Assembly: GCA_022432975.1 (NCBI GenBank)
Contig: CM039502.1
Coordinates: forward strand, 29,631,133 to 29,695,132
Reading direction: 5' to 3'
DNA length: 64,000 bases
Source of the DNA: Begonia masoniana
Lineage: Eukaryota > Streptophyta > Magnoliopsida > Cucurbitales > Begoniaceae
The number at the start of each line of letters is the position of its first letter. Within the stretch, counting starts at the first letter, position 1. The notes under the pieces were generated by a model. It was not told the origin of the DNA, did not search any database, and saw nothing but the letters and a program-made list of their open reading frames with translations. Positions 1 through 64,000 of this stretch are shown piece after piece. Both the position numbers and the translations under genes were made by a program.

Positions 1-1616
1 ATAAATCCTTTGTCCACTAACTCTTGCAATTGAGTCTTTAGTTCCTTCAATTCAACTGGTGCCATACGGTAGGGATTCTTTGATGTAGGTAACGCCTCAG
101 GTTATGTATCAACCACAAATTTAATTTCTCTATCGGGTGGTAACCCGGGCAAGTCGTCCAAGAATACATCAGGGAACTCTCGAACCATGGGAATATCTTG
201 AAGTTCTACCTTATCCTCCACCCACATATCAATTATGTTAGCTAGATAACTTACACAACCACTTCTCAGTAACCGCTGGGTTTCTAACGAGGATATAATT
301 GGTATCTTACTTGATTTTGGGATGGCTTGAAAAGAATACCAGTCCCCACTCGGGGGTCGGAATTCAACTAGACCAGTTCTACAGTTGATTATGGCATAAT
401 GTCTGAATAGCCAGTCCATACCCAAAATGACTTCATATCCCTTTATATCAATTAAAATCAACTCTACATATATCTCTTTTTCCCCTACTAATACAATTTC
501 ACCCTTTACTACTTGTTCAGAATGTAAGGATTCTCCCGACGGTAACATGACACTAAACGACTTATCGGCTAGAAGAGTCCGTAAATTATACCTGCATGCA
601 AATGTAGTTGCTACGAAAGAATGGGTAGCACGGGTATCTATAAGTGTGTATGCGGGTTTACCACAAATCTTAATCATACCTGTTATAACCGTTTGCTGTT
701 CCGCATCATCACCTTCCATCATGGCCAAAACTCTAGGTGCCACCCTCGTATGATTCACATCCGGCGGCATTGGACAATCCCTAACAACATGGCCAACCTT
801 ATCGCACCTATAACAGCGGCCCGTGTATAGTTTGCATTAGCCATGGTGGTTCTTCTGGCAGATGGAGCATAGCGGGGCCTGAGGAGCTTGAGGAACTCAA
901 GGAACTAGAGGAGTCCCTTGAGGCCACTTTCCTTTTCCTCGATCGTCATTGGGGTTGTAGGGCCTTTTGATGCCTCTCTGTTGATGCTGCCACCTCATAA
1001 TAGGGTACGTTGTGGATCCCTGCAGTCTTCACTCCCCTGAAAAGGTTTGGTCTTGAACGAACTGGTGAATCTTCTCTTCTTCATCATCCACCAAACGGGG
1101 TGCAAATCGTGACAATGCTTCGAACTTACAAATGTAGTCCGCCACAGAACCGGTTTGGCATAGCTGCATAAATTTTATCTTTTTGCTAGCTCGAACCGCT
1201 CGATTGAATTACTTGTCAAAGAAGGTCGTCTTGAACCACGCCCAAGTCATAGTTTCCATGTTAATAGTGCTTTTAATTGAATCTCACCAATGCCTTGCTC
1301 TCAGTGCAAGGTGAAAAACAGCACATGTGATCTTGTCCCCCTCTTCGACCTTGGCAAACATGAACATGTCCTCAATTGTTCGAATCCATTCCTCAGCATA
1401 GATAGGATCCGAAACTTGACCATTAAATACCAGGGGTCGAAGCCGGTGTAAACGTTCGCCTCCATGGTCATGGGTTGCATTCGAACTGGAGTTCCCTTGC
1501 TCTTCTCTAGTAGCCACAAGTTGCTCGATTTGGCAGGATTGGCGAATCACCAACTCCGTTAAATGGGCAATAGTGTTACTATCCTCGTTGCCTTCTCTCT
1601 GTTGACCTCTCACCAT
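1..1616 (-). pseudogene. Element A gag-protease and start of RT (Tekay-like Ty3/gypsy), degraded, cut by window edge
   Basis: Gag-pol relic read right to left from an ATG at 1616. The Gag start (MVRGQQR...) is nearly the same as that of element B, so A belongs to the same family. Gag opens cleanly to about 1285, where the codon after RHW is a stop, and more breaks follow. A CCHC zinc knuckle (CYRCDKVGHVVRDC) is readable near 780-830. The protease lies at 102-770, but its active-site triad reads D-T-R instead of D-T-G (codon 630-632), which should abolish catalysis. Another stop lies just upstream of the RT start near 100. The linker PGLPPDREI leading to RT is visible, and the rest of pol lies beyond position 1. 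Ty3 Gag packages the element RNA and Pol copies and integrates it. This copy cannot encode either protein intact. Confidence 0.9.
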
Positions 1617-1762
1617 CTTGGGAATCCTAACAAATTATCATAAATACATCTTAACTTTGAATGACATTACTAAAATCGTAAACACTTACAGTTGCTGGAG
1701 AGTACTCATGTGGTGATTTGTGCTGGTAGGAAGTCTACAGAACCAATTTTTAAACCCAGGTC

Positions 1763-1774
1763 GCTTTGATACCA
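1763..1774 (-). other. Primer-binding site of element A
   Basis: On the minus strand it reads TGGTATCAAAGC, one base from TGGTATCAGAGC, the usual plant site complementary to the 3' end of initiator-Met tRNA. It lies 4 bases inside the LTR boundary at 1779, which fixes the strand of the element. Confidence 0.85.
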
Positions 1775-1778
1775 TAAT

Positions 1779-4143
1779 TGTCACAACCCGAAACCCAACA
1801 GGTCGAGAATTTCGTATAAACATATTCGTAATCAAAATGTCAACCCAAATTCTCTTTTTTTTATAAATAAATACATTTTTAAAGAAATTCCAATCAAATT
1901 CGGAGACGTTTAAAAATCATTTGGGGAAATGTCTATTTAAAGAAAGAATTAATAGACAATCAAATTAACCTCTGTTGTTTACATCTACCACTCATTTCTA
2001 TCGAGCGTCATCCACCGCTCAACAGTAAAAATCTCACATCTACCGATGATGTCAGACCACGTGTTACCCACGTGCTTTCATTAACTCAGCAGATGACATC
2101 CACCGGTGAATATTAACACCCTACATCCATCGATCACAAAATGACAAAACTCGCAAGCCACATCTACCGATCACAAAATGACAAAACTCACAAGCCACAT
2201 CTACCGATCACAAAACGACAAACTCACAAGCCACATCTACCGATCACAAAAGGACAAAACTCACAAGTCACATCTACCGGTCACAAAACGACAAAATTTT
2301 CTACTTACATTTACTGATCGATAACACTCACTGAATACATCTACCGCTCAGACCACGTGTTACCCACGTGATTTCATTAACTCGGCAGACGACATCTACC
2401 ACTCAACAGTGATGATAATCAACATCTACCGACCAATAACACTTATTGTATACATCCATCGATTACTGGTTGAAGTTGACATTTTAAAACTCTGTTCTTC
2501 TATAAACTCACCCCTTTAATGAAAATCCCCAGACACATAAACATCGAAAATTCTTAACTTAAATACGTAGCGGAAGACTTAGAGAAATCAAATGAACCTT
2601 TAGTCTTAAAATCTTCTTTAAACACGAAACTGTATCAAACAATCCCAGTATTCTTCATCATAAGAAAACATCATCATACTCATGTTTCAATATCTTAGAC
2701 CTTACTAAAAACATATTACGAGCAACACACCACGGGTTAAAATCGTTCCTCAGCCACAAATCATCGCCACGAGCATCAACCAGCAACTAGACCTAAGCAT
2801 TTTCTTCTAGAGTGAAGTCCTCACCAGTTGTTTCGTCATCTACATCATAAGGTTCAAACTATAAGCCTAATACTTAGTAAGGAGTGCAACAAATACATGC
2901 ATTCTCAATAAAATCATGTTCACATCTCTTACTTAAATCAGAAATCATGCTTATGTCCTCATTCATTTTCAAATCGTGGGAATCATATACTTGTTCATCA
3001 TTTTCATATCATGGATTAAGGAGAAGTTTGTGCCGAAGGGGGGTAGGCAGAGTGCGTGTACATGGCCCATACGGGCAAGAATCATGGTCCATCCCTGGAC
3101 AGTGACATGGCCAATACCACCCCCAACCCTCACTTAATCAAGGTTTCATACGTTTCGTTTTCTTGTTTCATTTATAAAGGAGTATGCGTGTAAGACACTT
3201 TGTATACTCTGTAAATAAATTATGATGCATGAATATAATCATTCTCAAAACATGAGACCATGGAAGGAGTCGTTCATCAGAAAACAGAGCATACACTATT
3301 TCAAATATTATACTAAAACAGACAACTTCTCAAACATAATCGAATATCAGAAACAACTCAACCTACTACCCTTGTGATGCAGGGCCCTAATGGCTAGAAA
3401 TCTTAACACACTCACTTACTTGGATCCCTTAGCAATGTCTTTCTTCACTTGGAGCTTTTTCCCACCTAAGTCATTTCACGTATTAATGTAAGAAAACAAA
3501 TCCTAAGTAGTCTAATATTCTAGAATGGTAGCTCTCTAGCTAAATATATATCCTAGAAGTCTAACTCATTTCCATTCGAGCATTATATCAGTCACCTAGT
3601 GTGCATAAAACCCTCAGCTAAACGATACTGTTGTTCGGGTTCACCAACTACCCAGGCTCAGCCAACATTCATTATTTCTACTTATTATCTACGACAAATC
3701 ATAAATGCTATGTTAATAGCTATTTCTACTATGATACTTCAACTTCCTCAGAAAACTCGAATCTAAAACTCTAATCAACTCTTAAATGACTAATCAGTAA
3801 ACGCATTGTCCAAGTCTTACATCGAGCTTGGAGAATCGGAAGAAATTTAAAGGGAGTCAATCGCTGGAGGAAGAACAGAGAAAGGAGCTGAGGGGAAAGA
3901 GAGTCGGCTGAAAGGGGAAAGTGAGCTGAGGGAGGTTTTTGTGAGGTTTTAGGATTTCCATTTTCTATTCATACACTATTGAGCTAGGCCTATTTACAAG
4001 TTTGCCACCAAACCTAATTTTATAAAAAGAGCTGATTAAACTTTGGCGCCTAAATTTTTGACCAAGGAAATGTATGCATGGATGGCAGTTAATTCAGTTG
4101 CGTTAAAAGAAAGTTCACCTGCCTGAAGTTGTCGGGTGTTACA
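1779..4143 (-). repeat. 5' LTR of element A (family 1)
   Basis: The minus-strand copy ends at 4143 with sequence matching the start of element B's LTR (minus strand TGTAACACCCGACAA...), and its other end (TGTCACAACCCG at 1779) abuts the primer-binding site. Length is 2365 bp against 2282 bp for B's 5' LTR. It holds the shared spliced-leader layout (5' splice site near 3817, GATGTAG 3' splice site near 2850) and a 37-bp tandem repeat. The bases after 4143 (CACCT) should be the target duplication, but the partner lies outside the window. Confidence 0.88.
2131..2300. repeat. 37-bp tandem array in LTR of element A
   Basis: About 4.5 units of 36-37 bp, each carrying ATCACAAAA(T/C)GACAAAA and CACATCTACCG. 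The CATCTACCG and GATCAC words recur in the arrays of families 1 and 2 elsewhere in the window. Flanking sequence (2030-2130, 2300-2470) carries scattered degenerate copies. Confidence 0.85.
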
Positions 4144-4245
4144 CACCTCGTCCTTTAAAAATTTGTACTTATGTGTATGGAAAACACATCATTTTAACCA
4201 TTCATTCGTTAAAGGATTTGTTGGAATATGTAGTAGACAATTCAA
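4144..4245. other. Short spacer, no gene
   Basis: Sequence between the LTR of element A and the envelope-like relic. Probably part of the same SIRE-like element, upstream of the relic. No motif recognised. Confidence 0.5.
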
Positions 4246-4922
4246 TTGAAATCTATTATAAAGCTTCTAAGGATCCCAAATTTGTTTTGTAATGATGATG
4301 GGTTATATTTTTTAAGAATGATTATAAAAAATCCGCATAGACCTTTACTTGTGAAACCTAAGGTTAAAGATTTGAATGTTCGTGCTAGAGTTTTTCACCA
4401 TATATTTCTGTACAATTTATTGTCTAGAGATGGTTATCGGGATCACATTAGCACTATGGACCTCTATTTCCTCTGCAAGTTTTTTAGACGTGAGAGGTTT
4501 AATGTCGTACATATCATTATCCATTGTATGCTGAATGTCTTCAGTAACTCAACTAATCTCTTCCTTTTAACCATCTCTTAATGAAAGTGTTCGAGCTTAA
4601 TGGGGTGGAGATTCCTCCTACTGAAATTTCGTTGTCACTGAAGAAGGTTGACACGTACACTAAATCCACTCTTGCTAGAATGGGCATTGCTTGGAATGAG
4701 GATGGTGTGTGGTTCTTTAAGACTCTTCATCAAAGATCTTCGTCTGCTGGACCATCTATGAACGTTGAGGAACTGGCTGATCATGAGCTACCAGATGTTC
4801 CATCTATTAAGATGCATCATCGTTCAGACATTCCTAGAGGCGGATTTGCGAAACTTGAAGAAAAGATTAATCACATATCTGCGTGCATCTCCAGCTTGGC
4901 CACCTCCTTTAGCAACTATTAA
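4246..4922 (+). pseudogene. Envelope-like ORF relic of a SIRE-type Ty1/copia element
   Basis: Two consecutive open stretches, 4246-4581 (111 codons) and 4581-4922 (113 codons), look like pieces of one protein broken by a stop or frameshift near 4580. The first carries a run of the kind RVFHHIFLYNLL...DGYRDHIS..DLYFL, which resembles the envelope-like third ORF of SIRE/Maximus copia elements. The second looks like its C-terminal part. Downstream is a degenerate SIRE-type polypurine tract (ending at 5572) and then an LTR start, the expected position for this ORF. No signal peptide or convincing membrane span is visible in what remains, and nothing suggests a functional protein. The family call is from pattern memory, so confidence is moderate. 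Confidence 0.5.
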
Positions 4923-5572
4923 TCTCAGACAACCTTGCGTTTTGACATGATTGATTAAAGACTTGACTATTTCTCTCACTACTTCTGGTCACATTCCTTC
5001 ACTAACAATTCCGATCCTGCTCCATTTCATGCTGATGATCCTCCGCAAGACTTATGATTTAGTTTAGCGGCCTTACTTATGCTTACTGTTTATGTGCTTG
5101 ACTTGATTGTACTCTCTTTTATTTAGTCACTTCTTTTATTTGGGTATAACTTTAATTAGTGTTTTTTGTGCGTGTTTTGCCAAGACTATTTACTCTATCT
5201 AGTGTTCTACTTTATTTAAACTCTTCTATTTATGTCTGCATGGATGACTAATGTTTTAATTTCTTTTATATTATTTTAAGTCTATACTATCACTATATGC
5301 TTGTTTTTAGATTTCTTTGTATTTTTCTTTGGTCTTTTGGGGAGTTTAAAAACAAATATTACTCTGCCAATTTTTTTTATAATACTAAAAGGGGAGAAAA
5401 GTGAATGAACTATTATTTGCATAGAATATAATACATCAATTAAGGGGGAAGGTTTATCTTAATGGACTAATGATTGCATAGAAAATAGTGCATCAATTAA
5501 TGGGGAGCATTTATTTTAAAACAAGTTTAGAGTTTTGTGAATTTATTTTTTCATCATAAAAAAATGAGAGAT
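4923..5572 (+). other. 3' untranslated and polypurine region of the SIRE-like element
   Basis: AT-rich sequence with three purine-rich tracts (AAAAGGGGAGAAAAG near 5388, AAGGGGGAAGG near 5442, a GGGGAG near 5500) and a final TCATCATAAAAAAATGAGAG at 5550-5570. The last is a decayed form of the TCATCATCAAAAAGGGGGAG tract that precedes the 3' LTR in SIRE/Maximus elements. No ORF. Confidence 0.55.
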
Positions 5573-6901
5573 TGTTAACTTAAAATATTTTTTAGAGTTA
5601 ATATATATTTTTGATGATGAATCATTTTATTCAAGCTTTCGTTGATTGATGATTATGTCGATAATAAGTAAAAGAAATATTCTTCTATTGCTTCTCATTG
5701 ACAATACCTTTTAAATGAGCTATTTAATCTTTCTAACGTTTGTATTCAAGTTTTTTCAGTCTTCAATAAAGCTTTAGAACTTGAAGTTAAATGTTTGAAA
5801 AAATGTCTTCAAAGTGTCAACTGAAGTGACAGAGTGTCGACCTCTAGTCATATTTATGAAAACTCCAGAAAGCGTCAAGTGTCGGCCAGATAGTGCTAGT
5901 GTCGACTGCAGAAACTAATGCAAAAATTTCATAGAGTTTCAAGTGTCGATCGAACATTGATAATGTAGACTGCAAGAACTAATGCAGAAATTCTAGAGAG
6001 TTTTAAGTATCGACCGGACAGTGCTATGTCGACCGCATGATCAAATCTAGAAATTTCAAAAGCCTTAATGTGTCGATTGGGAAGCCAAAGTGTCAACTGA
6101 GTTGTTGAATAACTTTTAAAATAATACACAACGTCAACAAAGTGTCGACCGAGCAAGAGGAAGTGTCGACCACACTAACGGCTTTATGAAGAAACTTATA
6201 AATAGAAGAATGAAGACTCATGAAGACCACTGGATCTGAAAAATTACAACGAAGTACTGTCAAATTAAAACTTGAAAATCTCTTCCCTCCATTGATCACT
6301 CACCTCTCCTAACTCATCAACTTGTGATTGTCTGCATTTAAAGTGTGGGAGATTTGTGTTCATCAATGTTTCGATCTCATTACTATTTGTGAACGTGTAA
6401 AGGATGACGCCTTGAAGAAAAGTCTTATAAGGCATTGATTGACGCTCAAAAGATCAATCGAGTGAACTCAAGAAGTTGAGATTGAGAGGAATCTTCAAAG
6501 AGAAGCCTTGAAGCAAAATGTAGGCAATATTGGTCGAATCGCGTCAACAACTCGGTTGCAACTCTTCTCTCTAAACTCTTTAGAATTTTCTCACTATAAG
6601 TTTTAACTCTAAAAAATTAATCTTATTGGTTGAGAATATTACTAAATTTGAACTTGTAAAAATTAGTAAGTCAATCATGAAAAAGTTATTCATAACCGAA
6701 TTGACAGAATGTCGGCCGCTAGTCATATTTATGAAACTCCAGAAAGTCTCAAGTGTCGACCACTTAGTGTTAGTGTCGACTGCAAAAACTAATGCAAAAA
6801 ATCCATAGAGTTTCAAATGTCGATTGGACAGTGATAGTGTAGACTGCAGGAACTAATGCAGAAATTTCAAAGTGTTTTAAGTGTCGACCAAACTGTGCTA
6901 A
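5573..6901 (+). mobile_element. SIRE-like 3' LTR, piece 1 (with internal duplication)
   Basis: Starts TGTTAACTTAAAA directly after the purine tract. It is rich in GTGTCGACC-type words. About 870 bp starting near 5830 begins again near 6703 (both contain CTAGTCATATTTATGAAA), so the LTR carries a partial tandem duplication. The second copy is interrupted at 6902 by a solo LTR and continues at 8829-9006, 29446-29647 and 30635 to about 30990. The 3' end of this LTR is not resolved. Confidence 0.6.
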
Positions 6902-8828
6902 TGTAACGTCCCAAATTAACCCTAATTTGAAATTTTTAATTTTTTTTCCCAATTTGATTTTATAAATCAGATTTAATTTCAAACATTATAACCATAATTT
7001 CTAAAATTTAAAAAAAAAAATTGAATGAAAACATTAAATGCACGGAAGTTTAAAACAATGTTCAATCATTAAATAGATTTGGTCAAAATGAATGCAGAAT
7101 TAAAACCATTCATAAAATTTTATCAATAATGAAGTCAACATAAATCATTCTAAATTTCCACCGAAATAATTTATGAAATATTCCCAAAAACTTGAAACAT
7201 ACTAATTTAAATTACTTCCTCAAATATTATCTTTTTCTGTATGTTCGCTTGCCTCTAGAAGGTTCTCGATCATAGTTAATTCTTCCTTAGGTAAAAATTT
7301 ACCTACATCACAAAATTATAAAACTATGAGAATAACTTAGTAAGCGAAAACATTAACTTTTACTGAATGCTGTCTTAACAGTTACATACTGGTTGAAACT
7401 CATTTTTCAACATTCGTTCAGACTTAATCATCTCATTGTCATTCAGGCTTTGTCATCTTACTTTCGTTCAGAAATAGTCATCTCATTGTCGTTCAGGCGT
7501 AGCCATCTCATTTTTGTTCAAGTATAGTCATCTCATTGTCGTTCAAACTTTGCTATTACATAATTTCTGTCAATTCCACCATGTTCATACGCATACAAAA
7601 TGTCCTACCAATTTTATCTTTATACAATTCTGTCAATGTCTAAACATGCGTGATCAAATATCAAAATCATATAATAAAATAATTATAAGAAAATAACATA
7701 GATTTTCTGATGTATGACCATAGCCAAAACGTTGAAAACATGGTATTTTCACTTACTTGGATTCCGAGAGGATAGGGTTATCGAGTTTTTTTTGGTATTC
7801 CAAATAATTTCCTGCCTAAATAAAATATTGGTATTAAAATCTCACTTAATTAAATCCTATTTTAGAAGAATTTAGGCAGAAATTCCTTACGTGTGCTCTT
7901 AGATCGGATAGGGTCGAATTAGATCGATTATGATGACTTTCAGAATCTTCCTACTTAAACAAAATATTCGATATTAATTTTTCACTTTAATAAATTTATT
8001 TCACAAGGATTTATGCAGAAATTCATTACCAGTTTATTCTTGGATCGATTCAGGTCAATCAGGTCAAAATTTGGGTCGGGTCAGTTTAGTTGGACCGGAT
8101 CTGGTTTGATTGGACCGAATTTGGCTTGGTTGGGCCAATTTTGGATTGTTGGACCGGTTCGGTTGGACCACACCTAAGTGAACCGGTTCAGTTTTAAAGA
8201 AAATTGGACTCTTCTTTCTCCTTCCTTCTTCTTCGCGATTTTCTTCACCCTTCTTCCTCGGCTGAAACAAAGACAGAGTGTGTTTCTCTTCTTGGTAAGA
8301 GCTGTTGCACACCAAAGAGATTTCTTCGTGTTGGAGAATGATCGTCGTGTCAGAGAGGGTTTGCTGGAAAGATGTCTGAATCTCTCCTGTTTGAGGAGTT
8401 TCACGGCGTTTTGAGGTCGAGTTGTGGTTGAAGATAGAGGTAGGAGTCTTTGAACTCGAGAGGTAGAGAGAACTGCTGTGACTTCATCCTTCGCTGAGCC
8501 TCTCTATTTATAGCAGAGGCCCGTACCCCGCTCCTCCGAGAAATCCAAGTTCAGATATGATTTTTTCAGCTGTAAGTTGTTCAGCTCAGATTTTCAGAGC
8601 TATCATCTGCTTCTCGGATTTCCAGAGGAGAAGCTGACTGTTGTTTTCCCCAAAATCCGAATTCAGCTCGGATTTGCTGAGTTGTAACATTATCGGATTT
8701 TCAGACGGTTGAACGTTGATATGTGATTTTACCTTGTTTTTTATCTAATTTTCAAAGAATAAATCCGAGATTAGGTTTGACTTGGTTTGATTTGGGAAAT
8801 TTTGAATTTCGAACCCTAAAATGTTACA
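6902..8828 (-). mobile_element. Solo LTR, Ty3-like, in SIRE LTR
   Basis: Bounded by TGTAACG... and ...GTTACA, 1927 bp, with a near-perfect target duplication (GCTAA at 6897-6901, ACTAA at 8829-8833). The flanking SIRE sequence joins across it when compared with the copy near 6020. No internal coding region, so it is a solo LTR. On the minus strand it has the same leader layout as the other LTRs: GTAAGTGAAAAT near 7755, a CATACATCA word just after it, TTACTAAG near 7340 and GATGTAG near 7310. It has no large tandem array. Small ORFs at 8064-8414 lie in its pyrimidine-rich first-exon region and are not credible genes. Confidence 0.8.
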
Positions 8829-9006
8829 ACTAATTTCGACCGCATGATCAAATCTAGAAATTCCAAAAGCCTTAATGTGTCGATCGGGAAGCCAAAGTGT
8901 CGACTTAGTTGTTGAATGACTTTTAAAATAACATACAACGTCAACAAAGTATCGACCAAGCAAGAGGAAGTGTCGTCGACCACACTAATTGCTTTCTAAA
9001 GAAACT
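8829..9006 (+). mobile_element. SIRE-like LTR, piece 2
   Basis: Matches 6015-6195 (AACGTCAACAAAGT, GAGCAAGAGGAAGTGTCG). Ends with AAACT, the target duplication of element B. Confidence 0.65.
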
Positions 9007-9296
9007 TGTAACACCCGACAATCTCTGCCAAGTGATTTTCTTAACGGAATTAACTGTCACCTTTATTATTAATACTTGAATTTAATTTTAATGCCAAGGT
9101 TTATTTGGTTTCTAATTTTGGGGTGGCAAAATGGTAATTAGGAAGGATCTTACTAATGTAAATAGAAAATGAAAACTTTAAACCTCACTTAAACCCCACT
9201 GTAGCCGACATTCTCTCTCGGTGATTCCTGTGCTTCCAGAGCTTTTTCTCTGCCGACGATTCCCTCTTTGGCAATCGATTTCTCCCTACATTCGAG

Positions 9297-10306
9297 GTAA
9301 GATTTAGTCAATGTAGCTGCCGTGTAGTTGTTTGGAACTCTGTTTTCAACTAGAACCCAATGTTTCAAGATTCTTCAATGGCCAGATAATAGGAACATTT
9401 TTATCGGTGTTTGGTAATGGCATTTCCAAATCGATTCTGGACATTTAATATAACCGACCCTAATTAATCGTTAGTTGAACCCAGCTGTTTTGGTTTTTGA
9501 TTTCAGACTGCACACAGAGAACTAGACTAAGGGATTCGGAAATGACTTTAGTTATTAGATTCTAACATGATTTGTGATTAGGACTATTAGGAATTTTATT
9601 TTAACTACTATAATGTAATGTTTTAGGTGAAGAAGTCCAAAGAAAAGGAGCTCAAGTTGCTAAGGAAACCAGGTAAGTGAATGTGTAGGATTCCAGGCCA
9701 TTAGGGCCCTACATCATAAGGATGCTAGGTAGAAACTGATACGATGATTAGGAGTTATTTAAGCTATTGTCTGTTACTTATGTTGATGTTTGTTTTAAGT
9801 TAGTAAGATGGTTTGTACTTGGATGATTCACGGATGTTTGAGAACTATGTTATGTGATGTTCTGTTAGAGTCTATGAAGTCAACTGTCTAGTATGATAAA
9901 TTCCATAGTCTGATGATTTAAGAACATTCATGTCATGCATCATGATTTACTCCTCAAGCATATGAAAATGATTTATGAGCATGTTTTCTCCATGAACAAG
10001 ATATGAGAATGAATATGAAAACGATCCCATACAACATGATTAAGTGAGGGTTGGGGGCGGGTTGACGTATGCCACAGTCCAAAGAGGGACCATGAAAACG
10101 ACCCGATAGAGAATATGATCAAAATCACTGTCAACCCCCCTTTTACGGCACAAATCCTCCCTTAATCCATATGATGAAAACGATGAATAGAAACAAGAAT
10201 GATAAATGATCAAGAACATGTTTTTCTCAACTGTACATTCATGAATACATGTTAGTTTGCATTCCTTACTAAGCATTAGGCTTATAGTTTAAACCTCATG
10301 ATGTAG
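9297..10306 (+). other. Candidate two-intron leader in the 5' LTR of element B
   Basis: Intron 1 9297-9626: donor TTCGAG/GTAAGA, acceptor GTTTTAG/GTGAAG. Exon 2 9627-9672 (46 nt). Intron 2 9673-10306 (634 bp): donor CCAG/GTAAGTG, a GGGCCCTACATCA word at about 9703, TTACTAAG branch-like site about 35 nt before the acceptor GATGTAG/GTGAC. The same order and spacing recur in the LTRs of the other families. Splicing itself is inferred. No transcript data are available here. Confidence 0.5.
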
Positions 10307-10353
10307 GTGACGAGTTTTCAGGTGAGGATCTCAAAGTCAATGAGGATGTTTAA
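10307..10353 (+). other. Candidate last coding exon: 15-residue acidic tail (GDEFSGEDLKVNEDV) in LTR
   Basis: Starting after the GATGTAG acceptor, 47 nt run to a TAA. With the last G of exon 2 they read as GDEFSGEDLKVNEDV and stop, and exon 2 is open in the same frame. In element A the matching 47 nt keep D-E--GED and differ largely at third positions, with TAG instead of TAA. In family 2 (44929-44975) and in element D (family 3) the stretch is also exactly 47 nt. No ATG is found in frame in exon 1, so translation would need an upstream or non-AUG start. Could be chance. Confidence 0.35.
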
Positions 10354-11292
10354 GCTCGGTTGCTGGAAGGTGCTCAGGGTGGAGATTGGTGGCTGGCAGG
10401 CGATATTGACCCGCGGTTATGCTCACATTAAGTAAGTAAGGTTTATAAAAGACTGAAGTCTGTGTAGGATGAGATTTCTTTTTACAACATTGGGATTTTG
10501 GGATTTGTCTATTTGATCTCTGAGTTCGAGGAATGATTTAAGTTTATAGAATGATCTGCTTAATTAAGTCTTCCGTTTCACGTATCTTGAATGAGTCTAT
10601 GATTTTTATTCGTTTAAAGTATATGCCTATCAAGTTGAAATCTATGAGAGTCGGGTACCTTTCTGTTGGTTGAAGTTGTTTGATGATTATCGTGTTTTCT
10701 ACTGAGTGATAGGAGTCGGATAAGTGTATCATCCGACTGACGTCATCGGCGGTTGTCGAATGATAGAAGTTGAACGATTGAGTCTTCCGGCTGACGTCAT
10801 CGGATGATGTCGAGTGTTTACTCACCGGATGATGTAAGTAAAGTATTTAGTCGTTTGTTCACCGGATGAAGTCTCCTGTCGGATGAGGTAAGTAAGTCAC
10901 GTGCATTGCACATGTCCACCGGATGATGCCCATGTCTACCGGGCGATGTAGGTGTTTTCTTTACCGGATGATATAAGTAATGTTTTTTCGTTTAGTAACC
11001 GGGCGATGTAGGTGTTTTCTTTACCGGATGATATAAGTAATGTTTTGTCGTTTAGTGACCGAGTGATGTTTTAATTAGACACGTGAAACGCCTGTGTCCG
11101 CGGGCAGATGTGTAATGTATTTCGTTGCTGGGCGATGCCTAATGAATCACGTGTGATGTCTTGAACTAAGTTATGATTTAAAAGAAAAATATAGAAAAAT
11201 AAAAAGGGAGAGAACAAAGGAATGTAAGGATATATGGTCAATTCTAAAAGAGTCATGGTTTAGTTTCGGCCCTACTGGGGTCATTACAATTA

Positions 11293-11304
11293 TGGTATCA
11301 GAGC
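11293..11304 (+). other. Primer-binding site of element B
   Basis: TGGTATCAGAGC, complementary to initiator-Met tRNA, four bases after the LTR end at 11288. Confidence 0.92.
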
Positions 11305-11449
11305 AAAACCGGGTTTTAAAATCGATTCTGCAGACTGCCTCATAGCACAGATTGCCACCTGAGTACACTCCAACAACTGTAAGTGTTTATGATTTTAGTA
11401 ATGTCATTAAGTTAAGATATGTTATGATTATTTTCTTAGGAATCCCAAA

Positions 11450-14400
11450 ATGGTGAGGGGACAACAGAGAGATGACAATGTGGATAGTACCACTATTGCT
11501 CAGCTAACGGAGTTGGTTATACGCCAATCACGCCAAATCGAGCAGCTTATGACCACCAGGAAAGAGCATGGGAACTCTAGTTCTAATGCAAACCATGATC
11601 CTGGTGGCGAACGCTTCCATAGACTTAGACCCCCAACATTTAATGGCCAAGTTTCGGATCTTGTTTATGCTGAGGAGTGGATTCAGAAAATGGAGGACAT
11701 ATTCAAGTACGCCAAGGTCGATGAAAGAGATAGGGTCACTTATGCTGTTTTTCATTTGGAACTGAGTGCAAGACATTGGTGGGACTCAATCCAGAGCACC
11801 ATTAATGCAGGAGCTATGACCTGGGAAATGTTTAAGACTGCTTTCTTTGATAAATATTTCAATAGGACCGTTCGGGCCAGCAAGAATAAGGAGTTCATGA
11901 ATTTACGTCAAACGGGCTCTGTGGCGGATTACATATGTAGGTTTGAGGCTTTATCACGGTTTGCTCCCCGATTGGTCGAGGATGATGAGGACAAGATCCA
12001 CCAGTTCGTTCAAGGATTGAAGCCGAGTTTCTATATGAGAGTAAAGACTGCTGGAATACATGATATACCATATGGTGAAGTGACGGCTAAGGCCTTGGAA
12101 CTGAAAGAAGCCGAGATAGCAACATATGCACAGCGTGAACAGCCAAGGAAGTTCATTAAGGAGGCTCAGCCGCCACCACGTCAGAACAAAGGATGGCAAC
12201 CGCAACAGAACAGGGGACCACAACAACAACAACAACAAGGTATAAAGAGACTCTTCAATCCAAATGATGATCAAGGAAAAGGAAAACGACCATTAGCCCC
12301 TCTATGCCCCAACTGCCAGAAGAACCACCATGGCGAGTGCAAGCTACACTCTGGCCGTTGCTACAGATGTGACAAGGTCGGACATGTAGTCAGAGACTGC
12401 CCCATGCCACCAAACCCCAATCAAGCAAGAATAGCACCCAGAGTCTTTGCTATGATGGAGGACGAAGATGCTGTGCAGCATACGGTCATAACAGGTACAA
12501 TTATGATCTGTGGTGATTCTGCTTACACACTTATAGACACGGGGGCCACCCACTCATTTATAGCAACCCTGTTTGTCTGTAAGCATAAGTTAGGATACTT
12601 ACCAGCTGATAGGCCATATAGTGTCATGTTACCGTCAGGGAAATCCTTACATTCTAAACAGATAGTGAAGGGTGACATTGTGTCCCTAGGAGATAGAAGT
12701 TATATGTAGAGCTGATTGTAATTGACATGAAGGGGTATGAAGTTATACTAGGAATGGATTGGTTATTCAGACACCATGCCACGATAAGTTGTAGGTCTAG
12801 ATTAGTTGAGTTCCGACCCCTGAATGGAGATCGGTATACATTCCAAGCTATCCCAAAAATAAGTAAAATACCAATTATATCCTCTCTAGAGACTCAACAG
12901 TTATTGAAAGGTGGCTGTGAGAGTTATCTAGCTAGTGTAGTTGATGTTCAGATAAAGTAAAAGTACAAGACATTCCTATAGTCCGAGAGTTCCCTGAAGC
13001 ATTCTTGGATGATTTGCCAGGATTACCGCCTGATAGAGAAATAGAGTTTGTGATTGATACATATCCCGAGGCATTACCTGTATCTAAGAACCCTTACCGT
13101 ATGGTGCCTGTTGAATTAAAGGAATTAAAAGTCCAACTACAGGAATTAGTAGACAAGGGATTTATACGCTCTAGTAGTTCTCCCTGGGGTGCACCTGTTT
13201 TATTCGTTAAGAAGAAAGATGGTTCTCTTAGAATGTGCATTGACTACAGATAGCGAAACAAGTTGACAATTAAGAATAAATATCCTTTACCCCGAATTGA
13301 TGATTTGTTTGACCAATTACAAGGAGCTAAGGTATTTTCAAAGATTGACTTACGCTCGGGTTACTACCAACTGAAGGTTAAGGAGAGTGATATACCAAAG
13401 ACAGCCTTCAGGACCCGCTATGGACATTATGAATTTCTTGTAATGTCGTTTGGTTTGACAAATGCACCCGCAGCTTTTATGGACTTGATGAATCGAGTGT
13501 TTCATGAGTACTTGGACAAGTTTGTAATTGTGTTTATAGATGACATCCTTATATACTCACAGACTGAAGCTGACCATGCAGAGCATCTAAGAATAGTTTT
13601 GACGACATTAAAGCAGCAACAACTTTATGCCAAGTTGTCTAAGTGTGAGTTCTGGCTGGATAAGGTCAACTTTTTAGGTCATGTCATTTCTGCTGAGGGC
13701 ATATAAGTAGATCCAACCAAGATTCAGGCTGTTAAGGACTGGCCACAGCCAAAGAATGTCAGTGAAGTCCGTAGTTTCCTTGGTTTGGCAGGTTATTATA
13801 GAAAGTTCATTAAGGGATTCTTTATGATAGCTAAGCCTTTAACTAATTTAACAAAGAAGGACACCAAGTACTCTTGGACTGAAGCTTGTGAAGAAGGCTT
13901 CCAAACACTTAAGCTGAAGTTGACGACAGCCCCGCTACTGACTCTACCAACTGAAGAATGAAAGTTTAGTGTTTACTGTGATGCATCCAAAGTTGGACTG
14001 GGGTGTGTTTTGATGCAAGAAGGAAAGGTCGTGGCTTATGCCTCTAGGCAGCTGAAGAGTTATGAACAGAATTACCCCACTCATGATTTAGAGTTAGCCG
14101 CAGTTGTTTTTGCACTAAAGATTTGGAGACACTATTTATATGGTCAGCAGTGTGAGATGTTTTCTGACCATAAGAGCCTGAAGTACCTATTCACCCAAAA
14201 GGAATTAAACATGAGGCAAAGACGTTGGTTGGAATTTGTTAAGGATTATGACTTCGAAATCAAGTATCACCCGGGTAAGGCTAATGCTGTAGCCGATGCT
14301 TTAAGCAGAATGTCGACAACAATGCAACCTACGTTATCAACCATGTCTGTACCCTTGAGGTCGGAGGTTCATAAATTTGAATTGGAGATGGTTTCTGAGT

Positions 14401-15866
14401 TGTCAGCCTTACTTGCCAATGTTACAATTAGACCAACTATTTTGGACAAGATCAAGGAGACACAACAAAAGGATTCGAAGAAAAATAATAGCATGATGAG
14501 TAAGTTGCAGGACGCCTCCTCTGAATTCAGTCTCTCCAATGATGGTATTTTGAAATTTTGGAATCGATGGTACATTCCAAGTGACAAGGAGTTGCGTGAG
14601 TTGATCTTGGCTGAGACTCACTCATCTTCTTTCTCTGTACACCCTGGTAACACCAAGATGTATCGGAATTTAAGGTTACATTATTGGTGGCAAAATATGA
14701 AGAGGGATGTTGCCAAGTATGTGAAGTCATGTCTTATATGTCAACAAGTTAAAGCAGAGCACCAATGCCCAGGAGGTACCCTTCAACCCTTACCGATCCT
14801 CAAATGGAAATGGGAAAACATTGCTATGGATTTTGTTGTTGGACTACCTAAGACAACTAAAGGTCATGACAGCATCTGGGTTGTAGTTGACAGATTGACG
14901 AAGTCAGCTCACTTCCTACCCGTGAGGACAACATACACGATGGACCAGCTTGCTGATCTGTATGTTCAGGAAATTATCAGATTGCATGGGATTCCGATAT
15001 CTATAGTCTCTGACCGTGATCCCAGGTTCACCTCAAGATTCTGGCAGAGTCTTCAGAGCACATTAGGATCGAAGTTATCCTTCAGCACTTCTTTTCACCC
15101 ACAAACCGATGGACAATCTGAGCGGACAATTCAGATACTCGAGGATATGTTGAGAGCATGTGTGCTAGACTTCCAGACATCTTGGAGTCGACATTTGCCC
15201 TTAATTGAATTCTCCTACAACAATAGTTACCAGTCCACTATTGGTATGGCACCCTACGAGGCGTTGTATGGTAGGAAATGTAGATCACCCTTATACTGGG
15301 ATGAAGTTGGTGAAGCAAAACTCGTTGGACCCGAGATTTTACAACAGATGTCAGATAATGTTGCCATTATTAGGAGGAGAATGATGACTGCACAAAGCTG
15401 ACAGAAGAGTTATGCAGACCAAAGAAGGAGAGATCTTGAATTTGCTGTTGGAGATGAAGTTTTTCTAAAGATTTCACCCTTTAAGGGAGTTTTAAGATTT
15501 GGTAAGAAGGGAAAGCTTAATCCACGATTTATTGGACCATTCCCCATCTTAGCTAGGATTGGCAGTACAGCTTACAAACTGGAATTGCCTCCATCACTGG
15601 AAAAGATACATAATGTCTTCCATGTGTCAATGTTAAGGAAATGCATACGTGATCCAGCACATGTTGTTGAACCAATTAGAATCGATATCGAGCCGACCTT
15701 AGAGTATGAAGAGAAACCAGTAAGGATTATGGAATCTGCGGTAAGGACTCTTCGAAATAAAGAAATTCCACTGGTGAAAGTTTTATGGATGAATCATGGT
15801 ATTGAAGAAGTCACTTGGGAGCGACAGCAGGACATATTGGACAAGTATCCAGAACTCTTTACTTGA
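11450..15866 (+). pseudogene. Gag-Pol polyprotein of element B (Tekay-like), broken
   Basis: Gag starts at 11450 (MVRGQQRDD), has a Q-rich linker and a CCHC knuckle (CYRCDKVGHVVRDC, about residue 303), then protease with intact D-T-G-A near residue 361. The frame shifts at about 12700-12727. Stops follow at 12958-12960, 13251-13253, 13704-13706, 13959-13961 and 15399-15401, with a shift near 12960-13005. Domains still readable: RT with FIDDIL near 13535, RNase H ([11 protein letters not shown] near 13975), integrase zinc finger 14625-14735, integrase core with VVDRL near 14885, SDRDPRF near 15010 and GQSERT near 15115 (the DDE residues are kept), and a C-terminal chromodomain-like segment VKVLW-NHG-EEVTWE near 15780-15820. 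The protein set would form virus-like particles, copy the RNA and integrate the copy, with the chromodomain possibly guiding integration. With five stops it cannot act on its own. Confidence 0.93.
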
Positions 15867-15894
15867 TCAATTTTCGGGGAAGAAAATTTTGTTT

Positions 15895-15907
15895 AAGGAG
15901 GGGTGGA
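15895..15907 (+). other. Polypurine tract of element B
   Basis: AAGGAGGGGTGGA directly before the 3' LTR start TGTAACACCC at 15908. Primes plus-strand DNA synthesis in Ty3-type elements. Confidence 0.88.
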
Positions 15908-16057
15908 TGTAACACCCGACAATCTCTGCAAGGTGATTTTCTTAACGGAATTAACTGTCACCTTTATTATTAATACTTGAATTTAATTTTAATGCCAAGG
16001 TTTATTTGGTTTCTAATTTTGGGGTGGCAAAATGGTAATTAGGAAAGATCTTATTAA

Positions 16058-16066
16058 TATAAATAG
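16058..16066 (+). promoter_or_regulatory. TATA box in the 3' LTR of element B
   Basis: TATAAATAG, 150 bp from the LTR start. It is followed by AAACCTCACTTAAACCCC and a pyrimidine-rich stretch where transcription could begin. In the 5' LTR the same place reads TGTAAATAG. Implies that about 2.1 kb or more of the LTR is R plus U5. Confidence 0.6.
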
Positions 16067-16849
16067 AAAATGGAAACCTTAAACCTCACTTAAACCCCAC
16101 TGTAGCCGACATTCTCTCTCGGCGATTCCCGTGCTTCTAGAGCTTTTTCTCTGCCGGCGATTCCCTCTTTGGCGATCGATTTCTCCAGCCTCCACTCTGA
16201 TAACCTACATTCGAGGTAAGATTTAGTCAATGTAGCTGCCGTGTAGTTGTTTGGAACTCTGTTTTCAACTAGAACTCAATGTTTCAAGATTCTTCAATGG
16301 CCGGATAATAGGAAAATTTTTATCGGTGTTTGGTAATTGCATTTCCGAATCGATTCAGGACATTTAATATAACCGACCCTGATTAATCGTTACTTGAACC
16401 CAGCTGTTTTGGTTTTAGATTTCAAACTGCACACAGAGAACTAGACTAAGGGATTCGGGAATGACTTTAGTTATTAGATTCTAGGATGATTTGTGATTAG
16501 GACTATTAGGAATTTTATTTTAACTACTACAATGTAATGTTTTAGGTGAAAAAGTCCGAAGAAAAGGAGCTCAAGTTCTAAGGTGTAGCGCCCCAAATTA
16601 TATAAACCCAGTTCGTTACTCATAGCTCGAACATAACTAAGAAACTTTGGACTAAATTTAAAACTTCGCTCGACAGTCGAAATTTGACATTTTCTAAAAC
16701 CTCAAAACATTTAAAGACTTGCAGCGGAAATCATTTGAGCGAAAATGGAGTTAAACGCATCTGCCGCTGAGCAAAGTCAACGGAAGAGGCTGAAACATAT
16801 AGAAAAAAGACTTCTTCCGGTGACTAAACGACAAAAGCTTCAACTACAT

Positions 16850-18103
16850 CATTCGGTAAGCTTAACACACGACATCCACCGATCACTAAACGACAAGACT
16901 TCTACTACATCATCCGGTAAGCTTAACACACGACATCCACCGATCACTAAACGACAAGCCTTCTACTACATCATCCGGTAAGCTCAACACACGACATCCA
17001 CCGATCACTAAACGACAAGACTTCTACTACATCATCCGGTAAGCTTAACACACGACATCCACCGATCACTAAACGACAAGCCTTCTACTACATCATCCGG
17101 TAAGCTTAACACACGACATCCACCGATCACTAAACGACAAGACTTCTACTACATCATCCGGTAAGCTTAACACACGACATCCACCGATCACTAAACGACA
17201 AGACTTCTACTACATCATCCGGTAAGCTTAACACACGACATCCACCGATCACTAAACGACAAGACTTCTACTACATCATCCGGTAAGCTTAACACACGAC
17301 ATCCACCGATCACTAAACGACAAGACTTCTACTACATCATCCGGTAAGCTTAACACACGACATCCACCGATCACTAAACGACAAGACTTCTACTACATCA
17401 TCCGGTAAGCTTAACACACGACATCCACCGATCACTAAACGACAAGACTTCTACTACATCATCCGGTAAGCTTAACACACGACATCCACCGATCACTAAA
17501 CGACAAGACTTCTACTACATCATCCGGTAAGCTTAACACACGACATCCACCGATCACTAAACGACAAGACTTCTACTACATCATCCGGTAAGCTTAACAC
17601 ACGACATCCACCGATCACTAAACGACAAGACTTCTACTACATCATCCGGTAAGCTTAACACACGACATCCACCGATCACTAAACGACAAGACTTCTACTA
17701 CATCATCCGGTAAGCTTAACACACGACATCCACCGATCACTAAACGACAAGACTTCTACTACATCATCCGGTAAGCTTAACACACGACATCCACCGATCA
17801 CTAAACGACAAGACTTCTACTACATCATCCGGTAAGCTTAACACACGACATCCACCGATCACTAAACGACAAGACTTCTACTACATCATCCGGTAAGCTT
17901 AACACACGACATCCACCGATCACTAAACGACAAGACTTCTACTACATCATCCGGTAAGCTTAACACACGACATCCACCGATCACTAAACGACAAGACTTC
18001 TACTACATCATCCGGTAAGCTTAACACACGACATCCACCGATCACTAAACGACAAGCCTTCTACTACATCATCCGGTAAGCTTAACACACGACATCCACC
18101 GAT
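16850..18103 (-). repeat. 61-bp tandem array, about 20 copies, in the 3' LTR of element C
   Basis: Unit includes CGACATCCACCGATCACTAA, ACGACAAGACTTCTACTACA and TCATCCGGTAAGCTTAACAC. Variation between units is mainly GACTT versus CCTT. It ends in GATGCCGTCAGCC, related to the GACGTCA words elsewhere. Spurious reading frames cross it. Confidence 0.95.
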
Positions 18104-18862
18104 GCCGTCAGCCAGATGATTTCCTTCATCTGATCGACAATCCTCACATCCACCAGTGACGTCAGCCGGATGATTTCCTTCATCCGATAGACTAACCTCA
18201 CATCCACCGGTGAACTTTATTCACCTATGATGGAACTTACAAACTTCACTCAAAGCATTCAAAACAACCAGACCCCAAATAACATTTGAAATTCAACAAA
18301 TAACCATTAACAAAAGAACAACATCTGTATCCTCGACATGACTTCGAAAATGATAAACTCCAACTGCATTTAAATCACGTTTTCTTGGCAGAGAGGAAAT
18401 TCCAAAGGTATCAAACATCAAATAACTACTAAGACTTCACCTACGGCCACTAGTTAACACACCAACAGAAGACTTCACCTACGGACAAGTGTTAAAACCA
18501 ACAGAGTACTTTTATCAGAAAGTCTCAAGGGAATGTATCCAAAAACATTAAAATCATTTCTGTCATTAGAAAACTTAACATACTTAAATCAAATCATAGC
18601 TCACTGAATCTTCACTTCTTCAGACACCAATTAATCCGCCTCATCAGTATACCAAATCGAGGCAGGGAAGTGCTCCTCCAACTTCACCTATTCTTCAGCG
18701 AACTTAGTAAACACACCTGCTGTCACTTCTTCACCTACATCACAAAACTCATATATTAGCATAATGCTAAGTAAGTAAAGCAGTAATGAAATGAAATGCT
18801 GATATCTGAATTCCTAAACATGCAATTTCTACTTTCTCATCTCAGTTGTCGTTCGTTCTTCA

Positions 18863-19090
18863 GATCCCCCTGTGAAATTGGGAGTTGGATCAATTCTCCC
18901 AAAGTATAAATATCCACTGACTCATTAAGGGGCGGATTATTTCTCTTAACAGTAATCTGATTCACATAGCTGTTTCCGATCCCCTTTGAAATTGGGAGTT
19001 GGATCAACTCTCTCAAAGTATAAATATTCACTGTCTCATTAAGGGGCGGATTATTTCCCTTAACAGTAAATCTGTTTCGTATAGTTGTTT
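18863..19090 (-). repeat. 115-bp tandem duplication inside the LTR of element C
   Basis: Two units starting at 18863 and 18978 (GATCCCC...GAAATTGGGAGTTGGATCAA...TTAAGGGGCGGATTATTTC). The same pair exists in the 5' LTR (about 25898-26115) and in the family-2 solo LTR (about 44580-44795), always within the candidate intron 2. Each unit can form self-complementary pairings such as GGGAGTTGGATC with GATCC. Confidence 0.75.
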
Positions 19091-19783
19091 CATTATGTTC
19101 ATTCCTTACCATGCTAACATGCATTCAAATTCATTTTCGTATACTTTTAAAACATGATGCATAATATACAGACACATTCAAATAAACATATTCATAATGT
19201 TTTGTGATGTAGGCCCGAAGGCGCAAGCAAACTTCACTTACCTGGTCTCCTGGAAATTGCTCAGTTTCAACTACTTTGGAAGCCCTGTTCACCTAATGTC
19301 ATAAACAAAATATCATTCAGATCTTCACTAAACTTCATCCTACACCATTCACAAACCTAAGGAGCTAGTTTAGAAGTTCGGATCATCGCACATTCTTGAT
19401 TCAACACTAACCCGAACTCAACTCACTCATAGCATTCTCAAAAATACACTTATTGCACTCTCTCTGCTATCTAGCCACTAAATCTCGAGAAAACGAAGGG
19501 AAAACTTACCTAGTTTGAGGAAATGGAGATCGGAGGGGAAAATCACCTGGAGCCCTGTTGAGCTTGAGCTGAATACCGAGAAGGAAAAATGAAGGAACAG
19601 TGGCGGCTAAACCTCAGTAAACCTTTCCTTAAATACGTTATCCACAATAAATTTCAATTTACCATTTTATCCTTACTCGTTCACTTATTAACCTAATCAC
19701 TAAATCACTCAAATTTCAAATTTATATTAAAACATTCTCTATAAATGGAAAGGCAAATCGGTTAATAGACACCGGGTGTTACA

Positions 19784-19800
19784 ATCTACCCTCCTTAAAG
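19784..19800 (-). other. Polypurine tract of element C
   Basis: Minus strand CTTTAAGGAGGGTAGAT, directly before the 3' LTR boundary at 19783. Confidence 0.85.
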
Positions 19801-19817
19801 AATTTTGTCCTCAAAAT

Positions 19818-22800
19818 TCAGTACCTGAATAATTCTGAATGTTGGTCTATCATGTCTTGTTGGCGATCCCAAGTTGTCTCCTCTAAGTTCTGGCTGTGCC
19901 ACAAGACCTTCACCAGAGGAACCTCTTTGTTGCGCAATACTTTAATCGCATAGTCTAAGATCTTTACTGGTTTCTCTTCATAAGTAAGAGTAGGATGAAT
20001 TTCGATGTTCTGCTGTTCCACAATTTGATATAGATCCCTTAAGCATTTCTTCAACATAGAAACATGGAACACACTATGTATCCCCTCCATAGAAGCCGGT
20101 AACTGCAACTGATAGGCTGCTCTCCCAATTCTTTTCAGAATAGTGAACGGTCCAATAAATTTGGGGTTCAACTTGCCCTTCATCCCAAATCTGACAACTC
20201 CTTTGAATGGTGAGACTTTGAGAAAAACTTCATCACCTATCTCGAATTTCAATTCTCTACGCCTGCAATCTACATAGTTTTTCTGTTTGCTCTGAGCTGC
20301 CAAAATTCTCTGTCGGATGAAGGCAACCTTCTCAACAGTTTGTTGCACAAAGTCAGGACCAAGCAACTGTGCTTCACCAACTTCATCCCAGTATAAAAGA
20401 GATCTGCACTTTCGTCCATACAATGCTTCATAAGGTGCCATTCCTATTGTTGCCTGAAAACTGTTATTATAAGAGAATTCTACTAAGGATAGGTACTTGC
20501 TCCAGGAACCTTGAAAATCCAATGTGCATGCACGAAGCATATCCTCTAATGTTTGAATGGTCATTTCAGACTGTCCATCTGTTTGAGGGTGAAAAGCTGT
20601 GCTAGAACTAAGCTGCGTGCCCATAGCCTCGTGCAAACTCTTCCAAAACTTGGATGTAAATCTAGAGTCTCGATCTGAAACTATAGAACTTGGAACTCCA
20701 TGTAGTCTAACAACTTCGTGCACATACAACTCAGCAAGCTGATCCATCGTGTAAGTCACCTTTATCGGTAGGAAGTGAGCTGATTTGGTTAGTCGGTCAA
20801 CTATTACCCAAATAGCATCATGCCCCTTCGCCGTCTTAGGCAATCCCATAACAAAGTCCATCGTTATTTGTTTCCATTTCCATTCGGGAACTGGTAATGG
20901 CTGTAAGGTCCCTGCAGGCCTCTGATGTTCAGCTTTAACCTGTTTGCAAATCAACACGATCCTACATATTCTGCCACACTTCGTTTCATACCTGGCCACC
21001 AACAATGTTGCCTGAGATCCTTGTACATCTTTGTACTCCCAGGGTGAACAGAGAACCTGGAAGAATGTGCTTCTGAAAGAATCTCATCTCGAAGTTCTTT
21101 AACGGCAGGAACAAACCACCTATTTCTAAATTTAAGGATTCCATCGACAGAATAGTTTAAATCCGAATCAACAGTAGATCCTATGATTAATTTGTACTTG
21201 TTGCATTCCGCATCATTTGCCTGAGCTTCCTTTATTTTCTTCAGAATAGTAGGCTTTAAGGTTATGGCTGAGAGTATAGCTGATACACTAGATACTGCTT
21301 CAAGATTAAACCTCTAAAATTCTGACTCTAAGGCTAATGACATATCGAAAATCATAGATGGGGTTGATGTTGTTACTCTACTCAAAGCATCTGCCACAAC
21401 ATTTGCTTTACCGGGATGATATTTTATTTCAAAAACATAATCCTTGACAAATTCCAACCATCGACGCTGCCTCATGTTTAGTTCCTTCTGTGTAAAAATA
21501 TACTTCAGGCTCTTATGATCTGAAAATATCTCACAAGATTGTCCATACAGGTAATGCCTCCAATATTTAAGTGCAAATACCACTGCAGCTAATTCTAAGT
21601 CATGTGTAGGATAGTTCTTCTCATGTGTTTTCAACTGTCTAGAGGCATAAGCTATCACTTTTCCATTCTACATTAACACACAACCAAGACCAATTTTGGA
21701 AGCATCACAATAAATACTAAATTTACCATCTTCAACTGGAAGGGTTAAAATTGGAGCATTGGTCAGTTTCTGTTTCAAGGTCTGGAAACTATGCTCACAT
21801 TCATTAGTCCATATATACTTCACATTTTTTCTTGTTAACTTAGTAAGAGGTGTAGCAATCTTCGAAAATCCTTCAATGAAATTTCTATAATACCCTGCAA
21901 GTCCAAGAAAACTCCTGATATCTGTAGCATTCCTTGGTTGGGGTAATTCCTTAACTGCATGTACCTTAGCTGGATCAACAGATATCTCATCCCCAAAGAT
22001 AACATGTCCTAAAAAGTGAACTTGGTCCAACCAAAATTCACACTTAGAAAACTTGGCGTAAAGTTGGTGTTGTTTTAATACTTCCAACACCAAGGTCAGG
22101 TGCTTAGCATGCTCATCTTTAGTACGGGAATAGATCAGAATATCATCAATGAACACTATGACAAATTTATCTAGGTATTCATGAAACACCCTATTCATAA
22201 GATCCATAAAGGCAGCTGGTGCATTAGTCAACCAAAAGGACATAACTAAAAACTCATAATGTCCATACCTTGTGCGAAAGGCAGTCTTTGGGATATCTTC
22301 AGATTTAACCTTCAACTGATAATAACCGGACCTAAGGTCAATCTTAGAGAAAACTCTTGTACCACTAAGTTGGTCAAATAAATCATCAATCCTTGATAAA
22401 GGATACTTGTTCTTGACAGTTAACTTATTCAATTCTCTATAATCAATGCACATACGCATTGATCCATCTTTCTTTTTGACAAAAAGGACAGGTGAATCCC
22501 ACGGTGAAAAGCTAGGGCGTATGAACCCTTTCTCCAATAAATCCTCCAACTGTTTCTTCAATTCCTTAAGTTCTGTAGGTGCTAGTCTATATGGATTTTT
22601 AGACACAAGTTCGGCGCCGGGGTAAACATCTACAACAAATTCAATTTCCCTATCTGGTGGTAAACCAGGGAGGTCATCTAAAAATACTTCGAGGAAGTCT
22701 TGGACAATTAAGAAATTTTGAGGATTTGCTTTTCCTACAAGCTGTGTGTATAAAATGCTAGCTAAGAAGCACAAATACTCTCCACACAGGGAAGATCTAG

Positions 22801-24298
22801 TGTTAATAGAAGTCATCACAGACATTTCCTTACTCTTCTTTGAAGCTTGAAAGGTATGTTTCAAATTACCAGGGGGTTGAAAGCTAACTATTCCAGTTCT
22901 ACAATCAATTGTGGCGTGGTGTTTAAACAACCAGCCCATACCTAGGATTACATCAAATCCTAATATATTCATAATTATAAGATCAGCAGGTAGACTTACG
23001 TTCCCTACTAACACGACACTATCAAGCATCACCTGGTTAGAGTGCATGCGTTCACCGGAAGGTAATGCAACACTAAATACATGCATGGAATGGGTAAACT
23101 GTACATCTAGCTTAACAGCAAATGCAGATGCTATGAATGAATGCGTCGCACCAGAATCTATTAAAGTAAAAGCAGGCATAGAGTTAATCAATATAGTACC
23201 TGACACAACAGCGGGCTGTTCCTCACCCGACTCCGTCATGGAGAATATCCTTGGTTTAATCATAACAGGGCCATTCTTAGGAACTGGACAGTCTCTGCTA
23301 ATGTGGCCGACCTTGTTACAATTGTAGCATCTGGTGATTCTAGGCTTCGAGCATTCCTTGAACGTGTGTCCAACCTCCTCACAGTTGAAGCACTTCCCAA
23401 AGCCCAGTCTGCATTCCCCCGGGTGGTTCTTCAAACACTTAGGACACTGGGGAAATTTCCTGACATTCTGTACCCTTCCTCCTGCTCCTTAGCTATTTTG
23501 GCCTTCACTTCGCCTCTTCGTTCCTCTTAGTTGGTGTGGCTGGTTAAACCTTTGTGGGACCTCCTTTGGTCCAGCACACTTCCTTTCAGCTTCTTCCACT
23601 TCCAGAGCAGTGGACACGACCTCGCTGAATGTCAAGCCTTTAATACCACAAAATTTAACCCCTCGGTAGATTTCTGGCTTCAGTCCATGCATAAATTTAA
23701 ACACTTTATCCTCTTCCTTGTGAGCAAAATGTCCACCAAACCTGGACAAGGACTCAAATTGTCTACTGTACTCGGCCACAGACCCCGTCTGCTTCAAGTT
23801 TAGAAACTCCAATTTCTTCGCGGTTTGGACTGTGCTGTTAAAATACTTCTCATAGAAGACGTCCTTGAACTGTGACCAAGGCATCGCCATAACATCAGTG
23901 GTAGTCTCTATTGTTTCCCACCAGAGTTGAGCTTCACCAGCCAAGTGGAATGTTGCCAACGTGACCTTGTCTCCCTCTCCAATGTTGGCACACCTAAACA
24001 TACTCTCAACCTTTCTAAGCCATCCATCAGCAATAACTGGATCAGATGACTATCCATCAAACGTGGGTGGTCTTAGTCTCCGAAATCTATCTCCAGAATG
24101 TTCATTGCTAGAACCCGAGTTGGCACTTCCTTGCACCTCTCGGTTCAACAGTACTCCTAGTTGGTCAGACTGTTGGCGCACTAGATCAGTTTGCTGACGC
24201 ACTAAATCCGTCAGCTACCTAATCACACTAGGCTCCTCTTCCTCTCTCACATTTGGCATTTCTCTTGGCACTCTAGGTCTCCCTGGGCGTCTGGCCAT
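19818..24298 (-). pseudogene. Gag-Pol polyprotein of element C (Tekay-like), broken
   Basis: Start codon at 24298 (MARRPGRPRV). Stops occur early in gag at about 24216 and 24050, the frame changes between 23489 and 23434, and further breaks lie at 21668-21670, about 21315 and about 21006. 23434-21668 holds two CCHC knuckles in a row ([28 protein letters not shown]), where family 1 has one, then protease with D-S-G-A, then RT with FIDDIL. 21658-21314 is RNase H. 21005-19818 is the integrase core (VIVDRL, SDRDSRF, GQSEMT: catalytic D, D, E kept) and the chromodomain-like C-terminus ([15 protein letters not shown]). With stops removed the order and length fit a single Tekay-type polyprotein. About five lesions make it inactive. 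Confidence 0.92.
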
Positions 24299-24438
24299 TG
24301 TACTAAATTCCTGCATAGGGTTAATTACACTCTTAAATATCTATTAACTAAGGTTAACATAAACACTTACAGTTGTTGAAGTACTTCCATGCAACGATTG
24401 GCACTGATGAGTAATCTTTTGAACGGTTTAACTGAATG

Positions 24439-24450
24439 TCTCTGATACCA
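24439..24450 (-). other. Primer-binding site of element C
   Basis: Minus strand TGGTATCAGAGA, matching initiator-Met tRNA at 11 of 12 positions of the plant consensus, three bases inside the LTR boundary at 24454. Confidence 0.9.
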
Positions 24451-24453
24451 TAC

Positions 24454-26819
24454 TGTAGCGCCCCAAATTATATAAACTTGGTTCTTTACTCATAGCTCGA
24501 ACATAACTAAGAAACTTTGGACTAAATTTAAAACTTCGCTCGACAGTCGAAATTTGACATTTTCTAAAACCTCAAAACATTTAAAGACTTGCAGTGGAAA
24601 TCATTTGAGCAAAAATGGAGTTAAACAAAACCATAGAACAGTGCTTGAATAATTGGTTGGGATGTTAGGGAAAAATCGGTCAAAAGAAATAAAGGTTTAA
24701 ATCGCGAAATACTTTAAAAGTTGCAACGGTCAAACGCATCTGCAGCTGAGCAAAGTCAACGGAAGAGGCTGAAACAGATAGCAAAAAGACTTCTTCCGGT
24801 GACTAAACGACAAAAGCTTCAACTACATCATCTGGTAAGCTTAACACACGACATCCACCGATCACTAAACGACAAGACTTCTACTACATCATCCGGTAAG
24901 TTTAATACACGACATCCACCGATCACTAAATGACAAGACTTCTACTACATCATCCGGTAAGCTTAACACACGACATCCACCGATCACTAAACGACAAGCC
25001 TTCTACTACATCATCCGGTAAGCTTAACACACGACATCCACCTATCACTAAACGACAAGACTTCTACTACATCATCCGGTAAGCTTAACACACGACATCC
25101 ACCGATCACTGAATGACAAGCCTTCTACTACATCATCCGGTAAGCTTAACACACGACATCCACCGATGACGTCAGCCAGATGATTTCCTTCATCCGATCG
25201 ACAATCCTCACATCCACCGGTGATGTCAGCCGGATGATTTCCTTCATCCGATCGACTAACCTCACATCCACCGGTGAACTTTATTCACCTATGATAGAAC
25301 TTACAAACTTCACTCAAATAATTCAAAACAACCTGACCCCAAATAACATTTGAAATTCAACAAATAACCATTAACAAAAGAACAACATCTGTATCCTCGA
25401 CATGACTTTGAAAATGATAAACTCCAACTGCATTTAAATCACGTTTTCTTTGGCAGAGAGGAAATTCCCAAAGGTATCAAAACATCAAATAACTACTAAG
25501 ACTTCACCTACGGACAAGTGTTAAAACCAACAGAGTACTTTTATTAGAAAGTCTCAAGGGAATGTATCCAAAAATATTAAAATCACTTCTGTCATTAGAA
25601 AACTTAACATACTTAAATCAAATCATAGCTCACTGAATCTTCACTTCTTCAAACACCAATTAATCCGCCTCATCAGTATACCAAATCGAGGCAGGGAAGT
25701 GCTCCTCCAACTTCACCTATTCTTCAGCGAACTCAGTAAACACACCTGCTGTCACTTCTTCACCTACATCACAAAACTCATATATTAGCCTAATGCTAAG
25801 TAAGTAAAGCAGTAATGAAATGAAATGCTGATATCTGAATTCCTAAACATGCAATTTCTACTTTCTCATCTCAGTTGTCGTTTATCGTTTCTGTTCAGAT
25901 CCCCCTGTGAAATTGGGAGTTGGATCAATTCTCCCAAAGTATAAATATCCACTGACTCATTAAGGGGCGGATTATTTCTCTTAACAGTAATCTGATTCAC
26001 ATAGCTGTTTCCGATCCCCCTGTAAAATTGGGAGTTGGATCAACTCTCTCAAAGTATAAATATCCACTGTCTCATTAAGGGGCGGATTATTTCCCTTAAC
26101 AGTAAATCTGTTTCGTATAGCTGTTTCATTATGTTCATTCCTTATCATGCCAACATGCATTCAAATTCATTTTCATATACTTTTAAAACATGATGCATAA
26201 CATACGGACACATTCAAATAAACATATTCCTAATGTTTTGTGATGTAGGCCCGAAGGCGCAAGCAAACTTCACTTACCTGGTCTCCTAGAAATCGCTCGG
26301 TTTCAACTACTTTGGAAGCCCTGTTCACCTAATGTCATAAACAAAATATCATTCAGATCTTCACTAAACCTCATCCTACACCATTCACAAACCTAAGGAG
26401 CTAGTTTAGAAGTTCGGATCATCGCACATTCTTGATTCAACACTAACCCGAACTTAACTCACTCACAGCATTCTCAAAAATACACTCATTGCACTCTCTC
26501 TGCTATCTAGCCACTAAATCTCAAGAAAACGAAGGGAAAACTTACCTAGTTTGAGGAAATGGAGATCGGAGGGGAAAATCACCTGGAGCCCTGTTGAGCT
26601 TGAGCTGAATACAGAGAAGGAAAAATGAAGGAACAGTGGCAGCTAAACCTCAGTAAACCTTTCCTTAAATACGTTATCCACAATAAATTTCAATTTACCA
26701 TTTTATCCTTACTCGTTCACTTAATAACCTAATCACTAAATCACTCAAATTTCAAATTTATATTAAAACATTCTCTATAAATGGAAAGGCAAATCGGTTA
26801 ATAGACACCGAGTGATACA
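24454..26819 (-). repeat. 5' LTR of element C (family 2)
   Basis: 2366 bp. Minus-strand candidate introns: 26545-26329 (donor CTAG/GTAAGTT, acceptor ATTAG/GTGAAC) and 26277-25764 (514 bp, donor CCAG/GTAAGTG, acceptor GATGTAG/GTGAAG). The 47-nt tail after the second acceptor ends in a stop (GEEVTAGVFTEFAEE). Exon 2 of this copy has an in-frame TGA. Tandem array 24829-25165. Confidence 0.92.
24829..25165 (-). repeat. 61-bp tandem array, about 5 copies, in the 5' LTR of element C
   Basis: Same unit as at 16850-18103, with more base changes between units (for example TTTAATACACG, CACTGAATGAC). It is the short partner of an array that has about 20 copies in the other LTR. Confidence 0.92.
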
Positions 26820-28096
26820 TAAGGAAACCAGGTAAGTGAATATGTAGGATTCCTGGCCATTAGGGCCCTACATCATAAGGATGCTAGGTAGAAACTGATT
26901 CGATGATTAGAAGTTATTTAAGCTATTGTCTGTTACTTATGTTAATGTTTGTTTTAAGTTAGTAAGATGGTTTGTACTTGGATGATTCACGGATGTTTGA
27001 GAACTATGTTATGTGATGTTCTGTTAGAGTCTATGAAGTCAACTGTCTAGTATGATATATTTCATAGTCCGATGATTTAAGAACATTCATGTCATGCATC
27101 ATGATTTACTCCTCAAGCATATGAAAATGATTTATGAGCATGTTTTCTCCATGAACAAGATATGAAAATGAATATAAAAACGATCCCATACAACATGATT
27201 AAGTGAGGGTTTGGGGCGGGTTGACGTATGCCACAGTCCAAAGAGGGACCATGAAAATGACCCGAAAGGGAATATGATCAAAATCACTGTCAACCCCCCG
27301 TTTACGGCACAAATCCTCCCTTAATCCATATGATGAAAACGATGAACAGAAACAAGAATGATAAATGATCAAGAACATGTTTTTCTCAACTGTATATTCA
27401 TGAATACATGTTAGTTTGCATTCCTTACTAAGCATTAGGCTTATAGTTTAAACCTCATGATGTAGGTGACGAGTTTTCAGGTGAGGATCTCAAAGTTAAT
27501 GAGGATGTTTAAGCTCGATTGCTGGAAGGTGCTCAGGGTGGAGATTTGTGGCTGGCATGCGATATTGACCCGCGGTTATGCTCACATTAAGTCAGTAAGA
27601 TTTATGAAAGACTGAAGTCTGTGTAGGATGAGATTTCTTTTTACATCATTGGGATGTTGGAATTTGTCTATTTGATCTTTGAGTTCGAGGAATGATTTAA
27701 GTTTATAGAATGATCTGTTTAATTAAGTCTTCCGCTTCACGTATCTTGAATGAGTCTATGATTTTTATTCGTTTAAAGTTTATTTCTATCAAGTTGAAAT
27801 TTATGAGAGTCGGGTATCTTTCAGTTGGTTGAAGTTGCTTGATGATTATCGTGTTTTACTACTGAGTGATAGGAGTCGGATAAGTGTATCATCCGGCTGA
27901 CGTCATCGGCGGATGTCGAATGATAGAAGTTGAACGATTGAGTCTTCCGGCTGACGTCATCGGATGATGTCGAGTGTTTACTCACCGGATGATGTAAGTA
28001 AAGTATTTAGTCGTTTGTTCACCAGATGAAGTCTCCTGTCGGATGAGGTAAGTAAGTCACGTGCATTGCACATGTCCACCGGATGATGCCCATGTC

Positions 28097-29213
28097 TACC
28101 GGGCGATGTAGGTGTTTTCTTTACCGGATGATATAAGTAATGTTTTGTCGTTTAGTGACCGGGCGATGTAGGTGTTTTCTTTACCGGATGATATAAGTAA
28201 TGTTTTGTCGTAGTCGTTTAGTGACCGGGCGATGTAGGTGTTTTCTTTACCGGATGATATAAGTAATGTTTTGTCGTTTAGTGACCGGGCGATGTAGGTG
28301 TTTTCTTTACCGGATGATATAAGTAATGTTTTGTCGTTTAGTGACCGGGCGATGTAGGTGTTTTCTTTACCGGATGATATAAGTAATGTTTTGTCGTTTA
28401 GTGACCGGGCGATGTAGGTGTTTTCTTTACCGGATGATATAAGTAATGTTTTGTCGTTTAGTGACCGGGCGATGTAGGTGTTTTCTTTACCGGATGATAT
28501 AAGTAATGTTTTGTCGTTTAGTGACCGGGCGATGTAGGTGTTTTCTTTACCGGATGATATAAGTAATGTTTTGTCGTTTAGTGACCGGGCGATGTAGGTG
28601 TTTTCTTTACCGGATGATATAAGTAATGTTTTGTCGTTTAGTGACCGGGCGATGTAGGTGTTTTCTTTACCGGATGATATAAGTAATGTTTTGTCGTTTA
28701 GTGACCGGGCGATGTAGGTGTTTTCTTTACCGGATGATATAAGTAATGTTTTGTCGTTTAGTGACCGGGCGATGTAGGTGTTTTCTTTACCGGATGATAT
28801 AAGTAATGTTTTGTCGTTTAGTGACCGGGCGATGTAGGTGTTTTCTTTACCGGATGATATAAGTAATGTTTTGTCGTTTAGTGACCGGGCGATGTAGGTG
28901 TTTTCTTTACCGGATGATATAAGTAATGTTTTGTCGTTTAGTGACCGGGCGATGTAGGTGTTTTCTTTACCGGATGATATAAGTAATGTTTTGTCGTTTA
29001 GTGACCGGGCGATGTAGGTGTTTTCTTTACCGGATGATATAAGTAATGTTTTGTCGTTTAGTGACCGGGCGATGTAGGTGTTTTCTTTACCGGATGATAT
29101 AAGTAATGTTTTGTCGTTTAGTGACCGGGCGATGTAGGTGTTTTCTTTACCGGATGATATAAGTAATGTTTTGTCGTTTAGTGACCGGGCGATGTAGGTG
29201 TTTTCTTTACCGG
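28097..29213 (+). repeat. 60-bp tandem array, about 18 copies, in the 3' LTR of element B
   Basis: Unit contains GTGACCGGGCGATGTAGGTG and TTTACCGGATGATATAAG, then TAATGTTTTGTCGTTTA. From 28261 on, sixteen successive units have the same period and look identical base for base. One earlier unit has a 6-bp insert (TAGTCG, near 28210). The 5' LTR has two copies. The identity implies recent expansion or homogenisation. Confidence 0.95.
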
Positions 29214-29445
29214 TGACGAGCGATGTTTTAATTAGACACGTGAAATGCTCATGTCCGCCGGCAGATGTGTAATGTATTTCATTGCTGGGCGATGCCTAAT
29301 GAATCAAGTGTGATGTCTTGAACTAAGTTATGATTTAAAAGAAAAATATAGAAAAATAAAAAGGGAGAGAACAAAGGAATGTAAGGATATATGGTCAATT
29401 CTGAAAGAGTCATGGTTTAGTTTCAGCCCTACTGGGGTCGTTACA

Positions 29446-29647
29446 AAACTTGTAAATAGAAGAATGAAGACTCATGAAGACCACTGAATCTGCAAAATTG
29501 CAACGAAGTAGTGTCAAATCAAAACTTGATATTCTCTTCCCTCAATTGATCACTCACCTCTCCTAACTCATTAACTTGTGATTGTATGCATTGAGAGTGT
29601 GTGAGATTTGTGTTCATCAATATTTTGATCTCATTACTATTTGTGAA
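29446..29647 (+). mobile_element. SIRE-like LTR, piece 3
   Basis: Starts with the AAACT target duplication of element B and continues TGTAAATAGAAGAATGAAG, matching 6190-6390. Ends with TTTGTGAA, the hAT target site. Confidence 0.65.
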
Positions 29648-30634
29648 TAGGGGTGGGCATGGTCCGGTGAGGTTGCATTCTGAGCCAGAATCGGACCGGA
29701 TCGTAGGATTCAGGATTTTTTTTCCCGAATCCCATAACCGGACCGAAATTTTTGGTCTGGTCCCGGTTTCTCTCACCAAATTTTTTTTACAGTAAATTAC
29801 AATACAAAAAATTAAAATTTCTTCTAAGGACAAGTTATATACAATCAAACTATTTCTTACAAAGAATTAAAAGACTACAAATGATAAACAATAAAGAGAA
29901 GAGAAACTTTGATTTCCATCCACGGAGAAACACACATATTATAAAAAATTCAACTCTGTTCTTGGAGCTTCTTCCACGGAGAAGAGTGAAAAATTCCAAA
30001 AACTCTATTTTTAACCGCTCAAACAAATAGACAGAATGAATCACCATGGTAGCCCAATGAAAACGATGACTATTCATTCAATTGCAGAACTAACGACAAA
30101 TAGCAATTAAAAGACATCCTCCACACATCAAATTTGTGAAACAAAAATTTTGAATTGTAAAATCTCCTTTGCCTTTTATTTGCATAGGTTGTTGCCGCGA
30201 GACAAAAGTCAAAAAGCTAGACAAACCTTAGTTTTGCCACGAGTAGCTTCTTGCCAAGGAGAGCTGAGGAGAATCGAGGACTCCTGCGCGTGCGTGAGGC
30301 AGCGCAGAGCTGAGATCTGAGGAGTGAGGCGAGCAGTAGAGGCCAAAGAGCACGGGCTGAGCGCTGAGGAGGCTGACAGCCGACGGGCGACGAGACTCGA
30401 GAGAGGAGAAAGAAATTGAAGGTTAGAGATTTGTATAAGACTGAAACTCTGAGCCTTCTTCCCTCTTCAGCCGAGCCTTAAATAGTTAAATGACTATTGA
30501 ATTAAAGTTTCAGTCCAATCCAGGATTTCGAGAAATTTTGGACCTGGACCGAGAACCGGACCATTTTCCACGGGAATTCTATTTTTAGGACCGAAACTGG
30601 ATCAAAATCGGTGGTCCAGTCCTGCTCACCCTTA
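29648..30634. mobile_element. hAT-like non-autonomous element 1
   Basis: 987 bp, with termini TAGGGGTGGGCA and TGCTCACCCTTA (imperfect inverted repeats) and a perfect 8-bp target duplication TTTGTGAA (29640-29647 and 30635-30642), the signature of hAT transposons. Flanking LTR sequence joins across it (compare 6385-6400). Both ends carry GGTCCGGT/ACCGGACC words. The middle (30230-30410) is GC- and GA-rich. No transposase. Open frames inside (29519-30077) are not gene-like. Confidence 0.8.
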
Positions 30635-30990
30635 TTTGTGAACGTGTAAAAGGAGACACCCTAAAGAAGAGTCTTATAAGACATTGATTGACGCCCAAAA
30701 AATCAATCAAGTAAACTCAAGAAGTTGAGATTGGGAGGAATCTTCAAAGAGAAGCCTTGAAGCCGGACGTAGACAATATTGGTCGAACCCCGTTAACAAC
30801 TCGGTTGCATCTCTTCTCTCTAAACTATTTAAAATTTTCTCACTATAAGTTTTAACTCTGAAAAATTAATTTTATTGGTTAAGAATATCACTAAATTTAA
30901 TCTTGTACCAATTAGTAAGCTATTTACGAAAAAATTGTTCATAACCTAATTAACTTTCTCTCTCTCTCTCTCAGGTTATTTTCAATCGTA
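30635..30990 (+). mobile_element. SIRE-like LTR, piece 4
   Basis: Matches 6390-6690 (GAGTGAACTCAAGAAGTTGAG-type text, TTGGTTGAGAATAT). A CT dinucleotide run lies at about 30957-30974. The LTR end is uncertain. Confidence 0.55.
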
Positions 30991-32757
30991 CACAAGTTTC
31001 ATAAAAGTTTAACCTTTCGCTAAGATTTTTAAAGAAATTAATATAAAGCAATAATATTACTAGTCAAGTCTATTCCTGAGTCGGCAATAAAAAGTCCTCC
31101 TGGTTAAATCCTTAAAAAGATGTCATTGGGGTGAGTCGACTAAACTCAATAGGGATGTATTTCTTATTCTATGCTCTCATGTTCAATTTAACAATTTAAA
31201 TATCCGAATAAAAATAGAGTCACCTTCGGTCTTTATGTGTATCATGTATTATGCAATGAAATGAAAACAATGATATCAAGCAATGGCCAACGTCATATAC
31301 AAAATCATGATCAGGTTTAGGATTTTGCGTAGATAGACACAGCACAATCAGTCGTCTCGTGCTCTAGTTAAAATAAATTTTTCATGAACGAAAAATGACA
31401 TATTGAATAAAATGAAGTGCTAACGATGGATTTATCAATTTTTCTTATAAAATAATATAATTATTTAAAATATGAAAAAATAAATCTCCGACCCATGGTG
31501 GACCTACCACTATCCAAGCTCAATAAGTCTAAGTCCATGGTTCAAGAGTCCAAAATTTAGCTAAATTATTGGACACCTAATCAAGAATAAAATCGTAAAT
31601 TTTTGGGTAAAAATTTATCTATTAAATTCTCAATTTTTCCTTTCCTTAATAATTCATTTATGATTGGGTAATTTTATCCATTCAATTCGCAATTTTTTTC
31701 TTAAAATAATCTACATTTAATTGAAAAAAAAATTTATCAAAATTTGAGCTAAAAATAGACTTAAAGCTGAAGCCTACAAAAGCTAGACTGCGGCCCAAAG
31801 AAAGCCCAGGATCGCGGCTAATAAAGGTCCAACCCGCGAGTTGACCCACAGTCAAAACCTTGACCCGACCTTCGGCCAAGCGGGTCAGTGTCGTCTTCTT
31901 CAACAACGTTGTCGAGTTTGCCAAAATCTTCGGCCTTCCAACCTACCACCGATTCAACAACTCTATTAATCCCATCGAAAAAGAAACACTCAAATCGAAA
32001 ATTTTATAGGCACAACAGAGAACAAAGGTTGGATTTTTTTAACTTCTGTCGATCGATACCTTCGATCACTAGAGTTCTCTCTTGGCCCCGCCAGGTTCGT
32101 CGTTCACTCCTCTGCCGGACTCGCACAGGAAACCATCTAACAATACACAATTATTGATTATAAACATGAAGCAAAGGTTCTGCAGAAAAGAAAAATCGAG
32201 TTTCACTCCTTAACACAGACTTCGATTTTTCGCTCTTTGCAACCTCCAGTCGATACAGAACAACCCAAAGTTTCTCCCTCCTCGAATCCACTCTAAAAGC
32301 ATACCAACTATTTCATCCAACAGAGAAGAATCTTTTCATAAATTACCGACCGAAATAGCACCACAGAGGGAAAGAAGTTGACTTACCCATATCGACTTTC
32401 TCCTGATTCAAAGCCAGAACCAAATCGTTCAAAATGTTCCACTGCAAATCACTGAGGACTCCACAATTGCAAGAGAAAATTTCAAGGAAAGAGAGCGAAG
32501 CTCTCTATTTTTTTTTTTTTTTTTTTTTTCCAACGGGGAAAGACGAGAAAATCTTTCCCTACGACCACAAGGAGAGGAGAGGAATCCAACTTTCCTTCTT
32601 TGCTCCTTCAACACTTGAAAACTCCTTTACAACTCTAGGAAAGAAAAAGGGAACGGAGGAGTAAATTGGGAGGAAATCTCTCCACCTCCACGATATTCTT
32701 AATCAGGTGGAGAGAAAATTAATATAAATAAATAAATGTGGAAAATTACCTTATTTG
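30991..32757. other. Unclassified repeat-like stretch, no gene supported
   Basis: About 1.8 kb. Left part AT-rich with CTGAGTCGGCAATAAAAAG and GGGGTGAGTCGACTAAAC. Right part (31870-32700) is more GC-rich and, on the minus strand, pyrimidine-rich like the first exons of the LTRs here. Contains a run of about 20 T at 32510-32530. An open frame at 31888-32157 matches nothing I recognise. Possibly a decayed LTR. I found no paired ends. Confidence 0.35.
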
Positions 32758-34238
32758 ACTCACCGGTAACAACAAAGACAATGAAATGTTTTCATTGTGA
32801 GGAGCCAGAACATATAAAAAAGAGTCGCAGAGTATGGAAGAAAGAACAATTTGAAGGATAAGATAGTGAGTATGATAATGACACAGAGACTATTGCAGCT
32901 CCTGTTGATGGGAATGTGATTACAGCCTATGATGAAGATTGTGTTAATTTGACACTTCAATTGTGTATTATTGATTCTGGTATTTCATATGTTATGTTAC
33001 ATAGTGAATGCTTCTCATCCTACACTAATACTGATTATGGTCAAGTAAAAAAAGAAACTGATGGTGCGCCAAAGATTATTGGAAATTAAACTAGAAACCA
33101 ATTTAGGCTGCAAGTTGATATTGAGAGATGTTAGACATGTTTCAGATATCCGGGTGAATTTGATAGTTACTTGTAAGCTCGATTTCATCATTTATTTTGG
33201 TAATGACAAATGGAAGCTCACAGAAGGTTCCCTAGTTATAGCCAAAGTAAACAAGACTTAATTTTTACTATATATAGAAAATGTTGTGAAAAGAAGAAAC
33301 AAATATCATCGAGAAGTCAAATGATATTGAGCTTTGGCATAAGTGGTTTGGTCAGATTAGTGACAATGGATTTCATACACTTGTCAAGAAGCAGTTTTTG
33401 TCTGGTTTTAACTGCTCGAATTGAAGACTTGTGTGCATTGTTTCTCTAAAAAATCCTACAATGTTGCGTTTCAGAGTAGTTACCACTTCAGAAGACATCA
33501 CATTCTTGATTTGATTGATACATATGTCTATAGTATGCAAGATAAGACATCCGGTGATGCATACTATTTTGTTATATTTATTGACAAACACTCACAAAAG
33601 ATTGTTTTTATCATGAAAACAAAATATCAATTATTAGAAATTTTCAAAGAATTTCATGTAATAGTATAGAGAGAGACTGGAACAAAACTTAAATGTATCA
33701 GAGTTGATAATGGTGGTGAGTGTAGAGGGTCCTTTGAAAAATATTGTAAGAGCCATGATATTAAATTTGAGAAGAATGTGTCAATCTTTGTGAGAATGGA
33801 GTGATAGAGAGAATAAATAGAACAATTCAAGAAATAACGAAATATTGATGTCAAGTTATCTAAACTTTTTTTATGTGAATCTTTAAGGATTGCAATCGAC
33901 TTGATTAACATTTCTCCTTTAACTCTATTAGATGGTGATTTTCATAAACGAGTTTAGACAAGGAAAAATGTTTCTTACAAGCACTTAAGAGTGTTTGGGT
34001 GCAGTGCCTATGTTCATGTTCTTAAAGATGAACAATCCAAGTTGAATGATAAAGCCAAAAAATGTATTTTTTTTAGTTATTCACATGATGAGTTTGGATA
34101 TAGATTTGAGATAAGTTACTAAAGAGATAGTAAGAAGCAAAGATATTATTTTATTGGAAGATCCGTTAGTTGAGACTCATAAGGCAAAGATATCTCACTC
34201 AGGTCTGGAATTTCCAGTTAGTTTGAATCAAGTTACTA

Positions 34239-35318
34239 GGGGTGAGCAACAACTGGTCCGGTCCGGTTTTAAGGAAGATTGGGACCAGAATAATAAAATT
34301 CAGTTTTTAATTTTTAAGACCGGGACTGTTTTAATTTTTTTAAGAAACGGACAAGAATTTCGGTTCCGGTTCTGGTCTGGTTCCGGTTTTCCCATTTCAT
34401 TTTTTTTTAAATTCCAAACTAAAATAATAAATAATATAATAGTTTAATTCAATATAAAAAATGTATAAAAATTTAATAGAACAACACACACACACAATGG
34501 GAACAATATGAATCAAACACACAAACATCAACAATGCACACTGGCAGTGTGCAAAAATCGAAAAAATACACTGCACACAAAAATGAACTAATGCACACTG
34601 CACATAAACATCAACTAAGACAGTTTTAAGAAAGTAGAGTAAGAAAAGAATCCTTCGTGAAAGGCTGAAAGCTAAATTCCCCATCTGAATCCAATCTGTA
34701 TCAACGTTATCTTCAACTGCTTGTGAATGAGGATCATAAATGAAAAATTTAGCTAAAATCAGATTTTAAAGATTCGACTTCCGACAAAGGTAAGTAGCTT
34801 ACGGTAAGCTGCTTACCTTCGTCAGAAGTCAGTGACTTCGTCTAAGTCAGAAGTCGGCGACTTCATCGAAGTCGGAAGTCGGCAACTGCGAACTGTGAAG
34901 TGCGAGCAGAGAGTGGTTGGGCGTCGGGCATTGGGCGACTGCGAACTGTGAAGTGCGAGCAGAGAGACAGACTCCGAACTGCGACTGTGCAAGCAGAGAG
35001 AGACAGACAGTGGCTGCCGGCTGGGTTGGGCGCTGGGCGACGGGCGTAGGGTTCGCACTTCGCCGTTCGATTGTCCAGCGATGATTCTGAAGACTGAAGT
35101 GAAGAGAGCGAGGCGAGCGAGCCACAGCCAGGTTTTCACTTAATTTGGTTCGATTTTTTCGGGTTTGTCTCACTAAACCCGAAAACTGAAACGAATTTTT
35201 CGGTTCGCCTACAAAAAAACTGAATTTTGATTTTTTTAAGTGCAAAATTACCTGGAACCGGACCAAATTTTTGGTTCTGATCCGGTTCTTCGGTCCAGTT
35301 CAGTTTTTGCTCACCCCT
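34239..35318. mobile_element. hAT-like non-autonomous element 2
   Basis: Termini (T)AGGGGTGAGCA and TGCTCACCCCT(A), perfect inverted repeats, inserted in the copia integrase/RT linker. AGTTACTA flanks it at 34231-34238 and 35319-35326. Because the repeat ends overlap the target, the exact target length (5 to 8 bp) is ambiguous. GGTCCGGTCCGGTTT near the left end and ACCGGACC/TCCGGTTCTTCGG near the right end, like element 1. No transposase. Internal tandem words (AACTGCGAACTGTGAAGTGCGAGCAG-type) at 34880-35000. Confidence 0.75.
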
Positions 35319-36320
35319 AGTTACTACACCTTCAGTAATAGAGAATTTTGAAGGAGTGAGAGTGTAACACCCGGTATTTTTGCCATGTAGTAGTTTTCCC
35401 CGATCATTTAATCGGGATTATTATTATATTAATACAAAGGAGTGTTTTGGTGGAACTGTTGGAATAATTGTGGAGAACTAAACAAAACATTAAGTCTAAA
35501 ATGCATGGGAAGGCAATTTGGAGAGAAATTAAGGTTGGTGGGAGTGAGCCAATAGTTGAATGACATCTGGCGACTTGATGAAGAAGCTAAGTCTTCCTCC
35601 TACGTGAAACCCTCACTTCTCATCTGTTTCTTCCCACTGCTCTTTGTTTTCTCTTCCTGGCGATTTTGACAAAGCACCAACACTTTGTTTCCTCGTTTTT
35701 CTTCTGTTTCCTTCAACCAAGGTAATAATCTACGGAAGTTATTGATTTTGGATAAGTTTAATGCGAGTTTTCACTGGGGTTTAGGGTTATTAATTCTGTG
35801 AAAACTCACTGTTTTGAATGAAAATACGTTAGTGTGTTTTCCTAATGAGTTGAAATGAGCTTGCTGCATATTCTACAAGTTATTTGTTAGCATTTGCAGC
35901 TTGTTTAATTTCTCTACATTTCAGCAACAGATCCGAGCGTTCCAGGGACATTCGAGCATTCTACACTGCAGCAAACAGGTAAGTTCATAACTGTAGGTTG
36001 GCCCTTAAGGCCCTACATCACGGAGGTACTAGGTTTCCTGTTCTGTCGGGTTGTTTTTGTGTAGAAAGGATTATAGTTTATGTTCTGAAATGTCTGGCTT
36101 CGATTTACCTTCTGTTGTCTTATTTCTGCTGTGTGCCTGTTTAAGTTCAAGCACCGTTCATGCATACACGTTTTCTCTGAAAGACATGCAAATGTTTTCT
36201 GTACACTGTTTGAAACTAAACAAGATAAAATCCGACTGAAATGTACCAGGTTAAGTGCGAGACGGGGACTGGCCCCTGAACTGTTTACTGTACTGTATCC
36301 CTGAATGTGCCTGATAGTGC

Positions 36321-36341
36321 ACCCCCCCCCCCCTCCCCCAC
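36321..36341. repeat. Poly-C tract
   Basis: CACCCCCCCCCC then CCCTCCCCCAC within the candidate intron 2 of the family-3 solo LTR. Confidence 0.9.
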
Positions 36342-37557
36342 TTTTTGCCAGTTCCCCTATAAGCTCCACTTAATTCTACTGCCACTGTAACTTAATGCTC
36401 TGTACTGTTACCGTATTTCTGAAAAACTGCATGCATAGCATTTTGCATCACTGCATTCTGATTATGTTCTTACTGAGTTTTAGACTCATAGGTGAACTCT
36501 CTGATGTAGGTACTGAACATGAAATCGAGGACCTTGTTCCTCAAAATGATGATCTGATGTAATGGTGGATCGAGCTCACAGGGTGGTTGCTGCAGTTAGA
36601 CACAATTTTCTGTCCCGAGGTTTAAGTCTTAGTCTTTTAAGAAATGTTCATATCTGTAAAATCTTCTGAAATTCTGGTGTGTTTATTTTAAAACTCTGTT
36701 GAGGTCCTGTGTTTTGTCTTAAAAACTCTGTAGGAAATTCTGTTGGACGTATATATAATGTATAAGTTCTGATGATCGAGTTTCAAATCTCTGTTGACAG
36801 TTGTTAGTTGTTTCCTGTGAAATGTCTTGAAAACATTCTGGAACTGCTTGAGTTCTCCCTTTTCAGGTCATGCATGGATGGTCTCGAATTTTAGAGCTAT
36901 CCATGCAGTTTGTTTTCTTGAAATCTGTCATTTGTAATGAAGGTCTGAAACCTGTATGCCTTCTGTTGTGCTCGAGAACCATGTTTTGAATTGGTTTGAG
37001 AATTTAAGACTTTCATGTTTTTTGTTCCTTAAGCTCTCTGTCTATATGTTTTCTGTTAAAAGTTGTCAAATTCTGCCCCTTTTAAACTGCATCTTCCGAT
37101 CACGTTTAATGCATCCACCGATAGTCACTGTCCACATTTTGTCTTATCTCATCCACCGGTGAACAGTTGATTTCATCAGTCTTAGTTACTTCTGCCGGTT
37201 TCATCTGTCTCTCAGTTTAACTTCATCTTCCGACGACATCATCTCCTCTTCCGATGACGTCACCATAGCTTTTCTTCTGCCGATTACGTTTACTGCCTTT
37301 ATCTGCCGATGACGTCATCACATCTTCCGATGACGTCATCACATAATTTGATTTCGTTTAATGTCTGCATCTACCGTCTGACGTCATCTCCTCTTCCGAT
37401 GACGTCATCCACTGTTTTCATCTCCTGCCGATTTCGTTTAATGCATACATCTTCCGGTGACGTCATCTATCTTCCGATGATGTCATCACCTTCTGCCGAT
37501 TTTGTTTACTATCTGTATCTGCCGATGACATCTTCACATTTTCCGGTTGACACCATC

Positions 37558-38172
37558 CATCTTCCGGCTGACGTCATCACCTCATCCGATCTCAGCTGCT
37601 GTCTGTTCCTTCGGCTGACGTCATCTCCGCTTCTGCCTTTGCATTTATATCTTCCGGCTGCGTCATCCAAGTCTTCCGCCCAGTTTTAAACTAAGTTTTC
37701 CTCCAGATTTCTGCCTATACCTTCTGACTTCATTCCTTGTTTTTCTGCTGTTATTTTACTCTGTTACTCACTGTAGTTTTCTCCCCTCGGTAAAGCTATG
37801 CTCTTTTAGGGTTTGCGTTGTGCAGTGACAGTGATGTTTTCTTCATTCGGTTCTGTTTTCCATTAAAGTTTTAAAAGTTCACTTGGCTTTCATAAGTTGT
37901 TCCAGTACCGCTGTCTATTCTGTTATGTAAAAAAAAAAAATTAGTCACCGTTTCCGTCCACTGTCCCGAGTGATGGATCCGATCCCAGACTCCGATCGGT
38001 TCGGTTTTGGGCTGTCACAGAGAGAGGGAAAACCATAGTGATATTATTGCTCAGGGTATTTTTACAAATGAGGGTTTCAACCGATTGATTAGATTGAAGA
38101 TGATTTTTTAACATCAGTTGGCAGAAAAAAGATGGACAAAAAAATTGAGGGCTTTCTAGGAGATATTTTGTC
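37558..38172 (+). repeat. Duplicated block, copy 1 (LTR end plus copia flank)
   Basis: Contains the last about 460 bp of the LTR, the GAGAG target site and about 150 bp of the copia relic. The partner is 39172-39785. The pair differs mostly by single-base insertions and deletions, many in homopolymers (GTTTCCG/GTTTTCCG, CCCGAG/CCCGGAG, CGGTTC/CGGGTTC), a pattern typical of unpolished long-read sequence. Confidence 0.85.
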
Positions 38173-38176
38173 CATT

Positions 38177-39192
38177 CGTCATCACATCTTCCGATGACGT
38201 CATCACATCTTCCGATGACGTCATCACATCTTCCGATGACGTCATCACATCTTCCGATGACGTCATCACATCTTCCGATGACGTCATCACATCTTCCGAT
38301 GACGTCATCACATCTTCCGATGACGTCATCACATCTTCCGATGACGTCATCACATCTTCCGATGACGTCATCACATCTTCCGATGACGTCATCACATCTT
38401 CCGATGACGTCATCACATCTTCCGATGACGTCATCACATCTTCCGATGACGTCATCACATCTTCCGATGACGTCATCACATCTTCCGATGACGTCATCAC
38501 ATCTTCCGATGACGTCATCACATCTTCCGATGACGTCATCACATCTTCCGATGACGTCATCACATCTTCCGATGACGTCATCACATCTTCCGATGACGTC
38601 ATCACATCTTCCGATGACGTCATCACATCTTCCGATGACGTCATCACATCTTCCGATGACGTCATCACATCTTCCGATGACGTCATCACATCTTCCGATG
38701 ACGTCATCACATCTTCCGATGACGTCATCACATCTTCCGATGACGTCATCACATCTTCCGATGACGTCATCACATCTTCCGATGACGTCATCACATCTTC
38801 CGATGACGTCATCACATCTTCCGATGACGTCATCACATCTTCCGATGACGTCATCACATCTTCCGATGACGTCATCACATCTTCCGATGACGTCATCACA
38901 TCTTCCGATGACGTCATCACATCTTCCGATGACGTCATCACATCTTCCGATGACGTCATCACATCTTCCGATGACGTCATCACATCTTCCGATGACGTCA
39001 TCACATCTTCCGATGACGTCATCACATCTTCCGATGACGTCATCACATCTTCCGATGACGTCATCACATCTTCCGATGACGTCATCACATCTTCCGATGA
39101 CGTCATCACATCTTCCGATGACGTCATCACATCTTCCGATGACGTCATCACATCTTCCGATGACGTCATCACATCTTCCGGCTGACGTCATC
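38177..39192. repeat. 21-bp tandem array, about 48 copies, with TGACGTCA palindrome
   Basis: Unit starts CATCTTCCGATGACGTCA. Units appear identical throughout. Each contains the palindrome TGACGTCA, the core recognised by many bZIP factors (TGA and CRE type). Because 21 is divisible by 3, frames on both strands stay open for over 330 codons. These are not genes. The array lies between the two copies of the duplicated block, starting abruptly after copia sequence at 38176. Confidence 0.95.
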
Positions 39193-39785
39193 ACCTATCC
39201 GATCTCAGCTGCTGTCTGTTCCTTCCGGCTGACGTCATCTCCGCTTCTGCCTTTGCATTTATATCTTCCGGCTGACGTCATCCAAGTCTTCCGCCCAGTT
39301 TTAAACTAAGTTTTCCTCCAGATTTCTGCCTATACCTTCTGACTTCATTCCTTGTTTTTCTGCTGTTATTTATACTCTGTTACTCACTGTAGTTTCTCCC
39401 CTCTGTAAAGCTATGCTCTTTTAGGGTTTGCATTGACAGTGCATGTTTTCTGTCATTCGGTTCTGTTTTCCATTAAAGTTTTAAAAGTTCACTTGGCTTT
39501 CATAAGTTGTTCCAGTAACGCTGTCTATTCTGTTTATGTAAAAAAAAAAATTAGTCACCGTTTTCCGTCCACTGTCCCGGAGTGATGGATCCGATCCCAG
39601 ACTCCGATCGGGTTCGGTTTTGGGCTGTCACAGAGAGAGGAAAACCATAGTGATATTATTGCTCAGGGTATTTTTACAAATGATGGTTTCAACCGATTGA
39701 TTAGATTGAAGATGATTTTTTAACATCAGTGGCAGAAAAAAGATGGACAAAAAATTGAGGGCTTTCTAGGAGATATTTTGTCCAT
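39172..39785 (+). repeat. Duplicated block, copy 2
   Basis: Partner of 37558-38172. Runs on into the copia RT relic without a break, so this copy has the native right flank. Confidence 0.85.
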
Positions 39786-40330
39786 GTGTTTATGATACTT
39801 TTAGATGAGGTAGAAGTAGAAACTTACGAGGATGTTATGTGTTCTAAACAAAAACACAATGATAAAAGTCATGCTGAAGAAATAAATTTTTTGCATAAGA
39901 AAAAGTTGCCTAAGAACAAGCTAGCTTTGAAAAATAAATGGGTCTACATATTAAAGTCTGACAATGATTGCTCACAACTAAGTTATAAAACTAGATTGGT
40001 TGTGAAAGAATATAGTGAGAAGAAAAATGTTGATTTTGATGAAATTTTCTCTTTAGTTGTGAATATAACATTTCTAAGAATAGTTCTGGGTTTAGTTGTT
40101 TCTTTGAATATCGAGATTCAACAACTTGATGTGAAGATGTGTTTCTTCATAAAGATTTGAAAGAAGAAATATCCAAAGAGGTTCAAAGTCAAAGAAAAAT
40201 GACATCTTATTTGTAGACTAAAAAAAAGCTTATATAACTCGAAGCAAACACTGACATAGTGGTATAAAAAAATTTAAATCTTTCATGACAATTACATGAT
40301 AAACCTTTAAGTTATTTTAGGATTCTCTAG

Positions 40331-40730
40331 CAACTTTGTTCTGCATGACTTGGCCATTACATTGACATTAAGTTGAAATGCAATCTTTATTCTTCCTTCT
40401 CGAAGTTTAAAATGCCACTTAAAAGTCGATGCATGTATTGAAAAAAACAATATTGCTATTTATTATGTAAGTGATTCTTGTACGTGTTTCTTTCATATTT
40501 ATATATTAAAAAAATTATCTTAATATTATTATTTAAAAGTGGATTTTGTACTAAAAATAAAAAGGTAATTTACATGAAAAATTGAAAAATTATGAACTTG
40601 TGGTCATTAAAAAAATAAATACTGAATTATTTTTGTTAACAAAAAAAACTTTAAACTATCAATTATATATATATATATTAAAAAAAAAAAAAAAACTCTA
40701 ACAAGTTCTCCTGGTCTTGAGAATGGGAGC
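40331..40730. other. AT-rich sequence, no gene
   Basis: Very AT-rich with a TA run at about 40660-40678 and a run of A at 40680-40695. No ORF or recognisable motif. Possibly the decayed downstream part of the copia relic. Confidence 0.5.
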
Positions 40731-41310
40731 CCGTTTCGAGGAGAAATTTCAAAATATTACTGGTTATTTCAGAAAATATATCAAACGATATCGGTTTTTT
40801 CTGAAACTTTCACCACATGTCCACCATATTATGGGAAGAAATTCTAGAAAGTCTCGTATTTTTTAACATTTTCACGATTTATCTAATTATTACGTCTACT
40901 AGCCGTTTTTCAACTTCAATTGACTGTATAAGTAGAGTCTATTTGGAAAGTTTCATAAATGTTGGATGATGTACATAATTTTAATGAATTATTCTGTAAA
41001 AGAGACGTAAAACATCATGATAAATCGTGAAAGTGTTTAAAATTACGAAACTTTTCAGAATTTCTTTTTATGATATGATGAACATGTGATAAAAATTTTA
41101 AAAAATCTGATATTGTTTGGTATATTTTATGAGATAGCCTTTAATATTTTGGAGATTTTCTTCAGAAATGGGCTCCTGTTTTAGAGAATTTTTAAAATAT
41201 TAGTGATTATGTCAGAAAATATACGAAACGATCTTGAATTTTTTTGAAATTTTTATCACATGTCCATCATATCATAGGAAAACATTTTGAAAAGTTTCAT
41301 AGATTTTAGA
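40731..41310. repeat. Fold-back repeat with a third direct copy
   Basis: Left arm about 40731-40905 (GGGAGCCCGTTTCGAGGAGA) pairs with right arm about 41005-41185 in inverted orientation, with mismatches and a loop of about 100 bp. A further direct copy of the left arm begins at about 41168 and ends near 41310. Shared words: AAAATATA(C/T)CAAACGAT, TCACATGTCCA(C/T)CATAT. It could be a MITE or fold-back transposon. I found no clear target duplication. Confidence 0.65.
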
Positions 41311-41657
41311 TGTAATAACCAGCATTTTTTGCCAGGAAATTATCACTCGAATTATCGAACGGGATTAGGTTTATATTAATATAATGAATATTTTGATGAA
41401 ATTAGTTAGGATGTTTAGTGGAAAACTAAACAAAAGTGTAACCAAAACAAATCATTTAGTTAGAAAACCAATGGAGGGGCAGTATTGGTAGGAATTAAGA
41501 TTGGTGGGATGAAGTCAATGGATGAGAGCTAAGTGTCCAGGCTTGTTGAAGAAGCCAAGACCCCCTCTCTCATTCTCTTCTCTACGTGAAACCCTCCTCA
41601 TTTCTCTTCTCTGTTTCTCTCCACTCCTCTCTACATTCTCTCTCCCAGACGACGAAT
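41311..41657 (+). mobile_element. Outermost family-3 LTR, left piece
   Basis: Starts TGTAATAACCAGC, matching the family-3 LTR start (TGTAACACCCGG...TTTGCC), with a TATATTAATATAA box about 65 bp in and the ACGTGAAACCCTC first-exon text also found at 35600. Interrupted at 41658 within the first exon. Continues at 63625. Confidence 0.8.
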
Positions 41658-41919
41658 TGTAACAACCAGTTTTACGGGTTTTAGATTTTTACCTATACAA
41701 TGGCATTTTCGTAGATAAAGCCAATTAAGTCGTTTCGCGAACGGTGAGTTCTATTGGAACTCTATGAATGAATTTGAGTCTTTGGTGGAATAAGAGAAAT
41801 TTGGAGAAAACGATTAGATAGACAAAAATAACGAAATAGATAATGAAATAATAGAAAATCAAGTCAGGGCAAAACAGTAATTACTAAGTTAAGTTTTATA
41901 AAATACTAAAAACACTCTC

Positions 41920-44900
41920 TGTGAAAACCCCCGACCCGATCAGGGTCCGAGGAGCCATCACTCCAGACATTTTACAGAAAACGAGACTATTATTATTTTT
42001 TTGAACATTATACTTTTAAAACATTGACAGAGAGAGAGAGTGTTCTCTGGAGTAGAAATCATAACGGGAAAGAAAACAGCTAAAACCAAACTGCAGGATG
42101 AATTACAGAATACTTAAAACAGAATCAGAAGACATGTACAATTTTAAACCACAGAAATAACAGACCGAAGAAAACAGGGAGACAGATGTAAACTAAACTT
42201 TGGACATTTAGAATATCAGGCAAGGAGAAATCTGAAGAGTGCAGGAAGGAATGTAAAAAGAATCTGAATAACAGTTTTAAATGGCAGCAGAAAACAAAAA
42301 ATAAAGGCGAAAGACATAGGCAAAAGACTGGTGGGAAAAATCTATCGGATGATGTAGTTTTGAAAGTAGAAGCAGAGATGACGTCCGTCGGAAGATACAG
42401 GCAGCAGACGAAATCGGATGAGGAGATGACGTCAGCTGGAAGATGGATGACGTCAAGGCGGAAGACATAGGCAGCAAATGAAATCGGATGAAGGGATGAC
42501 ATCAGCCGGAAGATGGATGACGTCAGCTGGAAGATACAGGCGGCAGATGGAACCGGAGGATGTAAACAGTGGGTGACGTCATCAGAAGAGGAGATGACGT
42601 CAGACGGAAGATGCAGGCAGCAGATGGAATCAGATGAGGTAAACAGTGGGTGATGTCATCGGAAGAGGAGATGACGTCAGACGGAAGATGCAGGCAGCAG
42701 ATGGAATCGGATGAGGTGATGACATCAGCCGGAAGATGGATGACATCAACCGGAAGATACAGACATTAAACGTAATCGGCAGAAGAAAGCCTAAGGCAGA
42801 AACACTGTTTGGCAGTGGATATGAATAAGACAAAATATGAATAGTATCAATCGGTAGACATAGTTTCAAAGGCAAAATTTACAACTTTTGACAGGAAGAC
42901 ACACAGACAGAGAGCATAAAACAGAAGACCTAAAAGTCTCAGATTCTCAAACCACTTCAAAACATGGTTCTTGAGCACAACAGAAGGTATAACAGAAACT
43001 TAAGAATAATCACACTGCATAGATAGCTCAAAAACCCGAGACCATCCATGCATAGACTAACAGAAAATATTCCAAACCATTTCAGAATACTTCAGAACTT
43101 AATCCAACTGTCAAATACAGCACAAACAGAAGGCATGAAAGTTGTAGACCTTCAATACCCGATTCTAAACAAGGTTGTAGAACATACTTTACAATTGACA
43201 GATTCAAAGAAACAGACTGCATGGATAGTCCTAAAACCAGAAGTCATCCATGCACAAACTGACAGAAAATATTCCCAAACAATTCCAGAACATTTAGAAC
43301 ATGAATTCAACTGTCAAATACAGTAGTTTTTAAAACTTAAACATCAAAATCTGTGCATTGTTTTAAAATCTAAGGATCAGTACAGAACCTAACATTACAA
43401 AATTCCCAGCAGAGTTTTTAAACAAAACACAGGACTATAACAGAGTTTTAAAACAAAACACCAGAATTCCAGAAGAGTTTACATATATGAACTCTACTTT
43501 AAAGACTTAAACCTCAAGACAGAAAACTATGTCTGGCTGCAGCAACCACCCCGAGAGCTCGAACCACCAACCACCTATTCATCAGACTGAGGCACAAAGT
43601 CCTCATTTTCGGGTTCAGTACCTACATCAGGGAGTTCACCTATGAGTTTAAAACTCAGTAAGAACATATATAAATGCAGTGATGCGTATGCTATGCATGG
43701 ACTTTCAGAAATACGGTGACAGTACAATACATTACATTTCAGTGGTAGAGGGGTATAAGTGGAGCTTATAAGGGAACTGACAATCAGTAGAATCAGTGAG
43801 TGCACAATAGGCACATACAATAATACAGTATACATATATATAACTGTACAGTAACAGTGGGTCCGTCCCTGTCCCGCACTGTAACACGCGGTTCTATCGA
43901 ACCAGCTCTCTTTTATTGTAAATGGTATAAATTTTATTAGGCAATAATTAAAGTAGGGTTATTGAGTGACTAGACAAGGGTATAAGAGTAAATTGGAAAT
44001 TTCAAAAGTGGATAACCTATTTAAGGGAAGGGGTTTAGCGATTTATGCACTGTAGCCGCCACTGTTTCATCATTTATTCCTTTTCGATATCCAGCTCAAG
44101 CTTAGGGAGCCCTGGGCGATTCTTCCACCAGATCCTTATTCTATCTAGGTAAGTTTTCCTCATTTCTTATATTTTAGCAGTAAGATAGCCGATGGAGTAC
44201 AATGTGAGGATTTTGAGGATGCTGTAGGTGAGTGTTAGTTTCGGTTTAGTGCAGTATCGAGAATGCATTATGACCTGAGTTCTCAAATTAGTTTCCTTAG
44301 GTTTCTGGTTGACTAGGATGAAGTTTAGTGAAGGTTTAAATAATGTTCGGTTTATGGATTTAGGTTTGAGCAAGTTCCCGAGGGAGATTTCAACCAAACT
44401 TTCCAAGAGACCAAGTAAGTGAAGTATGCTTGTGCCTTCGGGCCTACATCACAAAACATTAGGATTTTGTTTACTTAAATGTGTCAATATGTCATGCATC
44501 ATATTTTAAAAGTATACGAAAATGAATTTGAATGCATGTTGGCATGGTAAGGAATGAACATAATGAAATAACTATGTGAATCAGATTTACTGTTAAGAGA
44601 AGTAGTCCGCCCCTTAATGAGACAGCGGATATTTAGACTTTGGGAAACTTGATCCGCTTCCCATCGAACAGGGGGATCAGAAACAGCTATGTGAATCAGA
44701 TTTACTGTTAAGGGAAGTAATCTGCCCCTTAATAAGTCAATGGATATTTATACTTTGGGAGAAGTCATCCAACTCCCAATTTCACAGGGGGATCAGATCA
44801 GAACGATGCATATACAACTAAGATGAGAAAGTAGAAACTGCATATTTAGGAATTTATGATTCAGCATTACATTACATTATTGCTTTACTTACTTAGCATT

Positions 44901-46835
44901 AGGCTAATAGATGAGTTTTGTGATGTAGGTGAAGAAGCGACAGCAGGTGTATTTACTGAGTTAGCTGAGGACTAGGCTGGTTGAAGGAGTGCAACTTTGC
45001 AATAATCTGGTAGTTGATGGGGCGGTTTAACTGATGTCAGTTGGTGTGAAGGTTTAATTGACAATGTTTCAATTTAAGTATGTTGGATTTTCATGACAGT
45101 AATAGTTTTAATGTTTCTGAACTCATCTTGAGATTTTCTTCCGGACAATTATACTCTGTTAGTGTTAATAGTGGTTTTACTAGATGTTGGAGTAGTGACC
45201 AAATTTAAGTGGTTTTGAATGAATTTTTAGTAAATTGCTCAAGTTCTCCTGGTAGTCGAAGTTTTCTTTGTTAGAGTGAAATTGTTATTGTCCTGTTGTC
45301 TATCGGATGATGTCTTCAGTATAGTTATCGGATAATGTCTTTAGTAAATCTATCGGATGATGTCTTCAGTATAGTCATCGGATGATGTCTTCAGTAAAGC
45401 CATCGGATGATGTCTTCAGTATTGTCTATCAGATGATGTAGTAAAGAATTTGTCGTCTAGTGATCGGCAGAGGCTGGATGAACGAATCATCCGGCTGACA
45501 TCATCGGTGGATGCGAGTAGCAAAACTTGTCGTTTTGTGATCGGTAGAGGTTGGATGAACGATTCATCCGGCTGACGTCATCCGGTGGAAACCTTCGGTC
45601 TATTTCTGCCCTTTTGTTGACTTCGCTCAGCGGATGATGTGTTTGACTTTTATGAACTAAGCATTTCACGCGTAAGCCATCGCCTCTTCCGGCCGAATTC
45701 TTTTCTTAATATTTTTTTTAACTGAATATTCGAACACTGTTTTATAGTTTTGCTTAACTTTGTTTTGCTCAAATGATTTCCGCTGCAATTTCTTTAAATG
45801 CTTTGAGGTTTTTGAAAATGTCAAATTTTGACTTTCGAGCGGAGTTTTAAATTTGGTCCGAATTTTTTTGTTATGTTCGGGTTTATGAGTAACAAACAGA
45901 GTTTGGGAAACTTGGGGGCGTTACACGCACTTAACCGGTTCATTTCAGTCAGATTTTATCTTGCTTAACTTCAAAACCGTGTACAGAAAATAGTTTTGCA
46001 TGAACTTTCGAAAAATCGTGTATGCATGAACATTTTCAGTGCTTACAATTAAAACAGCAGACAGCAGAAATAACACAACAAAACCTAAAGGAAAAACAGA
46101 CAACTCAGAATATAACTTCAACTTATCAACCCGAAACCTCTCGACAGTAGTAAAATCCTAGAGTCTCCGTGATGTAGGGCCTTAAGGGCCAACCTACGGA
46201 TATGAACTTACCTGTTTGCTGCAGAGTTGATGTTCTTGATCGTCTCGGTAATGCACAAACTTGTACATGCACGTAAGGAAAATAAACAAGCTGCAAATGT
46301 TAACTAATAACTTGGTAGAATCAGCAGCAACTCCTTTCAAACTCTTAGAAAACAACAACGTGTTTTCATCCAAAAACATTGAGGTTTTCACAAATATCGA
46401 AACTTTAAACTTCCACAAAACTCACATTTTCACTTTTCCAAACTTGCTAACTTAGCAGATCATTACCTTTACTGGAGAAGACAGGAGAATGGAAGTCTTT
46501 TGGAAAGGTTGAAATCGCCAGAAAGAGAGAAAATAGAGAGGAAAACAAGAAACAGAGAAGAGAAATGAGGATTTCACGTAGGAGGAAGAACATGGCTTCT
46601 TCAACAAATTGTCAAGTGTCAATCATCCATTGGCTTTCTCCCACCAACCTTAATTCCTTCCCAATTTACCCTTCCATTGGTTCTTGACTAAATTTGTTAA
46701 ATAAATTCTTCAACCTGGTTTTTCCATTAAACTCTCCGACAATTCATTAAAACATACATTAGATTTTATATAAAAATTCATCCCGCTAAATAATCCGGCG
46801 GAATAATTACAAGGGAAAAAATGCCGGGTCTTACA
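41920..46835 (-). repeat. 3' LTR of element D, split by a solo LTR
   Basis: Pieces 41920-43879 and 45926-46835, about 2.87 kb together. Left end TGTGAAAACCCCCGACCCG, right end CGGGTCTTACA. Its repeat zone (about 42340-42800) has degenerate 20-30-bp units with GATGACGTCAG and CGGAAGATG, unlike the 89-bp array in the 5' LTR. The exon-3 tail (43575-43621 on the minus strand) reads GTEPENEDFVPQSDE then stop. Confidence 0.9.
43880..45925 (+). mobile_element. Family-2 solo LTR
   Basis: 2046 bp, TGTAACACGCGG...GGGGGCGTTACA, perfect target duplication CGCAC (43875-43879 and 45926-45930). Same family as element C. Candidate introns 44149-44363 (donor TCTAG/GTAAGTT, acceptor GATTTAG/GTTTGAG) and 44415-44928 (514 bp, the same length as in element C; donor CCAA/GTAAGTG, acceptor GATGTAG/GTGAAG). 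Exon 2 (44364-44414) is open in frame with a 47-nt tail (44929-44975) that reads SEEATAGVFTELAED and stops. The repeat zone (45300-45640) has short CGGATGATGTCTTCAGTA units (about 5) and CGGCTGACGTCATC words. Confidence 0.9.
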
Positions 46836-46851
46836 TTCCACCCACCTTAAC
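46836..46851 (-). other. Polypurine tract of element D
   Basis: Minus strand GTTAAGGTGGGTGGAA, abutting the 3' LTR boundary at 46835. Confidence 0.8.
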
Positions 46852-47468
46852 AAAAATTTTGTCCCCAAAATTTGCCTAAGCAAAAAGGTCTGGATATTGG
46901 GCCCTAACATCATGTTGTCTTTCCCATGTGGCTTCCTCCACACCATGATTGCGCCACAAAACCTTCACCAATGGGACTACCTTATTGCGTAACAGCTTGA
47001 GTGAAATATCCACTATACGTATGGGCCTTTCTTCGTACGTCAACGTTGGCATGATATCAAAGTCCACCTGCTTCATGATCTGAGTTGGATCTCGTACACA
47101 CTTCGTCAGCATCGAAACATGAAAGACATTGTGGACCCCATCCATCGACGCTGGCAACTGTAGTCTATAGGCCATGCTTCCCACACGCTTCAAGATGGGA
47201 AAAGGGCCAACGAATCGTGGGCTGAGTTTCCCTTTCTTACCGAATCTCATTACGCCCTTGGAAGGTGACACTTTCAGGAATACTTCATCGCCCTCAGCGA
47301 ACTCTAAGTCTCTTCTTCTATGGTCCGCATAACTCTTCTGCCGACTCTGAGCAATCTTTATTCGTTGTTTGATAGCAGCTATCACCTCGGACATCTGTTG
47401 TAATATCTCAGGGCCGATAAGCTTAGTTTCTCCGACCTCATCCCAACACAATGGGGATCTACACTTTC

Positions 47469-49194
47469 TGTAACGACCCCTTTCCCAGCAAGATATTGTC
47501 CGCTCTGGGGATTGGGTCGTAGCCAAATATCCTCCCCTCACAGCTTTGTTTGGCGAGAACTTCCCAGAAGGTCACCCAACCGGGAATTTCTCTCGCCGAA
47601 GCACTTTTAACTTCGGAGTTCTTATGGGATCCGTTGTCAATTGTACTCCAAAACGTGTCTTACTATGTTGGAAGGGTCTCTTTACATATGTTTCATTTCC
47701 ACATACTTCCCCAAGCGATGTGGGATTGTGACGACCCCCTTTTTACGACCTGTCACCTTCCGGTTCGCCCGCACGCACGTACCGCTATCCGGGTTCCGGT
47801 TCGTGCAGCCATCGTACCCATACGTGCATATTCGGATCATCACAATCACCACCCCTCGGGGGCCCAACGTCCTCGTTGGCCACATTTTCGGTTAGGTACA
47901 GACTCTTATACCATTTGTAACGACCCCTTTCCCAGCAAGATATTGTCTGCTCTGGGGATTGGGCCCTAGCCCAATATCCTCCCCTCACAGCTTTGTTTGG
48001 CGATGACTTCCCAGAAGGTCACCCAACCTGGAATTTCTCTCGCCGAAGCACTTTTAACTTCGGAGTTCTTATGGGATCCGTTGCCAATTGTGCTCCAAAA
48101 CGCGTCTTACTATGTTGGAAGGGTCTCTTTACATATGTTTCATTTCCACATACTTCCCCAAGCGATGTGGGATTGTGACGACCCCCTTTTTACGACCTGT
48201 CACCTTCCGGTTTAAAACTGCCCACCACGCGGACGTACCGCCATCCGGGTTCCGGTTCGTGCAGCCATCGTACCCATACGTGCATATTCGGGTCATCACA
48301 ATCACCCCCCCTCGGGGGCCCAACGTCCTCGTTGGCCACATTTTCGGTTAGGTACAGGCTCTTATACCATTTGTAACGACCCATTTCCCAGCAAGATATT
48401 GTCTACTCTGGGGATTGGGCCGTAGCCCAATATCCTCCCCTCACGGCTTTGTTTGGCAAGAACTTCCCAGAAGGTCACCCAACCTGGAATTTCTCTCGCC
48501 GAAGCACTTTTAACTTCGGAGTTCTTATGGGATCCGTTGCCAATTGTGCTCCAAAACGCGTCTTACTATGTTGGAAGGGTCTCTTTACATATGTTTCATT
48601 TCCACATACTTCCCCAAGCGATGTGGGATTGTGACGACCCCCTTTTTACGACCTGTCACCTTCCGGTTCGTCCGCGCGGACGTACCGCCATCCGGGTTCC
48701 GGTTCGTGCAGCCATCGTACCCATACGTGCATATTCGGGTCATCACAATCACCCCCCCTCGGGGGCCCAACGTCCTCGTTAGCCACATTTCCGGTTAGGT
48801 ACAGGCTCTTATACCATTTGTAACGACTTATTTCCCAGCAAGATATTGTCTACTCTGGGGATTGGGCCGTAGCCCAATATCCTCCCCTCACGGCTTTGTT
48901 TGGCAAGAACTTCCCAGAAGGTCACCCAACCTGGAATTTCTCTCGCCGAAGCACTTTTAACTTCGGAGTTCTTATGGGATCTGTTGCCAATTGTGCTCCA
49001 AAACGTGTCTTACTATGTTGGAAGGGTCTCTTTACATATGTTTCAATTCCACATACTTCCCCAAGCGATGTGGGATTGTGACGACCCCCTTTTTACGACC
49101 TGTCACCTTCCGGTTCACCCGCGCGGACGTACCGCCATCCTGGTTCCGGTTCGTGCAGCCATCGTACCCATACGTGCATATTCAGGTCATCACA
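47469..49194 (-). mobile_element. Cassandra-type TRIM with four LTRs in tandem
   Basis: Four LTRs (47469-47844, 47916-48300, 48372-48747, 48819-49194; 376-385 bp) separated by three 71-bp internal regions. Each internal region has, on the minus strand, a primer-binding site TGGTATAAGAGCC and a purine tract CCCCCGAGGGG. The whole is flanked by the target duplication CTTTC (47464-47468 and 49195-49199) in element D's integrase. Each LTR contains a 5S rRNA-like segment, the hallmark of Cassandra. A normal copy has two LTRs. Four indicate repeated unequal recombination between LTRs. It has no coding capacity. Frames of 60-139 codons here are artefacts. Confidence 0.9.
47551..47632 (-). other. 5S rRNA-derived segment in Cassandra LTR 1 (also in LTRs 2-4)
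   Basis: Minus strand reads GGATCCCATAAGAACTCCGA then AGTTAAAAGTGCTTCGGCGA, ending near GGGTGACCTTCTGGGAAG. This aligns with the 3' two thirds of plant 5S rRNA, including the internal control region (A box to C box area), with scattered changes. The 5' third of 5S is not recognisable. Equivalent segments lie at about 47998-48079, 48454-48535 and 48901-48982. Could retain RNA polymerase III promoter function. It is not a 5S gene. Confidence 0.85.
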
Positions 49195-52100
49195 CTTTCT
49201 GCCGTACAGAGCTTCATAAGGAGTCATGCCAATTGTAGCCTGGTAACTATTGTTGTAAGCGAACTCCACAAGCGGTAGGTATCTACTCCAAGAATCATGA
49301 AATTCCAGCACGCACGACCTTAACATATCCTCAAGTATTTGAATTGTTCTCTCAGATTGTCCGTCCGTCTGTGGATGAAACGCCATGCTGAAATCCAACC
49401 TGGTGCCCAGGGAGCTTTGCAAGCTTTTCCAGAACCTCGATGTGAATCTAGGATCTCGGTCAGATACAATCGACACTGGTACCCCATGCATCTTGACAAT
49501 CTCACTAATGTATAGTTCTGCATATTGATCCATGGAAAATGTCGTCTTCACAGGTAGAAAATGTGCCGACTTCGTCAATCTGTCCACTATGACCCATATG
49601 CTATTGTGGCCTTTAGCTGTTCTTAGAAGGCCAACAACAAAGTCCATTGTGATGTCCTCCCATTTCCACTCGGGGATCGGGAGAGGCTGAAGTGTTCCAC
49701 CTGGTCGTTGATGTTCAGCCTTGACCTGTTGGCATATCATGCACGACTCCACATATTTGGCCACTTCATTCTTCATATTCGGCCACCAGAAGTGAAGTTT
49801 CAAGTCTTGATACATCTTTGTGCTTCCAGGATGCACAGAGAAAGAAGATGAATGGGCTTCCGACAAGATGTGCTTCCGTAGCTCTTCGTCTTTTGGAACA
49901 TACCATCGATCTCTGAACTTAAGAATACCATCTCCCGAATAACTGAAATCGGAAGAAGCCATTGGTACCTTGCTCACCATATCAGCCATCTCCTTTGAAT
50001 TGGTCTTCTGGGCTTCCTTAATTTCGTTCAGAACGGTGGGCCGTAGCGTCAAGTTTGCTAGTATGGCCGACAGACCAGAAACTATCTCCATATCGAACTT
50101 CTGTATCTTAGTCCTCAAAGGCATCGACACGGCCGATATAGCTGGTTGCATAGTATCTGACATCCTGCTCAATGCATCGGCTACTACGTTAGCTTTACCT
50201 ATGTGGTATTTAATCTCAACATCATAATCTTTTACAAATTCTAACCACCTCCTTTGTCTCATGTTTAACTCCTTTTGAGTGAATATGTATTTTAAACTCT
50301 TGTGATCAGAAAACACCTCGCATGATTGTCCGTATAAGTGGTGTCTCCATACTTTCAGCGCAAACACCACTGTCGCTAACTCAAGATCGTGAGTAGGGTA
50401 GTTTTGCTCGTGGTTCTTCAGTTGTCTGGATGCGTATGCTACAACTTTTCCTTCTTGCATTAATACACATCCCAAGCCTATCTTGGATGCATCACAGTAT
50501 ACACTGAACTTGCCATCTTCAACGGACAATACTAACAGAGGAGCAGTGGTTAATTTCTGTTTAAGTGTCTGAAAACTCACCTTACATGCTTCGGACCACT
50601 TGAACTTGATTTCCTTCCTCGTTAAGCTGGTCATAGGCTTTGCTATCACAGAAAATCCCTTGATGAATTTCCTGTAATAACCAGCTAGTCCGATAAAGCT
50701 CTGTACCTTGCTTGCATTCCTCGGCCTTGGCCAGTCTCTTACAGCCTCAATTTTGGCCGGGTCCACAGACACTCCTTCAGCAGACACCACGTGGCCTAGG
50801 AAATTAATCCTACTCAGCCAGAATTCACATTTTGATAGTTTGGCAAATAATTGATGCTGCCTCAGAGTTGATAGCACAATTGCCAAGTGCTCCTTGTGCT
50901 CGGCCTTACTTCTGGAGTAAACCAGAATGTCGTCGATGAAAACGATTACAAATTTATCCAAGAAATCTTGGAATATCCTGTTCATCAGGTCCATGAATGC
51001 TGCTGGAGCATTAGTTAACCCGAACGACATCACCAAGAACTCGTAATGCCCTTACCGGGTCCTGAAGGCGGTCTTTGGAATATCATCAGCTCTGACCTTC
51101 AACTGGTAATAGTCGGAGCGTAAGTCAATCTTAGAAAATACCCGAGCCCCTTGTAGCTGGTCAAATAAATCATCAATTCTCGGCAACGGGTACTTATTCT
51201 TGATCGTCAACTTGTTCAGCTCACGCTAGTCAATACACATCCGTAGGGACCCATCCTTTTTCTTGACAAACAAGATGGGAGCACCCCACGGAGAGAAACT
51301 AGGGCGCACAAAGCCCTTGTCCACCAATTTCTTTAGCTGAGCCTTCAACTCCCTCAGCTCAATTGGCGTCATACGGTACGGATTCTTCGATACCGGTTCA
51401 GCACCAGGATATATATATCAATCTCAAATTCGATTTCACGATCAGGTGGCAATCCCGGTAAGTCATCTAAGAAAACCTCTGAGAAGTCTCGAACTACCGG
51501 AATATTTTGAAGTTCCACCTCATTTTGCCTTTGGACATCCACTACGTGGGCCAGGAATCCGATGCATCCTGACTTCATCAGCTGTTGAACTTTTAAGGAA
51601 GATATAACAGGCATATGGTGTTTCTTCGATATTGCCTGGTAAGAGAATTCTACCTCATTCGGGCGTTTAAATGACACAAGCCAGAACCTACAGTTGATGG
51701 TGGCGTGATGTCTAAACAGCCAGTCCATCCCCAGAATGACATCGTATCCTTTCATACCGATGACGACAAGATCGGCATACAATTTCTGGTCTCCTACTGA
51801 CACTATATCACCTCGTACAACCTGCCCGGAGTGCATAAACTCTCCGGACGGTAGCATAATGCTGTTGGGCTGATCTGATGACGTACAACAAAACTTCTGT
51901 CTAACTACGAAGTCCATGGCCACAAACGAATGTGTAGCCCCCGTGTCCCACAAGGTATAAGCATGTGCATCACATACTGAAATTGTACCTATAATCGCTG
52001 TGTGCTGAGTAGCGTCATCAACATCCTCCATCATTGCAAACACCCAAGGTACGGCAAGGTTTGGTCTCGTGTCCGGCATTGGGCAATCCCGAACATGATG

Positions 52101-53184
52101 GCCTCCTTTGCCACATTGGAAACATTGGCCGGTAATAAATCTGTATTCTCCTCTGTGAAGTTTCTGGCACCGCGGGCATACTGAAAGTTGAGGAGCCCCC
52201 ATTGGTCTTTTCCCCTTGTCTTGATAAATGATGGTCTCATTAGGCCTCTTGATGCCCCTGTTCTGCTGCTGTTGAGGTTGTAAATTCTGACCTCTTTGTT
52301 GCTGTTGTTGCTGTTGAGGAATATTCCGAATAGTTCTTCGCGGTGAATTCCTCTGTCTCTGGTACTTTACCTCCAAAGCCTCCAATTGATAAGCCTTGGC
52401 CACCACCTTTGCGTACGGTGCGTCATCAAATCCCCCGTAAGAAATCCCTCGTAAGAGGTCCAGTTTCAAACCCTGAATAAATTGGTGCACCTTGTTTTCG
52501 TCAGTGGCTACCAAATGAGGTGCATAGCGGGATAATGATTCGAACTTCTGAACATATTCTGCCACTGACCCATATTGTCGCAGCCGAGAGAACTCAAGCA
52601 ACTTTTCCTTCCTCACTCCTCGGTCAAAGTACTTCTCGTAGAAGATTTCCGTGAATCCTTCCCAGCTTAATGCCACTGTAGTCGACTGCACTGTGTCCCA
52701 CCAAAATCCAGCACTTTCGATGAGATAGAACGTGACACAATTAACTTTCTTGTTGTCTTCCACTTCTGCATAACTGAACATCTTCTCCATTGTTCGAATC
52801 CAGGTTTCAAAACGGGTCGGGTCTGTAGACAGTCCATCAAATGAAGGCGGCTGGAGTCGCCAGAATCTATCTCCACTGTTGTCACGTGAAGCATATCCAT
52901 GGTTATTATTGTTATTGTTCCCGCTGTCTTCTCTGGCCATCATACGTTCCACCATGCGGGACTGACTCCCACCAGTTCAGTTAGTCGGTCAATGGCACGA
53001 GAGCTTTCGCTTGACTCTTCCTGATGCCCTCTCACCATTTTTTTTAAGAAACCCTATAAACAGAATAACCTAATTTAATAAACATGACTTTTATGGGAAT
53101 ATAACCACTTACAGTTGGTGGAGCGATCTCACGTGGCGGGTTGCGCAGTCAGACATTTTACAGAATCGCTTTTAAAACCTTGTC

Positions 53185-53196
53185 TCTCTGATACCA
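53185..53196 (-). other. Primer-binding site of element D
   Basis: Minus strand TGGTATCAGAGA, four bases inside the LTR boundary at 53201. Confidence 0.9.
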
Positions 53197-53699
53197 CAAC
53201 TGTGACAGCCCCTGACCCGATCGAGGTCCGAGGAGCCATCACTCCAGACATTTTACAGAAAACGAGACTATTATTTTTTTTGAACATTATACTTTTAAAA
53301 CATTGACAGAAAGAGAGAGTGTTCTCTGGAGTAGAAATCATAACGGGAAAGAAAACAGTTAAAACCAAACTGCAGGATGAATTACAGAATACTTAAAACA
53401 AAATCAGAAAACACGTTTATTTTTTAACCACAGAAATAATAGACTGAAGAAAACAGGGAGACAGAAGTAAATTAAAACTTTGAACATCTAAGATATTGGG
53501 CAAGGTGGACTTGAAGAGTGCAGCAAAACATATGAAAAGAAAATGGTAAAAATAGGAAAAAGAGGTGAACGATAAAGTAAGCAAATAGAGAAATAAACAG
53601 ACACGAATGGCAGGGAATTACTGGAAATATTGGCGGAAGACTGGCGAAAGACTTAGTTTAAAAAAAAAAGGCAACGGTGGATTCAGATAAGACAAAAGA

Positions 53700-54580
53700 T
53701 GAACAGTGATCGGCGGTGGATGTAGGCAGAAATGAACAGTGACGATCGGTGGATATAAATTATAAGGCAACGGTGGATGAAGTTTTAAAGAGAAACAGGC
53801 AGCGGTGGATGTAGGCAAAAATGAACAGTAACCGGTGGATGTAGGCAGAAATGAACAGTGACGATCGATGGATATAAATTATAAGGCAACGGTGGATGAA
53901 GTTTTAAAGAGAAACAGGCAGTGGTGGATGTAGGTAAAAATGAACAGTAACCGGTGCATGTAGGCAGAAATGAACAGTGACGATCGGTGGATATAATATA
54001 AGGCAACGGTGGATGAAGTTTTAAAGAGAAACAGGCAGCGGTGGATGTAGTAAGGCAACGGTGGATGAAGTTTTAAAGAGAAACAGGCAGCGGTGGATGT
54101 AGGCAGAAATGAACAGTGACGATCGGTGGATATAAATTATAAGGCAACGGTGGATGAAGTTTTAAAGAGAAACAGGCAGCGGTGGATGTAGGCAGAAATG
54201 AACAGTGACGATCGGTGGATATAAATTATAAGGCAACGGTGGATGAAGTTTTAAAGAGAAACAGGCAGCGGTGGATGTAGGCAGAAATGAACAGTGACGA
54301 TCGGTGGATATAAATTATAAGGCAACGGTGGATGAAGTTTTAAAGAGAAACAGGCAGCGGTGGATGTAGGCAGAAATGAACAGTGACGATCGGTGGATAT
54401 AAATTATAAGGCAACGGTGGATGAAGTTTTAAAGAGAAACAGGCAGCGGTGGATGTAGGCAGAAATGAACAGTGACGATCGGTGGATATAAATTATAAGG
54501 CAACGGTGGATGAAGTTTTAAAGAGAAACAGGCAGCGGTGGATGTAGGCAAAAATGAACAGTAACCGGTGGATGTAGAGT
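53700..54580 (-). repeat. 89-bp tandem array in the 5' LTR of element D
   Basis: Unit has AACAGTGACGATCGGTGGAT, AAGGCAACGGTGGATGAAG and GGCAGCGGTGGATGTAGG, so each unit holds three CGGTGGAT words. Units are regular (period 89) from about 54060 and more variable before, with partial units. The 3' LTR of the same element lacks this array. Confidence 0.93.
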
Positions 54581-56225
54581 TTAAAGACAAAATTAACAAC
54601 TTTTAACAGGAATCCATAAAAACAAAAGTCGTGAAAACAGAAGGTATGAAAGCTTCAAACTTCAGAAAATGATTCAAAACATGATTTTGGGCATATCAGG
54701 GAAACACGACAGAATTTTAAGGAAACAGATTGCATGGATGGCTCTAAAATCAGAGATAATCCATGCACATCCTAAAGGAGGAAATATTCCAAACAATTCC
54801 AGAATACTTCAGAACATAAATTCAACTGTCAAATACAGTAGTTTTTAAAACTTAGACATCAAAATCTGTGCATTGTTTTAAAATCTGAGGATCAGTAGAG
54901 AACCTAATATTACAAAATTCCCAGCAGAGTTTTTAAACAAAACACAGGACTATAACAGAGTTTTAAAACAAAACACTAGAATTCCAGAAGAGTTTACAGA
55001 TATGAACTCTACTTTAAAGACTTAAACCTCAAGACAGAAAACTATGTCTGGCTGCAGCAACCACCCCGAGAGCTCGAACCACCAGCCACCTATTCATCAG
55101 ACTGAGGCACAAAGTCCTCAATTTCGGGTTCAGTAACTACATCAGGGAGTTCACCTATGAGTCTAAAACTCAGTAAGAACATATATAAATGCAGTGATGC
55201 GTATGCTATGCATGGACTTTCAGAAATACGGTGACAGTACAGTACATTACATTTCAGTGGCAGAGGGGTATAAGTGGGGCTTATAAGGGAACTGACAATC
55301 AGTAGAATCAGTGAGTGCACAATAGGCACATACAGTTACAGTATACATATATATAACAGTACAGTAAGAGTGGGTCAGTCCCGGTCCGGCACTTAACCGG
55401 TTCATTTCAGTCAGATTTTATCTTGCTTAACTTCAAAACCGTGTACAGAAAATAGTTTTGCATGAACTTTCGGAAAATCGTGTATGCATGAACATTTTCA
55501 GTGCTTACAATTAAAACAGCAGACAGCAAAAATAACACAACAGGACCTAAAGGAAAAACAGACAACTCAGAATATAACTTCAACTTATTTACCCGAAACC
55601 TCCCGACAGTAGTAAAATCCTAGAGTCTCCGTGATGTAGGGCCTTAAGGGCCAACCTACGGATATGAACTTACCTATTTGCTGCAGAGTTGATGTTCTTG
55701 ATCGTCTCGGTAATGCACAAACCTGTACATCCACGTAAGGAAAATAAACAAGCTGCAAATGTTAACTAATAACTTGGTAGAATCAGCAGCAACTCCTTTC
55801 AAACTCTTAGAAAACAACAGCGTGTTTTCATCCAAAAACAGTGAGGTTTTCACAAAATATCGAAACTTTAAACTTCCACAAAACTCACATTTTAACTTTT
55901 CCAAACTTGCTAACTTAGCAGATGATTACCTTTACTGGAGAAGATAGGAGAATGGAAGTCTTTTGGAAATGTTGAAATCGCCAGAAAGAGAGAAAATAGA
56001 GAGGAAAACAAGAAACAGAGAAGAGAAATGAGGATTTCACGTAGGAGGAAGAACATGGCTTCTTCAACAAGTTGCCAAGTGTCAATCATCCATTGGCTTT
56101 CTCCCACCAACTTTAATTCCTTCTCAATTTACCCTTCAATTGGTTCTTGACTAAATTTGTTAAATAAATTCTTCAACCTGGTTTTTCCATTAAACTCTCC
56201 GACAATTCATTAAAACATACATCAG

Positions 56226-56235
56226 ATTTTATATA
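56226..56235 (-). promoter_or_regulatory. TATA box in the 5' LTR of element D
   Basis: Minus strand TATATAAAAT, about 63-72 bp inside the LTR start at 56298. The 3' LTR has the same box near 46765. Implies an extremely short U3, with about 3 kb of LTR transcribed. Confidence 0.6.
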
Positions 56236-57139
56236 AAAATTCATCCCGCTAAATAATCCGGGGGAATAATTACAAGGGCAGAAATGTCGGGTGTTACACT
56301 CTCTTCCCCACTCATTTTCTATTTTCGCAAAGGAGAAGCTCCAGAGAGCTTTGGGGCAATTTTTTCTCCCCCACGGCGAGTTCCTGCAAGCGCCGGCCAA
56401 TGTTCCTCCAAACCCCGGTGACTTCTTCATGTTTTCTTCAGCAATCGACATTCTAGGTAAACTTCTAGCGTTTGGATGATTTAGTTTCCCGTTTAGGGCT
56501 AGGAAACGGTTAAAACTTTAGTTAGGGTTTTGTTAAAAACGTAGATCAAGGTTTAAAATCGATAAGTTTACCCTGACCACGCCTCTAATGGATGTGTTGT
56601 TGGTTATTGGACATAGTTAGTCGATGTATTGATGAATGTTGGGGTTTGATTGTTTAGGCTCAGTTTTGGTAATGAATGTTGTGGATTGGCTTAGGTGAAC
56701 AAAGCTCGCGAATGGGGCTCGATGCGCTAAGGACAACAGGTAAGTTTTCGAAACTTTTTGGCCGATTTGGCCTACATCATGGATGAGCATTATTGATCGA
56801 GGATAATTGGTAAATTTGTCGTTTAAGTGTAGGTTGGATGGGTAGTTTAGGAGAATTGAATGTTAGAATGTTTTTAATTAGGTTCTATGTATTGTTTATG
56901 CTTTTCTTACTTTTATTGTATAAATCCATGTCCATGCATCATGTTTTACGAACTAGCATGAAAAATGAATTTCTGTAAATGTTTTTCATGAAAAGAAATG
57001 TTAAATGAAAAGATATGAAATGCATGTAATCCCAGTCAAGTCGGGGTGGGGTTCAGACATGGTTGTCCTGAGAGGAGAAGCATGTTTTCCCCCTGCAGAT
57101 GGAAAGGGCTATCTAACCGTGAGATGTGCCCTCTCTATC

Positions 57140-60100
57140 TGTAACGACCCTTAAAACTATTCCTAAATTTTGTTTTTTTTAACGAATTATTATTTTTTTT
57201 TTTATATAACTTTCTAGTAAACCCTTTCGTTAAATTAACTTGTTAAAACATATTTAAAAATCACTTAAATAAAACTATTAAAACAGAAAAGGAATCGGCC
57301 CAGCAGAACAGAGGGCAAAAAGAGCCCAAGCCCTAAATTTCATCCCCCGGTGAACAATAACCTAACACATCCACCGGTGAACAGTAACCTAACGCATCCC
57401 CCGGTGAACAGTAACCTAACACATCTACCGGTGAACAGTAACCTAACACATCCCCCGGTGAACAGTAACCTAACACAACCACCGGTGACTCACAAAACAC
57501 ATCCTCCAGTGAACAGTAACCTAACACATCCACTGGTGAACAGTAATCTAACATATCCCTCGGTGAACAGTAACCTAACACATCTCCCGGTGAACAGTAA
57601 CCTAGCACATCCACCAGTGAAAAGTAACCTAACACATCCCCCGGTGAACAGTAACCTAACACATCCCCCGGTGAACAGTAACCTAACACATCCACCGGTG
57701 AACAGTAACCTAACACATCCCCCGGTGAACAGTAACCTAACACATCCACCGGTGAACACTCACAAAATACATCCCCCGGTGAACAGTAACCTAACACATC
57801 CCCCGGTGAACAGTAACCTAACACATCCCCCTGTGAACAGTAACCTAACACATCCCCCTGTGAACAGTAACCTAACACATCCCCCTGTGAACAGTAACCT
57901 AACACATCCACCGGTGAACAGTAACCTAACACATCCCCCTGTGAACAGTAACCTAACACATCCCCCTGTGAACAGTAACCTAACACATCCCCCGGTGAAC
58001 AGTAACCTAACACATCCCCCGGTGAACAGTAACCTAACACATCCCCCTGTGAACAGTAACCTAACACATCCCCCTGTGAACAGTAACCTAACACATCCCC
58101 CGGTGAACAGTAACCTAACACATCCCCCGGTGAACAGTAACCTAACACATCCCCCTGTGAACAGTAACCTAACACATCCCCCTGTGAACAGTAACCTAAC
58201 ACATCCCCCTGTGAACAGTAACCTAACACATCCCCCGGTGAACAGTAACCTAACACATCCCCCTGTGAACAGTAACCTAACACATCCCCCGGTGAACAGT
58301 AACCTAACACATCCCCCTGTGAACAGTAACCTAACACATCCCCCGGTGAACAGTAACCTAACACATCCCCCTGTGAACAGTAACCTAACACATCCCCCTG
58401 TGAACAGTAACCTAACACATCCCCCTGTGAACAGTAACCTAACACATCCACCGGTGAACAGTAACCTAACACATCCACCGGTGAACAGTAACCTAACACA
58501 TCCCCCGGTGAACAGTAACCTAACACATCCCCCTGTGAACAGTAACCTAACACATCCCCCTGTGAACAGTAACCTAACACATCCCCCGGTGAACAGTAAC
58601 CTAACACATCCCCCTGTGAACAGTAACCTAACACATCCACCGGTGAACAGTAACCTAACACATCCCCCTGTGAACAGTAACCTAACACATCCCCCTGTGA
58701 ACAGTAACCTAACACATCCACCGGTGAACAGTAACCTAACACATCCACCGGTGAACAGTAACCTAACACATCCCCCGGTGAACAGTAACCTAACACATCC
58801 CCCGGTGAACAGTAACCTAACACATCCCCCTGTGAACAGTAACCTAACACATCCCCCTGTGAACAGTAACCTAACACATCCCCCTGTGAACAGTAACCTA
58901 ACACATCCCCCTGTGAACAGTAACCTAACACATCCCCCTGTGAACAGTAACCTAACACATCCCCCTGTGAACAGTAACCTAACACATCCCCCGGTGAACA
59001 GTAACCTAACACATCCCCCGGTGAACAGTAACCTAACACATCCACCGGTGAACAGTAACCTAACACATCCCCCGGTGAACAGTAACCTAACACATCCCCC
59101 GGTGAACAGTAACCTAACACATCCACCGGTGAACAGTAACCTAACACATCCCCCTGTGAACAGTAACCTAACACATCCACCAGTGAACTTGCCCAAAACA
59201 CTTACAATTTTCTTCCCACCTGTACTTGCACATCATTCACACAGAACTTCTAAAAACCTTTAAAAATAACAAACTCATTTCCAGAAACATCAAAATGAAC
59301 CTTATCATTTTCAGAAACATCAAAATGAACATTATCATTTTCAGAAACATCAAAATGAACATTATCTAGAAACCAAGCATCCTAAAATGATTTCTATACA
59401 CTTCATTCTATTCTATCACCCATCAGCCTGTGTAAACCCAAAACACTTAACCTATGCACCCACGGGTCATGTTCGCATCGACTGCGCCAGCGCACTCTCA
59501 CGGGCATCCTCCATCAACATGCAGGCTCGTCCGGTGGAGGAAGTCGTCCTCACCTTGCTCAAAGTCACCTACACCATAAAGACACCTATGAGATAAAAAT
59601 CTCAGTAAATTCTACGTAAATGCCTATGCATGATCATGTATGCTCAATGTTATGAAAACCGTCCATGTCATTTCATATATCAGTACGTGTCAGTCTATGG
59701 TTATCGGAAACGCTCGACAGATAGATAGGGCACGTCCAGCGGTTAGACAACCCACACCATCTGAAGGGAGGAAAACCCGCTCACCACGGAACGCCAGGTC
59801 TGAATCTCATTCCCGTTAACCCCATGTCATGGTTGTTTACTGTGATACTTTATTTGCCTTTACATGCATGTTCTTTTCATGAAATCTGTGCGTAAATTCA
59901 TTTTCATGACGTTTTTAAACCATGATGCATGAACAGTTCAATATAAATATACATAACGAGCATACCATCAAAACACTACAAATACCATCAAACCGTCACA
60001 ACAATCAACCTATAAAACAACCGAACCTAAACTACCCAACCAAAACAATCAGAAAAAACAATGACCAACATAAACAATAAAGCACCAACGTATCCTCAAC

Positions 60101-61127
60101 ACGATTTCTGACATATGGTGTAGGCCAATCGACCACAGTAAGTCACGAGAACTTATTTTGTGCGCGTTGAACTTCTAGCTCCATCCACGAGCATCGTTTA
60201 CCTAAGGCAAATTCACAATATTTGTCGTTAAAATGCGTTTGAACCATTAACGTCCATATTAACGAAATCCTTATTTCTAAAATTTTAACTTAACTAATCG
60301 AGGCATTTTTTTACAAACAATTAACGCTCGATACCTCGAAACCACCATCAACGAGTTTTTCCAAAAACCCGAAAATTTATCAACTCCTAACATTTGTCCT
60401 AAATCGATTAAATTCGTCCAATAACGCTCAATACATCCTTTATATCCACGAACACGGTAAACCTATAAATTTAAAACCCTAAATCACATTTTTCGCAAAA
60501 CCCTAATCGTTTAAACTCCGTAATAATCAAAATAAACCTTCCTAAAACCTTAAAATCGTACCTAGGGTCGGGATTGGAGAAGAAAACGTGAAGAACGGAG
60601 GTTGATCGGAGAGGAAACGCCGTTGGAAGGGAGAACGCCGTGAGGGAGAAAAGAGAAATCGCAGAAGGAGAGAGGGAGAAACACAAAAGCTGTGAAGTGG
60701 TGGAGGAAGAAGAAGGAAATTGTGATTTTAATAAAATTGTCCTGGCAAATTACCTTCTTGCCCTTCTTTTGATTTTCTATTCATTTCGTCCTTTTTTCGT
60801 TATTTAGCTAACGATTCGGTTTTCTCCAAAATTTCTTATTTCGCCAATACATCTAACTTATTATTAGGGTTCCATTAAAACTGTCCGTTCACAAATCGGA
60901 TTTTGTTTACTATTTTTACCACAACGTCCTTTTAAATTACGAGAAACGTAATTTCCATAAAATTAGCGTTAAACTCTTAAAATTCTCAAAATTTTCTTAA
61001 AATCTATAATAATTATTAGGATCGTAATAATGCTTTTTTTTTTCACGAAACCGACTTAATTCGACATAATTACAAAAAAACCATTATTCACGTATATTAC
61101 AAAAATTCCGTAAATCTAGGTGTTACA
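57140..61127 (-). mobile_element. Family-4 solo LTR, minus strand, with 27-bp array
   Basis: 3988 bp, TGTAACGACCC...GGTGTTACA, perfect target duplication CTATC (57135-57139 and 61128-61132). It is inserted in a relative of itself: minus-strand text CCCTATCTATCTGTCGAG matches the flank CCCTCTCTATCTGGTGAG. The leader layout is recognisable on the minus strand: GATTGGCCTACACCA near 60125, TTACTGAG near 59605 and GGTGTAG acceptor near 59573, followed by GDFEQGEDDFLHRT. The donor is damaged (ATAAGT for GTAAGT, near 60160). First-exon purine/pyrimidine block at 60560-60700. Nothing gene-like at 59200-61127. Confidence 0.85.
57345..59188. repeat. 27-bp tandem array, about 68 copies
   Basis: Unit CCTAACACATCC followed by CCCGGTGAACAGTAA. 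Three common variants differ in the middle: CCACCGGTG, CCCCCGGTG, CCCCCTGTG. Two units near 57486 and 57757 are altered to ACTCACAAA(A)(C/T)ACATCC. The left fifth is more divergent than the rest. Because 27 is a multiple of 3, frames of over 450 codons stay open on both strands. They are not genes. Confidence 0.96.
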
Positions 61128-61326
61128 CTATCTGGTGAGTCAACCCCCGGTAACACCTCTCGCTATGAAACTAAATGGTGAAAATATAGAACTCATTTTA
61201 GGGTGTTTGATGTCTGGATAGTGTAGATATTTAAATCGATGAAATGGAAGATGATTTTTGACGTTTAATGTTTCTGGAAATTCTGGGTGAATGGCGTGTA
61301 GGTACAGGGAAAAATAATGTGAATGC

Positions 61327-61388
61327 AGCTCTCTGGACAAAATCCAGAGAGCTAGCCGATCGATCGCCAGCAAGGGGCTATCGATCGG
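61327..61388. other. Two adjacent perfect hairpins
   Basis: Hairpin 1: AGCTCTCTGGA (61327-61337), loop CAAAA, TCCAGAGAGCT (61343-61353). Hairpin 2: CCGATCGAT (61356-61364), 15-nt loop, ATCGATCGG (61380-61388). No T tract follows. Lies in the family-4 LTR upstream of the 54-bp array. Confidence 0.8.
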
Positions 61389-61522
61389 GTATTGCATGGT
61401 TTAGAGTCAGAATTTTATAAGTCTTGATGTTGTCCAAGGTCGTTGCCCAAGTTTCGTGGACAATCGCCCGTGGACGAATAGGGTCTAAGTAGCCTGTGGA
61501 AAAGTAAGTAACGTGGATGAAT

Positions 61523-63177
61523 GTGGACGATAAATTTTAGTTAAGTATTCTGTAAGAAAGTCATCGTCCAAAGTCTGTGGACGATAAATTTTAGTTAAGT
61601 ATTCTGTAAGAAAGTCATCGTCCAAAGTCTGTGGACGATAAATTTTAGTTAAGTATTCTGTAAGAAAATCATCGTCCAAAGTCTGTGGAGATAAATTTTA
61701 GTTAAGTATTCTGTAAGAAAGTCATCGTCCAAAGTCTGTGGACGATAAATTTTAGTTAAGTATTCTGTAAGAAAGTCATCGTCCAAAGTCTGTGGACGAT
61801 AAATTTTAGTTAAGTATTCTGTAAGAAAATCATCGTCCAAAGTCTGTGGACGATAAATTTTAGTTAAGTATTCTGTAAGAAAGTCATCGTCCAAAGTCTG
61901 TGGACGATAAATTTTAGTTAAGTATTCTGTAAGAAAGTCATCGTCCAAAGTCTGTGGACGATAAATTTTAGTTAAGTATTCTGTAAGAAAGTCATCGTCC
62001 AAAGTCTGTGGACGATAAATTTTAGTTAAGTATTCTGTAAGAAAGTCATCGTCCAAAGTCTGTGGACGATAAATTTTAGTTAAGTATTCTGTAAGAAAGT
62101 CATCGTCCAAAGTCTGTGGACGATAAATTTTAGTTAAGTATTCTGTAAGAAAGTCATCGTCCAAAGTCTGTGGACGATAAATTTTAGTTAAGTATTCTGT
62201 AAGAAAGTCATCGTCCAAAGTCTGTGGACGATAAATTTTAGTTAAGTATTCTGTAAGAAAGTCATCGTCCAAAGTCTGTGGACGATAAATTTTAGTTAAG
62301 TATTCTGTAAGAAAGTCATCGTCCAAAGTCTGTGGACGATAAATTTTAGTTAAGTATTCTGTAAGAAAGTCATCGTCCAAAGTCTGTGGACGATAAATTT
62401 TAGTTAAGTATTCTGTAAGAAAGTCATCGTCCAAAGTCTGTGGACGATAAATTTTAGTTAAGTATTCTGTAAGAAAGTCATCGTCCAAAGTCTGTGGACG
62501 ATAAATTTTAGTTAAGTATTCTGTAAGAAAGTCATCGTCCAAAGTCTGTGGACGATAAATTTTAGTTAAGTATTCTGTAAGAAAGTCATCGTCCAAAGTC
62601 TGTGGACGATAAATTTTAGTTAAGTATTCTGTAAGAAAGTCATCGTCCAAAGTCTGTGGACGATAAATTTTAGTTAAGTATTCTGTAAGAAAGTCATCGT
62701 CCAAAGTCTGTGGACGATAAATTTTAGTTAAGTATTCTGTAAGAAAGTCATCGTCCAAAGTCTGTGGACGATAAATTTTAGTTAAGTATTCTGTAAGAAA
62801 GTCATCGTCCAAAGTCTGTGGACGATAAATTTTAGTTAAGTATTCTGTAAGAAAGTCATCGTCCAAAGTCTGTGGACGATAAATTTTAGTTAAGTATTCT
62901 GTAAGAAAGTCATCGTCCAAAGTCTGTGGACGATAAATTTTAGTTAAGTATTCTGTAAGAAAGTCATCGTCCAAAGTCTGTGGACGATAAATTTTAGTTA
63001 AGTATTCTGTAAGAAAGTCATCGTCCAAAGTCTGTGGACGATAAATTTTAGTTAAGTATTCTGTAAGAAAGTCATCGTCCAAAGTCTGTGGACGATAAAT
63101 TTTAGTTAAGTATTCTGTAAGAAAATCATCGTCCAAAGTCTGTGGACGATAAATTTTAGTTAAGTATTCTGTAAGAC
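61523..63177. repeat. 54-bp tandem array, about 31 copies, each with a hairpin
   Basis: Unit has GATAAATTTTAGTTAAGTAT, TCTGTAAGAAAGTC and ATCGTCCAAAGTCTGTGGACGAT. In the last part ATCGTCCA and TGGACGAT are perfect inverted repeats around a 7-nt loop. One unit (near 61689) has lost a C and is 53 bp. A few have AAAATC for AAAGTC. Beyond 63180 GTCGTCCAC words recur in degenerate form to about 63380. Long open frames across it are artefacts. Confidence 0.95.
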
Positions 63178-63624
63178 AAAGTCTGTAGTCGTCCACATTG
63201 CCTACAGTTTTCAGTCGTCCACACTGACTACTGTTTTCATTCGTCCACACTGCCTACAGTTTTTGTCGTCCACGCCTCCTAAGGTTTTTGTCGTCAAACC
63301 CGATAGAGAGAAATATCCTCCTCCACTGTTTAAATTGATGAAACCGAAGAGATATTTCCTTCTGTTCTCGTCGTCCAAACCCGATAGAGAGAACATCCTC
63401 CTCCACTGCTTAAATGATGAAACCTGAGAAGAACTAAGTGATTAGTTATTCCGAGAGAAATTAAGTGATAGAACCTGAGAGGAAATTTTCACACATGAAT
63501 AGTCTTCTGCTGAACGAGGTTGAGCACCCTTATGCATGCATGATCAAAATACGAATAAAAGCTAAAAATTTCATGGGATTTTTAGGAATAGTACAATGGT
63601 TTAATTAAGGTTCGTTACACGAAC

Positions 63625-64000
63625 GACCATCGAAGCTCCTCTGATCTCCCCAGTTTCTTTCTATTTCGCTACCTAAGGTAGTCATCTACTAAAGTTAACG
63701 AGTTTGGACAAGTTAAACGTTAGTTTTCTTGAAGTTTTAGGGTTAATGTTTGATCGTGCATGATGTAGATCCGTGGATCGCTGAGGACTTACGATCAAAG
63801 CTGCAACTCACGGACAACAGGTAAGTTCATATGCGTAGGGTGGCCCTTAAGGCCCTACATCATGGAGATACTAGGTTAAAAATGTCGTCGGGTTATCGTT
63901 GGGTAGTTAGGTTGATGATTCGACCATAAATAAGTTTATTGCCATGCTCAATGTATGGTTTAGATGTCTTGTTATTCATATGTATTTCGAACTGTTTTAT
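63625..64000 (+). mobile_element. Outermost family-3 LTR, right piece, cut by window edge
   Basis: Continues the first exon from 41657 (CATCGAAGCTCCTCTGATCTCC), with a donor CTAAG/GTAGTC at 63678, acceptor GATGTAG at 63768 (or an alternative), exon 2 to 63820, donor ACAG/GTAAGTT at 63821, then GGCCCTTAAGGCC and CTACATCA at 63842-63861. The intron continues past the window. Confidence 0.78.

What the first reader, a model, noticed from the sequence alone, without database searches (positions are those of the whole stretch)
9297..10306. One two-intron leader layout recurs in LTRs of at least four retrotransposon families
Seen: LTRs with little overall similarity carry in the same order a pyrimidine-rich first exon, donor 1, acceptor 1, a 45-54-nt exon 2, a strong donor 2 (AG/GTAAGT), a branch-like TTACT(A/T)AG or TTACTGAG, and acceptor GATGTAG. 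Coordinates: element B 9297-9626 and 9673-10306; element C 5' LTR 26545-26329 and 26277-25764; family-2 solo 44149-44363 and 44415-44928; family-3 solo 35722-35924 and 35979-36509; element D 55929-55723 and 55673-55137; family 4 56457-56694 and a donor at 56740. Intron 2 is 514 bp in both family-2 copies. Inference: the LTR transcript is spliced upstream of gag. Spliced RNA, if copied, would give intron-less LTRs, so genomic RNA must escape splicing. That implies regulation as in complex retroviruses, but inside the LTR.
Basis: partly seen in the sequence, partly recalled or inferred. Interest (0 to 1): 0.88.

Follow-up and report, generated by a model that had tools for sequence, protein, structure and literature searches.

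The report
Plant retrotransposon LTRs that are spliced
Several families of jumping genes in one plant genome carry two intron-like stretches inside the repeated ends they use to copy themselves, and one copy has lost exactly those stretches from both ends, so its RNA was most likely spliced before being copied back into DNA, whereas the other full copies examined keep them.

Summary
In 58 further genomic copies 227 of 232 splice dinucleotides survive, against 91% for an average dinucleotide. Decisive test: a spliced exon2|exon3 junction is found at two places in the 795-Mb genome. They are the two LTRs of one element, which lacks the 217 and 507 nt that a 98%-identical sister carries as GT...AG stretches; 38 of 38 other listed relatives do not align across that junction. 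So the introns are almost certainly real, and copied spliced RNA is rare. My reading: the fold masks acceptor 2 and keeps genomic RNA unspliced (inferred). Against: no RNA data; the helix is not predicted in 2 of 9 copies; a strand-swap control is weak; one forecast failed in part; only one intron-less element is known.

The parts
9007..11288 (+). Element B 5' LTR (TGTAAC...ATTACA), PBS-like TGGTATCAGAGC at 11293-11304
9297..9626 (+). B intron 1, 330 nt, GAG|GTAAGA...TTTTAG|GTG
   Evidence: GT kept in 27 and AG in 29 of 29 B copies
9627..9672 (+). B exon 2, 46 nt, no ATG, T 0.13
9673..10306 (+). B intron 2, 634 nt, CAG|GTAAGT...GATGTAG|GTG
   Evidence: GT and AG 29 of 29 B copies
9696..9708 (+). 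H1 hairpin GGCC-ATTAG-GGCC behind donor 2
9709..9721 (+). P2 left strand CTACATCATAAGG, complementary (one mismatch) to the acceptor-2 end
10265..10284 (+). CTTACT (possible branch site CTTAC) and H3 hairpin TAAGC-ATTAG-GCTTA (10270-10284)
10294..10306 (+). P2 right strand CCTCATGATGTAG, ends on the acceptor-2 AG
11379..11439 (+).
16216..16545 (+). B 3' LTR intron 1
26832..27465 (+). B 3' LTR intron 2; element C is inserted in its exon 2 (16584-26819)
26329..26545 (-). C 5' LTR intron 1, 217 nt
25764..26277 (-). C 5' LTR intron 2, 514 nt; P2 strands 26248-26235 and 25777-25764 (14 Watson-Crick pairs)
19293..19509 (-). C 3' LTR intron 1, 217 nt
   Evidence: one search used a start one base off
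18735..19241 (-). C 3' LTR intron 2, 507 nt
44149..44363 (+). F2 solo LTR intron 1, 215 nt
44415..44928 (+). F2 solo LTR intron 2, 514 nt; P2 44444-44457 / 44915-44928
35722..35924 (+). F3 intron 1, 203 nt
35979..36509 (+). F3 intron 2, 531 nt; P2 36013-36025 / 36497-36509
55723..55929 (-). D 5' LTR intron 1, 207 nt
55137..55673 (-). D 5' LTR intron 2, 537 nt; P2 55639-55627 / 55149-55137
43622..46211 (-). D 3' LTR intron 2 (donor 46211, acceptor 43622), interrupted by the F2 LTR at 43880-45925
3466..3820 (-). A intron 1, 355 nt
2840..3419 (-). A intron 2, 580 nt; P2 3382-3370 (with a G-U wobble) / 2852-2840
7303..7756 (-). S6 (LTR-like 8828-6902): intron 2, 454 nt; P2 7715-7703 / 7315-7303, weakest of the set
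   Evidence: target duplication and intron 1 not examined
56457..56694 (+). F4 intron 1; exon 2 56695-56739, donor 2 at 56740, H1 and P2 left; the rest is cut off by an insertion
63678..63768 (+). E intron 1 (91 nt, acceptor CATGATGTAG); exon 2 63769-63820, donor 2 at 63821; intron 2 runs beyond the window (acceptor seen in L061)

Best explanation
Plant Ty3/gypsy-type retrotransposons in this window carry, inside each LTR, two predicted spliceosomal introns; one sister element elsewhere in the same genome lacks exactly these two stretches in both of its LTRs, which most likely records a spliced transcript that was reverse-transcribed, and the second intron is predicted to fold into a conserved RNA domain whose closing helix would bury its own acceptor and so would keep part of the transcripts unspliced as genomes. 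Seen directly: the two-intron layout in B, C/F2, D/F3, A and E and, up to donor 2, in F4, with the intron-2 features also in S6; splice dinucleotides kept within two families; the exact double loss in both LTRs of one element; a helix (P2) and a pre-acceptor hairpin (H3) with changes on both sides. Inferred: that the host spliceosome removes both introns from LTR transcripts; that P2, which pairs the last 12-14 nt of intron 2 with a site 29-41 nt behind donor 2, lowers use of acceptor 2; that RNA keeping intron 2 is the form normally packaged and copied. How gag is translated from a leader still rich in upstream ATGs is not explained.
For: layout verified; extra copies; CAGGTAAGT 8 vs 0.36 expected; 58 genomic copies: 227 of 232 splice dinucleotides kept vs 91% background; both introns present in 58 of 58; intron-less element: two LTRs aligning over 1,410 nt at 98.1%, CACAC on both outer flanks; over the first 458 nt the sister L064 is identical at 449 of 457 aligned bases, 50 of 50 in the exon-2 block, with GT...AG insertions of 217 and 507 nt; of the 38 other places listed above the short blocks, 37 align only from nucleotide 314, the exon-3 start, and one from 713; 29 separate exon-2 blocks are listed. 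Structure: RNAalifold chose P2 and H3 itself; 96.7% of cells paired, 17 doubly changed cells vs 5.8 in shuffles, covariation score 0.338 vs 0.163, slid partners 31-49% paired; H3 on 10 sequences, two of them from outside the window: 98% paired, 8 doubly changed cells vs 2.9; P2 in the minimum-energy fold of 7 of 9 copies. Conservation of intron 2 between families: 0.88 in C5-F2, 0.76 in D5-F3, 0.66 in B5-A, against 0.46-0.70 for promoter plus exon 1, intron 1, exon 2 and LTR rest in these pairs.
Against: No RNA read was available. One intron-less element only; the B junction gave 0 hits and the D junction search did not complete. P2 is absent from the minimum-energy fold of A and S6 and has probability only about 0.55 in F3 and D5. 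Overall folding is not stronger than shuffles except in C (z -2.6, -3.0; the other seven -1.4 to +0.7). A helix as good as the best one ending on the acceptor arises in 0.3-3.4% of shuffles for B, C, F2, F3, D, 7% for A and 25% for S6, where the best helix is not at the P2 position. Swap control: C's left strand prefers C-type right strands (6 of 6 extension positions vs 1-2 with A, B, D), but with G-U allowed the left strands of A, B, D pair with C's right strand as well as or better than with their own (5 vs 4), so the fit is family-specific in one direction only. Two of five count measures do not beat the shuffles (pairs with a double change 40/500; further pair types 452/500), and the same two fail. 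In S6 the last base of the acceptor is unpaired. Intron 2 is not the most conserved part everywhere: exon 3's first 150 nt reach 0.81 in D5-F3 and tie in B5-A, and among the 29 C copies the intron-2 body (0.954) equals the LTR mean (0.954) and lies below intron 1 (0.971); in B it is 0.968 vs 0.952. I predicted E's acceptor as about CTCCATGATGTAG; it reads CTCTCTGTGTAG, so site and H3 are there but the P2 strand is broken. Introns are U-richer than exon 2 but not than the promoter-exon 1 stretch. Exon 3 keeps many ATGs, so splicing alone does not give a clean gag leader.
Confidence: 0.57

Rival explanations
1. The introns are real, but P2 promotes splicing: it loops out about 500 nt and brings acceptor 2 close to donor 2, against the many GATGTAG-like sites in the downstream minisatellites.
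For: P2 joins a site 29-41 nt behind donor 2 to the acceptor end; TGATGTAG is common in the window (51 vs 2.5 expected, 27 of them in the C minisatellites); intron 2 was removed exactly in the intron-less element.
Against: P2 covers the acceptor AG itself in the groups other than S6, which looping would not need; 58 of 58 extra family copies came from RNA that kept the intron.
Confidence: 0.18
2. Intron 2 is mainly a packaging, dimerisation or export domain of genomic RNA, like a retroviral psi that lies behind the splice donor; splicing removes it from mRNA, and P2 and H3 are its scaffold, not a splicing control.
For: Intron 2 as a whole is well conserved between families; central stems with different letters occur in B and F3 (GATTAAG/CTTAATC; GGTTAAGTG/CACTTAATT); intron-less copies look rare.
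Against: The one intron-less element was copied and integrated, so intron 2 is not strictly needed at least once, perhaps with help from siblings. The helix ends on the splice acceptor. Within the C family intron 2 is no more conserved than the LTR mean.
Confidence: 0.3
3. Donor 2 is mostly joined to the acceptor-like AG 10-15 nt before the gag ATG, making an ATG-poor gag mRNA without the PBS; acceptor 2 is a minor alternative held back by P2.
For: A, B, C and D each have an AG just before gag; exon 1 (approximate start) plus exon 2 carry no ATG in 6 of 8 copies examined; exon 3 and the LTR rest are full of ATGs.
Against: The intron-less element shows donor 2 joined to acceptor 2, with PBS and intron-3 sequence kept. 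A GTAAGTG donor lies just upstream of that AG in the same four elements.
Confidence: 0.15
4. The intron-less element arose by DNA deletions at short repeats, not by reverse transcription of spliced RNA.
For: Both stretches have TAGGT or AGGT at their two ends, so microhomology deletion is possible.
Against: Two exact deletions at both predicted GT...AG stretches, shared by both LTRs of an element with CACAC on both outer flanks, need several coincidences; one spliced RNA explains all, since both LTRs are made from one copy of the leader.
Confidence: 0.04
5. The motifs are conserved because they encode protein (LLS(I/F)RLI...DV... or the short exon-3 frame), not because of splicing or RNA structure.
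For: In the C and D groups the acceptor region is open in one frame; the exon-3 frame has excess third-position changes (19 of 36 in three pairs, p=0.012) and ends after 16-18 codons in all groups but S6 (28).
Against: A, B and S6 are out of frame between H3 and exon 3, yet their acceptor-side motifs remain; no in-frame ATG precedes the exon-3 frame, read unspliced, in A, B5, B3, C5 or S6.
Confidence: 0.05

Closest known systems
BARE1 (Ty1/copia, barley) spliced gag RNA, PMC3735527 (passages seen)
   Same: Plant LTR retrotransposon with separate RNA pools; part of the transcripts is spliced, the packaged RNA is unspliced.
   Different: One 104-nt intron in the coding region near the end of gag, not in the LTR; the RNA pools also differ by promoter and cap.
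EVD/EVADE short-gag splicing and Ogre gag-pol intron (review PMC12786077, passages; PMC6317226, passages)
   Same: Functional introns in plant LTR retrotransposons. The review says plant LTR elements generally lack introns and names these as notable exceptions.
   Different: Their introns lie in or between coding regions; here they lie inside the LTR, upstream of PBS and gag.
Foamy virus major splice donor in the R region (PMC3694450, passages)
   Same: A splice donor inside the LTR, with RNA structure thought to decide whether U1 reaches it.
   Different: One donor in R, poly(A) control via U1; here two complete introns per LTR and a structured acceptor. Poly(A) sites were not located here.
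Retroviral packaging signal placed behind the major splice donor (recalled, no call)
   Same: An intronic RNA domain would mark unspliced genomes.
   Different: Here the domain lies within the LTR, upstream of the PBS.
Complementarity inside yeast introns that changes effective intron length, e.g. RP51B (recalled, no call)
   Same: A helix between the 5' part of the intron and its 3' part.
   Different: There, as recalled, the acceptor AG stays free; here the helix ends on it.

Membership tests
Spliceosomal GT-AG intron | GT...AG ends, conserved among copies | tested here: met
   227 of 232 site-copies kept vs 91% background
Spliceosomal GT-AG intron | More U-rich than flanking exons, as in plants | tested here: inconclusive
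   7 LTRs: introns T 0.31-0.41, exon 2 0.13-0.22, but promoter plus exon 1 0.32-0.37 and exon 3 start 0.27-0.34
Spliceosomal GT-AG intron | Branch site 20-50 nt before the acceptor | tested here: inconclusive
   CTTAC is invariant in 9 of 9 copies of A1 but CTTGC in sister L064; it adjoins the hairpin arm
Spliceosomal GT-AG intron | Genomic footprint of exact removal | tested here: met
   exact loss of both introns in both LTRs of one element
Spliceosomal GT-AG intron | Spliced RNA observed | not testable with these tools
   no RNA reads on hand
LTR retrotransposon, Ty3/gypsy | TG...CA LTRs, PBS-like site, gag, protease, integrase-type domains | tested here: met
   (Retrotrans_gag, Ty3_capsid, RVP_2, SH3_Tf2-1 above cut-off; rve below its cut-off)
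Chromovirus (Tekay/Del-like) | Chromodomain behind integrase | tested here: inconclusive
   PF00385 E=0.0012, 19.1 bits below the 25.1 cut-off, in B; none reported for C; A and D not scanned for it
Chromovirus (Tekay/Del-like) | Placement in the RT tree | not tested
   no tree was built
BARE/EVD-type spliced gag | Intron within or near the end of the gag coding region | tested here: not met
   introns 1 and 2 lie in the LTR, upstream of PBS and gag
Ogre-type intron | Intron between protease and RT frames | tested here: not met
   the introns described lie in the LTR
Foamy-virus-type LTR splicing | Donor in R, upstream of the poly(A) site | tested here: inconclusive
   donors lie behind a TATA-like box seen by eye in B's 3' LTR and S6; poly(A) site unknown

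The most novel reading that the evidence does not exclude
An RNA switch inside the LTR: intron 2 folds on itself, buries its own acceptor and thereby sorts each transcript into genome (folded, unspliced, copied) or messenger (spliced, not copied), and intron-bearing LTRs are kept over generations because spliced RNA is nearly always excluded from copying. The exon-3 minisatellites, which in the C LTRs repeat TGATGTAG, might act as competitors for the masking strand.
Probability: 0.32. Interest if true: 0.92.

Novelty: new variant of a known kind. Interest (0 to 1): 0.82.

Why it matters
An intron inside an LTR is expected to be erased at the first cycle that uses spliced RNA, so its survival in large families means that the element separates messenger from genome. 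Here the erased outcome is seen once, exactly, in both LTRs, which turns the question into a natural experiment. It offers a plant system in which mRNA/genome sorting can be tested with short leader pieces, and it warns that LTRs could supply ready 5' exons and introns to neighbouring genes.

Tried and rejected
Rejected: TTACTNAG as the branch site only (N covaries with the other arm of H3: A-U, U-A, G-C). Rejected: motif conservation as coding (frames differ between groups). Rejected: acceptor 2 as a mere structural motif (exact loss). Forecast for E's P2 strand: failed in part. Void: (minus-strand loci had not been turned round); redone.

Led nowhere: viral and prokaryote collections gave no relative for the one motif and the one gag query tried. 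Rfam, at gathering thresholds, matched only 5S rRNA. Literature: the searches showed me, in listings and passages, no paper describing introns inside plant LTRs; they cover only this open-access library. Seven papers were seen as passages; the others as search listings only.

Not answered: D-family copy search; D exon2|exon3, B exon1|exon2 and own-subfamily exon1|exon2 junctions; the intron-bearing denominator pattern.

Full report
What was checked. Chance is not an explanation: the perfect donor CAGGTAAGT occurs 8 times against 0.36 expected, and all 8 are donor 2.

Conservation in the genome. The window lies in a 795-Mb assembly without a name. The B query had 13,034 first-look candidates and the C query 10,031, of which 40 each were scored. 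I aligned 29 further copies of each (L002-L030; L032-L060, which include the window's own second C LTR as L032) to the window copy (one search is void). The splice dinucleotides are kept in 227 of 232 site-copies, against 91% for an average dinucleotide of the same LTRs; intron-2 lengths are nearly constant (B 633-635, C 507-515). Splice and helix elements are mostly kept at 0.97-0.99, but B's acceptor-1 region (last 20 nt) is only 0.897, below the B mean of 0.952. These copies were chosen by similarity to an intron-bearing query, so they say little about how many intron-less LTRs exist.

The intron-less element. A 29-nt pattern made of the end of C-type exon 2 and the start of exon 3 (up to 3 mismatches) hits two places in the genome, both with 2 mismatches, and none with the reversed control. 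They lie 6,085 bases apart on one strand. Each is an LTR; the two align over 1,410 nt at 98.1%. By eye, one follows the end of a pol-like frame and the other is followed by a PBS-like site and a gag-like start; both outer flanks read CACAC, a possible five-base duplication in a CA-rich stretch. Exon 1 runs straight into exon 2 and exon 2 into exon 3. The sister LTR L064, the only sister fetched, was compared with the first 480 nt: it matches at 449 of 457 aligned bases, 50 of 50 over the exon-2 block, and has 217 and 507 extra bases exactly there; placed at the exon ends these begin GTAAGT and end in AG. With the intron-less LTR as query, 8,436 candidates were seen and 40 scored: its own two LTRs align end to end; of the 38 other long rows 37 begin at nucleotide 314, the start of exon 3, and one at 713; separate exon-1 blocks (most ending at 271) and 29 exon-2 blocks (most 264-317) are listed besides. 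The same junction test for B gave no hit. The simplest account is one RNA with both introns removed that was reverse-transcribed; copying then gave both LTRs the same spliced leader. Its intron-3-like stretch between PBS and gag was kept.

Structure in intron 2. Nine intron-2 copies were aligned. RNAalifold proposed P2 and H3 on its own, besides a small stem in the middle. P2 pairs CTACATCA plus family-specific bases, 29-41 nt behind donor 2, with the last 12-14 bases of the intron; one position inside it is left unpaired in the consensus. The core is nearly invariant; the extension changes on both sides together (AAGG/CCTT or CCTC in A and B, GGAG/CTCC or CTCT in D and F3, AAAAC/GTTTT in C). 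H3, between CTTAC and the acceptor, is TNAGY-5 nt-RCTNA with N forming A-U, U-A and G-C (not in S6). Counted pairs: 96.7% of cells form, 17 doubly changed cells against 5.8 in shuffles, slid partners 31-49%; two of the five measures do not beat the shuffles. On ten right-hand ends, two of them from outside the window, H3 forms in 98% of cells with 8 doubly changed cells against 2.9; the same two measures fail. A third hairpin, H1, sits directly before the P2 left strand with different letters in different groups (GGCC-ATTAG-GGCC, GGCC-CTTAA-GGCC, GCC-TTCG-GGC). Relatedness limits these counts: there are about four independent groups (A/B, C/F2, D/F3/E, S6).

Against the structure. P2 is in the minimum-energy fold of 7 of 9 copies; in F3 and D5 its probability is about 0.55, in S6 at most 0.25, in A zero. 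Only C folds clearly better than shuffles. Single-copy helix tests give p of 0.003 to 0.034 for B, C, F2, F3 and D, 0.07 for A and 0.25 for S6. In the swap control, the left strands of A, B and D pair with C's right strand as well as or better than with their own when G-U counts (5 against 4 of 6 extension positions), while C's left strand clearly prefers its own (6 against 1-2); family-specific fit is thus one-sided. My forecast for E's acceptor beyond the window was wrong in the P2 strand (a base missing and other letters), though the acceptor position and H3 were there.

An unusual intron. Between families, in C5-F2, D5-F3 and B5-A, intron 2 is 0.88, 0.76 and 0.66 identical, while promoter plus exon 1, intron 1, exon 2 and the LTR remainder are 0.46-0.70. 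The first 150 nt of exon 3 compete (0.72, 0.81, 0.66): intron 2 leads in one pair, ties in one and comes second in one. Exon 2 is the least conserved segment in two of the three pairs. Within families the picture is mixed: intron-2 body 0.968 against a mean of 0.952 in B, but 0.954 against 0.954 in C. Taken together this hints that intron 2 matters in RNA that keeps it (inference).

How it probably works. An LTR transcript has three exons before the gag region. If both introns are removed the RNA can still be copied, as the one element shows, but this looks rare. The element therefore keeps an unspliced pool. The fold of intron 2 is the best candidate for the cause: P2 ends on the AG of acceptor 2, so the folded form would hide it (inference). 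The rival that intron 2 is a packaging or export domain may hold together with masking. The looping rival is possible but does not explain why the AG itself is paired. How gag is translated remains open: exons 1 and 2 carry few ATGs (5 against 14.1 expected in eight copies, four of the five in F4; the exon-1 starts are estimates), but exon 3 and the LTR rest carry many.

What is known. A 2025 review states that plant LTR elements generally lack introns, with Ogre and EVADE as notable exceptions (PMC12786077, passages). BARE1 splices a 104-nt intron near the end of gag and packages unspliced RNA (PMC3735527, passages). Foamy viruses have a splice donor inside the R region (PMC3694450, passages). 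The sunflower elements Tyran and Varan show alternative splicing by direct RNA sequencing (PMC7730604, passages). Nine literature searches showed me no paper on introns inside plant LTRs; most subscription papers are not in the library. I file this as a new variant of a known kind.

Noticed in passing
47469-49194, minus strand: Four 5S-rRNA-like segments in units of about 450 bp (Rfam RF00001, 44-48 bits) lie inside element D's pol region, where homology to B's integrase breaks off.
   Followed up: no
16844-18071, 24823-25135, 28098-29213, 38030-39338, 57229-59263, 61367-63250: Large minisatellite arrays (periods about 61, 61, 60, 21, 27 and 54 bp); in the C LTRs 27 repeat units carry TGATGTAG, the acceptor-2 end; the window has 51 TGATGTAG against 2.5 expected.
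   Followed up: partly
11379-11439; also donors at 1689, 24370 and 53112 (minus): Elements A, B, C and D have CAACT|GTAAGTG just behind the PBS and an AG 10-15 nt before the gag ATG: a possible third, about 60-nt intron. In 6 B copies spanning it, GT is kept in 6 and AG in 5.
   Followed up: partly
10307-10354 and homologues: The start of exon 3 has a short open frame ending after 16-18 codons in all groups but S6 (28), with excess third-position changes (19 of 36, p=0.012) but no upstream in-frame ATG in A, B, C5 or S6 read unspliced.
   Followed up: partly
63759-63862: In E the acceptor of intron 1 also reads CATGATGTAG and is complementary over 10 nt to E's own P2 left strand behind donor 2.
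   Followed up: no
3419-2877, minus: In copy A the predicted fold pairs donor 2 (GTAAG) with the conserved CTTAC near the acceptor; the two motifs are complementary in all nine aligned copies.
   Followed up: no
46250-46270, minus: In D's 3' LTR acceptor 1 reads TACAAG where the 5' LTR has TACAG|G, which moves the AG by one base.
   Followed up: no
11450-12706: The closest protein relative of B gag (83% over 63%) is in a 790-base contig filed under 'bacterium 1XD21-13', probably plant DNA in a bacterial assembly.
   Followed up: no
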